This document shows, piece after piece, positions 1-57,258 of a stretch of DNA of 57,258 nucleotides. The notes under the pieces are model-generated. The model ran no database searches and was not told where the DNA came from. It worked only from the letters and a program-made list of their open reading frames with translations. This DNA is from Caulobacter sp. CCH9-E1 (GTDB taxonomy: Bacteria > Pseudomonadota > Alphaproteobacteria > Caulobacterales > Caulobacteraceae). The stretch covers positions 1 to 57,258 of the forward strand of contig NZ_LSJA01000276.1 in the NCBI RefSeq assembly GCF_001556515.1, in the 5' to 3' direction. Position numbers and translations under genes: made by a program. Position 1 is the first letter of the stretch; the number at the start of each line of letters is the position of its first letter.

Positions 1-39
1 CCCGCCCGCCCCTCCCAGTCCACGCTCGGAGCAGTACGC

Positions 40-972
40 ATGTTTGGTGGCGATCGCCTTTCGCGCCTGGGTCACTTCAGCCCGCAGTTCCCCGACGCCG
101 AAGCCCTGCACAAGGGTCTGGCGCACTGGAACCACGCGCGCCTCGCGCCGACCGCGCCCGTCGATGACTGGCGTGAGGAGCTCGACCGTGAGCGCCTGAT
201 GAAACGCCTGGAGGGCGAATTCATCGAAGCTTTCCGCGCCCATGTCGCCTCGCTGGTCGCCAAGGTCCCGGAGGATCCGGAGGGCTTCGTCGCCTGGTTC
301 GAGGCGCTGAAGGACCACGGCCCCGGCCAATGGGACCCGCTGTTCGACTGGCTCGAGGGCGAGGCGTCGCTGGAGGACATCAAGTGGTTCCTGACCCAGG
401 AGGCCGCCGGCGAAGCGGGTTTCGACGATCTCGTCGCCATGACCCAGGTCAAGATCCCCGACCGCGCCAAGCTGGAGCTGGCCCGCAACTACTGGGACGA
501 GATGGGCCGCGGCAACGCCCGCGGCATGCACGGCCCGATGCTGGAGCGCACCACCGCCACGCTGGGCCTGACGCCGACCATCGACACCACCCTGTGGCAG
601 TCCCTGTGCCTGGCCAACACCATGACCGCCCTGGCCACGACGCGCCGCTATGTCTGGCACTCGATCGGCGCGCTCGGCGTCGTCGAGCTGACGGCGCCCA
701 CTCGGGTGTCGTGCGTGGACGCCGGCCTCAAGCGCGTCGGCGTCTCGCCGGAGGCTCGCAAGTACTTCGCCCTGCACGCCCAGATCGACATCGAGCACTC
801 CAAGGCCTGGAACGCCGAGGCTCTGATCCCGCTGGTGGCCGAGGACCCGTCGCGCGCCCGCTTCATCGCTGAAGGGGCGGTCATGCGCCTGATCTGCGGC
901 GAGCAGTGCTTCGACACTTACCGCGCGCACCTGTGGGCCCACACCCATCCGCTCGTCTACGCCGCCGAGTGA
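40..972 (+). CDS. Iron-containing redox enzyme family protein (heme-oxygenase-like fold)
   Basis: A 310-residue protein that I place in the heme-oxygenase-like (TENA/THI-4, iron-containing redox enzyme) superfamily from its all-helical composition and spaced His/Glu residues, for example HAQIDIEHSK near residues 246-255, a pattern typical of non-heme di-iron oxygenases of this fold. No signal peptide is visible, so it should be cytoplasmic. The ATG at 40 has a GGAG sequence 9 bases upstream. It is the first gene of a run in which the next four genes follow at 9 bp or less or overlap, ending with cyanophycinase, so it is probably co-transcribed with cyanophycin genes. Its substrate is unknown; the operon suggests an amino acid or dipeptide-related oxidation but that is inference only. 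Confidence 0.75.
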   Translation: MFGGDRLSRLGHFSPQFPDAEALHKGLAHWNHARLAPTAPVDDWREELDRERLMKRLEGEFIEAFRAHVASLVAKVPEDPEGFVAWFEALKDHGPGQWDPLFDWLEGEASLEDIKWFLTQEAAGEAGFDDLVAMTQVKIPDRAKLELARNYWDEMGRGNARGMHGPMLERTTATLGLTPTIDTTLWQSLCLANTMTALATTRRYVWHSIGALGVVELTAPTRVSCVDAGLKRVGVSPEARKYFALHAQIDIEHSKAWNAEALIPLVAEDPSRARFIAEGAVMRLICGEQCFDTYRAHLWAHTHPLVYAAE

Positions 973-981
973 GGACGCGTC

Positions 982-1194
982 ATGGGTGAGGACAAGCTGC
1001 TCCGGTTTGCGATCGCTCCGACAATCGGCGGTGCGTGGCTCTGGCGAACGATCGAGCGCGACGGACGCATCCGGGGCCAGGGCGTCGCGCCCAGCAGGAA
1101 ACTGGCGGCCGCCTTGGTCGTCCAAGACATCATCGCGGCGCGACTGGCCCAGCCGGAGCACCTCGCCGCCCCTCTTCCCGCAAAGGCGGCATGA
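982..1194 (+). CDS. Small hypothetical protein upstream of cyanophycin synthetase
   Basis: A 70-residue protein starting MGEDKLLRFAIAPTIGG that I do not recognise. It begins 9 bp after the stop of the redox enzyme gene, and its TGA overlaps the ATG of cyanophycin synthetase in an ATGA arrangement (1191-1194), which is the main evidence that it is translated and coupled to the downstream gene. It has no transmembrane segment or Cys/His metal motif. The central segment (TIGGAWLWRTIERDGRIRG) could form two strands. A role as an accessory to cyanophycin synthesis is suggested only by position. Confidence 0.6.
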   Translation: MGEDKLLRFAIAPTIGGAWLWRTIERDGRIRGQGVAPSRKLAAALVVQDIIAARLAQPEHLAAPLPAKAA

Positions 1195-3923
1195 TGCGCG
1201 TCACAGAGACCGCTGTTTACAAGGGTCCCCACCTCTACGCCTCGCGGCCGATGGTCCGCATCCAGCTGGACCTGGAGCAGTTGGAGCACTGGCCGACCAA
1301 TCGGATCAACGGCTTTACCGACCGACTGCTGGCCGCCCTGCCCGGCCTCGAGGATCACGGCTGCTCCTACCAGACCCACGGCGGCCTGGTCCTGCGGATG
1401 CGGGAGGGTACTTGGCTGGGCCACGTGATCGAGCATGTCGCCCTGGAGCTACAAAAGCTGGCCGGGACGCCGGTGACGCGGGGCAAGACACGGTCCGTCA
1501 AAGGACGGCCGGGCGTCTACAACATCCTCTACGCCTACGACGGCGCAGGGCTTGGCCGCGCCGCCGGCCGCGCGGCGGTCGAGTTGGTTCATAGCCTGCT
1601 GCCGCGCGAGCTGCAGGGCGTTGAGGGCCTGGAGCGCATCGCCGAGCCGCTGCTCGATCTCGCGCCGCCGCTATTCGACCTGCCCCGCACCCTGGAGCGC
1701 TTGGGCGCCATCGCTCGCCGCGAGGCTCTCGGTCCGACCACCCGCTCCCTCGTTCAGGAGGCGCGTCGCCGCGGCATTCCCGTCCAGCGGCTGGACGAGC
1801 ACAGCCTGATCCAGCTAGGCTGGGGGGCGCGGCGCAAGCTGATCCGCGCCAGCATCACCGGCCAGACCAGCCACATCGCCGTCGAGACCGCCGGCGACAA
1901 GGCCCTAACCAAGGCGCTGCTGTCGGAGGTGGGCCTGCCGGTCCCGCGCGGCGCGGTCGTACGGACGGTGGAGGACGCGCTCACGCACGCAAGCCGGATC
2001 AACGGCCCCCTGGTGCTAAAGCCGCTCGACGGCAACCACGGCCGGGGCGTCAGCCTCGACCTGCGCACGCGCGAACAGGTCCGCTGGGGTTTCGAACAGG
2101 CCATCCAGCACGGCCGACGCGTGATCGTCGAAGAGCAGTTCGTCGGCCGCGACTACCGAATCCTGGTGGTCGGCGGTCAGGTCGCGGCCGTGGCCGAGAG
2201 GGTGCCGGCCCGCGTCGTCGGCAACGGCGAGAGCACCGTCCGAGAGCTGATCGACGCCGTGAACCGCGATCCGCGTCGCGGGATCGGCCACGAGAAGGTC
2301 ATGACCCGCATCGCCATCGACGACCAGACGCGCGACATGCTGGCCCGCGCGGGTCTGACCCTGGAAGATGTCCCGCTTCCCGGCGCGGTCGTCGTCCTGC
2401 GGGCCACGGCCAACCTCTCGACCGGCGGCTCGGCGATCGACCGCACGGACGTGATCCATCCCGACAACGCCAGCATCGCCCGACGCGCGGCCTTGACGGT
2501 AGGCCTGGACGTCGCCGGCATCGACTTCATCGCGCCGGACATCACCCGCTCGGTTCGCGAGACCGGCGGCGGCGTCGTCGAAGTCAACGCCGCGCCCGGC
2601 TTCCGCATGCACCTGGAGCCCTCGGAAGGCGCGTCGCGCGACGTCGCCAGGGCCGTCGTCGCCGACCTGTTTCCGCCCGGGACCCGCAGCCGCATCCCGA
2701 TCGTCGCCGTCACCGGCACCAACGGCAAGACCACCGTGGTCCGGATGGTGGCCCGCATCGCGCGCGAGATGGGCAAGACCGTCGGCCTGACCAACACCAG
2801 CGGCGTCTATATCAACGACGAGCAGATCCTGGCCGCCGACGCCAGCGGCCCCAAGAGCGCCCGCATGGTGCTGCGCGACCCGACGGTCGATGTCGCCGTG
2901 CTGGAAACCGCCCGCGGCGGCATGCTGCGCGAAGGTCTCGCCTTCGACCGCTGCGACATTGGCGTCGTGCTGAACGTCACCGCCGATCACCTCGGGCTGA
3001 AAGGCGTCGACACGCTGGAGGACCTGGCGGCCGTGAAATCGATCGTCGCCGAGTCCGTCTCACGGCGCGGCGTCGCGGTGCTGAACGGCGACGATCCCCT
3101 GACCCTGCGCATGGCCCGCCACGCCGGCGGCCGCGTCGCCTATTTCACCCTGAACGGCGGGCCCGAGATGAGCCCCTTCCTTCAGAAGCACGTGGCGCAG
3201 GGCGGCCTGCTGGCCGCGCGGGAGCCGTCGATCCATGACGGCGAGCTGGCGCTCTACGATGGGGGCCAGCGCTGGTCGGTGGTCGAGGCGGACGAGATCC
3301 CCGCGACCCTGCGCGGCCTCGCCGGCTTCAACATCGCCAACGCCCTGGCGGCGATCGCGGCGGGGCACGGCCTGGGGGCGAGCCCGGAGGTCATGGCGCG
3401 GGCCCTGCGGGCCTTCACCTCGTCGCACGCCGAGAACCCCGGACGCTTCAATGTGCATGACGCGCACGGCTTCCGCGTCATCGTCGACTACGCCCACAAT
3501 CCCGGCGCCATGCGAGCGATCGGCGAACTGATCGGCCGCCTGCGCTCGGACGTCGGCCGCGTGATCGGCGTGGTCAGCATTCCGGGCGACCGCCGCGACG
3601 AGGACATCCTGGAGATGGGCGCTTTGTCGGCCGAGATGTTCGACGAGCTCATCTTCCGCGAACGCCCCGATGGTCGCGGCCGCCCGGCCGGTTCGGTCGT
3701 GTCGCTGCTGACCGACGGCGCCCTCGGCGCCGGCTTCCCAAGCGATCGGGTGCACCGGATCCTAAGCGAAGCCCGCGCCGTGGAGACGGGACTGCGCATG
3801 GCCCGGCCCGGCGATCTGGTCATGGTCTTCCCGACCTCGGTGGACGCCGTCTGGAAGCAGGTGGTGGACTTCAAGCCCGCCGCCCCCGCGTCGGTCGAAC
3901 CGGGAAAGGACGCCTATGTCTGA
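1191..3923 (+). CDS. cphA: Cyanophycin synthetase
   Basis: ATP-dependent synthesis of cyanophycin (multi-L-arginyl-poly-L-aspartate), a nitrogen storage polymer. The reading frame is open from 1035, but the ATG at 1191 overlaps the preceding stop and starts the conserved N-terminus (MMRVTETAVYKGPHLYASRP); this gives 910 residues, usual for CphA1. Domains in order: N-terminal domain to about 160, ATP-grasp domain about 210-480 that would add aspartate, and a Mur-ligase-like domain about 490-890 that would add arginine. The Mur-type P-loop GTNGKTT is intact near residue 508, so this is not the shortened CphA2 type. The following iaaA start overlaps by 8 bp. The operon therefore carries synthesis and breakdown of the polymer together. 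Confidence 0.95.
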   Translation: MMRVTETAVYKGPHLYASRPMVRIQLDLEQLEHWPTNRINGFTDRLLAALPGLEDHGCSYQTHGGLVLRMREGTWLGHVIEHVALELQKLAGTPVTRGKTRSVKGRPGVYNILYAYDGAGLGRAAGRAAVELVHSLLPRELQGVEGLERIAEPLLDLAPPLFDLPRTLERLGAIARREALGPTTRSLVQEARRRGIPVQRLDEHSLIQLGWGARRKLIRASITGQTSHIAVETAGDKALTKALLSEVGLPVPRGAVVRTVEDALTHASRINGPLVLKPLDGNHGRGVSLDLRTREQVRWGFEQAIQHGRRVIVEEQFVGRDYRILVVGGQVAAVAERVPARVVGNGESTVRELIDAVNRDPRRGIGHEKVMTRIAIDDQTRDMLARAGLTLEDVPLPGAVVVLRATANLSTGGSAIDRTDVIHPDNASIARRAALTVGLDVAGIDFIAPDITRSVRETGGGVVEVNAAPGFRMHLEPSEGASRDVARAVVADLFPPGTRSRIPIVAVTGTNGKTTVVRMVARIAREMGKTVGLTNTSGVYINDEQILAADASGPKSARMVLRDPTVDVAVLETARGGMLREGLAFDRCDIGVVLNVTADHLGLKGVDTLEDLAAVKSIVAESVSRRGVAVLNGDDPLTLRMARHAGGRVAYFTLNGGPEMSPFLQKHVAQGGLLAAREPSIHDGELALYDGGQRWSVVEADEIPATLRGLAGFNIANALAAIAAGHGLGASPEVMARALRAFTSSHAENPGRFNVHDAHGFRVIVDYAHNPGAMRAIGELIGRLRSDVGRVIGVVSIPGDRRDEDILEMGALSAEMFDELIFRERPDGRGRPAGSVVSLLTDGALGAGFPSDRVHRILSEARAVETGLRMARPGDLVMVFPTSVDAVWKQVVDFKPAAPASVEPGKDAYV

Positions 3924-4797
3924 GGGTCGCTGGGCGATCATCGTCCACGGCGGGGCGAAGGACATTCCTCCCGAGCGCTGGCAGATCCACCGAGACGGCT
4001 GCCTCGTCGCCCTCGCGGCCGGCCAAGCGATCCTGGAGGCCGGCGGCTCGGCGCTGGACGCCGTCGAGGCGTCCGTGCGCGCGCTGGAGGACGATCCGAC
4101 CTTCAACGCGGGCTACGGCTCGGTCCTGAACGCCAAGGGCGAGGTCGAGTGCGACGCGGCGATCATGGACGGGCGCACCCTGGACGTCGGCGGGGTGGCG
4201 GCCGTCAAGACGCTGCGCCATCCGATCTCGGTGGCCACGGCCATGCTGCCGGAGCGCCCAGTCCTGCTGGTCGGAGACGGCGCGGAGTGCTTTGCCCGCG
4301 AGATCGACGCCGAGCTCTGCGATCCGCGCGACCTGATCGTCGATCATCCGGAAGCCGACGATCCCGGCTGCGACACCGTCGGCTGCGTGGCGCTCGATAT
4401 CCACGGCGACATCGTCGCCGGCGCCTCGACCGGCGGCTTGAAGGGCGCGCGGGCCGGACGGGTCGGTGACTCCCCTCTGCCCGGCTGCGGCCTCTACGCC
4501 GATAACGCCACCGGCGGCGTCTCGTTGTCCGGCGAGGGCGAAAGTCTCATTCGGGTAACGTTGGCCTCGCGCCTGATGCGGGCGCTCGAGAGCCTGCCGC
4601 CAGGCCCCGCGATCGAGACGGCCCTTGCCGCCCTCGCCCGCGTCGGCGGCGAGGCCGGACTGATCGTCATCGACGCCGAAGGGCGCATCGACTGGGGCCA
4701 CAACAGCGCCCAGTTCGCCGTCGCCCACGCTAGCTCGAACCGCCCGCCGCAGGCTTTCGTCAGCCGCGCCGAAGACACCGCCAAGGACGCCGAATGA
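3916..4797 (+). CDS. iaaA: Isoaspartyl peptidase / L-asparaginase (Ntn hydrolase)
   Basis: A 293-residue N-terminal nucleophile hydrolase of the plant-type asparaginase family. It is expected to self-cleave before Thr154 in the motif CDTVGCVALD, giving alpha and beta subunits; the downstream GASTGGL and GCGLYADN segments are also typical. The family hydrolyses beta-aspartyl dipeptides, which are exactly the products (beta-Asp-Arg) released by cyanophycinase, so its place between cphA and cphB fits a role in the last step of cyanophycin use. The ATG overlaps the end of cphA by 8 bp and its stop overlaps the cphB start (ATGA). No signal peptide is present. Confidence 0.9.
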   Translation: MSEGRWAIIVHGGAKDIPPERWQIHRDGCLVALAAGQAILEAGGSALDAVEASVRALEDDPTFNAGYGSVLNAKGEVECDAAIMDGRTLDVGGVAAVKTLRHPISVATAMLPERPVLLVGDGAECFAREIDAELCDPRDLIVDHPEADDPGCDTVGCVALDIHGDIVAGASTGGLKGARAGRVGDSPLPGCGLYADNATGGVSLSGEGESLIRVTLASRLMRALESLPPGPAIETALAALARVGGEAGLIVIDAEGRIDWGHNSAQFAVAHASSNRPPQAFVSRAEDTAKDAE

Positions 4798-5621
4798 CCC
4801 TCGCCCACGCCAATGCCGAAGGCCCGCTGATCATCATCGGCGGCCACGAGAACAAGGATGGCGACAAGGTGATCCTGAAGGCGGTGGCCGAACGTCTCAA
4901 GGGCGGCCGCCTGGTCATCGCCACGGTGGCGTCGCACAATCCGGAAGGCTATTTCGAGACCTATCAGAAGGCGTTCGAGCCGCTGGGGATCAAGGAGCTG
5001 GTCGAGCTCTATGTCGAGGATCGCGCCGAGGCGCACGATCCGGAGAAGCTGGGCCTGCTGGACGATGCGGCGGGCGTATTCTTCTCGGGCGGCGACCAGC
5101 TGCGGATCAGCAGCCAGATCGGCGACACCCCCATCGAGGCCCGCATCCGCGAGATCTGGCGCGCGGGGGGCGTGCTGGCCGGCACCTCGGCGGGCGCCTC
5201 GGTGATGAGCGACACCATGATGGTGCGCGGCGCCAGCAGCGAGAGCCACCGGATCGGCGACCTGCAGATGGCGCCGGGGCTTGGCCTGGTCCGCGACGCG
5301 ATCATCGACCAGCACTTCGCCGAGCGCGGCCGCATCGGCCGGCTGCTGGGCGCCGTCGCCCAGAGCCCGCGCGTGCTGGGCCTGGGCATAGACGAAGACA
5401 CCGCCATCATCCTGGAGGGCGACGACTTCGACGTGATCGGCAGCGGCGCGGTCTATGTGGTGGACGCCGAGGGCGTCAGCGCCTCGAATATCGCCGAGGC
5501 GCGGGCCGAGCGGGCCTTGTCGATCTTCGACGTCCGCATGCACATCCTGGCGCACGGCGACGGCTTCAACCTCAGGAACCGGCGGCCGCACGGCCACCCG
5601 ACGCGGCCGGGGCAAACATAG
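4794..5621 (+). CDS. cphB: Cyanophycinase (peptidase family S51)
   Basis: A 275-residue serine exopeptidase that splits cyanophycin into beta-Asp-Arg dipeptides. The family nucleophile elbow GTSAGAS lies at 130-136 with Ser132 as nucleophile; the GGHENKDGD segment near 16-24, FFSGGDQLR near 96-104 and DQHFAERGR further on are S51 landmarks. Length agrees with intracellular CphB enzymes and there is no secretion signal. The start overlaps the iaaA stop by 4 bp. The convergent Crp-type gene ends only 10 bp further, and I see no clear terminator hairpin between them. Confidence 0.93.
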   Translation: MTLAHANAEGPLIIIGGHENKDGDKVILKAVAERLKGGRLVIATVASHNPEGYFETYQKAFEPLGIKELVELYVEDRAEAHDPEKLGLLDDAAGVFFSGGDQLRISSQIGDTPIEARIREIWRAGGVLAGTSAGASVMSDTMMVRGASSESHRIGDLQMAPGLGLVRDAIIDQHFAERGRIGRLLGAVAQSPRVLGLGIDEDTAIILEGDDFDVIGSGAVYVVDAEGVSASNIAEARAERALSIFDVRMHILAHGDGFNLRNRRPHGHPTRPGQT

Positions 5622-5631
5622 CGGCGCCTTC

Positions 5632-6366
5632 TCAAACCGCGTCGCTCTGCAGGCGCAGGTAGGTCGGATCGAACAGGGCGAAGTCGGCCAGCCGGTCCCA
5701 TTCGGGAATGGTCACTTGGACGCCCTTCCACTCGATCAGCCCTTCGCGGCGCAGCTCCATCAGAACCCGGTTCACATGGATGGGCGTCAGGCCCAGCACA
5801 TCGCCGAGATCGGTCTGGGTCATCGGAATCTTCACCTGTCCATCGCTGGCCAACCCCGCGGCCTCCAGACGCCGGTAGAGCTCGCAGACCAGGTGCGCCA
5901 GCCGGCTGACGGCGTCCTGCCGCCCCATGGTCACCAGCCATTGCCGATGGATCGCGCCGTCGATGACCGTCTCCAGCCAGAGCAGGCGGCCCAGGTGCGG
6001 ATGCTGCTCGGTCAGCCGGCGCAGGTCCGCGTGCTGGGCGTAGGCCACGACGCAGTCCGCCAGAGCCACGACGCCGTGGTCCATCTGCCGCATCAGCATG
6101 CTGTGCAGGTCGACGAAGTCGCCGGCGACGTTGATCTCGGTCAGCTGCCGCCCGCCCGCCGCCGTCAGGTTGAAGCGCGCGCAGAAGCCGCTGACGACAA
6201 AGGTGCTGTAGCTGGGCCGGTCGCCCGGCGCGATCAGCACGCCGCCCGCCTTGATCGCGCGCTCGGGGCCCAGAAGGCCGCTGAGCACGTCCCGCTCGAC
6301 GGGGGACAGCGCGTCGCGCCGCGCCAGCTTGGCCGCCAGGAGAGCGATGTTTTGCGAAGAGGACAT
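5632..6366 (-). CDS. Crp/Fnr-family transcriptional regulator
   Basis: The frame is open to 6417, but the Met at 6366 (MSSSQNIALLAAKLARRDAL) is the better start because a GAAGGAG sequence lies upstream and the preceding residues look non-conserved; this gives 244 residues. It has an N-terminal cyclic-nucleotide-binding-like beta barrel (about 25-125) and a C-terminal Crp-type winged helix with MTQTDLGDVLGLTPIHVNRVLMELR as recognition region. No Fnr-type cysteine cluster is present. The ligand is unknown. It is convergent with cphB and divergent from a second Crp-like gene, sharing a short intergenic region with a 14-bp palindrome. Confidence 0.88.
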   Translation of the reverse strand: MSSSQNIALLAAKLARRDALSPVERDVLSGLLGPERAIKAGGVLIAPGDRPSYSTFVVSGFCARFNLTAAGGRQLTEINVAGDFVDLHSMLMRQMDHGVVALADCVVAYAQHADLRRLTEQHPHLGRLLWLETVIDGAIHRQWLVTMGRQDAVSRLAHLVCELYRRLEAAGLASDGQVKIPMTQTDLGDVLGLTPIHVNRVLMELRREGLIEWKGVQVTIPEWDRLADFALFDPTYLRLQSDAV

Positions 6367-6430
6367 GGCGGACGCTGCAGCTCCTTCAGAGTTCGATCGG
6401 AGCCCGCGACCGATCAAAAGATGGCCGCGG

Positions 6431-6444
6431 CTAACCTAGGTTAG
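6431..6444. promoter_or_regulatory. 14-bp perfect palindrome between divergent Crp-like genes
   Basis: CTAACCTAGGTTAG is its own reverse complement and lies in the 217-bp region between the two divergent Crp/Fnr-type start codons. It is a candidate operator for one or both regulators; no experimental consensus is known to me that matches it. Confidence 0.45.
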
Positions 6445-6583
6445 GGTGGGACTTCGCGGACGCGCCTAAGGCGGAGCGCTCTCGCGGAGATTTTGTATTG
6501 CCGAGTTCCACCGCTCCCCGCCTCAACGAACGAAGCCGCCATTTCGTTGTCGCCGCTCCCGCGCCGCGCGCCGGAGCGTCGGC

Positions 6584-7324
6584 GTGAACCGGCTGCTGAT
6601 CGCCAGCCTCGACCGGTTCGGCCCGCTGCGCGACGGCGTCCGGGACGATCTGATGACGTGCTCGCAGGAGGCCCGATTTTTCGAACCCGGCCAGGTCATC
6701 GTCCCCGCGGGGGCTCGCTCGCGTCTGAGCCTTCTGGCGCGGGGTCTCGCCGTAAAGCAGCAGGTGCTGCCCGACGGCGGTCGACAGATCTTCGGCGTGG
6801 CCACGCCGGGGGACCTGATCGACCTTGGCGGTCTTTACGTGGGTCTCGACCATGAAGTCCGCGCCTTGGGCGCCTGTGAGGCGCGGATGACCACCGCGCA
6901 CGAACTGCGCACGATGTTGCGCGCTCACACCAACCTCCTGGCGGCCTTGTGCCGCGCGGTGCTGACCGAGGCCCAGCAGCAGCGCAACTGGATGGTTGGC
7001 CTTGGCCGCCGGACCGCGCTGGCGCGGGCGGCCAATCTGTTCTGCGAGGTCTATTGGCGGCAGACGGCGCTGCGCTTGGCCGGCGACGGCAAGTGCGACT
7101 TCCCCGCCGTCCAGGCCGATATAGCCGACGCCCTGGGCCTGTCGGTCGTGCACGTGCATCGCGTGCTCCGCACCCTGCGCGACGACGGCTTGGCGACCCT
7201 GCGCAACGGGGTGCTCAAGATCAGCGACTGGGACGCGCTGGCCCGACTTGGCGGCTTTGACCCCGAACGACTGCGTCCACAGCAGGACCCCTCGGACATC
7301 GCCTCCAGACCCGCCGGGGCCTGA
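6584..7324 (+). CDS. Crp/Fnr-family transcriptional regulator
   Basis: A 246-residue regulator starting at GTG (6584) with GGAG 7 bases upstream. The layout is the same as in its divergent neighbour: N-terminal sensor barrel, dimer helix near 125-150, and a C-terminal helix-turn-helix (VQADIADALGLSVVHVHRVLRTLR). Both proteins end with a segment of the type WDALARLGGFDPERLR / WDRLADFALFDPTYLR, so they are paralogues of the same subfamily. The effector is not evident and no Fe-S cysteine cluster is visible. Candidate targets are the pair itself and nearby operons (inference). Confidence 0.88.
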   Translation: MNRLLIASLDRFGPLRDGVRDDLMTCSQEARFFEPGQVIVPAGARSRLSLLARGLAVKQQVLPDGGRQIFGVATPGDLIDLGGLYVGLDHEVRALGACEARMTTAHELRTMLRAHTNLLAALCRAVLTEAQQQRNWMVGLGRRTALARAANLFCEVYWRQTALRLAGDGKCDFPAVQADIADALGLSVVHVHRVLRTLRDDGLATLRNGVLKISDWDALARLGGFDPERLRPQQDPSDIASRPAGA

Positions 7325-7491
7325 TCCGCGCCCTCGATCAATTGATCGGAAACAAGGTCACAGGAAAGCGCCCTCCGCCCCTGAAAAACGCCCTCGACGC
7401 GCATTGCCCACGCGCGCTTGGAACCCGGGCCCGAACGGGTCCTTGATCTGGCGTGTGATGGTCGCCCGGCGACAGTGTGCGTGGTGCGCGG

Positions 7492-7731
7492 ATGAAGACC
7501 TACCACTTCGACATCGAGAGCGGCGCGGTCGAGACACGCGAGGTCCTTATCGCGGCCGACGATGCGGCGGCCGTTCGCCAAGCGGTCCTGCTGCTTTCCG
7601 AAATTCTGCGCGACCATGCGCTGGTGGCCAAAGGCGACATCGAGGTGCGTATCCGCGTTCGTGACAGGGTTGGCCGACCGATCTGGGCCGGCGCCTCGTC
7701 CGTCCACGCCTTGGCCCCGCCGCCGCCGTAG
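7492..7731 (+). CDS. Small DUF6894-like protein
   Basis: A 79-residue acidic protein beginning MKTYHFDIESGAVETREVL. The opening (Tyr-x-Phe-Asp-Ile) followed by an alpha-helical Ala-rich stretch and a strand (IEVRIRVRDRVGRPIW) resembles the small DUF6894 proteins common in alphaproteobacteria, whose function is unknown. I placed the start at the ATG at 7492 rather than five codons earlier because the family starts there. The 167 bp upstream and 105 bp downstream hold no other gene that I can support. Confidence 0.55.
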   Translation: MKTYHFDIESGAVETREVLIAADDAAAVRQAVLLLSEILRDHALVAKGDIEVRIRVRDRVGRPIWAGASSVHALAPPPP

Positions 7732-7836
7732 CGGCGACACCTCGAAAAACTTCACCGGAGACACACGTCCGCTCGCCAGGCTCGACCGTAGCTAGGAGCA
7801 AGCGCGCGTTTTGCGTCGAACTCCAGGAGACCGTCG

Positions 7837-9201
7837 ATGAGGCCCTTGCACGGAGAGTTTCCGGCGAATCCTGAAGGCGTTCCCCTGCGGATCGCCGTGA
7901 TCGGCGCCGGGATTTCGGGTCTCTCCAACGCCTGGCTCCTCAGCCAACGCCACGACGTCACCCTGTTCGAGTCCGCCGATCGCCTGGGGGGCCACGCCCA
8001 CACGGTCGAGGTTTCGACCGCCAAGGGGCCCGTCCCGGTGGACATGGGCTTCATCGTCTACAACGAGTTCAACTATCCGAACCTGACGGCGCTGTTCCGC
8101 CATCTGGGCGCGCCCACCAAGCATGCGGACATGTCGCTGGCCATCTCGCTGGACGACGGCGACCTGGAGTATGGCAGCAAGAGCCTAGCCTCGCTGTTCG
8201 CCCAGCCCAGCGCGCTGCTGCGGCCGCGCTTCTGGTCGATGCTGCGCGACCTGAACCGGTTCTACCGCACCGCGCCCGGACACCTGGCGACGCTCGACCC
8301 GGTCGTGTCGCTGAGCCAGTACCTGCGCGACAACGGCTATGGCGCGGCGCTGAGCCAGGATCACCTGCTGCCGATGGCGGCGGCGATCTGGTCGGCGACG
8401 ATCGAAGGCGCCGGCGAGCACCCCGCCGCGGCCTTCATCCGCTTCTTCGAGAACCACGACCTGCTGCGGTTCGTCGGCCGGCGCACCTGGCGCACGGTGG
8501 ACGGCGGCAGCCGCGCCTATGTCGACGCCCTGGGCGCGGCCTTCAAAGGAAAGGTTCGCCTGTCGGCGCGGATCAAGGCCGTGACGCGCTCCGACAATGG
8601 CGTGAAGATCGTCGAGGCCGATGGCGGCGAGAGCACCTTCGACCACGTGGTCTTCGCCACCCACGCGCCCACCACCCTCTCGCTGCTGGCCGACGCCGAC
8701 GCGCGCGAGCAGGCGGTGCTGGGCGCCTTCCGCTATACGACCAACGAAGTCGTGCTGCACCAGGACAAGCGCCTGATGCCGCGCCGGCGTCTGGCCTGGG
8801 CCAGCTGGAACCATCTGGGCCGCCGCGACGATCCCGCCAGCGGCTGCGTCAGCTACTGGATGAACCACCTGCAAAGCCTGAAGGGCGCGCCGCCGCTGTT
8901 CGTGACGCTGAACCCGCATATCGCGCCGCGCGAGGCGTTGGTCCACCAGGTCCGCAGCTTCGAACATCCGCACTTCGACGCCGGCGCCCTGAGGGCGCAG
9001 AACGACCTATGGAGCCTGCAGGGCGTGCGTCGCACCTGGTTCTGCGGCGCCTATTTCGGCGCGGGCTTCCACGAGGACGGCCTGCAGTCGGGCCTCGCCG
9101 TGGCCGAGCAGCTGGGCGGCGTCCGTCGCCCCTGGACCGTGGCCGACGAGAACGGCCGTATCCCGCTGCGCGCCCCGCAACGGCTGGAACAGGCCGCCTG
9201 A
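7837..9201 (+). CDS. FAD-dependent amine oxidase-like oxidoreductase
   Basis: A 454-residue flavoprotein. The FAD-binding Rossmann motif is at residues 18-23 (IAVIGAGISGLSNAWLL) followed by the second glycine motif RLGGHAHTVE. The C-terminal FAD segment (CGAYFGAGFHEDGLQSG) is of the NAD/FAD-binding amine oxidase type. Homologues next to DUF1365 genes and ECF sigma/ChrR pairs are part of the singlet oxygen response in Rhodobacter. A strong ribosome site (CCAGGAG) precedes the ATG at 7837. DUF1365 starts 2 bp after the stop, so the two are one transcript. The substrate is not known; lipid modification together with a cyclopropane synthase has been proposed for the family, but no such gene is present here. 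Confidence 0.85.
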   Translation: MRPLHGEFPANPEGVPLRIAVIGAGISGLSNAWLLSQRHDVTLFESADRLGGHAHTVEVSTAKGPVPVDMGFIVYNEFNYPNLTALFRHLGAPTKHADMSLAISLDDGDLEYGSKSLASLFAQPSALLRPRFWSMLRDLNRFYRTAPGHLATLDPVVSLSQYLRDNGYGAALSQDHLLPMAAAIWSATIEGAGEHPAAAFIRFFENHDLLRFVGRRTWRTVDGGSRAYVDALGAAFKGKVRLSARIKAVTRSDNGVKIVEADGGESTFDHVVFATHAPTTLSLLADADAREQAVLGAFRYTTNEVVLHQDKRLMPRRRLAWASWNHLGRRDDPASGCVSYWMNHLQSLKGAPPLFVTLNPHIAPREALVHQVRSFEHPHFDAGALRAQNDLWSLQGVRRTWFCGAYFGAGFHEDGLQSGLAVAEQLGGVRRPWTVADENGRIPLRAPQRLEQAA

Positions 9202-9203
9202 TC

Positions 9204-9980
9204 ATGAGCGCCTCGGCGATCTACGAGGGAGTCGTGACGCACCGGCGGTTCTCGCCCGCCTCGCATCGCCTGCGCTACCGCATCTTCATGCTGCTGCTGG
9301 ATCTGGACGAGCTGACCTCGCTGGCCTCCAGGCTGCGGGTGCTGAAGTTTGGTCCGTTCGGGCTGATGTCGTTCCGCGCCGCCGATCACGGCGACCGCTC
9401 GGGCGGCGACCTGAAAGCCTACGCCCGCGCGCGCCTGGCCGAAGCGGGCATCGAAGCCGACGGGCCCGTGCGCCTGCTCTGCATGCCGCGCATCCTGGGC
9501 TACGGGTTCAATCCGCTCAGCCTGTACTTCTGCCACCGGGCCGACGGCGAGTTGGCCGCGATCCTCTACGAGGTGCGCAACACCTTCGGCCAGCGCCACA
9601 GCTATCTGGCCGCCGCGCCCGAGCCCGGCGTCGCGCCGGTGCGGCAGAGCGCGCCCAAGCGGTTCTTCGTCTCGCCGTTCATGGACATGGACCTGACCTA
9701 CGACTTCGACATCCTCCCGCCGGGCGAGGCCGTCGTGGTCAATGTCTCGGCCCGTCGCGGCGACGACGCCATCCTGACCGCGCGGTTCGGCGGAGAGCGC
9801 CGCGCCCTCACCGACGCCAATCTGCTGAAGGCGTGGCTGAAGCATCCGCTGCTCAGCTTCAAGGTCATCCTGGGCATCCATTGGGAGGCCCTGAAGATTG
9901 TCGCGCGCGGCATCTGGCTGCGTCCCCGCCCGCCGCTGCCGCCTGAGCCCGTGACCCTCGGCGCCGCGCCCCAAAGCTAG
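9204..9980 (+). CDS. DUF1365 family protein
   Basis: A 258-residue protein beginning MSASAIYEGVVTHRRFSP. The segments RIFMLLLDLDEL, RILGYGFNPLSLYFC and FFVSPFMDMDLTYDF are DUF1365 hallmarks. Its biochemical role is not established; the family occurs with the FAD oxidoreductase encoded directly upstream. The reading frame is open further upstream, but ATG 9204 lies 2 bp after the upstream stop and starts the conserved region. The ECF sigma gene follows after 30 bp. Confidence 0.85.
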   Translation: MSASAIYEGVVTHRRFSPASHRLRYRIFMLLLDLDELTSLASRLRVLKFGPFGLMSFRAADHGDRSGGDLKAYARARLAEAGIEADGPVRLLCMPRILGYGFNPLSLYFCHRADGELAAILYEVRNTFGQRHSYLAAAPEPGVAPVRQSAPKRFFVSPFMDMDLTYDFDILPPGEAVVVNVSARRGDDAILTARFGGERRALTDANLLKAWLKHPLLSFKVILGIHWEALKIVARGIWLRPRPPLPPEPVTLGAAPQS

Positions 9981-9982
9981 AG

Positions 9983-10010
9983 TCATCCAAAAAGAGCCAT
10001 TCGGCGTATC
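9983..10010 (+). promoter_or_regulatory. Candidate ECF-type promoter before the sigma gene
   Basis: TCATCC at 9983-9988 and CGTATC at 10005-10010 are separated by 16 bp. This resembles the TGATCC/CGTA-type elements I recall for ChrR-linked ECF sigma factors, with one mismatch in the -35 element. If used, transcription would begin at or after the annotated ATG (10011), which would favour the GTG at 10062 as the true start of the sigma gene. Confidence 0.3.
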
Positions 10011-10625
10011 ATGGACATGCATGCGACTCAGGCCGCCCAATCCAGCTCTCGACATCGCGCCGTGACGACCACGTCGCGCGACTTCGACGACTGCGTGCTG
10101 CGGATCGCGGCCGATCGCGACCGCGAGGCCTTCGCGACGCTGTTCGACCACTACGCGCCGCGCGTGAAGGCGCTGCTGATGCGCAGCGGATCACCCGCCG
10201 CCGCCGCGGAGGAACTGGCGCAGGAGACCCTGCTCAGCGTCTGGCGCAAGGCGCATTTGTTCAACCCGGAACGCGCCTCGTCGGCCGCCTGGATCTTCAC
10301 CATCGCGCGCAACCTGCGCATCGACAGCCTGCGGCGCGGCGACGCCAGCGTCTACGCCGCCGACCTCGCCCTGGCCGCCGAAGAGCCTGAGCAACCCGAC
10401 GCAATCCTCAGCGGCGCCCAGGACGCCGAACTGGTCAGGGCCGCCATGCGGACCCTGAACCCAGACCAAGCCCGAGCAATCGAGATGGCCTTCTTCCAAG
10501 AGCAAACCCACACCCAGATCTCCCAGGCCCTGGGCGTCCCCCTCGGAACCGTCAAGGCGCGCATCCGCTTCGGCATGATGAAACTGCGCGCATTCATCGA
10601 GCGCGACGGCGGAGGCGCCGCATGA
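10011..10625 (+). CDS. ECF sigma factor, RpoE/ChrR-associated type
   Basis: A 204-residue extracytoplasmic-function sigma factor. Sigma region 2 spans about 35-105 (DREAFATLFDHYAPRVKALL and AAWIFTIARNLRIDSLRR) and region 4 about 140-195 (LNPDQARAIEMAFFQEQTHT, LGVPLGTVKARIRFGMMKL). Its stop overlaps the start of the ChrR-like gene by 4 bp, the usual arrangement of a sigma factor with its own anti-sigma factor. The first 17 residues are poorly conserved in appearance; the GTG at 10062 (MTTTSRDFDDCVLR) is a reasonable alternative start. The likely regulon includes the FAD oxidase and DUF1365 genes directly upstream, by analogy with Rhodobacter. Confidence 0.9.
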   Translation: MDMHATQAAQSSSRHRAVTTTSRDFDDCVLRIAADRDREAFATLFDHYAPRVKALLMRSGSPAAAAEELAQETLLSVWRKAHLFNPERASSAAWIFTIARNLRIDSLRRGDASVYAADLALAAEEPEQPDAILSGAQDAELVRAAMRTLNPDQARAIEMAFFQEQTHTQISQALGVPLGTVKARIRFGMMKLRAFIERDGGGAA

Positions 10626-11260
10626 GCTTGCGTCGCCAACCCAGCGAGGAACGCCTGCTGGCCTACGCCGCCGGCACCCTCAGCGCGCCCGAGGCCGTGG
10701 TCGTCGCCACGCACCTGGCGCTGAAGCCGCAGACCCGTCCGTGGGCGGACCTTGGCCGCGCCGTCGGCGGCGCCCTTCTCGAAGAGGCCGAGCCAGTCTC
10801 ACTCGACGCCGGCGCGCGCGACGCGGCCTTGGCGCGCCTCGACGAGCCGACGCCGGCGGAGGAGACCGTCCTTCCGAAGTCGGCGGATCCCTCCCTGCCC
10901 GAGCCGCTTCGCGGCCTGCCGCTGGGTCCGTGGCGTTGGGCGGGTCCAGGCGTGCATGTGCGCAACGTCATCGGCCCCCGTGACGGCGACTGCCGCGTGA
11001 TCCTTCTGCGGATCGCGCCGGGCCAATGCGCGCCGCGCCACACGCACGGCGGCGTCGAGCTGACCTGCGTGATCAGCGGCGCCTACGCCACCGAGGACGG
11101 CGTCTTCGCCGAAGGCGACCTGGAAGAGGCCGATCCGAACGTGACGCACCAGCCGCGCGTGGTCTCGCCCGAGCCCTGCCTGTGCGTCGCGGCGCTGGAC
11201 GGCCAGATCGTGCTGCCTGGTCGCCTGGGTCGCTTGCTGGCGCCGTTCGTGAAGCTCTAG
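10622..11260 (+). CDS. chrR: ChrR-type anti-sigma factor with altered N-terminal zinc site
   Basis: A 212-residue anti-sigma factor with an N-terminal anti-sigma helical domain and a C-terminal cupin domain (about 100-200). In Rhodobacter ChrR the N-terminal zinc is held by His6, His31, Cys35 and Cys38. Here His31 is kept (ATHLALKPQT) but position 6 is Gln, 35 is Lys and 38 is Thr. The cupin metal ligands are intact: His140 and His142 (HTHGGVE), Glu146 and His176, and the CLC pair at 186/188 is kept. The protein is coupled to its sigma factor by a 4-bp overlap. It may bind the sigma factor without a zinc site or be a weakened inhibitor; this is inference. Confidence 0.85.
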   Translation: MSLRRQPSEERLLAYAAGTLSAPEAVVVATHLALKPQTRPWADLGRAVGGALLEEAEPVSLDAGARDAALARLDEPTPAEETVLPKSADPSLPEPLRGLPLGPWRWAGPGVHVRNVIGPRDGDCRVILLRIAPGQCAPRHTHGGVELTCVISGAYATEDGVFAEGDLEEADPNVTHQPRVVSPEPCLCVAALDGQIVLPGRLGRLLAPFVKL

Positions 11261-11272
11261 GACACGCCGCTT

Positions 11273-12043
11273 TCAGCGGGGCGACGTCTCGATCACCCGC
11301 ACGCCCTCGGCCTCGCACTTCGCCGCCAGCTCCGGGCTGTCCAGCCGGTCGGTGACAAAGACGTGGACGTCGCCGATGTGGCCGATCCGCACCGGCGCGG
11401 GGCGTCCCAGCTTCTGGCTGTCGGCGACCAGGATCACGCGGCGCGAGCTGTGGATGATGGTCTGCGAGACCTGGACCTCGTTGATGTCGAAGTCGAGCAG
11501 CGAGCCGTCCTCGTCCATGGCCGAGGCGCCGATGATCGCAAAATCGACCTTGAAGTTGCGGATGAAGTCCACGGCGAAGGCCCCGACCGAGGCGCGGTCG
11601 GCGCTGCGCACACGTCCGCCGACCACGATGACCTCGACGCCGGGCGAGCCGGCCAGGATGTCGACGACGTTCAGGTTGTTGGTGATCACCAGCAGACCCG
11701 TGCGCCCCTGAAGCGCCTTGGCCACCTCCTCGGTGGTGGTGCCGATATTGATGAACAGCGAGGCCTTTTCGGGGATCAGGGCGGCGGCCGCCGCGCCGAT
11801 CGCCTCCTTGGCCTCGCGCGCCAGCACCCGCCGCGCCTCGTACTCGAGGTTATCGACCCCGCCCGCCCCGATCACGGCGCCGCCGTGCACGCGATTGAGC
11901 AAGCCCTGGTCACAGAGGTCGTTCAGGTCCTTGCGGATGGTCTGGCGCGAGACCTGGAGTTGGTCGGACAGGGCCTCGACCGTCACCCGCCCGCTTTTCC
12001 GGGCGAGGGCGAGAATCGCCTCGTGCCGCTCCTCGATAGCCAT
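11273..12043 (-). CDS. glpR: DeoR-family repressor, GlpR-like
   Basis: A 256-residue DeoR-family regulator. The N-terminal winged helix-turn-helix (VTVEALSDQLQVSRQTIRKD) is followed by the sugar-isomerase-like effector domain with the family motif INIGTTTEEVAKAL and a C-terminal VADSQKLGR segment. The ATG at 12043 has a strong GGAGGT site upstream. It is divergent from glpD, so it most likely represses glpD and responds to glycerol 3-phosphate. The 3' end faces the chrR gene 12 bp away. Confidence 0.88.
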   Translation of the reverse strand: MAIEERHEAILALARKSGRVTVEALSDQLQVSRQTIRKDLNDLCDQGLLNRVHGGAVIGAGGVDNLEYEARRVLAREAKEAIGAAAAALIPEKASLFINIGTTTEEVAKALQGRTGLLVITNNLNVVDILAGSPGVEVIVVGGRVRSADRASVGAFAVDFIRNFKVDFAIIGASAMDEDGSLLDFDINEVQVSQTIIHSSRRVILVADSQKLGRPAPVRIGHIGDVHVFVTDRLDSPELAAKCEAEGVRVIETSPR

Positions 12044-12129
12044 CAGCGCACCTCCAACCCCCGCTTAGCGCGTTGGCCTCGTCCTTGACCAGCACGCCTT
12101 ACGGATCGGTTTCGGATCCACGCGCGTTT

Positions 12130-12166
12130 TTTCGCCGTGGGTTTCGTTTTTGATTTCGTATTTGCG
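12130..12166. promoter_or_regulatory. TTTCG direct repeats, candidate GlpR operator
   Basis: TTTCG occurs at 12130, 12142 and 12154, spaced exactly 12 bp, in the T-rich region between glpR and glpD, followed by TTTGCG at 12161. GlpR proteins of DeoR type bind TTTCG-containing elements in other bacteria, so this is the likely operator controlling glpD. Confidence 0.55.
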
Positions 12167-12216
12167 ATTTTTAGGGGAATACGCTAGCGATGCGCAACGC
12201 GGAAGGAGCGTCAGGC

Positions 12217-13743
12217 ATGGAGTTCGACCTTCTGGTGGTCGGCGGGGGCGTCAACGGCGCGGGCATAGCCCGGGACGCGGCGGGACGCGGACTATCGGTG
12301 CTGCTGGTCGAACAGAACGATCTGGCCAGCGCGACCTCGTCAGCCAGCACCAAGCTGGTGCACGGCGGGCTGCGCTATCTCGAATATTACGAGTTCAAGC
12401 TGGTTCGCGAGGCGCTCGAGGAGCGCGAGACGCTGCTGGCCATGGCGCCGCACATCATCTGGCCCCTGCGCTTCGTGCTGCCGCACGCCCACGCCACCCG
12501 CCCCGCCTGGCTCGTCCGGCTCGGCCTGTTCCTCTACGATCACCTGGGCGGCCGCAAGCGGCTGCCAGGCTCGCGCGGCCTGAACCTGAAGGGCGCGCCG
12601 GAGGGCGCCGCGCTGAAGCCCGACTACGTCAAGGCCTTCGTCTATTCCGACTGCTGGGTCGACGACGCCCGACTGGTGACCCTGAACGCTCTGGACGCCC
12701 ACGAGCGCGGCGCGACGGTCGAAACCCGCACCAAGCTGGTCTCAGCTCGTCGCGTCGGCGCGATGTGGGAGGCGCGGTTGAAGCCCGTCGACGGTCCCGA
12801 GCGCACGGTCCGCGCCCGCGCGATCGTCAACGCCGCCGGCCCGTGGGTTTCGGAGGTCCTGACCGGCGCCTTGAACGTGAAGACCGGCAGCGGCGCGCGC
12901 CTGATCAAGGGCAGCCACATCGTCGTGCCGCGCCTGTTCGAGGGCGACCAGGCCTACATGCTGCAGAACCCGGACCGCCGGATCGTGTTCGCCATCCCCT
13001 ACGAGGACCGGTTCACGCTGATCGGCACGACGGATGTCGCGTGGGACGCGCCGCCAGGGCCGGCCAAGATCTCAACCGAGGAAGTCGATTATCTCTGCGA
13101 GAGCATCAACCGCTACTTCTCCCGCCCGATCGCGCCCGGCGACGTGGTCTGGAGCTATGCGGGCGTGCGCCCCCTGTTCGACGACCATGCCGACAGCGCC
13201 TCGGCGGTGACCCGCGACTATGTCCTGGAGGTCGATGCGCCGAACGGCGAGGCGCCGGTGCTGTCGGTGTTCGGCGGCAAGATCACCACCTATCGCCACC
13301 TGGCGGATCAGGCGATGAGCCGCCTGGCGTCGTTTTTCCCAAAGGCGGGTCCGTCCTGGACGCAAGGCGCCGTCCTACCGGGGGGCGACCTGCCCGATCT
13401 CGACCGCGCCGCCCTGGCCCGGGCGCTCCGCGTCGAGTTCCCGTTTCTTTCGGAAGACCTGGCCGCACGCTGGGCGCGATCCTACGGGACGCGGGCCCGT
13501 GCGATCGTCGCCGACGCCAGGAGCCTCACCGACCTGGGCGAGGCCTTCGGCGCGGGACTTTATGCCGCAGAGATCGACTATCTGGTCTCGGTAGAGTGGG
13601 CCCGTACCGCCGAGGACATCCTCTATCGACGCACCAAGCTGGGCCTGCACCTGCCGCCCGACGGCGCCGCGCGCGCGGAGGCCTACCTCCAGCGCAAGCG
13701 TCGCCCCCGAGAACTGTTTGACCACTTCTCAAAATTGGCTTGA
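12217..13743 (+). CDS. glpD: Aerobic glycerol-3-phosphate dehydrogenase
   Basis: A 508-residue FAD enzyme that oxidises sn-glycerol 3-phosphate to dihydroxyacetone phosphate and passes electrons to the quinone pool at the inner membrane. The FAD motif GGGVNGAGIARDAAGRGLS is at the N-terminus, followed by the family segments SSASTKLVHGGLRYLE and IGTTDVAWD and the C-terminal YRHLADQAM region. I start at 12217 rather than 12190 because GGAAGGAG lies 8 bases before this ATG and the FAD motif follows directly. glpF and glpK are not adjacent. No terminator is evident; the TonB receptor follows after 66 bp. Confidence 0.95.
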   Translation: MEFDLLVVGGGVNGAGIARDAAGRGLSVLLVEQNDLASATSSASTKLVHGGLRYLEYYEFKLVREALEERETLLAMAPHIIWPLRFVLPHAHATRPAWLVRLGLFLYDHLGGRKRLPGSRGLNLKGAPEGAALKPDYVKAFVYSDCWVDDARLVTLNALDAHERGATVETRTKLVSARRVGAMWEARLKPVDGPERTVRARAIVNAAGPWVSEVLTGALNVKTGSGARLIKGSHIVVPRLFEGDQAYMLQNPDRRIVFAIPYEDRFTLIGTTDVAWDAPPGPAKISTEEVDYLCESINRYFSRPIAPGDVVWSYAGVRPLFDDHADSASAVTRDYVLEVDAPNGEAPVLSVFGGKITTYRHLADQAMSRLASFFPKAGPSWTQGAVLPGGDLPDLDRAALARALRVEFPFLSEDLAARWARSYGTRARAIVADARSLTDLGEAFGAGLYAAEIDYLVSVEWARTAEDILYRRTKLGLHLPPDGAARAEAYLQRKRRPRELFDHFSKLA

Positions 13744-13809
13744 CCAAACGCATATAACGGTTTATGCCAGTCTACAACAAAATAAAATCAACGACTTAGG
13801 GAGGGTGTC

Positions 13810-16155
13810 ATGCGTAAGCTGATCCTGCTTGCGAGCGCGGCGTCGTGCGTCCTGGCCATGCCGGGCCTGGCGATGGCGCAAGACAAGAACGAAACCACGG
13901 GCCTGGAAGAAATCGTCGTCACGGCGACCAAGCGTTCGGCCAATCTGCAGAGCGTCCCGGTGGCGGTCACCGCCCTGACGGGCGAGACGATCCAGAACCA
14001 GCGCATCAACGAGTTCGCCGACCTGACCCGCGCGGCCGCCTCGCTGACCTTGAGCCAGAGCACCGCCTCGCCGAACAACGCCATCATCCTGCGCGGCATC
14101 GGCACCTACGCCTTCTCGATCGGCGTCGAGCCCTCGGTGGCCGTCATCATCGACGACGTGCCGGTCGTCCAGCAGGCCCAGGCCTTCGACAACCTGACCG
14201 ACGTCGAGCGCATCGAAGTGCTGCGCGGCCCGCAGGGCACGCTGTTCGGCAAGAACGCCAGCGCCGGCGCGATCAATATCGTCACCCAGGAACCGTCGGT
14301 CGTCTTCAGCGGCCGCGCCTCGGCCACCGTGACGAGCGACGACGGCTACAAGGCCGACGGCGCGATCTCGGGTCCGATCAGCGACAAGACCGGCTTCCGC
14401 CTCGGCGCCTACTACAATCACTGGGACGGCAACGTCGACAACCTGACCAACGGCCATAAGCTGAACGACAACACCTCGTACGGCGTGCGCGGCAAGCTGC
14501 GGACCGAGCTGACCGACAAGCTGGTGCTGTCGCTGAACGGCTCCTACGCCAAGTCCAAGTCGGACGGCACGGCCGCCACGCTGCGCTTCATCGATCTGAA
14601 CTACCTGCCGGCCGGCGCCACAACTCCGGTCATCCCGAAATACAACGGCGTCTCGATCCTGCCCGCCCTGGCCGGCGTCACGCCCGGCGCGGCCAACCGC
14701 AAGACCCGCGTTGACAACGACGGCTTCACCGAGAACAAGCAGGCCAGCTTCAGCGGCAAGCTGACCTATGACCTCGGCTTCGCCAACCTGATCTCGGTCA
14801 CCTCGTACCAGGACTGGAAGTACAACTTCTCGGCCGACGTCGATGGCACGGACCTAGCGGTCAACGGGACCGCGCCGAACGTGACCAGCCCGATCGCGCC
14901 GGGCGTCGGCGTCAGCAACTCTGGCCCGTATCACTCGACCTCGTTCACCCAGGAAGTGCGCCTGACATCCAAGGGCGAGGGTCCGCTGTCCTATGTGGTC
15001 GGCGCCTTCTACGCCGACGCCAAGACCACCCGCGACTTCCAGCGCGGCCCGGCCCTGATCCTGGCCAAGTGGACCGGCTGGCAGAGCACGCGCAGCGTCG
15101 CGGCCTTCGCGGGCGTCGACTACAAGTTCCCGACCAACACCACCGTCAGCGGCGCGGTGCGCATCAACAACGAGCGGATCGAGGACAGCTTCGTCAACCT
15201 GCTCTCCAACGCGACGGTCTATGTCTCGCCTACCAGCATCGGCACATGCGGCGCGGGCAGCCAGTTCTGCGCCGGCAGCAACGAGGACACCGTCGCCACC
15301 TGGAAGCTGTCGCTGAACCAGGAACTGGCGCCGCGCGTCTCGGTCTATGCCAGCGCGGCCACCGGTTATAAGGGCTTCGCCTACGACATCTCGTCCGGCT
15401 ACACGCCGCTGCGCACCCAGAACCCGGTGCAGCCCGAGAAGTCGAAGTCCTACGAAGCGGGTCTGAAGAGCCGCTTCCTCGACAACCGCCTGCAGTTGAA
15501 CATCGCGGCTTTCTACACCGACTACGACAACTTCCAGGCCCAGTCGTCGCAGTACATCAACGGCGCCCTGCAGCAGAAGCTGAACAACGTCGGCAAGCTG
15601 CGCACCAAGGGCCTCGAGGTCGAAGCCCAGGCCATGCCGGTCGAGTGGCTGCGCCTGGACGCCTCGGCCGCCTACACCAACGCCAAGGTGATCTCGTTCC
15701 CGAACGCCGCCTGCTATCCCGGCCAAGCGCAAACGGGCGTGGGCTGCGCGCCCTCGACCAATCCGCCGGGCCTCGGCAACGTCCAGGACCGCTCGAACAC
15801 CCAGCTGCCCAACAGCCCGAAGTTCAAGGTCAATCTGGGCGGCACGGTCACGCGCGAGCTGGCCAGCGACCTGACGGGCGTCTTCACGGTCAACTACCAG
15901 TACCAGAGCAAGGTCAACTTCGACCTGCTGGGCAACCCGCTGGCCGAGCAGAAGGCCTACGGCGTGCTCAACGCCTCGGCGTCCGTCGCGCGCGGCGACG
16001 TCAAGGCCACCCTGTTCGTCAACAATCTGCTGAACGAGCACTTCGTCACCGGCATCGGCGATGGCTTCGGCTCGTACGGCGTCCACTTCGTGACCCAGGT
16101 GCTGTCGCGCGACAGCGATCGCTACTTTGGGCTCAAGGTGGAAACCAAGTTCTAG
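13810..16155 (+). CDS. TonB-dependent receptor
   Basis: A 781-residue outer membrane receptor with a signal peptide (MRKLILLASAASCVLAMPG, cleavage after AMAQ near 24). A TonB-box-like segment (GLEEIVVTATKRS) and the plug domain (about 35-155; GVEPSVAVIIDDVPV, IEVLRGPQGTLFGKNASAGA) lead into the 22-strand beta barrel that ends in an aromatic terminal residue (VETKF). A strong ribosome site GGGAGGG precedes the ATG. The ligand cannot be read from sequence; it is neither a clear siderophore nor sugar type, though the downstream esterase and GH31 operon would fit plant oligosaccharides. A Rho-independent terminator follows. Confidence 0.92.
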   Translation: MRKLILLASAASCVLAMPGLAMAQDKNETTGLEEIVVTATKRSANLQSVPVAVTALTGETIQNQRINEFADLTRAAASLTLSQSTASPNNAIILRGIGTYAFSIGVEPSVAVIIDDVPVVQQAQAFDNLTDVERIEVLRGPQGTLFGKNASAGAINIVTQEPSVVFSGRASATVTSDDGYKADGAISGPISDKTGFRLGAYYNHWDGNVDNLTNGHKLNDNTSYGVRGKLRTELTDKLVLSLNGSYAKSKSDGTAATLRFIDLNYLPAGATTPVIPKYNGVSILPALAGVTPGAANRKTRVDNDGFTENKQASFSGKLTYDLGFANLISVTSYQDWKYNFSADVDGTDLAVNGTAPNVTSPIAPGVGVSNSGPYHSTSFTQEVRLTSKGEGPLSYVVGAFYADAKTTRDFQRGPALILAKWTGWQSTRSVAAFAGVDYKFPTNTTVSGAVRINNERIEDSFVNLLSNATVYVSPTSIGTCGAGSQFCAGSNEDTVATWKLSLNQELAPRVSVYASAATGYKGFAYDISSGYTPLRTQNPVQPEKSKSYEAGLKSRFLDNRLQLNIAAFYTDYDNFQAQSSQYINGALQQKLNNVGKLRTKGLEVEAQAMPVEWLRLDASAAYTNAKVISFPNAACYPGQAQTGVGCAPSTNPPGLGNVQDRSNTQLPNSPKFKVNLGGTVTRELASDLTGVFTVNYQYQSKVNFDLLGNPLAEQKAYGVLNASASVARGDVKATLFVNNLLNEHFVTGIGDGFGSYGVHFVTQVLSRDSDRYFGLKVETKF

Positions 16156-16184
16156 GCCGTCCTCCCCGGACGAACCTCTGCGAT

Positions 16185-16217
16185 GGGGAGCGGGCTTGGC
16201 CTGCTCCCCTGTTTTTT
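16185..16217 (+). terminator. Rho-independent terminator after the TonB receptor
   Basis: A perfect 7-bp stem (GGGGAGC at 16185-16191 with GCTCCCC at 16203-16209) is followed by G and six T residues (16212-16217), 30 bp after the receptor stop. Confidence 0.75.
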
Positions 16218-16242
16218 GTTCGTGTCGCACCAGGAGACCCGC

Positions 16243-17175
16243 ATGCGCAACGCCCTCTCACGCCGCCTATTTGGCCTTACGGCCGGCGCGTCGGTCTGTC
16301 TTGCGGCCCTGGGCGCGCACGCCGCGCCGGGCGACTGGGTCAACGGCGTCTTGCCCATCGCGACGCCGAAGGAGCCGCCGGCCTTCGCCCTCCCCATCGC
16401 GACGCCGCTGGCGAACCCGGCGCGCGAGGCCTGGGCCCAGCAGGATCCCAAGCAGCGCCTCGTCTACAACGTCTCAAAGCCGACCCTGACCCTGATGCCA
16501 GGCGGCCCCGCAGGCGACAAGGACGCGCCGGCGGTGATCCTGGTTCCTGGCGGCGGCTTCCAGTTCCTGGCGATGGACAACGAGGGCTACGACGTCGCCA
16601 AGCGCCTGGCGCCGCTGGGCGTGCGGGTCTTCATCCTGAAGTACCGGACCATCCCCCTCCCCGACAGCTTCGAGGGCTTCAAGGCCGCCCTGGCGGGCAC
16701 GTTCCAGCGCGGCGAAGGCGCCGAGGCGCGCGATCGGCAGGCGCCTTACGCCGTGGCCGACGCCCAGGCCGCGATCCGCGCTGTCCGCGAACACGCGGGC
16801 GAATGGCACGTCGATCCGAAACGCGTCGGCGTGCTCGGCTTCTCGGCCGGGGCGATGACGGTGCTGGGCGCGCTACAGGCCAACGCGCCCGACGCGCGGC
16901 CGGATTTCGCCGGCATGATCTATGGCCCGACCCAGTCGAGCGTCGTCCCCGCCAACGCGCCGCCGCTGTTCGCCGCTCTGGCCGCCGACGATCGCTTCTT
17001 CCGGTCGCAGGACTTCAGCCTGATCCAGAACTGGCGCGCCTCGGGCGCCTCGGTGGAGCTGCACCTCTACAGCGCCGGCGGCCACGGCTTCGCCTCCCAG
17101 CCGCACGGGACGACCAGCGACGCCTGGTTCGACCAGTACGCCCTGTGGCTGAAGGCGATGAAGTTCGCGCCGTAA
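16243..17175 (+). CDS. Exported alpha/beta hydrolase (acetyl esterase type)
   Basis: A 310-residue secreted hydrolase. The frame is open from 16183, but that region is the upstream terminator; the ATG at 16243 has CAGGAGA 8 bases before it and starts a good signal peptide (MRNALSRRLFGLTAGASVCL, cleavage after AHA). The mature part has the alpha/beta hydrolase oxyanion region (VILVPGGGFQFLAMDNEGYD), the nucleophile elbow GFSAGAM, and a final catalytic His in GGHGF. These are features of the acetylxylan esterase/esterase lipase group, which deacetylate plant polysaccharides. It sits next to a GH31 glycosidase operon on the opposite strand. Confidence 0.85.
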   Translation: MRNALSRRLFGLTAGASVCLAALGAHAAPGDWVNGVLPIATPKEPPAFALPIATPLANPAREAWAQQDPKQRLVYNVSKPTLTLMPGGPAGDKDAPAVILVPGGGFQFLAMDNEGYDVAKRLAPLGVRVFILKYRTIPLPDSFEGFKAALAGTFQRGEGAEARDRQAPYAVADAQAAIRAVREHAGEWHVDPKRVGVLGFSAGAMTVLGALQANAPDARPDFAGMIYGPTQSSVVPANAPPLFAALAADDRFFRSQDFSLIQNWRASGASVELHLYSAGGHGFASQPHGTTSDAWFDQYALWLKAMKFAP

Positions 17176-17190
17176 GGCCACCTACCTAGC

Positions 17191-17294
17191 CGTGTCATCC
17201 CAGGCGGCGAAGCCGACCCAGGACCCAGGGGCCAAGCGCGGTGCGGCCGCCCCTGGGTTCCGGCTCTCCGCTTCGCTGCGGCCGGAATGACACG
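17191..17294. repeat. Structured intergenic repeat with CGTGTCAT terminal arms
   Basis: A 104-bp element with perfect 8-bp terminal inverted arms (CGTGTCAT at 17191-17198, ATGACACG at 17287-17294) and a second internal inverted pair (CCCAGGGGC at 17225-17233 and GCCCCTGGG at 17249-17257). It lies between two convergent genes. The sequence type (TGTCATCC at one end, GGAATGACA at the other) matches the abundant short extragenic repeats of alphaproteobacterial genomes; copy number cannot be judged from this window. Confidence 0.6.
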
Positions 17295-17300
17295 AAGGTG

Positions 17301-19715
17301 TTAGACGCTCCAGGTAAGCACGCGGCGCGAGACGCCGAGCACGGTCTCCAGGCGCGGCGTCGCCGCCTCGCCATTCAGTGTGACTGCGCGGGTATCAGCG
17401 GCCGGCAGGACAAGCTGAAGCGCTTCAGCCGGAGCCGGCGCCTCGCCCTGCCAAGCCACGGTCATCGCCAGCGACCCGGCGCTCGCCTCCACCGTGACCC
17501 GCCAATTTTGCGGCTCCGCCGGGTCGCGCGGCGCGGCGTCGGCTTCGTCGAAGCCGGTCCATGTCATCGCGCCATCGACTGGCGGATAGAGCAGCACGCC
17601 AGGCTGCGGCTTGGCGGCGGCGAAGCCCGACGCCGCCAGGTCCGCGAACACGCCCGAGCCCTCCCGCGCCAGCATCGGCGGCAGGCCGCTGAGCGGCGCG
17701 GACAAGTCGTGCTCCGCCCCGCCCGCATAGGCCCTGTCGTCGCGCAGATCGCGCCAGGCCGCGCCGGCCGGCAAGTAGGCGCGCACGGTCCGGGCGCCCT
17801 GGTCCAGCGCCGGGGCGACCAGCAGGTCCGGGCCCAGCAGGTAGGCGTCGCCGTCCTCCCAGGCGTGAGGATCCTCCGGGAAATCGAGCCACAACGGCCG
17901 CGTGACCGGCTCGTAGTCGGCGTGGTGGCGCCACAGCAGGTCATGCAGCAGCGGCTGCAAGGCGCGCCGCAACTTCATCATCTCGACGATGGCGGGGGTG
18001 ACCTCCGGATACATCCAGGGCTCGTTGACCGTGCCGTCGGTGTTCCAGCTGTGGATCGAGAAGCGCGGCATCACGATCCCCGACTGCACCCAGCGCAGCA
18101 GCAGCTCCGGCTCCGGCGCCGGCCCCGCGAACCCGCCGATGTCGTGGCCGATGTTGGAGACGCCCGACAGCGCCATGCCCAGCCCCATCTTCTGATTGAA
18201 GCGCAGGGTCTTCCAGGCGGTGTAGTTATCGCCCGACCAGGTCTGGGCGTAGCGCTGCATGCCGGCCATGCCGCTGCGCGTCACCACATAGGGCCGCTCG
18301 CCGGGGCGATAGGCGATCTGGGCCGCGCGGCTGGCGCGCATCATCAAGAGGGTCTGCACTGGGCGCTCGGCCGCCGCCGCGCGAGGGCTGCCGAAGCCGG
18401 CGATGCGGGCGCGACTGTCCCAGATCTCGTACTCGTTGTTGTCGTTCCAGGTGGAGCGAACGCCGTAGGTCAGCAGCTGCTCCGTCACCTGACCACGCCA
18501 CCAGGCGGCGGCGTCGGGGTTGGTGAAGTCGACATAGCTGCCGACCTCGTCCCAGAACTGGCAGACGATCGGATCGCCGTCGGCGTCGCGGACGAACCAG
18601 CCCTTGGCGGCCAGTTCGGCGTAGCGCGGGTGAGTGACCAGCAGGGCCGGCTTGATGTTCGGGACCAGCTCGACGCCGGCTTCGGCGTAACCGCGCACGA
18701 AGCCTTCGACGTCCGGGAACTTGTCGCGGTTCCAGTGGAAGACATAGCGGCGGTCGCCGATCGAGGTATAGCCCGACGACAGGTGGAAGGACTCGCACGG
18801 AATGTCGTGACGGCTGACCCCGGCGATGAACTCGCCCATCCGCTCCTGCGCGTTCGGCGCGTCGGTATAGGTCATGGTCGAGCCGGAATAGCCGACCGCC
18901 CAGCGCGGCATCAGGGCCGGCCGGCCGGTCAGCCAGGTGTAGCGGCGGGTGACCTCCCGAGCGTCGGGACCGGCGATCATGTAGTAGTCGAGGTCGCCGC
19001 TCGCCGCCCGCATGTAGCGGTAATGCGGATGGTAGTTGTCGTGCTCGTGGCCGAAGTCGAACACCGGGTCGGCCGTGGTGTCGTAGAACACGCCGTGCGC
19101 GCCGCCCTCGGCGTCGACGACCAGGACGTAGGGGATCGACTTGTACAACGGATCGTCCGCCGAGGCGTCGTAGCCCATGGGATCGAGATTGGTCAGGCGG
19201 AAGCGCCGTCCGGCGCGATCCATCGCCCCCGCCCGCTCGCCAAGGCCGTAATAGCGCTCACCCTGGCGGCGCTTGACGTAGTGATAGACCCCTTCGTCCC
19301 ACCAGCCGAAATTGTAGGCTTGGGTCGGACGGTCCTCGGCGATGACGCGCCAGTCATCGCGCACGGCTTGGGACCAGCGACAGAAGAAGCCCGTCAGCGT
19401 GATCTCCAGGCGCAGGCGCGACGTGGCCAGCGTCAGGACATCCCCGCCCTCCTCCAGCGTGAACGCCGGCGCGGCGAAGCCGGATACGTCCAGGCGGTCC
19501 CGGCCCGGCTCGGCGATGTCGGTCTGGCCCGGCGCGACGGCCCAGCTGGGCGGCGAGGTCACCGCGCCGTCGGCCAGCAGCAGGACACGGATCACGTCCT
19601 CCTCCAGCACGAAGACATGGGCGACCGCGCCGGTGTCGGCGCGCAGGGTGACGCGGGGACCGTCGCGCTGGGCCAGGGCGAAGATCGGCGGCTGGGCCAG
19701 GTTGGCTTTGCGCAT
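17301..19715 (-). CDS. Glycoside hydrolase family 31 (alpha-glucosidase/alpha-xylosidase type)
   Basis: An 804-residue GH31 retaining alpha-glycosidase. An N-terminal beta-sandwich (to about 230) precedes the (beta/alpha)8 barrel. The catalytic nucleophile is Asp425 in WNDNNEYEIWD and the acid/base is Asp496 in WSGDN; the proximal and distal C-terminal beta domains follow (LGPDLLVAPAL near 640). No signal peptide is seen, so it acts in the cytoplasm on oligosaccharides brought in by the MFS transporter whose gene precedes it by 3 bp. The ribosome site AAGGAGG for this gene lies inside the last codons of the transporter gene. The exact linkage and sugar cannot be decided from sequence. Confidence 0.92.
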   Translation of the reverse strand: MRKANLAQPPIFALAQRDGPRVTLRADTGAVAHVFVLEEDVIRVLLLADGAVTSPPSWAVAPGQTDIAEPGRDRLDVSGFAAPAFTLEEGGDVLTLATSRLRLEITLTGFFCRWSQAVRDDWRVIAEDRPTQAYNFGWWDEGVYHYVKRRQGERYYGLGERAGAMDRAGRRFRLTNLDPMGYDASADDPLYKSIPYVLVVDAEGGAHGVFYDTTADPVFDFGHEHDNYHPHYRYMRAASGDLDYYMIAGPDAREVTRRYTWLTGRPALMPRWAVGYSGSTMTYTDAPNAQERMGEFIAGVSRHDIPCESFHLSSGYTSIGDRRYVFHWNRDKFPDVEGFVRGYAEAGVELVPNIKPALLVTHPRYAELAAKGWFVRDADGDPIVCQFWDEVGSYVDFTNPDAAAWWRGQVTEQLLTYGVRSTWNDNNEYEIWDSRARIAGFGSPRAAAAERPVQTLLMMRASRAAQIAYRPGERPYVVTRSGMAGMQRYAQTWSGDNYTAWKTLRFNQKMGLGMALSGVSNIGHDIGGFAGPAPEPELLLRWVQSGIVMPRFSIHSWNTDGTVNEPWMYPEVTPAIVEMMKLRRALQPLLHDLLWRHHADYEPVTRPLWLDFPEDPHAWEDGDAYLLGPDLLVAPALDQGARTVRAYLPAGAAWRDLRDDRAYAGGAEHDLSAPLSGLPPMLAREGSGVFADLAASGFAAAKPQPGVLLYPPVDGAMTWTGFDEADAAPRDPAEPQNWRVTVEASAGSLAMTVAWQGEAPAPAEALQLVLPAADTRAVTLNGEAATPRLETVLGVSRRVLTWSV

Positions 19716-19718
19716 GGC

Positions 19719-20966
19719 TCAGGCCTCCTTCACGATGAGATGGCGGCGCATGGCGAACAGCCAGATCGCGCCGATCAGGTCGAAGACGCCCAGGCAGGCG
19801 AACAGCGGGGCGAAGCCGATCTTGTCGGCCAGCTGGCCGATCGCCAGCGAGAACAAGAGGCCGCCGGTCCAGCCGGCCATGCCGACCAGACCGTTGGCCT
19901 TGGCGATGTCCCCCTTGGGGAAGACGTCCGCCGACAGGGTGTTGATCAGCACCGAGATCACTTGGTGGGCGAAACCGCCGATGGCCAGCAGGGCGATCGC
20001 CGCCATCGGGTGGCCGACCAGGCCGACGAAGCCCGGCGCGATCATCAGCACCGCGCCCAGGGCCACGCCGGCGATCCGCGAGCCCTCCAGGGTCATGCCC
20101 CGCCACTTCTGCAGGAACGGCGCGAGATAGCCGCCCAGGATGCCGCCCGCGTCGGCGGCCAGGAACGGCATCCAGGCGAACAGGGCGATATGGGTCAGAT
20201 CCATGCCCCGCTCCTTGGCGAGGTACAGCGGGATCCAGAACGAGAAGGTCTGCCAGGCCGGCTCGGCCAGGAAGCGCGGCACGGCGATGGCCCAGAACCG
20301 CGGCGTGGCGGCGATGGCCTTGAGAGTCGTGGCGCTGGCGACCACCGGGCGCTGGCCAGCCTCGATCTCGGCGTGTTCGGCGGGCGAGACGTAAGAAGCC
20401 TTGGCTGGCGAGCGGTAGTAGCGGAACCAGACCCCGGCGAAGGCCACGCCGATCAGACCCGTGACAAAGAACGCCGCCTGCCAGCCCCAGTGCTTGGCGA
20501 CCAGAGCAACGAGGATCGGCGCGATCACCGCGCCCAGCGAGGTGCCGGCGTTGAACCAGCCGACGGCGACCGAGCGCTCGCGATCGGGAAACCACTCGCC
20601 GATCGACTTCATGCCGGCGGGGATGGCGGCGGCCTCGGCCATGCCCAGGAGGCCTCGAAACGCCGCCAGCGAGACCCAGCCTTTGGCCGCGCCGTGCAGC
20701 ATGTTGGCCAGGCTCCACGCGAGGGCGAACAGGGCGAAGCCCGCGGTGAGCCCGATCTTGTCGATCAAGAGGCCCGCGATCGGCTGCATGACGGTATAGG
20801 CCAGCTGGAAGGCGCCGACGATGTAGCTGTACTGCTCGGTCGTGATCGCCAGGTCTTGCTTGAGCTGCGGAGCCAGCACGCCCAGCGAATTGCGCGCGAT
20901 GTAGTTGATGATCGTCCCGACGATCACCAGCAGGAGAATGCGCAGCCGCACCGAGCGCCAAGTCAT
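19719..20966 (-). CDS. MFS transporter (anion:cation symporter type)
   Basis: A 415-residue inner membrane transporter with about 12 hydrophobic segments. The region around LLIDKIGLTAGFALFALAWS after helix 2 and the RGLLGMAEAAAIPAGMKSIGEWFP segment around helix 4 are typical of the hexuronate/galactonate (ACS) branch of the major facilitator superfamily. The frame is open to 21071, but ATG 20966 is the start since it has TAGGAAG upstream and the first helix begins directly after it. It is the first gene of a two-gene operon with GH31, so it probably imports the oligosaccharide or sugar acid that feeds the hydrolase. Confidence 0.88.
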   Translation of the reverse strand: MTWRSVRLRILLLVIVGTIINYIARNSLGVLAPQLKQDLAITTEQYSYIVGAFQLAYTVMQPIAGLLIDKIGLTAGFALFALAWSLANMLHGAAKGWVSLAAFRGLLGMAEAAAIPAGMKSIGEWFPDRERSVAVGWFNAGTSLGAVIAPILVALVAKHWGWQAAFFVTGLIGVAFAGVWFRYYRSPAKASYVSPAEHAEIEAGQRPVVASATTLKAIAATPRFWAIAVPRFLAEPAWQTFSFWIPLYLAKERGMDLTHIALFAWMPFLAADAGGILGGYLAPFLQKWRGMTLEGSRIAGVALGAVLMIAPGFVGLVGHPMAAIALLAIGGFAHQVISVLINTLSADVFPKGDIAKANGLVGMAGWTGGLLFSLAIGQLADKIGFAPLFACLGVFDLIGAIWLFAMRRHLIVKEA

Positions 20967-21082
20967 TGGTCTTCCTACCCGTTTTATTCTTGTTCTATGC
21001 GATGGGCCTTTCACGGCTCCGGTCGCTTTTCGCCCCTCCACATCCATGGCCAATGGAGATTGGCCTGTCAATTTCCAAAGAG

Positions 21083-21093
21083 TGGTAAGACCA
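21083..21093. promoter_or_regulatory. Candidate GntR/FadR-type operator upstream of the MFS-GH31 operon
   Basis: TGGTAAGACCA is an interrupted palindrome of the TGGT-N3-ACCA kind bound by FadR-subfamily GntR regulators. It lies 117 bp before the transporter ATG. A related half (ATTGGTCTTCCTACC) overlaps the ATG itself at 20965-20979. The rest of the 200-bp stretch 20967-21166 holds no gene that I can support. Confidence 0.4.
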
Positions 21094-21166
21094 ATTTTGA
21101 GCTAGGCGCGCAGAGACGCGGCGACCTCAGAACAGGCCGCCGGCGTTCGTACATTCCGAGGCGCCG

Positions 21167-22414
21167 TTAGCGCTTGGGCAGGGCCTTCAGCTTGCCGCCG
21201 ACGATCTTCTGGAAGGTCTCCAGCGGGCACAGGGTCGGCTCGCCCGCGACACGACAGCCGGGGATCGAGAGGTACGCGTACGACGGCGGATTGCTGGCGG
21301 TGAGAGGCTGCAGCTCCCGCAGCTGATCCATGGTCTGGGCCGTATAGAAGGCCCGCACATAGCGCTTGCCGCTCTGGGCCTTCAAAAGCTCGAAGCCCAT
21401 GGCGCCGCCGGGCGGCGGGTCGTTGCGCGGATAGTCGGCCACGGTGAAGTTCACGCGGAAGAATCCCCGCAGGGCGGCGACGTTGGAGTCGTGGCCGACC
21501 AGCATGGTCAGCTTAGGCCCTTGGGCGCCGCTCAGCGCCTCCAGGATCTTCTGGGCGACCGGCGCGGCGTAGCGCTCGGCGACATACGGCGCGCCGATCT
21601 CGTAGTGGAACTTCAGCGCGTGGAAGCGCAGCATCGTCTGGATGTCAGCCTTCGAGGCGCGGCCCCAGCCGACCTCGCTCATCGGCTTGCCCTCGACATA
21701 TTCCAACAGGACCGTCTGGCTGGCGGTCGAGGCGACCGACAGCGCGCCCTCCATCTCGGGGGTGTCGTTCTTGGCGGCTTCCAGGTGGGACGGCCTCTTG
21801 GCGATGTCGCAGCCGGCCTTGGTGGCCGGATCGCAGCCCAGCACGCGCTGCAACACGGCGAACTCGGCGGCGCGCAGCCGCGGCTCGGCCGCCAGGCCAG
21901 GCTTCTGACGCAAGGCGGCTTGCAGGGCGATGTCGCCATCGATGCCTTCCGACGGATGGAAAATCGCGTCGTTGTCCTCGCTGTCCGGATAGTCGACCTT
22001 CACGCCGCAGCCAGGCTGCAGGCCCTCGACGAACATCTCGGCCGTCTTGATCGCCCGCTGCTTGCTGCTGGCCAAGGCGACGACCTCGCCGCCGGCCGCG
22101 CACCCGTCGCGCGGCAACAGCCCTCGCGCGCTCAGGAAGGTGCGGTAGTAGACGCCCATCAGCCGAGCCCCCTCGGCGCCGCGCGGCGTCAGCTCGCCAT
22201 AAGGCGTGTTCCAGGCGCTCCAAGGCTGAGCGGTCGTGCCCGCCGGCGTCGCCACGCGCTTCGTCGGCGGACGGATGCTGTGACGCATCATCATCACCAC
22301 GCGCTCGAGCTTCAGGCCTTCGGTCGGACCGCCCGCCGCCGCGGCTTGCGCGACGCCCGCGCTCGACAGCGCCATCAGGCCCAAAGCCGCCACGCCCACG
22401 TTTCGAAGCCCCAT
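21167..22414 (-). CDS. Histidine acid phosphatase (phytase-like), exported
   Basis: A 415-residue histidine-acid phosphatase. The catalytic motif RHSIRPP is at 44-50 (His45 would be phosphorylated, with Ser in place of the usual Gly), and the HD proton-donor motif is at 308-309 (GHDSNVAAL). I start at 22414, where MGLRNVGVAALGLMALSSAG gives a proper signal peptide and GGGGAG lies upstream; the frame is open much further but upstream residues look non-coding. The enzyme should be periplasmic and release phosphate from phytate or sugar phosphates. It is divergent from a TPR/oxygenase gene with a 168-bp shared promoter region in which I see no Pho box. Confidence 0.87.
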   Translation of the reverse strand: MGLRNVGVAALGLMALSSAGVAQAAAAGGPTEGLKLERVVMMMRHSIRPPTKRVATPAGTTAQPWSAWNTPYGELTPRGAEGARLMGVYYRTFLSARGLLPRDGCAAGGEVVALASSKQRAIKTAEMFVEGLQPGCGVKVDYPDSEDNDAIFHPSEGIDGDIALQAALRQKPGLAAEPRLRAAEFAVLQRVLGCDPATKAGCDIAKRPSHLEAAKNDTPEMEGALSVASTASQTVLLEYVEGKPMSEVGWGRASKADIQTMLRFHALKFHYEIGAPYVAERYAAPVAQKILEALSGAQGPKLTMLVGHDSNVAALRGFFRVNFTVADYPRNDPPPGGAMGFELLKAQSGKRYVRAFYTAQTMDQLRELQPLTASNPPSYAYLSIPGCRVAGEPTLCPLETFQKIVGGKLKALPKR

Positions 22415-22582
22415 CGTCCGCTCCCCAACCGCCGATATCGAACCCATGCGTCTAGGCGCCATGCGCGACATGATCGTGACAAGAGTCGAGGCGGTCGTCG
22501 TCCCCCACTGGGGCCGAGGCTTGGCTGTTGTGGTTCGCTTCCAGCGGAGACAAACAAGAATCGGAAACAGCAGCGGCGCGTC

Positions 22583-24076
22583 ATGATCGATTCTCTGACC
22601 AACCAGGCCTGGACGCTCATCGACAACGGTCGGGCCAGCGACGCCCTGCGCCTGACGACCAATCACGCCCAATCGCCCCACGCGCCGCCCAGCCTGTTGA
22701 TGGCCCACGCCGCCGCGTTGAAGGCCGTCGGGCGGACGGACGAGGCCCTGAGCTTCAACCGCCGCGCCGTCACGGTCGCGCCCGGCGATCGCTTCGCCTG
22801 GTACAATCTGGCGGCCACGCTGGGCGACCTGACCTTGCACGCGGACGCCGAGGCCGCCGCGCGCAGAACCCTCGCCCTGGGTCTCGACGTTCCCGAGGTG
22901 CGGTTGGTGCTGGGCAAGGCCTTGCAAGGCTTGCACCGCTACGACGAGGCGGAACAGGCCTTCGAGGCCGCCCTCGCCGCTCGGCCCGCCGACGCCACCG
23001 CGCATCTGGAGCTGGCCCAGCTGCGCTGGATGCGCACCGGCCGGACCGACGCCGCCCTGGCGCGCCTGGATCAAACCATCGCTCGCCAACCGACCGCCTC
23101 GAACCTGCGCATGATCCGCGGCGCGGTGTTGACCTTCGCCGGCGACCACGCCGGGGCTGACGCCACGCTGGAGGACGCCCTGGCCCGCGCGCCCGACGAC
23201 CTGCTGGTCAGGATCGCCGCGGCGCGGTCGGCCGGGGCGCTTGGAGACCGCGCCCGGATGCTGCGCCACGCCCAGGAAGCGCACCGACGCGCCCCTCAGG
23301 CCGGCGAAACGCGCGCCGTTCTCTGCGAAGCGCTGCTGGCAAACGGCGAGGCCGAAGCCGCGGCGCGCATCGCCGAGCAGATGGTCGCGGCCGCGCCGGA
23401 TGATCAGTACGCGCTGGTGTTGCGCAACACCGCCTGGCGGATCCTGAACGATCCGCGCGACGCGCTTTTCCGCGACTACGCCGCCCTGGTGCGCACGGAT
23501 CGGCTGGACACGCCCGACGGCTGGCCCAGCCTGGACGCCTTCCTGGACGCCCTGCGCGATCGGCTCCTGGAGTTGCACGACCTGACGACCCACCCGCTGC
23601 ACCAATCGCTGCGGGGCGGCACCCAGGTCCCGTCGCTGGACCGCTCACAGGATCCCCTGGTGCGCGCGTTCTTCGAGTCCGCGCGCAAGGCCGTCGGCCG
23701 CTATGTCGAGGCGCTGGGCGCGGGAGAGGATCCGATTCGTCGCCGCCGCACCCAGGACTTCGCCTTCGCGGGCGGCTGGTCGGTGCGCCTGAAATCGGCG
23801 GGCTTCCACGCCGACCACGTCCATCCCCGTGGCTGGATTTCCTCGGCCTTCTATCTGGATCTGCCCGGGCGTTTCGACGACGAGGCCACGCGGGCTGGAT
23901 GGCTTCAGTTCGGGCGTCCCGGATGCCTGACCGAGCCGGCGCTCGAGGCCGAGCATTTCATCAGGCCAGAGCGTGGGACCCTCGCCCTCTTCCCGTCTTG
24001 CCTGTGGCACGGCACGCGGCCGTTCTCCGACACAGGCCATCGGCTGACGGTCGCCTTCGACGTGGTTCCCCGCTGA
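22583..24076 (+). CDS. TPR-repeat protein with C-terminal 2OG-Fe(II) oxygenase domain
   Basis: A 497-residue protein. Residues about 1-290 are tandem tetratricopeptide-like repeats (ALKAVGRTDEALSFNRRAVT, ALQGLHRYDEAEQAFEAALA). The C-terminal part about 370-497 is a putative 2-oxoglutarate/Fe(II) oxygenase (KSAGFHADHVHPRGWISSAF and LFPSCLWHGTRPF) of the type often encoded near TonB receptors in Caulobacter-like genomes. The frame is open from 21491, but upstream sequence is antisense to the phosphatase; ATG 22583 starts the repeats. A terminator follows. The hydroxylated substrate is unknown. Confidence 0.82.
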   Translation: MIDSLTNQAWTLIDNGRASDALRLTTNHAQSPHAPPSLLMAHAAALKAVGRTDEALSFNRRAVTVAPGDRFAWYNLAATLGDLTLHADAEAAARRTLALGLDVPEVRLVLGKALQGLHRYDEAEQAFEAALAARPADATAHLELAQLRWMRTGRTDAALARLDQTIARQPTASNLRMIRGAVLTFAGDHAGADATLEDALARAPDDLLVRIAAARSAGALGDRARMLRHAQEAHRRAPQAGETRAVLCEALLANGEAEAAARIAEQMVAAAPDDQYALVLRNTAWRILNDPRDALFRDYAALVRTDRLDTPDGWPSLDAFLDALRDRLLELHDLTTHPLHQSLRGGTQVPSLDRSQDPLVRAFFESARKAVGRYVEALGAGEDPIRRRRTQDFAFAGGWSVRLKSAGFHADHVHPRGWISSAFYLDLPGRFDDEATRAGWLQFGRPGCLTEPALEAEHFIRPERGTLALFPSCLWHGTRPFSDTGHRLTVAFDVVPR

Positions 24077-24110
24077 GGTCCGCCATCCGTCGCCCTCAAC
24101 GCCCAAAAGA

Positions 24111-24140
24111 AAGCCCGCCCCGAATGAACGAGGCGGGCTT
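24111..24140. terminator. Bidirectional terminator hairpin
   Basis: AAGCCCGCC (24111-24119) pairs perfectly with GGCGGGCTT (24132-24140). A CTT run follows on the plus strand and a T-rich run (TTCTTTT) on the minus strand, so it can end both the oxygenase transcript and the convergent TonB receptor transcript. Confidence 0.7.
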
Positions 24141-24206
24141 CTTATGGAGCCAGTCGCGAGCGACCTCCCCGCCGCCGAAGGCGACGGGGAAGCGCTCAAG
24201 CCTGGA

Positions 24207-27134
24207 TCAGTAGCGCAGGCGAGCGTTCAGGAAGAACGTCCGGCCCAGCACGTCGTAGGTCGCGGGGTAACCGCTGTTCGACGGCGAGGCGTTGCCGCCC
24301 AGGATCGGATAGGCTTCCTGGGTCAGGTTACGAACACCGGCCGTGAAGGCCAGGCTGTCGGTGACATTCCAGTCGCCCGACAGGTCGATGTAGTTCTTCG
24401 CGCCGATACGCTCGACGGTGTAGGTGCTGGCGGGATTGTCATCCAGCACGTCGTCCAGGTGGTTCCAGACCAGGTTCACGCCGAACTGGTTCATGGTCCA
24501 GTTCACCGTGCTACGCAGCTTGTGGCGCGGGGTCGGGTTGCCGCAGCGCGTGCCGAACTTGTCGGCGCACTTGATCGGGGCCGAGATTTCGTCCGGCGTG
24601 TTCGTCCACTCCCACGTGTTGGTGTAGAGCGAACGGAACGCCAGCGAACCCCAGTCCGGCAGGCCAAGCTTTTCAAGCGTGGTGCGGTAGGTGACGCTGA
24701 CGTCCAGGCCCGAGGTCTTGATCGAGGCCACGTTCTGCGCGGTCAGCGAGATGTAGTCGATCGAACCGTTGGGCAGGCGCCGGATGGCCTGGCAGTACGG
24801 CGAGTTCGGGTTGCCGTTGACCAGCGCGCCGTAGCAGACGTTCATCACGTTCGACGCGCTGCCGCCGAAGCTGGCGATCGCATCGGTGATCTTGATGTCG
24901 AAGTAGTCGGCGGTCAGCGAGAAGCCCGACAGCCACGAGGGCTGGTAGGTGAAGCCGGCCGTGAACGTCTTGCCCGCTTCAGGGCGCAGGTTCGGGTTGC
25001 CGCCCGACAGGGTTTGGGTCTGCTGGTTGGCGTTGATCAGGCCGACGACACTCGCCGCAACGCCCGAGTTGACGCAGGCCTGACGAACGGCGGCGCTCGG
25101 GGCGCCACGCGACGAGCAGGGGTCGGTGGCGCTCGGGAAGCCGTTCGATTGCGGCGCGTACAGGTCGCCGATCGACGGAGCGCGGATCGCCTTGTTGTAC
25201 GAAGCGCGCAGCATCAGGTCGTCATAGACCTTCCACGAGCCGGCGACCTTGTAGGTCTTCGCCGGGTGCGGCTGGCCGGTGTAGTCCGACGTACGGCCGG
25301 CCAGTTCCAGGTCCAGAGACTTGACGAACGGCAGGTCCTTCAGGATCGGAACCAGCAATTCGCCGTAGGCTTCGTAGACGTCGAAGCGGCCCTTGACCGG
25401 CGGGCTGGCGTTGAAGCCGGTGACGTTGCCCGCCGCCAGGTCCTGGCTGGGGCTGTAGTCGAACTCTTCAGCGCGGTATTCGCCGCCGATGGCGAAACCG
25501 ATCGGGCCGGCCGGCAGCGAGAAGAGGTTGGCCGTATCACCGTTGATGGTGAAGCCGCCGTACTGCTGCTCGTAGTCCTGGGCGGCGGTGATGCGGGTCT
25601 TGATGAACTCGGCGGCGGCCTTCGAGATGTTGCCTTGGCCGAACAGGTTGATCGGCACGCAGCCGTTCGAAGGATCGGCGCAGCCGGTGCCGGCGGCGTT
25701 CAGCAACAGGGCCTGCTGGATGCGCGCCAGGCTGGTGTCGCCCAGCAGCGTGTTGGTGCCGTGGGTGTTGCCGTACTGGTAGTAAACGTCGAAGCCGCCG
25801 TTGATGGCGTCGATGTCCCCCTTCAGGCCCAGTTGCATCTGGTAGCCGTAGAAGTTGAACTTCGAAATCCGCGGGCCGACTTCGGTCAGGCGGCGATTGA
25901 AGCTGCCGGTGACGGTGTCGTACAGGCCATCGCCGTCGGTATCGACGTCGGTGAACGTACCCGCGGTCCACGAGCTCGAGGCCGGGATCGTATAGGACGT
26001 CGACGACCCGAGGCTGTTCAGCGCGGTCTTGGCGGCCGCCGTCAGGAACGGGTTGTTGTCCAGCGTGAACCGGAAGGTGCGGCTGCCGATCGGCGTCGGG
26101 GCCAGCTGGGTGGTCACCTGGCTGTTGACGAAGTTGCCCTTGGCGTAGGCGCGCAGGCCCGGCTTGATTTCATAGTTCGCCAGCGACGTGACCGAGAAGC
26201 GCTCTTGCGGCGTCTGGACGTAGTTGACCGGGGCGAAGTTGTAGGTGTCGGTGGCGCTGCTGTAGAGGCGCACATTGCCGTCGGTCAGGAACAGGGCCGA
26301 ATTGGCGGCGCTGTTGGTGACGCCCGGCAGGGTGATGAACTTGCCCGAGACGAAGGGGTCGACGCGGCCCGGCTCGTTGGAGCCCGAACCCGAGGGGACA
26401 AAGCCGGTCTTGGAGGCGTTATCGCCCCAGGCCGTGTTCAGCATGCCGCCACGCTGGCCTTGGGTCAGCGCTTCGCGCTTGTTGTAGCCCAGGCTCAGAA
26501 CGACATTGCCCTTACGATCGGCGAAGTTGGCGCCCATCGTCAGGTCGGCCGAATAGATCGGCGCTTCGCCATTGTCGGTCTTCGAATAGCCGGTCGAGAA
26601 TTCCAGGCCTTCGAAGTCGGTCTTCAGCGTGAAGTTGACGACGCCCGAGATCGCGTCCGAACCGTAAACGGCCGAGCCGCCGCCCGACACGACGTCGATG
26701 CGCTTGATCAGCGCCGGCGGGATCAGGTTCAGGTCGACGGTGCCAGTCTGGGTGGTCGGGGTCTGGCGCTTGCCGTCGACCAGCACCAGGGTGCGGTTCG
26801 AGCCCAGGCCGCGCAGGTTGACGGTGGCGGTGCCGTTGCTGCCGTTGTTGACGGTCGAGGTGATGCCCGGGACGGCCTGCGGCAGGGTGTTCAGCAGGTT
26901 TTCGGTGTTGACCACACCCGACTGCTTCAGTTCCGCCGCGCCCACTTGAGCGATTGGGCTCGACGAGGTCAGGTCGGGACGCGCGATGCGCGAGCCGGTG
27001 ACGACGATTTCCTCGACCTGAGCCGGTTCTTCCGTCGACGTCTGCTGCGCCCAGGCGCCAACGGCCGGCAGCATGACGCCGCAAAGGATCGAAGACGCCA
27101 GCAGGCTCTTTCGACGGCTAACAATACCTAGCAA
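24207..27134 (-). CDS. TonB-dependent receptor (large, Caulobacter type)
   Basis: A 975-residue outer membrane receptor if translation starts at TTG 27134. No ATG precedes the signal peptide closely; the TTG is 5 bases after GGAGG (27140-27144) and is followed by SRRKSLLASSILCGVMLPAV with cleavage near AWAQ. Upstream in-frame Met codons to 27221 lack a leader-like sequence. The plug follows (VEEIVVTGSRIARPDLTSSS, VLVDGKRQTPTTQTG, IDVVSGGGSAVYGSDAISGV) and then a long barrel ending with FFLNARLRY. Its type is the long receptor with a Ser/Thr/Asn-rich barrel abundant in Caulobacter and Sphingomonas. The ligand is unknown. Confidence 0.9.
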   Translation of the reverse strand: MLGIVSRRKSLLASSILCGVMLPAVGAWAQQTSTEEPAQVEEIVVTGSRIARPDLTSSSPIAQVGAAELKQSGVVNTENLLNTLPQAVPGITSTVNNGSNGTATVNLRGLGSNRTLVLVDGKRQTPTTQTGTVDLNLIPPALIKRIDVVSGGGSAVYGSDAISGVVNFTLKTDFEGLEFSTGYSKTDNGEAPIYSADLTMGANFADRKGNVVLSLGYNKREALTQGQRGGMLNTAWGDNASKTGFVPSGSGSNEPGRVDPFVSGKFITLPGVTNSAANSALFLTDGNVRLYSSATDTYNFAPVNYVQTPQERFSVTSLANYEIKPGLRAYAKGNFVNSQVTTQLAPTPIGSRTFRFTLDNNPFLTAAAKTALNSLGSSTSYTIPASSSWTAGTFTDVDTDGDGLYDTVTGSFNRRLTEVGPRISKFNFYGYQMQLGLKGDIDAINGGFDVYYQYGNTHGTNTLLGDTSLARIQQALLLNAAGTGCADPSNGCVPINLFGQGNISKAAAEFIKTRITAAQDYEQQYGGFTINGDTANLFSLPAGPIGFAIGGEYRAEEFDYSPSQDLAAGNVTGFNASPPVKGRFDVYEAYGELLVPILKDLPFVKSLDLELAGRTSDYTGQPHPAKTYKVAGSWKVYDDLMLRASYNKAIRAPSIGDLYAPQSNGFPSATDPCSSRGAPSAAVRQACVNSGVAASVVGLINANQQTQTLSGGNPNLRPEAGKTFTAGFTYQPSWLSGFSLTADYFDIKITDAIASFGGSASNVMNVCYGALVNGNPNSPYCQAIRRLPNGSIDYISLTAQNVASIKTSGLDVSVTYRTTLEKLGLPDWGSLAFRSLYTNTWEWTNTPDEISAPIKCADKFGTRCGNPTPRHKLRSTVNWTMNQFGVNLVWNHLDDVLDDNPASTYTVERIGAKNYIDLSGDWNVTDSLAFTAGVRNLTQEAYPILGGNASPSNSGYPATYDVLGRTFFLNARLRY

Positions 27135-27723
27135 TTCCACCTCCAAAAACTTGGCGCGGCCATCGCGGATCAATGGCGAGCGCTCCCCCCCGACCCTCCA
27201 GGAACCGGGCATTGGGGGCATGGAGGCGGTGTCCGCCGTGTCGGGTCAACCGCAACCCGCGGCGTTGGAGCAAGAAATCTACGTCAGTGTCTCAAATGCG
27301 ACACATTATCGCGCGCCGCGCGACATTGCGGCTATAAAAACCCATCAATTTCAGCAAGATGGACACAACGATACCATTACTAACCTGAAACATTACACAA
27401 TGTTTATCTTAGAATTTATTGATATTCGCCAAAACCCTTCCCAGTAAAGCGTAGCTTCCGATATCGTTTTTCGGGCAATAAAAACTCTAATGTGACAGCT
27501 CGAAAGCGACACAATTCCATCAAGAACGACGTTGCGCGACCACCGGTATCGGTACCATGGCGTCGCAATACAATGCGGAGCCTAAAGATTAGGCCGAAGT
27601 TGCTTTAAGCGCCCATATTTAAGGCTGACAAGGACACCAAGCGGTTGCGCTAGAAGAAGAAGCACCGCTTGAATATAGCGTCGGCAGATTGATGCCGCCC
27701 TTGTGTCGCGTGTCCGAGTTCGA
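27135..27723. other. AT-richer intergenic region, no gene seen
   Basis: About 590 bp between the divergent TonB receptor and oxygenase genes. It is clearly AT-richer than the flanks, and two copies of GCGACACA (27299 and 27508) are present. Apart from the likely promoters of both genes I see no open frame with a ribosome site and no tRNA-like fold. Confidence 0.5.
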
Positions 27724-28455
27724 ATGGCCCTGCATCCGCCCCTGAGAATCAATTCCGATCTGCCGATCGACACGTTCGCCACGCGGTTCGCGCGGGAGGG
27801 TTACGTCCAGATTCCGGTGTTCCTGACGCCGGATGACGCCGAAGCCGTGGCGGGGCTGCTGGAGCCGCTCACCTGGAACATCGTCGCGCCGGACGAGACG
27901 GGCGAGACCCTGGTGATCAGCCCCGACGTCATCAAGAAATTCGGCGAGGCCCAGGTCCGCCAGTTCCTGCAAGGCGCCATCCGACGCGCCGGCAAGACGT
28001 TTTCCTTCGTGCACATGTCCTACGCGCTGCAGGACGAGTATCCCCGCGGACCTGAGGCGCCCATCCATCGCGCAACGGAGTTCTTGGAGAGCCGCGCCTT
28101 CCTGGATTTGGGCGGCCGCGTGATCGGCGCGCCCGAAGTGACGGGCGTTCGGGTCCAGGCGTCCTACTATCGCCCCGGCGACTTCCTGACCGTGCATGAC
28201 GACAGCCACCGCAAGGACCATCGCCTGGCCGCCTTCACCCTGGGCTTCACGCGACGCTGGCGACCGGACTGGGGCGGTCAGCTGCTGTTCCACGACGCCG
28301 AAGGGAACGTCACCCGCGGTCTTGCGCCCGGCTTCAATGTGCTGACCTTGTTCAAGGTGCCGACCGCCCACTCGGTGGCGCAGGTCGCCAGCTACGCCGA
28401 GGCCAAGCGGCTGTCGCTGACGGGCTGGCTTTTGGGCGGCAAGGAGGCCGGCTGA
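27724..28455 (+). CDS. 2OG-Fe(II) oxygenase (prolyl 4-hydroxylase type)
   Basis: A 243-residue 2-oxoglutarate and iron dependent dioxygenase. The metal triad is visible: His158 and Asp160 (TVHDDSH) and His216 (PTAHSV), with a basic residue near 228 for 2-oxoglutarate; the segment WRPDWGGQLLFHDAEGN is typical of the Tpa1/prolyl 4-hydroxylase-like group. No signal peptide. I start at the ATG at 27724; a start seven codons earlier is possible but the family begins near here. The next gene starts at the last base of the stop codon (TGATG), so the two are coupled. Confidence 0.85.
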   Translation: MALHPPLRINSDLPIDTFATRFAREGYVQIPVFLTPDDAEAVAGLLEPLTWNIVAPDETGETLVISPDVIKKFGEAQVRQFLQGAIRRAGKTFSFVHMSYALQDEYPRGPEAPIHRATEFLESRAFLDLGGRVIGAPEVTGVRVQASYYRPGDFLTVHDDSHRKDHRLAAFTLGFTRRWRPDWGGQLLFHDAEGNVTRGLAPGFNVLTLFKVPTAHSVAQVASYAEAKRLSLTGWLLGGKEAG

Positions 28456-29003
28456 TGAGAAACACGATCATGGCCCGCCCTGCCCTCGCGATCGCTATCG
28501 CCCTGGCCCTGATGGCGGGCGGCGCCCTGGCCCAGACGGCGCCCGAACCCGACGTGATCAAGGCGCTGAAGGCCTGTAGCGCGATCAAGGCCGACGGCGA
28601 ACGGCTGGCCTGCTACGACAAGGCCGCCCAGTCGGTCACCAAGGCGCAAGAGACGGGCGACGTGATCATCATCGACAAGACGTCGGCCCGCGCCGCGCGC
28701 CGCCAGGCGTTCGGGCTGAATCTCCCGACCCTGTCGATCCTGGATCGCGGCGCCGACAAGGCCGAAACCGAAACGCTGCAGGCCGTGATCGCGACGGCGC
28801 GCATGGACGCCGAGGGACGCCTGGTCATGACCCTGGAGGACGGCGCGGTCTGGCGTCAGATCGACGACCAGAGCCTTGGCAAGCCGCCCAGGCCTGGCGC
28901 GACCGTCGAGATCCGCAAGGCCGCCATGGGAAGCTATATGATGAAGATCGGCTCGCAGCCGGCCATGCGCGTGCGCCGCAGCGAAGCCGCCGCGGCGCGC
29001 TGA
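28455..29003 (+). CDS. Exported hypothetical protein with a CSAIKADGERLACYDKAA motif
   Basis: A 182-residue protein with a signal peptide (MRNTIMARPALAIAIALALM, cleavage after ALAQ). Two conserved cysteines occur in CSAIKADGERLACYDKAA near 41-58, probably a disulfide in the periplasm; this motif is common in small alphaproteobacterial exported proteins of unknown function. The C-terminal half is predicted beta-rich (VMTLEDGAVWRQIDDQSLG). It is translationally coupled to the upstream oxygenase, so it could be a partner or substrate, but this is not shown by the sequence. Confidence 0.7.
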   Translation: MRNTIMARPALAIAIALALMAGGALAQTAPEPDVIKALKACSAIKADGERLACYDKAAQSVTKAQETGDVIIIDKTSARAARRQAFGLNLPTLSILDRGADKAETETLQAVIATARMDAEGRLVMTLEDGAVWRQIDDQSLGKPPRPGATVEIRKAAMGSYMMKIGSQPAMRVRRSEAAAAR

Positions 29004-29026
29004 CAGCCTGCCCGACCAAGAACAGG

Positions 29027-29944
29027 TCAGACAGCGTCGATCGGCAGCTTCAGATAGCGGACGCCATTCGCCTCCGGCTCGGGAAGTCGGCCGGCGCGGA
29101 TATTGACCTGCACCGACGGCAGGATCAGGCGGGGCATGGGCAAGGTCGCGTCGCGAGCGCGACGCTTGGCCACGAACTCGCTTTCGCTGACGCCGTCGTG
29201 GAGATGGATGTTGTGGGCGCGCTGCTCGGCGACGGTGGTCTCCCAGCGAAACTCGGCGCGCGTCGACGGCAGATAGTCGTGGCAGAGGAACATCCGCGTC
29301 TGGGACGGCAAGGCGAGCAAGCGGCGGACCGAGCCGTACAGGGTCGCCGCGTCGCCGCCCGGAAAGTCGCAACGGGCCGAGCCATAGTCGGGCATGAACA
29401 GGGTGTCGCCCACGAAGACGGCGTCGCCGATGACGTAGCTGACGCAGGCCGGCGTATGCCCCGGCGTATGCAGCACGACGGCCTCCATGTCGCCGATCTC
29501 GAACCGCTCGCCGTCCTCGAACAGCTTATCGAACTGGCGCCCATTGGCCTCGAAATCCGCCCCGAGGCCGAACAGCCCTCCGAACACGCGCTGCACGGCG
29601 ACGATGTGAGCGCCGATCGCGATCTTCCCGCCGAGCTTGGCCTGAAGATACGGCGCGGCGGAAAGATGGTCCGCGTGCGCGTGCGTCTCGAGAATCCAAG
29701 CCACACGCAAGCCTCTGCTCTCGATGTGGTCGATGATCTTGTCAGCGCTGGCGTGACTGGTCCGCCCCGACGCCGGGTCGAAATCCAGTACGCTGTCGAT
29801 GATCGCGCAGGCGTCGGACTGCGGGTCCTTCACGACATAGGATACGGTGAACGTGGCGGGATCGAAGAAGGCTCGCACCTCGGGCTTCACCGCGCCGTCG
29901 ACAAGCGCGGCGGCGGTCTCAAGAGCGGCGTCATGGAGCGGCAT
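29027..29944 (-). CDS. blh: Blh-like metallo-beta-lactamase-fold persulfide dioxygenase
   Basis: A 305-residue MBL-fold protein. The iron/zinc motif THAHADH (His88, His90, Asp92, His93), HTPGHTPACVSY, GDTLFMPDYGSARCDFPGG and CHDY are those of the ETHE1/Blh branch, which oxidises glutathione persulfide to sulfite. No signal peptide. The gene is divergent from a TauE/SafE exporter across a 78-bp region with a perfect SqrR/BigR-like operator, as in BigR-controlled loci where Blh makes sulfite and the exporter removes it. Confidence 0.88.
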   Translation of the reverse strand: MPLHDAALETAAALVDGAVKPEVRAFFDPATFTVSYVVKDPQSDACAIIDSVLDFDPASGRTSHASADKIIDHIESRGLRVAWILETHAHADHLSAAPYLQAKLGGKIAIGAHIVAVQRVFGGLFGLGADFEANGRQFDKLFEDGERFEIGDMEAVVLHTPGHTPACVSYVIGDAVFVGDTLFMPDYGSARCDFPGGDAATLYGSVRRLLALPSQTRMFLCHDYLPSTRAEFRWETTVAEQRAHNIHLHDGVSESEFVAKRRARDATLPMPRLILPSVQVNIRAGRLPEPEANGVRYLKLPIDAV

Positions 29945-29978
29945 GGTCGAATTCCGAGTTGAAAACCGATTTGCATAT

Positions 29979-30002
29979 ATATATTCGAATGTTCGAATAT
30001 AT
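29979..30002. promoter_or_regulatory. BigR/SqrR-like operator
   Basis: Perfect 11-bp arms ATATATTCGAA and TTCGAATATAT are separated by TG. It contains ATTC-N8-GAAT, which I recall as the published binding site of the persulfide sensor SqrR of Rhodobacter. It lies 34 bp before the blh ATG and 20 bp before the GTG of the TauE/SafE gene. Confidence 0.8.
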
Positions 30003-30022
30003 CAACGACCCGTGAGGCGATT

Positions 30023-30799
30023 GTGGACCCTCAGACGATCGTGACCGCGCTGGCGAGCGGCGCCCTTGTCGGCGCGCTTCTGGGAGTGTTCGGCGGCGGC
30101 GGTTCGGTGCTGGCGACGCCCCTGCTGCTGTACGTCGTCGGCGTCCGCGATCCGCATGTCGCGATCGGCACGTCCGCGGCCGCCGTGGCGGTGAACGCGG
30201 CGGCGAACCTGATGGGTCATTGGCGCGGCGGCCGCGTGAAGTGGCCATGCGCCAGCGTCTTCGCGGCGGCGGGCCTGTTGGGCTCCTTCCTGGGATCCAG
30301 CGTCGCCAAGATGGTCGAGGGGCAGCGACTGCTGCTGTTCTTCGCCTTCGCCATGGCCGCCATCGCGCTTTCGATGCTACGCAGACCGCGCTCCGAGGGC
30401 GATCCCGACGTCCACATCACCTGGCCGCTGGTCCGGCGACTGGCTCCGCTGGGCGTGCTGACTGGCGCGGCCGCGGGCTTCTTCGGCATCGGCGGCGGCT
30501 TCCTGATCGTGCCTGGGCTGATGGCGGCGACGGGCATGACCCTCGCCAACGCCGCGGCCTCGTCGCTGGTCTCGGTGGCCCTGTTCGGCGCGGCCACCTC
30601 GCTCAACTACGCGCTGTCGGGCTGGGTCGACTGGAGGATCGCCGGCGTGTTCATCCTGGGCGGCGCGGTCGGCGGGATGTTCGGCGTGAAGGGCGCGGCC
30701 CTGCTGGCCGGCCGGGCGCTGTTGGCGCGCCGGCTGTTCGCCGCCCTGGTTCTGTTGGTGGCGGCCTATGTCGCCTGGCGCGCCTTGGGCGGGCTCTGA
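30023..30799 (+). CDS. TauE/SafE family sulfite exporter
   Basis: A 258-residue inner membrane protein starting at GTG (30023) with about eight hydrophobic segments. The glycine-rich repeats GVFGGGGSVLATPLLLYVVG and GFFGIGGGFLIVPGLMAATG mark the two homologous halves of TauE/SafE transporters. With Blh on the other strand it most likely exports sulfite, the product of persulfide oxidation. The shared operator is directly upstream. The gene ends 4 bp from the convergent ArsR gene. Confidence 0.87.
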   Translation: MDPQTIVTALASGALVGALLGVFGGGGSVLATPLLLYVVGVRDPHVAIGTSAAAVAVNAAANLMGHWRGGRVKWPCASVFAAAGLLGSFLGSSVAKMVEGQRLLLFFAFAMAAIALSMLRRPRSEGDPDVHITWPLVRRLAPLGVLTGAAAGFFGIGGGFLIVPGLMAATGMTLANAAASSLVSVALFGAATSLNYALSGWVDWRIAGVFILGGAVGGMFGVKGAALLAGRALLARRLFAALVLLVAAYVAWRALGGL

Positions 30800-30803
30800 A
30801 GCC

Positions 30804-31136
30804 TCAGCCGGCCGTGCGGTAGATGTCCGACAGCGTGCTCAGCACCCGCGCGGCGTTGGGGTCGCTGAGGCTATAGTAGATCGTCTGGGCCACGCGCCGG
30901 GTGGAGACCAGGCCCTCGGCGCGCATCTTGGCCAGATGCTGCGAGGTCGCCGATTGGGCGAGGCCGGCGTGGTCCGACAGCTCCCCGACCGAGGCCTCGC
31001 CGTCCGCCAGGCGGCACAGCAGAAGCAGCCGTTGCTCGCTGGCCAGCAGCTTCAGCAGGCGCGCGGCGTCGCTGGCGCAGGCGCGCAGGTCGGCGACGTC
31101 GGACGGCGAATGGCAGGAAATGGCGGGAGCAGTCAT
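30804..31136 (-). CDS. bigR: ArsR-family regulator, BigR/SqrR-like persulfide sensor
   Basis: A 110-residue winged-helix regulator (ATG 31136; a TTG at 31145 is possible). The helix-turn-helix is VGELSDHAGLAQSATSQHLAKM followed by the wing RRVAQTIYYSLSD, close to BigR and SqrR. With this start its cysteines are Cys8, Cys20 and Cys41 (LLCRLADGE); Cys41 corresponds to the reactive Cys41/42 of SqrR/BigR. The partner cysteine near 107/108 is missing, since the protein ends DIYRTAG. It is the last gene of the rhodanese-HlyD-RND operon, 31 bp after the pump gene, and is the obvious candidate to bind the two ATTC-N8-type sites. Confidence 0.85.
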   Translation of the reverse strand: MTAPAISCHSPSDVADLRACASDAARLLKLLASEQRLLLLCRLADGEASVGELSDHAGLAQSATSQHLAKMRAEGLVSTRRVAQTIYYSLSDPNAARVLSTLSDIYRTAG

Positions 31137-31167
31137 TAGAGCCAATGTAGAAACAAGGGTTTCAGGA

Positions 31168-34100
31168 TCAAGCAGTCTTGGGCCTCACGGGAGCCTCCGC
31201 GTCGCGCAGGACGACATAGATCGCCGGAATGACCAGGACCGTCAGGACGGTGGACGAGGCCAGGCCGAACAGCAGGGAGATGGCCAGCCCCTGGAAGATC
31301 GGGTCGGTCAGGATCACCGCCGCGCCGATCATCGCCGCCAGGGCGGTCAGCAGGATCGGCTTGAAGCGGATCGCGCCCGCCGTCAGCAGCACCTCGCGCA
31401 GCGGCTTTCCGTCCTCGGCGCTGTGGCGGATGAAATCCACCAGCAGGATCGAATTGCGGACGATGATCCCGGCCAGGGCGATGAAGCCGATCATCGAGGT
31501 CGCGGTGAACGGCGCCCGGAACAGGATGTGGCCCAGCACGATGCCGACCAGGGTCAGCGGGATTGGCGTCAGGATCACCAGAGGCAGGCGGAAGCTTTTG
31601 AACTGCGCCACCACCAGGACATAGATGCCCAGGATCGCCACGCCGAACGCCGCGCCCATGTCGCGGAAGGTCACCCAGGTGATCTCCCACTCGCCGTCCC
31701 ACAGCACGGTCGGCCGGCTCTCGTCCGCGGGCTGGCCGTGCATGCGGATATCGGGCTTGGGCGTCGCGCCCCAATCCATGTCGCGCAAGCGCTTGTCGAC
31801 GTCCATCATGCCGTAGATCGGCGCCTCGTAGGCGCCGGCCAGCTCGGCCATGACCATGTCGACGTCGCGACCGTCGCGACGGAACACGTGGGTCGAGCCC
31901 GCCTCGCGCTTGGCCTCGACGACTTCCGAAAGTTCGACCAGACGGCCGTTGGCCGCCCGCGCCACCGGCGTCGAGCCCAGGGTCTCGCCCCAGGTGCGCG
32001 CGCTTTGCGGCAGGCGAACCGAGATTTCCAGGGGATCGCGACCTTCGCCGCGATGGGCGTAGCCGACCACCTGCCCGCCGAACGCCGCGCCGATGGAGTC
32101 GAGCACGTCGCGGTCAGCGACGCCCAAGGCCTCCAGACGCGATCGGTCGGGAACCAGTCGCAGGGTGGGACGGGGGGCGCCCCAGCTGTCGTCGATGTCG
32201 ACGATGTAGGGAACGGCGTGGAACGTCGCCTTGACGCGCTCGGCGACCGCGCGGCGGGTGGCGGCGTCCGGGCCGTAGATCTCGGCCAGCAGGGTCGCCA
32301 TGACCGGCGGTCCGGGCGGCGCCTCGACCACCTTGATGGCCGCGCCGGCCGGCAGAGCCACCCGCGCCAGGCGCTCGCGCAGATCCAGGGCCACGGCGTG
32401 GCTCGAGCGCTTGCGTTCGTCCTTCGGCGCCAGGGCGACGGAGAGGTCGCCCTGCTCGGGACGGCCGCGCAGATAGTAGTGGCGAACCAGGCCGTTGAAA
32501 TTGAACGGCGAGGCGGTCCCCGCATAGGAATCGATCGCGACCGTCTCGGGCAGGGTTCCGGCGATGGCGGCCGCCTGGGCCAGGGTGCGCTGCGTGATCT
32601 CCAGCGACGTGCCTTCCGGCATGTCCAGCACCACCTGCAGCTCGGACTTGTTGTCGAACGGCAGCAGCTTCACCGTCACCGTCTTGGTGGCGAACATCGC
32701 GCAGGCCAGCAGGGTCGCGACGCCGACCCCGCCCAGGAACATCCAGGCCGAGCGGCGGTCCCGGATCACGCGGCCGGCGACCCGGCGATACAGCGCGCCC
32801 AGCTTGCCTTCGTCATCATGGCCGTGGCCGCTCGGCGCGCCTTCCAGCGCCTTGCGGGCGAAGCGGACCATCAGCCACGGCGCGATGACCACGGCCACGA
32901 AGAACGAGAACACCATGGCCGCAGAGGCGTTGACCGGGATCGGAGCCATGTAGGGGCCCATCAGACCGGAAACGAACAGCATCGGCAGCAAGGCGGAAAC
33001 GACCGTCAGCGTGGCCACGACCGTGGGATTGCCAACCTCGGCCACCGCCTCGACGGCGGCTTCGATCCGGCCGCGTCCGTCGTTCATCGCCCAGTGGCGG
33101 GCGATGTTCTCGATCATGACGATGGCGTCGTCGACCAGGATGCCGATCGAGAAGATCAGGGCGAACAGGCTGACGCGATTGATCGTGTAGCCCATCAGGT
33201 TCGAGGCGAAGAGCGTCAGCAGGATGGTGGTTGGAATGACCACCGCGGTGACGCCCGCCTCTCGCCAGCCGATCGCCAGGCCGATCAGCACGACGATCGA
33301 GACCGTCGCCAGACCCAGGTGGAACAGCAGCTCGTTGGCCTTTTCATTGGCGGTCGCGCCGTAGTCGCGGGTGACGTCGACATTCAGCGTCTCGGGCAGC
33401 AGCGAGCCCTTCAGGGCCTCGACGCGATCCAGCACCGCCTTGGAGACGACCACGGCGTTGGCGCCCTTGCGCTTGGCGATGGCCAGGCTGACCGCCGGAG
33501 CTTCACTCCAGCCGTTCTCGAAACGCGCGTAGCGGCGGACCTGGGTCTGATCCTCGCGCGGGCCCTCGGCGACGTCGGCGACGTCGCGGACATAGACCGC
33601 CTCGCCCTTGGCCGACGGCAGGGCCAGCAAACCGATCTCGGCCGCGCTCTTCAGGTCGCGCCCGGCGGTGACAGCGACCGCCTCGCCGCCGTTGCGCACG
33701 TCGCCAGCCGGGAAGGCGCGGGTCGCCTGCCGGATGGTGTCCATCAGCGCGCCCATCGACACGCCGCGCAAAGCCAAACGCGCGGGGTCGGGCGTGACGC
33801 GGATCTCGCGGGGACGACCGCCGACGATGAAGGTCAGTCCCACGTCGTCGACCTTGGCGACCTCGGTCTTCAGCTTGCCGGCGACCTCGCGCAGGCTCTC
33901 GTCGGTCCAGCGGTTTTCGTAGCCCGGCTTGGGCGACAGGGTCAGGACCAGGCTTGGCACGTCATTGATGCCGCGGGTCTGGATCAGCGGCTCGGGGACG
34001 CCAGCGGGAATCCGGTCGTAGTTGGCGCGAACCTTCTCGTGGATGCGCACGGCCGCCGCGTCGGGATCGACACCGACCTTGAAGCGGGCCGTGACCATCA

Positions 34101-34380
34101 CCTGATGGTCGTCGGCGAAGGTGTAAACATGCTCGACGTCGTTGACGCTCTTGACGATGGCTTCCAGCGGCTTGCCGACCAGCTCGACGGCGTCGGGCGC
34201 GGACAGGCCAGGCGCGGCGACCATGATGTCGACCATGGGCACGCTGATCTGGGGCTCCTCCTCGCGGGGGATCGAAAACAGCGCCAGCAAGCCGACGGCG
34301 ATCGCCGCCATCAGGATCAGGGGCGTCAGCGGCGATCGGATCGTCGCCTTCGTCAGGCGGCCGGAGAGCCCGAGGTTCAT
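31168..34380 (-). CDS. RND efflux pump, inner membrane permease
   Basis: A 1070-residue resistance-nodulation-division permease. It has the first helix at about 15-35, a large periplasmic loop, the helix 4 motif SIGILVDDAIVMIEN with the proton-relay aspartates, a second loop (about 560-860) and the C-terminal helices, with GFIALAGIIVRNSILLVDF in the second half. It starts with ATGA overlap with the adaptor gene. The outer membrane partner is probably the TolC protein encoded in the divergent SQR operon. The combination with sulfide enzymes suggests export of a sulfur-related toxic compound, but the substrate cannot be read from sequence. Confidence 0.93.
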   Translation of the reverse strand: MNLGLSGRLTKATIRSPLTPLILMAAIAVGLLALFSIPREEEPQISVPMVDIMVAAPGLSAPDAVELVGKPLEAIVKSVNDVEHVYTFADDHQVMVTARFKVGVDPDAAAVRIHEKVRANYDRIPAGVPEPLIQTRGINDVPSLVLTLSPKPGYENRWTDESLREVAGKLKTEVAKVDDVGLTFIVGGRPREIRVTPDPARLALRGVSMGALMDTIRQATRAFPAGDVRNGGEAVAVTAGRDLKSAAEIGLLALPSAKGEAVYVRDVADVAEGPREDQTQVRRYARFENGWSEAPAVSLAIAKRKGANAVVVSKAVLDRVEALKGSLLPETLNVDVTRDYGATANEKANELLFHLGLATVSIVVLIGLAIGWREAGVTAVVIPTTILLTLFASNLMGYTINRVSLFALIFSIGILVDDAIVMIENIARHWAMNDGRGRIEAAVEAVAEVGNPTVVATLTVVSALLPMLFVSGLMGPYMAPIPVNASAAMVFSFFVAVVIAPWLMVRFARKALEGAPSGHGHDDEGKLGALYRRVAGRVIRDRRSAWMFLGGVGVATLLACAMFATKTVTVKLLPFDNKSELQVVLDMPEGTSLEITQRTLAQAAAIAGTLPETVAIDSYAGTASPFNFNGLVRHYYLRGRPEQGDLSVALAPKDERKRSSHAVALDLRERLARVALPAGAAIKVVEAPPGPPVMATLLAEIYGPDAATRRAVAERVKATFHAVPYIVDIDDSWGAPRPTLRLVPDRSRLEALGVADRDVLDSIGAAFGGQVVGYAHRGEGRDPLEISVRLPQSARTWGETLGSTPVARAANGRLVELSEVVEAKREAGSTHVFRRDGRDVDMVMAELAGAYEAPIYGMMDVDKRLRDMDWGATPKPDIRMHGQPADESRPTVLWDGEWEITWVTFRDMGAAFGVAILGIYVLVVAQFKSFRLPLVILTPIPLTLVGIVLGHILFRAPFTATSMIGFIALAGIIVRNSILLVDFIRHSAEDGKPLREVLLTAGAIRFKPILLTALAAMIGAAVILTDPIFQGLAISLLFGLASSTVLTVLVIPAIYVVLRDAEAPVRPKTA

Positions 34381-35411
34381 CGCCCCGCCTCCGCCGGCGT
34401 CAGGACATCTCCGATCCGAAGGCCGGACAGGACTTCGACCATTGCGGGATCAGCGGCGGCCGAAGTCTGGACCGGGCTGTCGGCGACCGCGCCGTCCCTG
34501 CCGACCAGGCGGACATAGTCGACGCCAAAGCGGGTGACCACGTAGCGGCGCGGGATCACGACCGCCTGGCGCTGGCCGACCGAAACGAAGGCTCGAACCT
34601 TTCGCCCGATCAGCGCCTGGGGAAGATCGGCGGCGGTGACATCCGCGACGATCTGGCCGCCAGTCACGGCGGGATAGACTTGACTGATCTGCCCGGACGC
34701 GACCGCGCCGCCCAGATCCTCGGCGGCGAAGCGGACCTTGCCGCCGACCTTCAACGCCGAGGCCTCGCCCTCGGGCAGGGTTATGCGCACGACCGGCGGT
34801 CCTGCGGTGATCGTGGCGATCGACTGTCCGGGCATGACCACCGAGCCCAAGGGCACGTCGGCGGTCAGCACGCGTCCGGCCGCGGGGGCCAGCACCGCGC
34901 CCTGGACGCCGAGTTCGGCGCTGGCCCGCGCCTGGGCGCGCGCGGCGGCGAGGCCTGCGCTGGCGGCCTTGGCCGCCGCCTGCACCTGGTCCAGACGGGC
35001 CTTGGCGTAGACGCCGTGATCATAGAGGTCCTGGGTGCGGGCGAGATCGGCCTGGGCCTGGGCGGCCTGGGCTGCGGCGGCGGCGACCTGGGCGTCGTAG
35101 GCGCCGGTCTGCAGCCCGATCCGCTCGTCGTGGACGATCGCGATTGTCTGCCCCTGGCGCACGATGTCGCCTTCCTTGACCAGCAGGCGCGAAATCGTTC
35201 CCGGGATGCGGGCGCGCGCCTCGGCCATGTCCCGCGTCGTCAGCGTGGCGGGGACCGGCTTGAGATCATCGACGACCGACGCACGGACCGTCAGGCGATC
35301 GGCGGCGGGCGCCATGACCACGGCGGGCTTGGTCGAGGCTTCGTCCTTGCCGCAGGCGCCGAGCAGCGCGGCCAGCCCAAAAGCGCCGATCAGGAATGGC
35401 TTTGCGGTCAT
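34377..35411 (-). CDS. RND pump periplasmic adaptor lipoprotein (HlyD/MFP family)
   Basis: A 344-residue membrane fusion protein. ATG 35411 begins a lipoprotein signal (MTAKPFLIGAFGLAALLGAC, lipobox LLGAC, Cys20), with a G-rich ribosome site upstream. The lipoyl half-motifs (RIPGTISRLLVKEGDIVRQG and GAVLAPAAGRVLTADVPLG) flank a coiled-coil hairpin rich in Ala/Gln (AYDAQVAAAAAQAAQAQADL). A beta-barrel and membrane-proximal domain follow. The frame is open to 35603, but that stretch overlaps the rhodanese gene. It should bridge the RND permease and a TolC channel. Confidence 0.9.
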   Translation of the reverse strand: MTAKPFLIGAFGLAALLGACGKDEASTKPAVVMAPAADRLTVRASVVDDLKPVPATLTTRDMAEARARIPGTISRLLVKEGDIVRQGQTIAIVHDERIGLQTGAYDAQVAAAAAQAAQAQADLARTQDLYDHGVYAKARLDQVQAAAKAASAGLAAARAQARASAELGVQGAVLAPAAGRVLTADVPLGSVVMPGQSIATITAGPPVVRITLPEGEASALKVGGKVRFAAEDLGGAVASGQISQVYPAVTGGQIVADVTAADLPQALIGRKVRAFVSVGQRQAVVIPRRYVVTRFGVDYVRLVGRDGAVADSPVQTSAAADPAMVEVLSGLRIGDVLTPAEAGR

Positions 35412-35440
35412 CGTCGTCCCCCCAAGGGCCTCTTTTTTGT

Positions 35441-35800
35441 TTAGCCGCGATCGCTGATCTGGCCGCTCGCGGCGTCCAGGCTGACGGTGGGGAGGCCCGC
35501 GGCCTTCCACGCCATGATCCCGCCGCCCAGATGGCTGTCCAACTTGTGGCCGGCGGCCCGGCAACGATCGATGGCGGTCGCCGAACGCTTGCCCGAACCA
35601 CACTGCATGACGATGCGCCGGTCGTCGGCGAGCGGCAGCGCGGACGGGTCGAACGTCGACAGCGGGAAATTCAGGGCGCCATGAATCCGCTCGGCCGCGA
35701 ACTCGGCGGGCTCGCGCACGTCGATCAGCAGGATCTGCCCCGCGTCCAGCGCCGCCTTCACTTCCGCGGGGCTGAGGTCCTTCACCTTAGATCCGAACAT
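35441..35800 (-). CDS. Single-domain rhodanese
   Basis: A 119-residue sulfurtransferase. The active-site loop CGSGKR carries the reactive cysteine and conserved arginine; LLIDVREPAEFAAERIHGAL is the usual rhodanese N-terminal signature. ATG 35800 is preceded by GGAG at 6 bases, so I prefer it to ATG 35812. No signal peptide, so it acts in the cytoplasm, probably passing sulfane sulfur between SQR products and acceptors. It is the first gene of the operon with the RND pump and ArsR sensor. Confidence 0.87.
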   Translation of the reverse strand: MFGSKVKDLSPAEVKAALDAGQILLIDVREPAEFAAERIHGALNFPLSTFDPSALPLADDRRIVMQCGSGKRSATAIDRCRAAGHKLDSHLGGGIMAWKAAGLPTVSLDAASGQISDRG

Positions 35801-35839
35801 GGCCGTCTCCATCACAGGGGCGGCGTCGCCACCCTCAAA

Positions 35840-35855
35840 ATTCGTAATTGCTAAT
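35840..35855. promoter_or_regulatory. Near-consensus BigR/SqrR operator between rhodanese and SQR
   Basis: ATTC-GTAATTGC-TAAT differs from ATTC-N8-GAAT at one position. It lies 39 bp upstream of the rhodanese ATG in the only shared promoter region of the rhodanese-RND-ArsR and SQR-TolC operons. Confidence 0.5.
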
Positions 35856-35961
35856 ATGCGGAGATTGGAATATGAAGTCAAGCGCGGCTGGTTGACGAAC
35901 ATCATGGCCGCTCCGGCCGGCCCGTGAGCTGATCGGGATCAAACCAGTAGGGAGAAGCCAG

Positions 35962-37245
35962 GTGGTAAAGCCTCGCATCGTCGTTCTGGGAGCCGGTCTG
36001 GGCGGCGCCATCGCCGCCTTCGAGATCAAGCTCGCTGTCGGCAAGAAAGCCGACGTCCATGTCGTCTCACAGGGCGACACGTTCCACTTCGTGCCGTCAA
36101 ACCCCTGGGTCGCCGTGCGCTGGCGCACGCGCGACGCGATCGAGGTCAAGCTGCCGCCGGTCTTCCAGAAGAAGGACATCGCCTTCACCGGAGTCGGCGC
36201 CAGCAAGGTTGATCCCGCGACCAACACGCTGCATCTGGCTGACGGTCAGGCCCTGCCCTACGACTACCTCGTCATCGCCACGGGTCCCGAGCTGGCCTTC
36301 GACGAGATTCCCGGGCTGGGACCGAACGGCGGCCACACCCAGTCGGTCTGCCACGTGGCCCACGCCGAGACGGCGGCCGACGCCTTCGACAAGTTCTGCC
36401 AGGACCCCGGTCCGATCGTCGTCGGCGCCGTGCAGGGAGCCTCGTGCTTCGGGCCCGCCTATGAATTCGCTCTGATCCTCGACACCGAACTGCGCCGCCG
36501 CAAGGTGCGCGACAAGGTGCCGATGACCTTCGTGACCTCGGAGCCCTATATCGGCCACCTGGGTCTGGACGGCGTCGGCGACACCAAGGGCCTGCTCGAG
36601 AGCGAGCTGCGTCAACGCCACATCAAGTGGGTGACCAACGCCAAGGTCGCCTCGGTCGACGAAGGCCTGATGCATGTCGAGGAGATCGCCGAGGACGGTT
36701 CGGTGCATGCGCGTCACGACCTGCCGTTCGGCTTCTCGATGATGCTGCCCGCCTTCCGGGGCGTCGAGGCCGTGCGCGGTGTCGAGGGCCTGGTCAATCC
36801 GCGCGGCTTCATCCTGATCGACAAGCACCAGCGCAACCCGACCTATCCAAACATCATGGCCCTGGGCGTCTGCGTCGCGATCGCCCCGACCGGCAAGACG
36901 CCGGTGCCGGTGGGCGTGCCCAAGACCGGCTTCATGATCGAAAGCATGGTCACGGCCATCGCCCATAACTTCAAGGAGATCCTGGACGGCCAGGCGCCCA
37001 CTCACGAGGCGAGTTGGAACGCCATCTGCCTGGCCGATTTCGGCGACGGCGGCGTGGCCTTCGTCGCCCAGCCGCAGATCCCGCCGCGCAACGTCAACTG
37101 GTCGGCCAGCGGCAAGTGGGTTCACCTGGCCAAGGTTGGCTTCGAGAAGTACTTCCTGGGCAAGGTCAAGCGCGGCGAGAGCGAGCCGTTCTACGAGAAG
37201 CTGGCTCTCGACATCCTGGGCGTCAACAAGATCAAGGGCGCCTAG
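35962..37245 (+). CDS. sqr: Sulfide:quinone oxidoreductase
   Basis: A 427-residue flavoprotein that oxidises sulfide to (per/poly)sulfide and reduces quinone at the membrane. GTG 35962 follows TAGGGAGAAG. The FAD motif is VVLGAGLGGAIAAFEIK near 7-23. Three cysteines sit in the family positions: Cys130 (QSVCHVAH), Cys162 (GASCFGPAYEF) and Cys304 (LGVCVAIAP). The C-terminus carries amphipathic aromatic segments for membrane association. It leads an operon with thioredoxin, a DUF2892 protein and TolC. Confidence 0.93.
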   Translation: MVKPRIVVLGAGLGGAIAAFEIKLAVGKKADVHVVSQGDTFHFVPSNPWVAVRWRTRDAIEVKLPPVFQKKDIAFTGVGASKVDPATNTLHLADGQALPYDYLVIATGPELAFDEIPGLGPNGGHTQSVCHVAHAETAADAFDKFCQDPGPIVVGAVQGASCFGPAYEFALILDTELRRRKVRDKVPMTFVTSEPYIGHLGLDGVGDTKGLLESELRQRHIKWVTNAKVASVDEGLMHVEEIAEDGSVHARHDLPFGFSMMLPAFRGVEAVRGVEGLVNPRGFILIDKHQRNPTYPNIMALGVCVAIAPTGKTPVPVGVPKTGFMIESMVTAIAHNFKEILDGQAPTHEASWNAICLADFGDGGVAFVAQPQIPPRNVNWSASGKWVHLAKVGFEKYFLGKVKRGESEPFYEKLALDILGVNKIKGA

Positions 37246-37247
37246 CG

Positions 37248-37691
37248 ATGCGCCAGTTCGCCTGCCCCGCCTGTGGCGCGTCAAACCGGATTCCCGAGGA
37301 TCGCGACCCCGCGACCGCCCGATGCGGGCTCTGCAAGGCCGAGGTCTTTTCCGGCGCGCCGCTGGACGTCGACGCCCAGGGGCTCGCCCGCCACCTCTCC
37401 GGCACCAAGGGCGCGCCGGTGCTCGTCGATGTCTGGGCGCCCTGGTGCGGGCCCTGCCGGGCCATGGCCCCGCAATTCGCGGCGGCGGCCGGGCGTCTTG
37501 GCGCTCGCGCGCGGCTGCTGAAGCTCAACGCCGACGACAATCCTGGCCCCTGCGCGCAGTACGGCGTCCAAGGCATACCGGCGCTGCTGCTCTTCCAGGA
37601 TGGTCGCCTGATCGCCCGCAAGGCTGGCCTGATGAGCGCCGATCAACTCGTCGATTGGGTGGGCTTGGCCACGGCCAAGGCCGCCGTCTGA
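37248..37691 (+). CDS. trxC: Thioredoxin with N-terminal zinc finger (TrxC/thioredoxin-2 type)
   Basis: A 147-residue cytoplasmic thioredoxin. The N-terminal zinc site uses Cys6, Cys9, Cys26 and Cys29 (CPAC and CGLC), and the redox site is WCGPC at Cys67/Cys70. It begins 2 bp after the SQR stop. In this operon it would reduce the persulfides formed by SQR or the rhodanese (inference from context). Confidence 0.92.
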   Translation: MRQFACPACGASNRIPEDRDPATARCGLCKAEVFSGAPLDVDAQGLARHLSGTKGAPVLVDVWAPWCGPCRAMAPQFAAAAGRLGARARLLKLNADDNPGPCAQYGVQGIPALLLFQDGRLIARKAGLMSADQLVDWVGLATAKAAV

Positions 37692-37711
37692 TAACGAAAG
37701 GAAATAATCCC

Positions 37712-37915
37712 ATGACCCTCGATCGCGCCGTGCTGGCCTTCGCCGGCTTCGTCGTTCTGCTCGGGCTGGCGCTCGCGCACTTCGTCCATCCGTACTGGAT
37801 CGGCCTTTCGATCTTCGCGGGCCTGAACATGATCCAGGCCGCGTTCACCGGCTTCTGTCCGGCGGCGATGATCTTCAAGAAGCTGGGCGTCAAGCCGGGG
37901 ACGGCGTTCCGCTGA
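37712..37915 (+). CDS. DUF2892 (YgaP-like) membrane protein
   Basis: A 67-residue protein with two hydrophobic segments (AVLAFAGFVVLLGLALAHF and YWIGLSIFAGLNMIQAAFTG) and the family ending GFCPAAMIFKKLGV. The DUF2892 domain is found alone or fused to rhodaneses, as in YgaP, where the cysteine may take part in sulfur transfer. ATG 37712 has AAAGGAAA upstream. Its stop overlaps the tolC start (TGATG). Confidence 0.85.
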   Translation: MTLDRAVLAFAGFVVLLGLALAHFVHPYWIGLSIFAGLNMIQAAFTGFCPAAMIFKKLGVKPGTAFR

Positions 37916-39183
37916 TGCGTCGCGCCGCCCTGATCGCCGCCGCCGCCCTGCTGGTCTCGCCGTCCATCGGCCAGGCGACCACGCTGGAAGAGGCCATCGC
38001 CGCGGCGCGCGCCTACAATCCGCAGATCCGCGCCGCCAGGGCGCGAGCGGACGCGGCCAACGCCCGTCTGGACGCGGCCAAGGGCGCGCGGCTGCCGTCG
38101 GTTGGCCTCGCCGGCGAATACATGAGCGGTCGAAACGATCTGGGCGGCTTCTTTAACTTCGCGGCGGCGGACGTCGACCCGCGTTCGGTCCGCCTGGAGC
38201 TCTCGCAACCGCTTTACGCGGGCGGCGCGCTGTCCGCGGGCGTGGACCAGGCGCGGGCCGGCCAGGCGGGCGCCCAGGCTCGCCTGGTCCAGACCGACGA
38301 TGAGCTGCAGGTCGCCGTCGCCCGCGCCTATGCCGGCGTACGCGCCGCCCAAGGCTTCTTCGAGGCGAGCCAGTCGCAAGCGAAGGCGCTCGAAGAATGG
38401 GCCCGGCAGGCGACGCTGCGCTTCAACGCGGGCGAGATCCCCCGCAGCGACCTGGACCTGACGCTGGCGCGCAAGGCCGAGGCCCGCGCGGGCGTGGCGA
38501 AGGCGCAAGCCGCCCTCGCCGTGGCCCGCGCCCATTACGCCGCGCTCGTCGGCGCCGAGCCGGTGACGCTCGAGCCGGCGGCCGACGACAGCGGCCTGCC
38601 TTCGCTGGACGAAGCCCTGGCCCGCGCCGAGACCGTCAGCCCAGCCCTCAAGGCCGCCGAGGCTGGCGTGCGCGCGGCGCGGGCGGCCGTGTCGGCCGCC
38701 GCCGCTCAGGGCCTGCCGAGCGTCAGCCTGGCCGCCCGCGCGGAGCAGGTGCGGGACCAGTTCTTTCCCGGCTACCGATCGGACGCCGTGACGGTCGGCC
38801 TGCAGGGGCGATGGACCCTGTTCGCCGGCGGACGCGTCCAGGCCGCCAAGTCCGAGGCGTCCGCGCGCGTCCGCGCCGCCGAGGCCGAGCGCGACGCCGC
38901 TCGGACCGCGCTCAAGACCGCCGTCATCAGCGCCTGGAGCGATCTTCAAGCCAATCGCCTCGCCGCGACCGCGGCCCGGGAACAGGTGCAGGCGGCCAAC
39001 AGCGCCGTCGATAGCCTGCGCCAGGAGGTGCGGGTTGGGCAACGCGCGCTGCTCGACCTCCTGGACGCCGAGCGCGACCAGCTCGCCGCGATCGCCCGCG
39101 CCCTAGCCGCGGAGGGCGAGGTGACGGCCAGCGCTCGCCAGCTTGCGGTCTTGACCGGCGCGACGCCTGGGTCGCGTCCATAA
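37915..39183 (+). CDS. TolC-family outer membrane efflux protein
   Basis: A 422-residue outer membrane factor. A signal peptide (MRRAALIAAAALLVSPSIG) is followed by two repeats of the alpha-helical hairpin (LEEAIAAARAYNPQIRAARA at the start; SLDEALARAETVSPALKAAE for the second half). It is coupled by TGATG to the DUF2892 gene. The divergent operon encodes an RND permease and adaptor without an outer membrane gene, so this is their likely partner, which would make the pump expressed together with SQR. Confidence 0.9.
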   Translation: MRRAALIAAAALLVSPSIGQATTLEEAIAAARAYNPQIRAARARADAANARLDAAKGARLPSVGLAGEYMSGRNDLGGFFNFAAADVDPRSVRLELSQPLYAGGALSAGVDQARAGQAGAQARLVQTDDELQVAVARAYAGVRAAQGFFEASQSQAKALEEWARQATLRFNAGEIPRSDLDLTLARKAEARAGVAKAQAALAVARAHYAALVGAEPVTLEPAADDSGLPSLDEALARAETVSPALKAAEAGVRAARAAVSAAAAQGLPSVSLAARAEQVRDQFFPGYRSDAVTVGLQGRWTLFAGGRVQAAKSEASARVRAAEAERDAARTALKTAVISAWSDLQANRLAATAAREQVQAANSAVDSLRQEVRVGQRALLDLLDAERDQLAAIARALAAEGEVTASARQLAVLTGATPGSRP

Positions 39184-39220
39184 GCGAGCGCCCGCCGCTC
39201 TTTCGCGCGATCGCGAAGGA

Positions 39221-40774
39221 CTAGGCTTGCGTCGCCGCGAGGCGCGAAGCCAGGGCGACGCCGTTTATCCGGCCCAGTCCGGCGCAGGCGTTCCAGCCTG
39301 GCCCGGCGGCGTATCCGGAAACACCGCCCACACTGTTGTTCCCTGAGAGGATGGCGACCGTCCCGCCGCCGCCGGCGTAGAGGTGCGGGTTCAAGAAGCC
39401 CACGCGCCTTCCCGACGCCTGGCAAAGCCGGGCGACCAGCGCGGCGTAGAGTGGAGCGACGGCGCTGGTGCCCAATCCGCTGATCCAGGTGTTCGGCGCG
39501 ACCATGATGCTGTAGCCGCTGAGACCGGAGGCGTTGCCCGCGACGTCCGGGACGCCGCGCCCGACCTTCCCGCCAGCCAGCGCGGGCGGCAGCGTCACGG
39601 CCTGCTGCCACTCCGGAACGGACATGATCTGGCTGATCCCGCCGCCGGTGACGCCGGTGCTGTCGTTCCACACGATCTCTTGGCCATCCGTCGTGATCTG
39701 AGTTCCGCCGCACGCCAGAGCGTATTGGCTCGACGCGGGATAGCCCACCTGGGGCGCCGCGCCGCCCAGGGTGACGCCGGTGTCGCCCGAGGTGGTCAGG
39801 ATCGTGACGCCCATGGCTCCGGCCGACTGAAACGCCTGCTCCATCGCCAGAATGGTCGACGCGGACCATGCGCTTTCCGGCGCTCCCCAGCTGATCGACA
39901 CGGCGTCCGGGGCGCCGCCGGGCCAGGCCAGGGCCGCATCCAAGGCGAGGATCCAGGCCTGGAACTGATTGGGCGCGAAGACGACGTAGAATTCCGCCTT
40001 CGGCGCGACGGCGCCCGCCACCTGTATGTCGAGCAGAACCTCGACATAGTTGGGCGAATACATCTGGTTCTGAGCGCCGAGCACGCCGGTGTCCGACAGG
40101 CTCGGCGCGGGGCCGCCGGTCAGGGTCTGGAACGCGTCGCCGAGCAGGGTCTCGTCATAGCCTCCGCCGAACTCCAGAAAGGCGATGCGCCGCCCCGTCC
40201 CATCGCCCGGCGGGAAGTCGTACAGAGCGGCGATCTTCTGGGGATTGGAGGTTCCGGCCAGGGGAGCGGCGGCGCTGGCGCCGCCGGCTGCGACCGCGTG
40301 GCCCACGCGCCGCGCGGCCGGTCGCGCATCCAGCCCGAGAACGGTCAGGATCTTGTCGGCGATCTGGGGCGGCACGGTCGGATCGCCCAGCGGCTGAAGG
40401 TGGTCGCGCCCCTCAAGCCGATAGTGATGCAGCTCGACGTCGAACGCCTTCTCCACCGCGGCGACCGGCCCCCGCGCGGTGATCAGGTGAAGCGCCTTGG
40501 AGATGGACACGATCTCCAGCCCCATGGAGCGAAGATACGCCTCGACGCTCGCGGTATCCGCATCATCGGCGCCGCAGGTCGACGCGAAGCCTTCATACGA
40601 CGGAAACTCGGTCGCCAAGGGCTGAGCGGCTCGGCTCTGCATGTGCGCCCGCCACGCGTCGGACGGGCGCAGGACGACGGTGACCGTCAGGATCTCATCG
40701 GGGGAGGCTCTGCCCACATGCGCCGCCCCCGATGGAGCGGGATGGTGGACGTCCTCCAGGCGCACGCGGTTCAT
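39221..40774 (-). CDS. S53 family serine peptidase (sedolisin/kumamolisin type)
   Basis: A 517-residue protein with a pro-kumamolisin-like propeptide (about 25-150) and a sedolisin catalytic domain. The catalytic Glu245 and Asp249 are in YVEVLLDIQ, the oxyanion Asp331 in SGDTG, and the nucleophile Ser437 in GTSAVAP. ATG 40774 has GGAGG upstream. No signal peptide is visible, unlike most secreted sedolisins. It is the last gene of the minus-strand arm, 48 bp after the radical SAM gene, so it may cut the leader from the modified precursor; immunity or scavenging roles are also possible. Confidence 0.85.
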   Translation of the reverse strand: MNRVRLEDVHHPAPSGAAHVGRASPDEILTVTVVLRPSDAWRAHMQSRAAQPLATEFPSYEGFASTCGADDADTASVEAYLRSMGLEIVSISKALHLITARGPVAAVEKAFDVELHHYRLEGRDHLQPLGDPTVPPQIADKILTVLGLDARPAARRVGHAVAAGGASAAAPLAGTSNPQKIAALYDFPPGDGTGRRIAFLEFGGGYDETLLGDAFQTLTGGPAPSLSDTGVLGAQNQMYSPNYVEVLLDIQVAGAVAPKAEFYVVFAPNQFQAWILALDAALAWPGGAPDAVSISWGAPESAWSASTILAMEQAFQSAGAMGVTILTTSGDTGVTLGGAAPQVGYPASSQYALACGGTQITTDGQEIVWNDSTGVTGGGISQIMSVPEWQQAVTLPPALAGGKVGRGVPDVAGNASGLSGYSIMVAPNTWISGLGTSAVAPLYAALVARLCQASGRRVGFLNPHLYAGGGGTVAILSGNNSVGGVSGYAAGPGWNACAGLGRINGVALASRLAATQA

Positions 40775-40822
40775 GATCGATCCTCCATGGTCCCGCCGGC
40801 AGCCACATCAGCCTGCTCGGCC

Positions 40823-42670
40823 TCAGAAACGCTTGCTGCTGGGCAGGCCAAGACCGGTGACGGTCTCGCCCTCCCGCCAGATCAACCCGTCCTTCTCGAA
40901 TTCCTCGAAGATGTTATCGACCGCCCGCGCCGTGACCTCGGCCCCCTCGGCCGCCAGGCGCTTGTGAACCTGCCCGACCGGCAGGTAGGTCCGGCTGATC
41001 AAGGGATAGATGGCGCTGCCGAGACGGTCGTAGAACGCGGCCTGCGGCGTTGAGCCGTGCCGGGTGTCGACGAAGCGGATCTGAGAGGCGCTCCGCGTAT
41101 AGGTCAGCTCCGGCGCGGTCTGGGGATCGGACCACGCCGCTTGCCAAGCCGCGATCCGCTGGCGCATCGGCTCATAGACCGTGTCCGGCAGCCGATGGGG
41201 GTTATGGAAGTCGAAGTAGTAGGCGATCTTTTCGGCGTCGATCGCCGTGGGATAGACCGCCGCATAGCGGGCGTCCGGACGAACTTGCGTCAGGCCCCAG
41301 CGCTCGGGCTGGCTGTGATAAGGGCTGAACCGGTCCATCCGGATCTCGCCGCAGTCATCCGGAGGCGGCAGATGACCGATACGCTCCATCAGTCCGAGGA
41401 GCTGCTGGTAGTCCTCTTCGGTCTCGCCGGGAAAACCATAGAGGACATTCCAGGCGACCTTGATCTGGTAGTAATGCGCCCATTTCAGGAAGCGTAGGTT
41501 GATGAACGAGGTGCTGCCCTTGCCCATCAGCTTCAGGATGCGCGTGTTCAGGCTTTCGATGCCTGGCTGGACCCAGACGAGGCCGCCATTGGCGAGCGCC
41601 TTGATCTGCTCTGGTTTGATGTTGGCTTTGGTCTCGTACCAGAAACCATAGTCGAGCTCGCGCCGCTCCAGGGCCCCGAAGACCTGATCGATATATCGAT
41701 GGTCAAGGATGTTATCGACAGCGAAGAAACTCCGCTGGCCGTGCCGGTCCGACAACTCGTCCAGCTCGGCGAGCACACGCGCTGGCGACTTGCTGCGATA
41801 GGCCATGCCCATCGCGTTGAGGCCGCAGAACGTGCAGTGCGACGTCTCCCCCCACCAGCATCCCCGGGCCGACTCGAAGGGGACCGAGATCCACTGCCCC
41901 TCGATCTCCCGCGGCGCGCCGTTTCGGATGATGGCCTGGAAGAAATCCCGATAGTCGGGAATGGGCGCCTCATCCATGGCCTCGACGGTCGGCGTCCGCG
42001 CCTGATCGGGGGCCGGCCCTCCCCGCCGATGGACCCCTGGCAACGGGCTGGTATCCACGTCGCCCGCGAGCTGGTCCAGGAGGAGCGGAAACACCCGCTC
42101 CGCCTCGCCCGCGACGACGATGTCGACACAGTCGACGGACCGCAGGAACTCCACGCCCATGCCGCCATCGAAATTGGCGCCGCCAAACAGGGTGATCAGC
42201 TCGGGTCGCCGGCGCTTGAGCGCGCGCGCGAGCGCCAAGGAGGCGCAGGTCTGCTCGAACATCGAGGTGAAGCCGACCGCGGTCAGCCCGGCCCAGAGAG
42301 GCTGATCAGCCAGGTCGTCGATAAACCGTGGGATGGTCTCGTTGCGCCAGGCCAGAAGCGCCGCCCGGTCCAGGCCCAATTCGGCTTCGATGCCGGCAAG
42401 GTCGCTCCGGTCGAGAAAGAGCGTCTCGTCCGGGGCGGCGTCGGCAAAGGCCGCGACGGAGAAGAGCCACTCGCCGAGCAGCCGGAACTGCTGGCGACAC
42501 AGGCGTTCATATCGCTCCCAGCCAAACAGGCCGGCGAATGCGAGGTTTCCGTACACCCCCTGCGCCCGCCAACCGCGATCGGCGGCCATCGCCGTGAGCA
42601 AGCCGATCTGAATGGACGGCAAGCGCGTCGATCCGAACGGCATGGAGACCAGCGCCAATTCACGCGTCAT
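40823..42670 (-). CDS. B12-binding radical SAM RiPP maturation C-methyltransferase
   Basis: A 615-residue enzyme. The N-terminal part (about 1-210) resembles a cobalamin-binding region (LFGGANFDGGMG, VAGEAERVFPLLL). The radical SAM cluster motif is C-x7-C-x2-C: Cys271, Cys279, Cys282 in CWWGETSHCTFCG, the pattern of the RiPP maturation radical SAM protein 1 family (TIGR03975), which methylates unactivated carbons in peptide natural products. ATG 42670 overlaps the P450 end by 11 bp and has GGAGG upstream. The C-terminal 100 residues may form a winged-helix-like domain (AVDNIFEEFEKDGLIWREGE). Confidence 0.92.
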   Translation of the reverse strand: MTRELALVSMPFGSTRLPSIQIGLLTAMAADRGWRAQGVYGNLAFAGLFGWERYERLCRQQFRLLGEWLFSVAAFADAAPDETLFLDRSDLAGIEAELGLDRAALLAWRNETIPRFIDDLADQPLWAGLTAVGFTSMFEQTCASLALARALKRRRPELITLFGGANFDGGMGVEFLRSVDCVDIVVAGEAERVFPLLLDQLAGDVDTSPLPGVHRRGGPAPDQARTPTVEAMDEAPIPDYRDFFQAIIRNGAPREIEGQWISVPFESARGCWWGETSHCTFCGLNAMGMAYRSKSPARVLAELDELSDRHGQRSFFAVDNILDHRYIDQVFGALERRELDYGFWYETKANIKPEQIKALANGGLVWVQPGIESLNTRILKLMGKGSTSFINLRFLKWAHYYQIKVAWNVLYGFPGETEEDYQQLLGLMERIGHLPPPDDCGEIRMDRFSPYHSQPERWGLTQVRPDARYAAVYPTAIDAEKIAYYFDFHNPHRLPDTVYEPMRQRIAAWQAAWSDPQTAPELTYTRSASQIRFVDTRHGSTPQAAFYDRLGSAIYPLISRTYLPVGQVHKRLAAEGAEVTARAVDNIFEEFEKDGLIWREGETVTGLGLPSSKRF

Positions 42671-43880
42671 GCGGCGCCTCCGCGAACGCCCGAGCCGTCG
42701 CGCCGGCGCCGCCTGTCGTCAGCGGCAGTGAGATCGGTCCGCGCAGCATCAGCGACGGCACGTACCTCGTGAGTCCGTTCAGCCGCCAGGGCGTCGGAAA
42801 GGCGGCGAGGCGGCGCAGGACGGCGCAAAGCTCGATCCGGGCGAGGGCCGCGCCGAGGCAGAGATGCGCGCCGTGGCCGAACGCAAGATGCCGGCCGGAC
42901 CGGCCGACAAGGAAACGGTCCGGCTCGGCGAAGACGCTGGGGTCTCGATTGGCCGCCGCCAGGGAGACCATCACGCGGTCGCCGGCCTCGATCTCGACGC
43001 CGCCCAGCCTGATCGCCTCGCGGGCCCGACGCGAGATGGTGGGAACCGGAGGGTCGAACCTGAGCCCCTCCTCCAAAAGGCTGGCGTTGGCCGCCTCGTC
43101 CCGCGACAGCAGCGACCAGGCCTCGGGACTTCCAGCCAGGTGGGCGAGAAGGTTCCCCGCGAGATTGGCGCTGGTGTCCTGGCCGCCAAACAACAGCAGG
43201 ATGGCGTCGGCCGCCGCGTTGTCCTCGCTCTCGGTCTGAGCCAGGGCGGAGAGGATATCCTCGCCTGGACAGCGCCTGCGGTCCTGGACCAGCGAGCGCA
43301 TCAGATCCCACAGGAAGACGACCTGCTCCTCGGCGCGGCGGTGCTCTTCCGCCGCCATGGGGTGACGCCCGACGAGCCGGCCCAGCACCGTGGTCAGTCC
43401 GCTAAGCCCTGGGCGCAGAGTGATCGGGACGCCGAGCAGGTCGCAGATGACATGCAAGGTCAGCGGTCGCGCGACCTCCGCCATGAAATCCCCGCCGCCC
43501 GTCGCGGCGAACGCCGTCAATCTCTCCTTGGCCAGGTCGTCGGCCAGCGGACCAGCCTTGGCCAGCGCCTTCGACAACGCCGCCCCAAGCGCCGCGCGGC
43601 GCGGGCGCTGAGGCGGCGGATCCATGAAGATGATCCAGTTTCGGATCAGGCTGTTGAAAGCCTCGGCGTCGTCGCCGCCCGTCCTCATGGCGCTCAGGGC
43701 AGGGTGCGACAGGGCTTCGGCGACAAGGGCGTGCGAGGTGACAAACCACCCTTGCAGGGACCGGCAATAGACGACCGGCGCTGTCTCGCGCAGGCGCGCC
43801 AGGCACGGATAGGGATCACGATAGAGCGACTGGTCGGCCAGAGCGCGGTCCAGCAGATTTTCAGGCGCGGCGTCACGCAC
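42660..43880 (-). CDS. Cytochrome P450
   Basis: A 406-residue bacterial class I P450. The heme-thiolate motif FGHGAHLCLG has Cys341; the I-helix oxygen motif is GGQDTS (232-237) and the K-helix ExxR is Glu271-Arg274. The frame is open to 43958, but the GTG at 43880 (MRDAAPENLLDRAL) overlaps the stop of the upstream gene by 8 bp and gives a normal length. No ferredoxin gene is adjacent. It probably oxidises the peptide product (hydroxylation or cross-linking). Confidence 0.92.
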   Translation of the reverse strand: MRDAAPENLLDRALADQSLYRDPYPCLARLRETAPVVYCRSLQGWFVTSHALVAEALSHPALSAMRTGGDDAEAFNSLIRNWIIFMDPPPQRPRRAALGAALSKALAKAGPLADDLAKERLTAFAATGGGDFMAEVARPLTLHVICDLLGVPITLRPGLSGLTTVLGRLVGRHPMAAEEHRRAEEQVVFLWDLMRSLVQDRRRCPGEDILSALAQTESEDNAAADAILLLFGGQDTSANLAGNLLAHLAGSPEAWSLLSRDEAANASLLEEGLRFDPPVPTISRRAREAIRLGGVEIEAGDRVMVSLAAANRDPSVFAEPDRFLVGRSGRHLAFGHGAHLCLGAALARIELCAVLRRLAAFPTPWRLNGLTRYVPSLMLRGPISLPLTTGGAGATARAFAEAPHDA

Positions 43881-46134
43881 GGGCGAAGCTCTCAGCCAGG
43901 AACGGTTCGACCTTCGGGTCAAGATCGAGCGTGATGAATCCCAGGCGCTCCATGTCACGCAGGTCCGAAAGGGGCAGACCGAGCTTGGCCGCCGGGCGCG
44001 CGCCGCCGCTGTCCTGCAAGGTCCGCAGGGCGGCGACCCAGTCGGCCCGCGCCGGCGCTGGCGGGCGCTGACGCCGGAAGCTCACCTGGTCGGGTTCGAT
44101 CTCCGCGACGCCGGGGCCGATCGCCGCGATCAGGAAACCGTCCAGCCTGGGCGGCAGCGGGGCTTCCGCTTCTGGCGTCACCAGCCTCCCCACGCCGAGA
44201 CGCAAGGCCGCCGCCGCCAGCTGCGCCAGGTCGAGCGGCGCTCCCCGCCCGCCCTGGTCGTCGATCACCACCGACCAAGGCCCTTCCGCCAGAAGTCTGC
44301 GCGCGGAAGGGGGCGCCAGCTGAATCAGGCAGCGACCGAACAGTCGGCGCAGATCGTCGAGGTCTCGCAGTTGAGGGCGCAAAGGGCCAAGGCGACCGCG
44401 CGCTAGGTCTATCCCGGGCACGAGAAACAGCCCCACCCCGCCCGCCATCAGCCCCCGCCCCTTTTCCGACAGCTCGGCGCCGGCGAGGTCCGCGGGATCG
44501 CTCGCGGGTCGACGAACCGCCGCCAAGCGTTCCGCCAAAGCGTCGATCTCGGGCCCGTCGGCGCACGGCGCGGCGCCATCCATCAAGGCGCGAAGGCGTT
44601 CGCCCAGACTGGCCGCCACCTCCGATAGGGCGTAGCTCGCGGACATCGGCCAGGGGCGAGCGAGCAGGCCGGCGATGGTGCGCGACGCCAGGGCTTCCGG
44701 TATCGGCTCGGCGAGAAACAAGGCCGTGCACGCCAGGGCGTGCGCCAAGGCCCCCGGCCGGTCACCTTCCATCTCCGCCATGCGCGAAAGGTTATGGGCG
44801 GTGTAGATCGCGTCGTTGCTGGTCCGGGTTCCGGCGTTGGCCCGCTCGGCCAAGGCCAGATAGCGCCGGGCTGGACCGGGCTCCTTCTTCAGGCGATAGA
44901 GCCGATGCAGGTTGATGGCGTTGATGTATTCGAGCGCCCATCGGCGCGGATGTTGCCGCGCAAGCGCCTGCTCGATCTCCAATTCGATAGCCTCGGCGGC
45001 GGCCAGATCGCCAAGGCGGGCGCGGGCCAGGGCGGAGATGTTCAGGACGTAGAGGTTTTCGGCCCGCTCCTCATGACTCGAAAATCGCGACCGGGCCTCC
45101 GCGAACAGTCGGTCGGCCTCGGAAGGCGCTCCCGTCATGACCTTGCCCCAGCCCTGAGTGAGAGTCAGGAAGCCGACCAGATCGTCGGGACAGTCCGGCG
45201 GCGCGGCTTCCGCCGCGGCCTCCGCGAAGCGCAGTCTGCCGATCCGCACCCCCTGCAGGCGGGCCAGCCAGGCCGCGCGCTGCGCCGGCGTCTTCGCCGC
45301 GGCCGCCAGCCTTTCCAGGCGAGCGATCGCCAGATCGGTATGTCCCTCGCGAAAAAGGAGCTCCGCCTCGCTGGCCAAGACGGCGGGCCGCACCAGCTCG
45401 AAGGCCCCATGGAGCTGGGCGTAACCTGAAAGCCATGGCAGGCGGGCGGCCCGGATCGCCAGCCAGTCATAGTCGGTTTTGCTGACGCTGTCGGGCCTGC
45501 GCCGAAGGGCTGGCGGCGCCGCCCAGACGCCTGGCCGCAGAGCCACGAGTCCGGCGGGCGTCGCGCCCAGCGCGGCCAAGGTTTCAGCCGAGATCAATCC
45601 GGGCGCGAGCGCCACCACCGGATCAAGCGCCCCCGGCTCGGGCTCGCCTGGCGGGTCCGAGACAAGCCCGACTCTTTCCGACCCGATCTCCTCGGATAGA
45701 AAGCTGAGGAACGCCTCGTCCGCGGGGTTCCAGGCCAGCCCCGGCAGGGGCGGAATGATCGCGACCGAACCCCGGATCAGCGGCGCCAAGCGGCGCGCCA
45801 ACGTCCAGGCGGCGCGGATCGCCGGATCACCCCCAGCTTCGAAATCGACGCCCCAGTCCGCCGTGTCGGCGAAGTCGACGCCGGGCGATAGAGACACGGC
45901 TGGCGCGCACTCGGAAAGCTCCAGATCCACGCCCAGCTGCGTCGCGAGATCACGCGGCGCCTGCCAAGGCAGATAACCCGTTAAAGTTGCGTCCACGATC
46001 AGGGGCGCGACGCCTTCCCAGTACAATTCCTTGGCCCCAAGCGGAAGAATCTCTCTCCATACGTGCGCTGGCGATCGAGGCGGCGCGAGCGCGGATTTTG
46101 ACACATCCCCGTCGTCGTGAAGCCGCGAGATCAT
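43873..46134 (-). CDS. Unrecognised large protein of the RiPP cluster, TPR-like middle
   Basis: A 753-residue protein that I cannot assign. ATG 46134 has AGGGA 8 bases upstream; frames further up lack support. Three regions are visible: an N-terminal part (to about 230) with the segment LPPLPGLAWNPADEAF of possible Rossmann-like or radical-SAM-partner character, a middle (about 230-510) of helical repeats like TPRs (ELLFREGHTDLAIARLERLA, ARLGDLAAAEAIELEIEQAL), and a C-terminal part rich in Leu/Arg/Pro ending in FLAESFARA. No P-loop, metal site or signal peptide is evident. It is the first gene of the minus-strand arm and divergent from the precursor, so it may hold leader, substrate or enzyme complexes together (inference). 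Confidence 0.75.
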   Translation of the reverse strand: MISRLHDDGDVSKSALAPPRSPAHVWREILPLGAKELYWEGVAPLIVDATLTGYLPWQAPRDLATQLGVDLELSECAPAVSLSPGVDFADTADWGVDFEAGGDPAIRAAWTLARRLAPLIRGSVAIIPPLPGLAWNPADEAFLSFLSEEIGSERVGLVSDPPGEPEPGALDPVVALAPGLISAETLAALGATPAGLVALRPGVWAAPPALRRRPDSVSKTDYDWLAIRAARLPWLSGYAQLHGAFELVRPAVLASEAELLFREGHTDLAIARLERLAAAAKTPAQRAAWLARLQGVRIGRLRFAEAAAEAAPPDCPDDLVGFLTLTQGWGKVMTGAPSEADRLFAEARSRFSSHEERAENLYVLNISALARARLGDLAAAEAIELEIEQALARQHPRRWALEYINAINLHRLYRLKKEPGPARRYLALAERANAGTRTSNDAIYTAHNLSRMAEMEGDRPGALAHALACTALFLAEPIPEALASRTIAGLLARPWPMSASYALSEVAASLGERLRALMDGAAPCADGPEIDALAERLAAVRRPASDPADLAGAELSEKGRGLMAGGVGLFLVPGIDLARGRLGPLRPQLRDLDDLRRLFGRCLIQLAPPSARRLLAEGPWSVVIDDQGGRGAPLDLAQLAAAALRLGVGRLVTPEAEAPLPPRLDGFLIAAIGPGVAEIEPDQVSFRRQRPPAPARADWVAALRTLQDSGGARPAAKLGLPLSDLRDMERLGFITLDLDPKVEPFLAESFARA

Positions 46135-46214
46135 GGATATTTCCCTGAAAATACAGCCGTTTATCGAACTATCACTCTCTTGGGGCGAGTTGATCGCGCG
46201 TGATCGCATGCGGT

Positions 46215-46231
46215 CAACTTGGAGCAAGTTG
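46215..46231. promoter_or_regulatory. 17-bp interrupted palindrome in the RiPP divergent promoter
   Basis: CAACTTG-GAG-CAAGTTG has perfect 7-bp arms. It lies 81 bp before the TPR-like gene start and 97 bp before the precursor ATG, in the only shared control region of the cluster. An overlapping AGTTGA/TCAACT pair sits just to its left. It is the best operator candidate for a regulator encoded elsewhere. Confidence 0.5.
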
Positions 46232-46327
46232 CACCACCATAAGCAGTATTGCAAGATATAACCACCTAAGCTAGTTGTTGATAGCGCGAATAGACGCGCT
46301 CCACCCAACTCAACCTAGGAGATACCT

Positions 46328-46645
46328 ATGTCCGACTATATCGCCGAGTTCAAAGCGGCGGTGCCGAAGGCGATCGCCCAGGCTTGGAGTGATCCGCAGT
46401 TCGATTCCCTGCTGCTCAGCAATCCCAACAAGGCCTTCGCTTCCTTGGGCGTCGTGCTGCCTGACAACGTTCAGCTGCGTTTCGTGAAGACCGATGCGGC
46501 CGACGCCTCGAACTGGACGCTGGCCGAGAACGGCGGCAAGCACCTCATGACCATCCCTCTTCCGCCGGCTCCTGGCGGCGGCGTGACCGGCAGCGCCACC
46601 GCCGCCGGCGACTGCTCAAGCTCCAGCATCTGCTGCACCGCCTGA
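46328..46645 (+). CDS. RiPP precursor peptide, nitrile-hydratase-like leader
   Basis: A 105-residue precursor. TAGGAGATACCT precedes ATG 46328. Residues about 5-80 match the NHLP leader pattern: AIAQAWSDPQFDSLLLSNPN, LGVVLPDNVQLRFV, then TIPLPPAPGGG. The tail VTGSATAAGDCSSSSICCTA carries the likely core with eight heterocyclisable residues (Cys96, Ser97-100, Cys102, Cys103, Thr104). The next gene is a YcaO cyclodehydratase, so conversion to thiazol(in)es and oxazol(in)es is expected. The cleavage site could be after the GGG (residue 85) or after AAG (94); this cannot be fixed from sequence. Only one copy is seen. Confidence 0.93.
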   Translation: MSDYIAEFKAAVPKAIAQAWSDPQFDSLLLSNPNKAFASLGVVLPDNVQLRFVKTDAADASNWTLAENGGKHLMTIPLPPAPGGGVTGSATAAGDCSSSSICCTA

Positions 46646-46655
46646 ATTCCTCGGC

Positions 46656-46690
46656 TCGGCCCGGCCGTCCGTTTGCGCCGACCGGGCCGA
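46656..46690 (+). terminator. Stem-loop between precursor and YcaO gene (possible attenuator)
   Basis: TCGGCCCGG (46656-46664) pairs perfectly with CCGGGCCGA (46682-46690) around a 17-nt loop, 10 bp after the precursor stop. There is no T-run, so it is more likely a partial terminator or mRNA stabiliser than a full stop. Confidence 0.5.
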
Positions 46691-46727
46691 CGCTCTGCCC
46701 CTATTCCTTGCGGCGAACGAGTTGACG

Positions 46728-49019
46728 ATGATCGATCAAACTGTGGCGAGACCTCGCTTTCGCGAGGAGTTCAAAGTTCAACAGTGCGATGGCCAGGGCG
46801 TCTTTCTCTATACGGAGGACGACTTCGCCATCCTGACCGGTCACGCCTTCGAGGCCGTCGCAAACCGATTGGACGGAACCCGAACCGCCGAACAATTGGC
46901 GCTGGACCTGGAAGGCGTCCTCGACCCTTCGCAAGTTTACTATGTGCTGATGCAGTTGCAGGCCAAGGGGTACTTGGTCGACGCGCCCCAGGCGGTGATG
47001 CCCAAGGCGGAGGCGGCGTACTGGCGCCTCAGCGGCTTCGATCCGGCCGAGGCTCGGAAATCACTGGCCGGGCGCCGCGTTCAGATTCACGCGCTGAACG
47101 GCGCCAACGAGACGGATGCGTCCATCTTGAAAGGCCTTCTGGCCGGATATGGCGTCAGCCTGGCCTCCAGCGAGGCGACCGACGACGCCGATCTGACCGT
47201 CGTCCTGACCGACAACTATCTCAACCCAGCGCTCTCCCGCTTCAACGCGGCGACCATAGCCGGAGGCAAGCCGTGGCTGCTGGCCCGCCCGGTCGGCATC
47301 CAGAGCTGGCTCGGCCCCTATTTCGACGGCCAGAACGCCTGCTGGAGCTGTCTCGCGCAGCGGCTCCGCGGACATCGGATGGTCGAGACGTTCCTGGAGA
47401 ACAAGCTGAATCTGGACGGACCGCCGAGTGCGGCCTTCGCCTCGACGCCGGCCACCCGGGCCACGGCGCTGGCGCTGCTCGCCGAGGAGATCGCGCGCAG
47501 CCTAGCCGGCGCGCCGCGCATGAAGAACAAGGTGGTCAGCTTCGATCACAACGCCATGACGACGGCGGAACACGTCCTAGTGCGCCGCCCGCAGTGCCCT
47601 GATTGCGGGGATTCCAGCATCAAGGACGGGACGGTCATCGCGCTCGAGCCCTGCGCTCGCACCTTTACGGCCGAGGCCGGACATCGCTCGATATCGCCGG
47701 AAGAGACCGTCCGGCGTTTTCAACACCACGTCAGCCCGATCACCGGCGTGATCCGGGAGCTCACATCGCTTCGCCAAGAGGGCGACGACGTCAAATGCAT
47801 CTACGGCGCCGGCCACAACTTCGCGATGATGATCGAAGACGTGTCCTTCCTCCGCGCCACGCTCCGCATGGGGTCGGGCGGCAAGGGCAAGACAGACACC
47901 CAGGCCAAGGCCAGCGCGATCGGCGAGTCGCTCGAACGCTATTCCGGCCTCTTCCAGGGCGATGAACCGCGCCGTCTGGGCCGCATGGTCGACATCGGCG
48001 AGTCGGCCATCCATCCCAACGACTACCTGCTGTTCAGCGACAATCAGTTCCGCAATCGCATCGATTGGAACCGGGAGCATGACCGCTACCAATATGTGCC
48101 GGAACCCTTCGACCCCGAACGGCCGGTGGAGTGGACGCCGCTGTGGTCGCTGACGCAACAGCGCTTTCGCCACCTGCCGACGGCTTGCTGCTATTACGGA
48201 TACAGCCACCACAGCCTGCCACGCGACCAGAAGATATGGGCGGCCTTCTCGCATGCGGATTCAAACGGCTGCGCGGCGGGAAACACGCGCGAGGAAGCGA
48301 TCCTGCAGGGACTTTTCGAACTGGCCGAGCGCGATAGCGTCGCCTGCTGGTGGTACACGCGCTGCCAGCGCCCCGCGGTCGATCTATCGGGCTTCGAGGA
48401 GCCGTATTTCGACCGGATCCAGGCTCACTATCGCGCCATGGGCCGCAAGATCTGGGTTATCGACGTCACCAACGACACCGGCATCCCGACCTTCGTCGCC
48501 GTATCCTGCCGAGAGGACTCGGCGCACCAGGAGATCATCTGGGGCTGCGGGGCCCATCTTGAAGCGCGCATCGCCATCCTTCGCGCCCTGACCGAGGCCA
48601 ATCAGTTCCTAGCGGCGTTCGATCGGTTCACGACCGACGGCGACCGCTACATCGGGTTCGATCCCGAAGCCGTGCGTTGGTTCCAGACGGCCCATATGGA
48701 TGACCAGCGCCACCTGGCGCCCAATCCCGACCTTCCGGCCCGCCAGGCCCGGGACTACGCCAGCGCCCCGGCGGGCGACCTGACGGAAGAACTGCGGGAC
48801 TGCATCGGTCGCCTCGAAAGACTGGGATTGGAAGTGCTCGTCCTGGATCAGACCCGGGCCGACGTCCAACTGCCGGTCGTGCGCGTCGTCGTTCCCGGCC
48901 TCAGGCACTTCTTCGCCCGCTTCGCGCCGGGGCGGCTGTACGACGTTCCCCATGCGCTCGGTTGGGCTCCGACCCAACTGTCGGAAAGCCAGCTCAATCC
49001 GATCCCGGTCTTCTTCTAG
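46728..49019 (+). CDS. Fused leader-binding and YcaO cyclodehydratase (azoline-forming)
   Basis: A 763-residue TOMM/LAP cyclodehydratase. Residues about 10-90 look like a leader recognition (RRE, winged-helix) domain (FAILTGHAFEAVANRLDGTR). Residues about 100-300 are E1/ThiF-like with a structural zinc site Cys205/Cys208 (CWSC) and Cys290/Cys293 (CPDC). The YcaO domain (about 325-763) has the ATP/Mg motifs AIGESLERYSG and QGLFELAERD, and ends NPIPVFF, a proline-rich tail like that of active YcaO enzymes. ATG 46728 is chosen; a TTG two codons earlier is possible. It should convert Cys/Ser/Thr of the core to azolines with ATP. Confidence 0.93.
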   Translation: MIDQTVARPRFREEFKVQQCDGQGVFLYTEDDFAILTGHAFEAVANRLDGTRTAEQLALDLEGVLDPSQVYYVLMQLQAKGYLVDAPQAVMPKAEAAYWRLSGFDPAEARKSLAGRRVQIHALNGANETDASILKGLLAGYGVSLASSEATDDADLTVVLTDNYLNPALSRFNAATIAGGKPWLLARPVGIQSWLGPYFDGQNACWSCLAQRLRGHRMVETFLENKLNLDGPPSAAFASTPATRATALALLAEEIARSLAGAPRMKNKVVSFDHNAMTTAEHVLVRRPQCPDCGDSSIKDGTVIALEPCARTFTAEAGHRSISPEETVRRFQHHVSPITGVIRELTSLRQEGDDVKCIYGAGHNFAMMIEDVSFLRATLRMGSGGKGKTDTQAKASAIGESLERYSGLFQGDEPRRLGRMVDIGESAIHPNDYLLFSDNQFRNRIDWNREHDRYQYVPEPFDPERPVEWTPLWSLTQQRFRHLPTACCYYGYSHHSLPRDQKIWAAFSHADSNGCAAGNTREEAILQGLFELAERDSVACWWYTRCQRPAVDLSGFEEPYFDRIQAHYRAMGRKIWVIDVTNDTGIPTFVAVSCREDSAHQEIIWGCGAHLEARIAILRALTEANQFLAAFDRFTTDGDRYIGFDPEAVRWFQTAHMDDQRHLAPNPDLPARQARDYASAPAGDLTEELRDCIGRLERLGLEVLVLDQTRADVQLPVVRVVVPGLRHFFARFAPGRLYDVPHALGWAPTQLSESQLNPIPVFF

Positions 49020-49046
49020 ACGTCGCGCCTTTTCCAGGATCAGGTC

Positions 49047-50483
49047 ATGACAGCCCTCCAACATGGCCCCTCGCCCGCCGATCTCGGGTTAGCGCTGGCG
49101 CAGACGGCGACGCTGCGCCACACCGACGATGCCATCGAAGTCACCAGTTTCCGCCGGTCCTTCAGGATCACCGACCTTCGGCCGGAAATCAGCGCGCTGG
49201 TGGATTCGCTGCGTCATGGTCCGCGCTCCCGCTCCGATCTGGCCGTCGCGCCATCGGCGGGAGACGGACTGGAGGGCGCCCGGATCGACTATGTCCTCAC
49301 CCAATTCGATCGCATGGGCGCTCTGTCGCGCACCTTGACGGTCGACGGCGAAGGCTTGGCCACCCTGCACCCCAACCACGGCTTTTCGCCGCAACCGCCG
49401 CTGATCCACGCGGACGGAACCTATCGGCTGAGCCGCTTCGCCGCGCTGCAACCCTACCATTGCGGGCCAGAGACCGGCTGGCAGCTCACCTCGCCCTTGG
49501 GCGCGGCGAGGCTGGTGCTGACGGATACGCGGTGCGTCGCCGCGGCGGCCGCGCTGGTCGACGGCCTGACCCCAGCCGCCCTGGCCGAGCGCGCGCGGCT
49601 GCCCCTCGATGTCACGGCCGCCCTGCTCCAGATGATCGTCTGGTGCGGCGCGGCGGAACGCCAGGCGCACGACGGCGCCCTGCCGGAAGAGACCAGCGTC
49701 GCCTTGCGTCATTGGGAGCCGCACGATCTGCAGTTCCATACGCTCTCGCGCCTGGGCCGCCATCAGGGCGTCTTCGGCGGCGCCTTCCCCTTCCGCGGCG
49801 TGGAGCCGGAACTCCCCGCCATACGACCGCTGGCGACCGAGAATATCTTGCCCCTGAAGCGGCCCGATCCCGCCGCGCTGCGCCAGGCCGACCCGCCGTT
49901 CGCCCATGTGCTGCAATCGCGCCAATCGATACGGACCTTCGCCTCCCGGCCGCTTGAAATGGACCAGGTCGGCGAGTTTCTGTTCCGGTCGGCGGCGCTC
50001 AAGGAGGTGCGGCGCAAGGATGGGATCGAGGTGGCGTTCTATCCCTATCCCGGCGGCGGGGCGCGATCGGAGTTGACCCTCTATCTCGCCGTTCCGACCG
50101 ACCAGGCTCTGGAGCCCGGCCTCTATCGCTATGAGGCCGAAGCGCATGGGCTGACGCGCCTCTCAAGCCTGACGACGGAGGTCTCGGAGCTGCTTACAGA
50201 CGCCAAGACCACGGCGGGGCTAGCGGGACATCCGCCGCTGCTGCTGATCATCGCCGCGCGCTTCCGACGGGTAAGCTGGAAGTATCGCGCCATGGCCTAC
50301 GCCGTGATGCTGAAGAACGCCGGCGCGCTCATCCAGACCCTCTACCTGAACGCCACGGCGATGGGGCTTGCGGGCTGCGCCCTGGGCGGCGGCAACGCCG
50401 ACCTGTTCTCCCGCGCGATCGGCAGCGACTATTATGAGGAGACCTCCATCGGCGAGTTTGTCCTAGGCCCGATGCCGGCATGA
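49047..50483 (+). CDS. SagB/ThcOx-type FMN azoline dehydrogenase
   Basis: A 478-residue protein. The C-terminal half (about 290-478) is a nitroreductase-fold FMN oxidase: QSRQSIRTF binds FMN, ARSELTLYLAV and IIAARFRRVSWKYRAMAYAV are SagB-type signatures, ending GEFVLGPMP. The N-terminal half contains wHTH-like segments (LALAQTATLRHTDDAIEVTS, LAERARLPLDVTAALLQMIV) as in other SagB homologues. It would oxidise azolines to aromatic thiazoles/oxazoles. It starts 27 bp after the YcaO gene and overlaps the M20 gene by 4 bp. Confidence 0.9.
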   Translation: MTALQHGPSPADLGLALAQTATLRHTDDAIEVTSFRRSFRITDLRPEISALVDSLRHGPRSRSDLAVAPSAGDGLEGARIDYVLTQFDRMGALSRTLTVDGEGLATLHPNHGFSPQPPLIHADGTYRLSRFAALQPYHCGPETGWQLTSPLGAARLVLTDTRCVAAAAALVDGLTPAALAERARLPLDVTAALLQMIVWCGAAERQAHDGALPEETSVALRHWEPHDLQFHTLSRLGRHQGVFGGAFPFRGVEPELPAIRPLATENILPLKRPDPAALRQADPPFAHVLQSRQSIRTFASRPLEMDQVGEFLFRSAALKEVRRKDGIEVAFYPYPGGGARSELTLYLAVPTDQALEPGLYRYEAEAHGLTRLSSLTTEVSELLTDAKTTAGLAGHPPLLLIIAARFRRVSWKYRAMAYAVMLKNAGALIQTLYLNATAMGLAGCALGGGNADLFSRAIGSDYYEETSIGEFVLGPMPA

Positions 50484-51640
50484 TCGCCGAGCGCGACATC
50501 GCGGCCCGGGCCGAGGCGCGGCTCGCACAATGGCTGCCCAAGCTGGTCGATCTATCGGACAGGCTATTCCACGCCCCCGAACTGGCCTTCGTCGAGTACG
50601 AGGCGGCGCGCCTGCTCTGCGAGACGCTGTCCGGCGCCGGCTTCGCCGTCGAGACTGGCGTCGCGGGCATGCCCACCGCGTTTCGCGCGAGCGCCGGATC
50701 GGGAACCCGCGACCTCATCCTCTGCGCGGAATACGACGCCCTGCCGGGGATTGGTCACGCATGCGGCCACAACCTCATCGCCGCCGCCAGTTTGGGCGCG
50801 GCCCTGGCCCTCGCCCCGGAAGCCGATCTCCTGGGCCGCCGCATTCAGGTTCTGGGCGCGCCCGGCGAGGAATGTCTCGATAACGGCGGCAAGATCCGGC
50901 TCTTCGACGCGGGCTTCTTCGACGCCGCCACAGCGGTTCTCATGGTCCATCCGGCCCCGTTCGACGCCGCCGGACCACGCATGGGCGCGGGCGGTCTGTG
51001 GCGCTATCGGTTCCACGGCGATGGCGGACATGCGTTCGGAGGCTGGGGTGCGCGTCTGGCTGAAATCTCGGATGCGCTGATGATGGCCGAGCTGGGCCTC
51101 ACCCTGCTGGCCCGCAGGTTGGCGCCCAGCGAAGGAATCTCTGTCCATCGCGCGACCGACAGCGGCGCGGTGAATTGCCGGCCCCGCGCGGGAAATCTGG
51201 AGGTCGCCGTGCGAGCGCCGACCCTGCGCGACCTGCTGACCTTGGCCGACCGGATCACGCTCAGCGTAACGGGCGCCGCCCAGGCCGCCGAGCTCAAATG
51301 CGAGGTGCTGCCGCCCGAGCGCCCCTATGTCGAATTCTACCCCGATCCGGCGCTGGCCACGGCGTGCCGAGACGTCTTCGATCGCCTGGGACGACCAAGT
51401 CGGGACGACCTTCCGCCGCTGACCATCACCACCGATCTCGGGCTGGTCTCGACCCTGGCTCCCTGCCTGCACGCCTTCATCGCGCTTTCGCGAGACGGAA
51501 GCGCGAACCACGACGCCGCCTTCGCGAGCCACTGCATCGGTCCGGATGCGGAACGGTGCGTCCACGACGGCGCGCTGGCGTTGATTGGGACCGCGATCCG
51601 TCACTGCCTGTCGGAAGACAAGCCGTCGGGCGGGTGCTGA
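50480..51640 (+). CDS. M20 family metallopeptidase / amidohydrolase
   Basis: A 386-residue di-metal hydrolase of the M20 (ACY1/AbgB-like) group. The metal-binding segment is AEYDALPGIGHACGH with Cys95 and His97, the catalytic base pair Glu130-Glu131 is in GAPGEECLDNGGK, and a further His157 is in LMVHPAP; the dimerisation insert lies near 165-290. It overlaps sagB by 4 bp, so it belongs to the cluster. It may trim the N-terminus or an acyl group from the matured peptide, or act in self-resistance. No signal peptide. Confidence 0.87.
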   Translation: MIAERDIAARAEARLAQWLPKLVDLSDRLFHAPELAFVEYEAARLLCETLSGAGFAVETGVAGMPTAFRASAGSGTRDLILCAEYDALPGIGHACGHNLIAAASLGAALALAPEADLLGRRIQVLGAPGEECLDNGGKIRLFDAGFFDAATAVLMVHPAPFDAAGPRMGAGGLWRYRFHGDGGHAFGGWGARLAEISDALMMAELGLTLLARRLAPSEGISVHRATDSGAVNCRPRAGNLEVAVRAPTLRDLLTLADRITLSVTGAAQAAELKCEVLPPERPYVEFYPDPALATACRDVFDRLGRPSRDDLPPLTITTDLGLVSTLAPCLHAFIALSRDGSANHDAAFASHCIGPDAERCVHDGALALIGTAIRHCLSEDKPSGGC

Positions 51641-51849
51641 CTGTCTAAGGCTGGCCTCGCGGCCTCGGCCACGGGGCTCTCAAGATACGGACCGAAGAGA
51701 GAAAGGTGGCGGTGAGAGAGTCCGCCAAACCAGTATTCCCATACCGCATCATAGCGACCCACAAGGACCCACTATCGCGTTGATTATAATGGATTAATTT
51801 TCGCGATCGTGTCACCTTGTCCATCAGCTACCCACTCGATCCTGAGTAC

Positions 51850-51968
51850 AAAATGGGACCGGAAGTGGGACCCGAAGTGGGGCCGAAAATGAAATTCGGC
51901 GAACTTCGCCGGAAGGACAGGCCGGGGCTGCCGGAAGTGGGACCGAGCGGCATTTGAAAAGTGGGGCC
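51850..51968 (+). repeat. Five 11-bp direct repeats upstream of the integrase gene
   Basis: Consensus (G/A)AA(G/A)TGGG(A/G)CC at 51850, 51862, 51874, 51934 and 51958; all starts differ by multiples of 12 bp (12, 12, 60, 24). A perfect palindrome CGGCGAA-C-TTCGCCG sits in the gap (51897-51911). They end 20 bp before the int ATG. Arm-type integrase or excisionase binding sites are the simplest reading. Confidence 0.65.
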
Positions 51969-51988
51969 GCACTAGCTGGAGGCTTGGC

Positions 51989-53182
51989 ATGGGACGTTCA
52001 CTTCACAAACTGACCGCAATCCAAGCAGCGAAGCTCAACAAGCCAGGCCGCCATTCCGATGGCGGCGGCCTCTATCTCTCGATCGATGAGAGAGGGCGTC
52101 GGCGGTGGGTCTTCATGTACACGCGAGCCGGTAAGCGCGTTGAACTAGGGCTTGGAGGCCGCCGCGATCTTTCCCTGGCGGACGCTCGCGCGGAAGCGGC
52201 GACTTTCCGCGCAATGCTGGCGGCAGGCGCCGACCCCAAGGTCGAGCGCGCCAGGGACGACAAGGTCCAGACCTTCGGCGCCTGCGCCGATGCCTACGTT
52301 GAAGCCATGCAGCCCTCATGGCGTAACGCCAAGCACGCCGCGCAATGGAAGATGACGCTCACCAAATACGCCGCGCCGATCCGCGAGCGCCCGGTCAACG
52401 ACATCGCCACACAGGACATTCTGGACGTTCTGCAACCGCTGTGGACCCGCACGCCCGAAACGGCCGAGCGTTTGCGCGGGCGGATCGAGAACGTCTTGGA
52501 TGCGGCTAAGGCCAAGGGATTGCGCACTGGCGAGAATCCGGCGCGGTGGCGGGGCCATTTAAACCAGCTCCTGCCCAAGCGACAGCGATTGAAGCGCGGC
52601 CATCATGCGGCATTACCCTACGACCTCATGCCTGAGTTTATGGCCAATCTCCGCACGCGCAGCGCGGTTGCAGCCCGCGCCTTGGAGTTCTTGATCCTAA
52701 CCGGCGCGAGATCGGGTGAGGTGCTGGGCGCGACTTGGGATGAGTTCGATCTCCAAAAGGAGATCTGGACGGTGCCAGCCGCTCGCATGAAGGCCGGCCG
52801 CGAACATCGCGTCCCCCTCTCAAGTCGCGCGATGAAGATCATCGCCGAGCGACTTGAGGCCGGATCGGTCGGTCATGTGTTCCCAGGCGCAACTTCGGCG
52901 TCACCGTTGTCCTCTATGGCCATGGCGATGCTGCTGCGGAGAATGAAAAGCGACATCACCGTACACGGCTTTCGGTCAACGTTCCGCGATTGGGCCTCAG
53001 AGACGACGGGTTTCTCGCACGAGGTCTGCGAGATGGCCTTGGCCCATACCATCGCCAACAAGGCTGAGGCTGCCTACAGGCGTGGCGACCTGTTCGAGAA
53101 GCGCCGTAAGCTGATGGAAGCGTGGGCTGGTTACTGCTCCACTCCGAAGAGCGGGAAGGTCGTAGCCTTGCGCCATGGCTAG
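51989..53182 (+). CDS. int: P4-type tyrosine recombinase/integrase
   Basis: A 397-residue site-specific recombinase. The N-terminal arm-binding domain (DUF4102 type; LTAIQAAKLNKPGRHSDGGG) is followed by a core-binding region (about 95-190) and the catalytic domain with Arg241 (GARSGE), Lys268, His326 and Arg329 (HGFRSTFRDW), His353 (LAHTI) and Tyr363 (AYRRGDL), so all catalytic residues are present. TGGAGG precedes ATG 51989. Its end overlaps the convergent alpA gene by 4 bp. Confidence 0.95.
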   Translation: MGRSLHKLTAIQAAKLNKPGRHSDGGGLYLSIDERGRRRWVFMYTRAGKRVELGLGGRRDLSLADARAEAATFRAMLAAGADPKVERARDDKVQTFGACADAYVEAMQPSWRNAKHAAQWKMTLTKYAAPIRERPVNDIATQDILDVLQPLWTRTPETAERLRGRIENVLDAAKAKGLRTGENPARWRGHLNQLLPKRQRLKRGHHAALPYDLMPEFMANLRTRSAVAARALEFLILTGARSGEVLGATWDEFDLQKEIWTVPAARMKAGREHRVPLSSRAMKIIAERLEAGSVGHVFPGATSASPLSSMAMAMLLRRMKSDITVHGFRSTFRDWASETTGFSHEVCEMALAHTIANKAEAAYRRGDLFEKRRKLMEAWAGYCSTPKSGKVVALRHG

Positions 53183-53379
53183 CCGACGTCGGGGCGGTAG
53201 TTAGCGGGATCGGCGATCCACCGATTGATCGCGGACTCGTGCCATCCAGCACCGTGGACGCTGATTGGAACTTGGCGAGGGAAAGTGCCCTCGCCGATCT
53301 TCCGATAAAGGGTCGATCGGCTAAGGCCCGTGCGCGCCAGCACGGTTTTGAGGCGAACGATACGGTCGAGATCGGCCAT
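53179..53379 (-). CDS. alpA: AlpA-family DNA-binding protein
   Basis: A 66-residue winged helix-turn-helix protein. RLKTVLARTGLSRSTLYRKI followed by FPRQVPISVHGAGWHESAIN is the AlpA/excisionase pattern. Such proteins control integrase expression or act as recombination directionality factors in P4-like elements. The 211 bp between it and the next gene on the same strand contains no gene that I can support. Confidence 0.9.
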   Translation of the reverse strand: MADLDRIVRLKTVLARTGLSRSTLYRKIGEGTFPRQVPISVHGAGWHESAINRWIADPANYRPDVG

Positions 53380-53590
53380 CGTTTAAGCTCCACAGACTGG
53401 GATCTGAAGGCATTCGATGAGCCAGAATTGGATCGCTCTCCGCTGGCGGCAAGGCCTTGCGGGGCGGGATCGTACTCTGGGAAACAAAGACAGGCCCTAG
53501 GCACCTCTAGCGTAGGTAAGACCGGACCTTCACGATGCTGGCTGCGCCTCGGCACCGCCAATTTCGTCCTGGCTCCCCGTATTGGCTGCG

Positions 53591-53827
53591 CTATTTTTTT
53601 AAACGCACACCGGCGCCGAGGAAGTCATCCTCGGCCTCAAACACGATGCCAGCATCTTCCAGTGCCCGCCTTGCAGCCTGGACGTTAGCCGCCGTACTGC
53701 GTTCAGGCCCCAGGGTTTCCATACGTCGGATGGTATGGAGGCTGAGTCCGGACGCCTCGGCAAGCTTCGGCCCACTCCAATCGAGCAGGCCGCGAGCAGC
53801 CCTCATTTGGCCTGCGGAGATTTTCAA
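53591..53827 (-). CDS. XRE-family helix-turn-helix regulator
   Basis: A small regulator with the HTH segment GPKLAEASGLSLHTIRRMET. The frame is open to 53908 (105 residues), but related element proteins start MKI-x-A-Q-x-RAARGLLDW, which fits the TTG at 53827 and gives 78 residues. It is divergent from the four-gene cassette and may control it. Confidence in the start is low. Confidence 0.75.
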   Translation of the reverse strand: MKISAGQMRAARGLLDWSGPKLAEASGLSLHTIRRMETLGPERSTAANVQAARRALEDAGIVFEAEDDFLGAGVRLKK

Positions 53828-53920
53828 GTTGTCATCTTTAGTGTGAGATGGCACTTTTAGTTGGACTTGATGCTGTGAACACGGTACAAGGCGACTAATA
53901 CACATCAAAGGTCAGAGGTC

Positions 53921-54418
53921 ATGAGTCCGCGTCGAAAGACGGGGCGCGAACCTGCGCGCCCATGTGAGCCCTCACGGCGGGCTCTGATAGCCAGCCTTTC
54001 GGTCGCGCCTCTGATCGGCGATGCATCTGCGATGCACGCTCGGATCGATCCTAGTATCGACACCTGCCATCGCTGGCTCGCCATCGACGCCGAGCAGCGC
54101 CGCCTCCAACTCGAATGGGGCAGGCTCGAAGGCCGGCTGATGACCAAGCACGATTGGTACAAGCTCACGCCGGACCAACAGGCCACGATCCCCGAAGGCG
54201 CCAGACTTGCCGAGATCGATGCGCGTCTCGATGTGCTGGAGGTCGAGGGACACGCCCTCCTGAAGGCGATGCGGCCAAAACCGGCGAAGAGCTTTGAAGC
54301 GGTCATCGCCAACCTCTCGGTGGCGGCGCGGCTGATCTTCGTTGAAGATCATCCCGAGGCCCACGGCCTCATCACCCGCGCGGCCCGCGACCTCGCCGCG
54401 CTCTCGGGTGGAAAGTGA
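53921..54418 (+). CDS. Small element protein, paralogue A of the cassette
   Basis: A 165-residue protein that I cannot assign. Near the N-terminus SRRALIASLSVAPLIGD looks like a twin-arginine segment without the usual hydrophobic length. The rest is helical and charged, with CHRWLAIDAEQRRLQLEWGR and a probable coiled coil to about 115. A protein of the same length and pattern is encoded at 55210. Its last codons overlap the GTG start of the HEPN-like gene. It leads a four-gene run where every junction overlaps. Confidence 0.65.
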   Translation: MSPRRKTGREPARPCEPSRRALIASLSVAPLIGDASAMHARIDPSIDTCHRWLAIDAEQRRLQLEWGRLEGRLMTKHDWYKLTPDQQATIPEGARLAEIDARLDVLEVEGHALLKAMRPKPAKSFEAVIANLSVAARLIFVEDHPEAHGLITRAARDLAALSGGK

Positions 54419-54876
54419 CCCGCCGCGTCGCCCGGCGACGCGATGGCGCCGACCGCCGGCTGGCGGCGACGTTCCGCCGTAACGCCACCGGCTTCCTCGA
54501 AGGCGCCGAGGCAGCGCTGCCGCGACACCCAGAGGCGACGCCCTACTTCCTGGCCATCGCCATCGAACTGGCGCTGAAGGCTTACCTGCTCGACCGAGGG
54601 ATCAGCGACGACTGGAACCGCGTCTATCTTCGGCACGATCTGGCCAAGACGCTGAGGTTCGCGCGCCGCGCCGGCTTCAATGGCGCTTCTGCCGGGGCCG
54701 CCGAGCTGGCCGCGCTCCTTGGCCCCTATTACCAAGTCCATGGCATCTCGCGGATGACGCCGGACGAGGTTGCATCTGTATGCTGGCGTCAGGCCTGCAC
54801 GACCGTTCGGGAGCTCATCGCCGCCGTGGCTGAGACCGCGGGGCTCGCCCCGTCTGGTCAGGAGAACGTCGCGTGA
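54415..54876 (+). CDS. HEPN-like domain protein
   Basis: A 153-residue protein starting at GTG 54415, coupled by GTGA overlap. The core FLAIAIELALKAYLLDRG and RHDLAKTLRFAR follow the HEPN pattern (E-LALK-x-L-L plus HDL). The canonical RNase motif R-x4-6-H is not obvious, so it could be a non-nucleolytic HEPN. No adjacent nucleotidyltransferase (MNT) is present, which is the common partner in toxin-antitoxin pairs. Confidence 0.6.
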   Translation: MTRRVARRRDGADRRLAATFRRNATGFLEGAEAALPRHPEATPYFLAIAIELALKAYLLDRGISDDWNRVYLRHDLAKTLRFARRAGFNGASAGAAELAALLGPYYQVHGISRMTPDEVASVCWRQACTTVRELIAAVAETAGLAPSGQENVA

Positions 54877-55217
54877 CAATGCGCCTCCGCATGCCTTGGC
54901 CGCTCGTGGTGAGTCAGTGGTGGCGCTGGCGACATCCCTATCTCTGGCGCGGCCGGATCTTCGATCCACAGAATACCCAGCAGGTGATGTCCTACGCGGT
55001 GCTGCGCCTTCGCCAGGAGACGCGGGATGTCTTCCTGCTCAATCACATTCAGGCGCTCGACTACGCTCTGATCGCTCGCCACCTGGGTATCTCCGCCGCC
55101 GAAGTCCAGGCGCGCCTGGCCGATGCGCTTTGCGAGATTTCCCGGACGATCGCTCTGATCGAGCGCGCCCGTCCTCATCCCAACAATCCAGCCAATGCGG
55201 AGCATCCCGATGTCTGA
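54873..55217 (+). CDS. Sigma-70 region 4-like DNA-binding protein
   Basis: A 114-residue protein starting at GTG 54873, overlapping the HEPN-like gene. The C-terminal half (FLLNHIQALDYALIARHLGI, SAAEVQARLADALCEISRTI) resembles the helix-turn-helix of sigma factor region 4; no region 2 is present, so it is not a full sigma factor. The N-terminal 40 residues are Trp/Arg-rich (WPLVVSQWWRWRHPYLWRG). A regulatory role in the element is likely. Confidence 0.65.
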   Translation: MTMRLRMPWPLVVSQWWRWRHPYLWRGRIFDPQNTQQVMSYAVLRLRQETRDVFLLNHIQALDYALIARHLGISAAEVQARLADALCEISRTIALIERARPHPNNPANAEHPDV

Positions 55218-55707
55218 CGACAAGGGGCCATTCGCCGTCTCCCGCCGCGTCGTGATCGGCGCCGCGGGCGCCGCGCCCGTCGCTGACAACACCGGCGCCG
55301 GAGCAGCCATGCAGGACCAAGCCATCGCCCGCTGCGATGAATGGCTGGCGCTCGACGCGGAGATCGACCGGCTGGGTAATCGCTGGTCGGATCTGGAGAC
55401 CATTCTCGTGCGGCAGAAGCGTTGGGAGCGCATGACGCCCGAGGAGCGCGGAGAGCTGTTGCCCTCCGAGGAGATGGACGCCATCGACAAGCAGCTCGAA
55501 CCGCTATTCGAGCAGCGCGAGACATGGCTGGAGGCTCTCGCCGCTATCCGCGCCACCGACATTCATGGCGTCGTCGCCAAGCTGGAGGTGGCGTTGCGGG
55601 TCATGGTCCATCAGCAGGGTGACGGCTACGACCTCTTCAAGGCGACGATGGAGGAGCTGCGCACCGCGCGCTGTCCGAACTGCGGGACGCCCGTTTGCAG
55701 GCGCTAG
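55210..55707 (+). CDS. Small element protein, paralogue B of the cassette
   Basis: A 165-residue protein starting at ATG 55210, overlapping the upstream gene by 8 bp, with GGAG upstream. SRRVVIGAAGAAPVAD and CDEWLALDAEIDRLGNRWSD mirror the pattern of paralogue A (SRRALIASLSVAPLIGD; CHRWLAIDAEQRRLQLEWGR). Unlike A it ends with a small zinc-ribbon-like CPNCGTPVC. The function is unknown; sharing the operon suggests that A and B form a complex or have split roles. Confidence 0.65.
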   Translation: MSDDKGPFAVSRRVVIGAAGAAPVADNTGAGAAMQDQAIARCDEWLALDAEIDRLGNRWSDLETILVRQKRWERMTPEERGELLPSEEMDAIDKQLEPLFEQRETWLEALAAIRATDIHGVVAKLEVALRVMVHQQGDGYDLFKATMEELRTARCPNCGTPVCRR

Positions 55708-55808
55708 CCGCGCCCCCTCCGGCAACCGCCTTGCCCACCCCACCCTGCGGGAGCCAGGACCGGAACGGTCGGTGCTCGCCCTGGAGCGCTTGGAGAGCGT
55801 CTGCCGGG

Positions 55809-55889
55809 CGGGCTGGTGCGGGTCAAGGGCGGCTTCGCCGTCGCTCCGCGAGACGCCCAGAGGGCGTCCCCTTGACGCGCGCCAGCCCG
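55809..55889. repeat. Long inverted repeat with nested palindrome in an intergenic region
   Basis: Arms of 21 bp (55809-55829 and 55869-55889) match at 19 positions; the right part begins CCCTTGACGCGC. Between them sits a perfect palindrome GACGCCC-AGA-GGGCGTC (55852-55868). The 298 bp between paralogue B and the MucR-like gene hold no convincing gene. It may be a strong terminator, structured RNA or a protein binding site of the element. Confidence 0.6.
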
Positions 55890-56005
55890 TCCGGCCCTTG
55901 TTCCACCAAGCGATCCAGGGCGTCTTACCTCCGAGCGAGACGGCAGCTCCAGCTCGGGTCTAGCCCCCCAAGTTTCACGGAAGCAGGCCCAGAGTTCCGC
56001 CAACT

Positions 56006-56443
56006 CTAGCGCTTCTTCGCACCGCTCTTGGCCTTGCGGCCGCCCTGCCCCAGGCCGCTGGCCTTTGCCATCGCGCTGCGCGCTGCGCTGTAGGCCGGCG
56101 CGGACATGGGGTAGTCGGTCGGCAGGCCGTAACGCGTCCGATATTCCTCGACGCTCAGACCGTGCGTGCCGATGTGACGCTTTAAGGTCCTATAAGGACG
56201 TCCATCAATGAAGCTGATCAGCGCTTCGGGCGTAATGCTCTTGCGGATTTGCGCGGCCGTGGGTCGCTCAACCGCCAGCACGGCGTCTGGCGCCGCATCA
56301 GGCGAGCCAGCGAGGCTCAAGGCGCCATAGACGGTAGCGATTAGCCCAGGAAGCTCATCGACGGCGACATAATTGGCGCTCACATAGGCCGCCACGACAC
56401 CCGCCGTCAGCTTGGCCAGCTCATCTAGTTTGTCCGCCATCAA
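56006..56443 (-). CDS. MucR/Ros-family regulator lacking the zinc cysteine
   Basis: A 145-residue regulator. The Ros/MucR core is ITPEALISFIDGRPYRTLKR followed by HIGTHGLSVEEYRTRYGLPT and DYPMSAPAYSAARSAMA. In canonical members the segment before the DG pair reads like V-C-LEDG; here Ser replaces the metal-binding Cys (ISFIDG). The basic tail GGRKAKSGAKKR could aid DNA binding. Chromosomal and plasmid homologues control transfer or surface genes; its place between the cassette and traD suggests control of element transfer. Confidence 0.85.
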   Translation of the reverse strand: MMADKLDELAKLTAGVVAAYVSANYVAVDELPGLIATVYGALSLAGSPDAAPDAVLAVERPTAAQIRKSITPEALISFIDGRPYRTLKRHIGTHGLSVEEYRTRYGLPTDYPMSAPAYSAARSAMAKASGLGQGGRKAKSGAKKR

Positions 56444-56526
56444 AGCCTCTTATGAACGCTTAACAGAAAAAGTCGCATCGTTCTGTCGGTGATCGCAAGC
56501 CGTGGCGGGGCCTAGCACGAAAAAGG

Positions 56527-56952
56527 TCAGAGCGTTGTGTCTCCAAGCGATGGCCCATACATGCCGTCACTATCGCTTTCAAAAGCCCGTTTTCCGCCGC
56601 GCCGCCAGAGCGCCAGGGTGTGCTCGCCGTCGTCGGCCTTCAGCATGGTCGCCAAGAACGTGAAGGCTCCGTAGAGCGCGGCGCGGTCATCGCGGGTCAG
56701 CTCGACGAGGCCGGCCTTTTGCACCAGGCCGCCCAGCTCGATCAGGTGGCGGGTGCGCTCGCGCCGCTTCACCACCCACGTCCGCGTATCGAGCCTAGCC
56801 CGTTTCGCCTCCAGGCGATGGCGCGCAGCCTTGGCCCGGCGCTCGGCGTCATTGGTCGCCGCTAGCGCTTGGCGGAACGTCAGCCTTCCCGCCGCGAAAG
56901 AACCCCGCGCCTCGCTTGCGCCAGACCTCCTTGCGCGCGGCGTTTCCGGCAT
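56527..56952 (-). CDS. traD: Conjugal transfer protein TraD (Ti type)
   Basis: The segment RTRHLIELGGLVQKAGLVEL followed by TRDDRAALYGAF is the hallmark of small Ti-type TraD. The frame opens at 56952 and overlaps traC by 104 bp, so the true start may be later, for example the GTG codons before VKRRERTRHL; length would then be about 85 residues, close to Ti TraD. It is next to traC and on the same strand, as in the traCDG arm of Ti-type plasmids. Confidence 0.8.
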   Translation of the reverse strand: MPETPRARRSGASEARGSFAAGRLTFRQALAATNDAERRAKAARHRLEAKRARLDTRTWVVKRRERTRHLIELGGLVQKAGLVELTRDDRAALYGAFTFLATMLKADDGEHTLALWRRGGKRAFESDSDGMYGPSLGDTTL

Positions 56953-57115
56953 CGGCCAGATCCAGCAGTCCGCCGGTCAGGGTATCGATGTCGAGGGCGT
57001 CGGCGCCGGTGGCGATCACCAGCTCGCCAAGCTGCCTGACCTTGCGGTCCTTCAGGGTCTTGGCCTTGTCTTCGAGGCTCTTCAGTTCGGCATCGAAGTC
57101 TCTCGGTTTGCGCAT
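56849..57115 (-). CDS. traC: Conjugal transfer protein TraC (Ti type)
   Basis: An 88-residue protein, MRKPRDFDAELKSLEDKAKT, with a coiled-coil N-terminus and ELVIATGADALDIDTLTGGL typical of TraC, a relaxosome accessory protein. It starts next to the presumed oriT, and the relaxase gene traA is expected to diverge from it beyond the window edge. A ribosome-site-like GGAGAC lies just upstream. Confidence 0.82.
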   Translation of the reverse strand: MRKPRDFDAELKSLEDKAKTLKDRKVRQLGELVIATGADALDIDTLTGGLLDLADAGNAARKEVWRKRGAGFFRGGKADVPPSASGDQ

Positions 57116-57228
57116 CCTTAGTCTCCAGGTTCGAATGATGCGCTGATCGTAAAGCAGTGCGTCCGGGAATGCTGTAAGGTCACCGGAACACGCTGGGACG
57201 GTGCGGTCCCTCCCGAGATTTTAATCTT

Positions 57229-57258
57229 GGAGGGCGCGCTTATACGTCGTGCCGACGT
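57229..57258. other. oriT: Origin of transfer (oriT), RSF1010/Ti-like nick region
   Basis: On the minus strand the sequence is a perfect inverted repeat (ACGTCG-GCA-CGACGT, 57244-57258), then ATAAGCGCGCCCTCC (57229-57243). In RSF1010 the nick lies in TAAGTGCG/CCCTC just 3' of an inverted repeat; the match here differs only by C for T. Position next to traC is as in Ti plasmids. The window ends inside or just after the site. Confidence 0.75.

Follow-up and report, generated by a model that had tools for sequence, protein, structure and literature searches.

A candidate NHLP-leader azole peptide cluster with a radical SAM C-methyltransferase, a P450 and two peptidases in Caulobacter sp. CCH9-E1

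Gene content and organization of the locus

The window, by which we mean the whole stretch of 57,258 nucleotides analysed here (contig NZ_LSJA01000276.1 of Caulobacter sp. CCH9-E1), carries eight genes at 39221-51640 in two divergent, tightly packed arms (Table 1). An earlier note on this DNA had described genes of a RiPP pathway in two such arms. Four genes were found on each strand with 193 nt between the arms, and all of the genes that it named are present, but its list lacked the 753-aa gene at 43873-46134, the first of the minus arm. Within each arm, adjacent genes either overlap, by 4, 8 or 11 nt, or are spaced 27, 48 or 82 nt apart. An AGGAG lies 5' of the precursor ATG, the YcaO gene starts at the ATG at 46728, and the P450 gene most likely starts at the GTG at 43880, 8 nt inside the TPR-like gene, rather than at 43958. 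The family scan of the window covered 40 of 50 chosen ORFs, the remaining ten being all 184 aa or shorter.

Table 1 Genes and intergenic gap of the candidate azole peptide cluster.
Feature	Length	Position	Strand	Remarks
Precursor peptide	105 aa	46328..46645	+	NHLP-like leader, conserved PLPPAP, variable spacer, tail GDCSSSSICCTA
LynD-type YcaO fusion	763 aa	46728..49019	+	Winged-helix RRE-like, E1-like and YcaO parts
SagB/ThcOx-type azoline dehydrogenase	478 aa	49047..50483	+	Family matches
M20 hydrolase (HmrA-like)	386 aa	50480..51640	+	4-nt overlap with the end of the SagB gene
TPR-like protein	753 aa	43873..46134	-	TPR-like middle; P450-fused in two relatives
Cytochrome P450	406 aa	42660..43880	-	Counted from GTG 43880
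TIGR03975 radical SAM C-methyltransferase	615 aa	40823..42670	-	Cx7Cx2C
S53 (kumamolisin-like) peptidase with pro-domain	517 aa	39221..40774	-	Prokumamolisin match
Gap between divergent arms	193 nt	46135..46327	.	Presumed promoter region

To the left of the cluster are genes for an RND-type pump (31168-35603) and a TolC-type protein (37915-39183). Directly to its right, within 51989-57258, is a tyrosine-type integrase. This region has lower GC3 and also encodes a sigma-70 region 4 protein and a ROS/MUCR regulator; no tRNA was seen, and it is possibly the end of a mobile element. At the far left of the window, a haem-oxygenase-like protein (40-972) precedes consecutive genes for a cyanophycin synthase-like protein, an Asparaginase_2 protein and an S51 peptidase (1035-5621), likely a set for cyanophycin synthesis and breakdown.

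Azole-forming enzymes

The YcaO protein matches PF02624 (E 2.1e-99), TIGR03604 (E 1.4e-78), TIGR03882 (E 2.8e-40) and, in its winged helix, PF21084 (E 2.4e-6), and it retains the SGGKGK, GExLERY and DSNGxAAGN motifs. LynD aligns with residues 11-762 of 763 at 603 bits, a full-length match of the kind expected of PatD/LynD-type cyanobactin heterocyclases, and MusD and TruD also match. The SagB-like protein scores 137.3 bits against TIGR03605 (E 3.7e-40, cut-off 78.4) and matches ThcOx (PF22767, E 1.1e-13), with cyanobactin-type oxidases among its matches. Leader docking, ATP-driven cyclodehydration and azoline oxidation are established for LynD- and ThcOx-type enzymes.

The YcaO relatives considered are the best 120 of 624 matches. 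In a tree, the window's protein and P0005-P0013 form one group (100/100) next to P0033, and this group does not join the Gloeothece cyanobactin YcaO. Pattern scans of the reference genomes revealed no member of this group. Searching the reference genome contigs with the single YcaO sequence returned no relatives, and searching them with the YcaO alignment (38 stretches) returned one Nostoc locus at 42%; none were found in viral contigs.

Precursor peptide

The precursor matches two NHLP models significantly yet under their curated cut-offs, TIGR03793 with E 2e-7 and 30.8 of 50.9 bits and TIGR03795 with E 3.3e-7 and 30.6 of 41 bits, so its leader is a divergent NHLP-like one. In one-locus searches without composition correction, the leader also matched precursors of Burkholderia stagnalis (tblastn, E about 1e-8) and Bradyrhizobium (E 6e-8). 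A plasmid of Bradyrhizobium sp. 155 encodes an unannotated NHLP-like precursor ending in ...GSPPCCC (L003:8314-8619), followed by YcaO and SagB genes.

Six precursors were aligned, of which P0138, 99% identical to the window's, was dropped from the statistics to leave five distinct sequences. Mean pairwise identity among these reaches 84% over the last ten columns and 73% over the leader (columns 1-83) but only 35% over the spacer (84-95), as would be expected if the leader is cut off a product that does not vary. The tail is nearly constant (C-S-S-S-S-I-C-C-T-G/A), which makes one conserved product likely. Its S-S-S and C-C-T runs are kept in all five; the first Cys is found in four, with Ser instead in P0140, and the final residue is Gly in four and Ala in the window's precursor. 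The Ile is likewise present in four of five and absent from P0142, so the methylation target proposed below is not universal.

Radical SAM C-methyltransferase, P450 and TPR-like protein

As expected of a TIGR03975 RiPP radical SAM C-methyltransferase, the radical SAM protein scores 609.9 bits against the model (cut-off 281.85) and bears Cx7Cx2C at residue 271. Its match to the B12-binding domain PF02310 is weak (20.6 bits, cut-off 32.1). Among 194 cyanobacterial genomes, 153 match TIGR03975 at E 0.001 and none over the cut-off. On a Streptomyces globosus plasmid, a TIGR03975-type radical SAM gene 41% identical to the window's follows a RiPP precursor of the pheganomycin family (L007:8716-10920).

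The uncommon Cx7Cx2C motif is reported for PoyC and proposed for polytheonamide and bottromycin methyltransferases in the passages available to us (PMC5682303, PMC11285071), and PoyC is described there as methylating Ile and Val (PMC11285071). Since Ile is also the sole aliphatic side chain of the conserved tail, it is the probable methylation site.

The P450 (PF00067, E 2.7e-20) retains the motifs GGQDTS, EGLR and FGHGAHLCLG. The 753-aa protein encoded upstream of it has no match in Pfam or NCBIfam at E 0.001, and its structure model is confident in a helical-repeat middle and poor at both ends, so its proposed role as a P450 partner rests on fusions. In P0126 and P0127, a TPR-like protein and a P450 form one chain, and the P450 part of these fusions is 53% identical to the window's P450. 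Among plasmids, the TPR-like protein was found in one record of 72,556; its alignment gave no matches in the 194 cyanobacterial genomes, a search that we rate as uninformative.

An aromatic residue is the usual partner in P450 cross-links, and the conserved tail has none. This argues against an alternative that we consider improbable, in which the P450 cross-links or macrocyclises the tail instead of adding a hydroxyl group, and methylation by the radical SAM enzyme falls elsewhere than on Ile. Side-chain cross-linking P450s linked to RiPPs are nonetheless mentioned in the available part of one study (PMC10676384), and NstA of the nostatin A pathway is proposed to methylate Pro (PMC11583998, in part). 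The absence of Ile from P0142 also speaks for another methylation site, while its standing as the only aliphatic side chain of the tail speaks for Ile.

Peptidases

The S53 protein matches prokumamolisin across residues 14-512 (E 1.6e-95) and has a pro-domain (PF09286, E 3.3e-21). Residues E245, D249, D331 and S437 align with prokumamolisin, and we take these aligned Glu, Asp, Asp and Ser to be the catalytic ones. With its pro-domain and Ser-Glu-Asp residues, the protein fits the sedolisin peptidases. In this protein (39221-40774) and in a homologue from Thalassospira marina (L001:14081-15709), Asn or Ala replaces the prokumamolisin Asp near GNN and GPGW, positions that belong to the calcium site of prokumamolisin. 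The M20 protein resembles HmrA (PF01546, E 4.1e-8) and shows the Cys-Gly-His, Glu-Glu and His motifs to be expected in such an enzyme.

We suggest that these two proteins act as leader peptidases because an S8 peptidase, CcaF, does this job in the carnazolamide pathway as described in the sections available (PMC10676384), and because no ABC exporter-peptidase was matched in the 40 of 50 chosen window ORFs. The terms S53, M20, kumamolisin and sedolisin do not occur in the main text of a review of RiPP leader proteases (PMC10885120), and we found no description of S53 or M20 enzymes removing RiPP leaders in the open-access literature. An alternative of low probability keeps the same type of product and assigns the S53 and M20 proteins to self-protection or recycling, with the TPR-like protein as a peptide-sensing regulator.

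Links between the genes in relatives

The two arms might also be neighbouring pathways, with the plus arm making a plain azole peptide and the radical SAM, P450 and S53 proteins of the minus arm acting elsewhere. We regard this as unlikely, and more so because tblastn found no second precursor in the window, although contact of the minus-arm proteins with the precursor is itself a prediction. Gene neighbourhoods in relatives bear on the same question.

In Thalassospira marina (L001:4926-15709), an NHLP-like precursor, a YcaO (41%), a ThcOx-P450 fusion and an S53 protein (36%) are encoded in sequence, which places the P450 and S53 homologues directly downstream of YcaO and argues against separate pathways. 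A LanM gene lies upstream of the precursor, and the window's radical SAM, M20 and TPR-like proteins are unmatched at this locus, which may be a dehydrazole-like pathway whose oxidase and P450 are fused. On an unannotated Tistrella mobilis plasmid (L005:7224-13347), a homologue of the TPR-like protein (E 3e-30, 33% across 430 aa) adjoins YcaO and SagB homologues, again contrary to a two-pathway reading; the locus also contains a 421-aa ORF and a small Cys-rich ORF with a CCCTCTPACCCTAG stretch at its end.

Further links come from contig sizes. The longest contig is 23233 for both YcaO P0006 and the TPR-P450 fusion P0126, 8334 for YcaO P0008, TPR-like P0128 and precursor P0142, and 122388 for both YcaO P0007 and precursor P0141. 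Equal figures are a strong but indirect sign that the genes share a contig, and the P0006-P0126 pair likewise disfavours two pathways. The other six of the ten TPR-like and precursor relatives (P0124, P0125, P0127, P0129, P0139 and P0140) showed no such coincidence with a YcaO among the matches listed.

The radical SAM gene offers the two-pathway reading more room, being tied to YcaO and SagB only through a distant case. On an unannotated Paracoccus denitrificans plasmid (L006:8556-14020), a TIGR03975-like radical SAM gene (37% identity) is followed by YcaO and SagB homologues and preceded by a Cys-rich 130-aa ORF with repeated CVIQQC/CVISQC-like units; a 371-aa ORF is also found there. Taken together, the Thalassospira, Tistrella and fusion cases tie the P450, the TPR-like protein and the S53 peptidase to the azole core by kinship, and the Paracoccus case with nostatin A ties the radical SAM enzyme to it more weakly. 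The M20 gene is likewise tied to the set more weakly, only by its 4-nt overlap with SagB.

Comparison with known pathways

Cyanobactin clusters (LynD, TruD, MusD, ThcOx) share the full-length YcaO architecture and the SagB/ThcOx type with the window but have a different leader, and no PatA/PatG-type S8 subtilase protease was matched in the 40 of 50 chosen ORFs. The core of plantazolicin has two azole blocks separated by Ile residues, an arrangement similar to that predicted here; to our knowledge its leader and enzyme set are different and include no radical SAM enzyme or P450.

Two features of NHLP/TOMM azole peptides, a YcaO with a leader-binding domain beside the precursor gene and a SagB-type dehydrogenase, are present; the leader score stays below the cut-offs of both TIGR03793 and TIGR03795. 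Leader similarity, a YcaO fusion by the precursor, the lack of an NHLP exporter and a Pro-rich PxxP stretch before the core are shared with the NHLP-Burk two-chain TOMM family (TIGR03795), as far as the relevant part of PMC2887384 describes it. The Burkholderia precursors occur there in tandem pairs with short Cys ends (PMC2887384), whereas the window has a single precursor with a long azole-ready tail; the YcaO proteins are only 32% identical, and the TIGR03795 leader score is below its cut-off.

The earlier note had compared the cluster with bottromycin, a parallel that now appears less apt. The bottromycin precursor has an N-terminal core and a follower, according to the passages available (PMC11285071), whereas here the NHLP-like leader is N-terminal and the Cys/Ser/Thr tail C-terminal; in addition, the YcaO is of the LynD/TruD/MusD type and the hydrolase is an HmrA-like M20 enzyme. 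Bottromycin is thus a loose analogy, and nostatin A and carnazolamide are closer.

Nostatin A of Nostoc (nst) is an azole-containing proteusin whose pathway, in the passages available, resembles the present one in its NHLP-type leader, cyclodehydratase, azoline oxidase and class B cobalamin radical SAM C-methyltransferase, NstA (PMC11583998). The nostatin A core is 30 residues long, and its pathway includes a LanM-like dehydratase and a PoyD-like epimerase (PMC11583998); here the conserved tail has ten residues, and no LanM or epimerase was matched in the 40 of 50 chosen ORFs. The window in turn has a P450 with its TPR-like partner, an S53 and an M20 protein, and neither "P450" nor "peptidase" occurs in those passages (PMC11583998). 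The carnazolamide and dehydrazole pathways (cca) likewise have an NHLP leader, a YcaO, a dehydrogenase, a radical SAM enzyme and a leader-removing serine peptidase, but, in the sections available, their radical SAM enzyme is an epimerase rather than a C-methyltransferase type and their peptidase is S8 rather than S53 (PMC10676384). Dehydrazoles are defined there by a LanM-type (DUF4135) dehydratase (PMC10676384), for which none of the 40 of 50 chosen window ORFs gave a match. Judging from these parts of the papers, nostatin A and carnazolamide are the closest described pathways, and neither has the window's gene set; a term search of the open-access literature yielded no description of a matching cluster.

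Proposed pathway and implications

From the gene content, the catalytic motifs, the conserved tail and the neighbourhood and fusion links seen for part of the set, we infer every reaction proposed here, along with the sequence of the steps, the site of cleavage and the identity of the product. The LynD-type YcaO would bind the precursor leader through its winged-helix part and use ATP to cyclise Cys, Ser and Thr residues of the tail C-S-S-S-S-I-C-C-T. SagB/ThcOx would oxidise the azolines to azoles, so that as many as eight rings could form, in two blocks flanking Ile. C-methylation of the peptide, most likely at Ile, would come from the Cx7Cx2C radical SAM enzyme, and its oxidation from the P450 together with the TPR-like protein. 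The S53 peptidase may then cleave in the variable spacer past the conserved PLPPAP, with the M20 enzyme trimming the remainder.

The cluster is real and coherent and probably makes one conserved azole peptide. The explanation that we favour, and consider fairly probable, is an NHLP-leader azole peptide cluster (azole proteusin/TOMM-like) with a C-methylated Ile, oxidised by the P450 and released by S53 and M20 peptidases. More tentatively, it may represent a distinct NHLP-leader azole subclass with a near-fixed product defined by two azole blocks, a C-methylated Ile, a P450-TPR complex and S53 plus M20 release. The earlier note had proposed a YcaO/SagB RiPP pathway joined by a TIGR03975 radical SAM enzyme, a P450 and two peptidases, with a C-methylated, oxidised polyazole peptide as product. 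Catalytic motifs are present in the YcaO, radical SAM, P450, S53 and M20 proteins, so the enzyme set stands, while the azoles, methylation and oxidation are still predictions. The note had held that loss of catalytic residues from the YcaO or radical SAM protein would count against it; the motifs looked for are intact in both, so this objection does not arise.

The types of machinery are known, and their combination, the nearly fixed tail and some of the helper genes look new. The TPR-P450 pair and the S53/M20 pair are the most interesting parts of the cluster. Because the stretch predicted to be modified is short and varies little, in a small, well delimited pathway, the product should be predictable and testable by co-expression. 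If the proposed pathway is correct, a P450 with a dedicated TPR-like partner would join the known ways of making azole peptides, S53 and M20 peptidases would join the known ways of releasing them, and the tail, as a short substrate, would allow radical C-methylation next to azoles to be studied.
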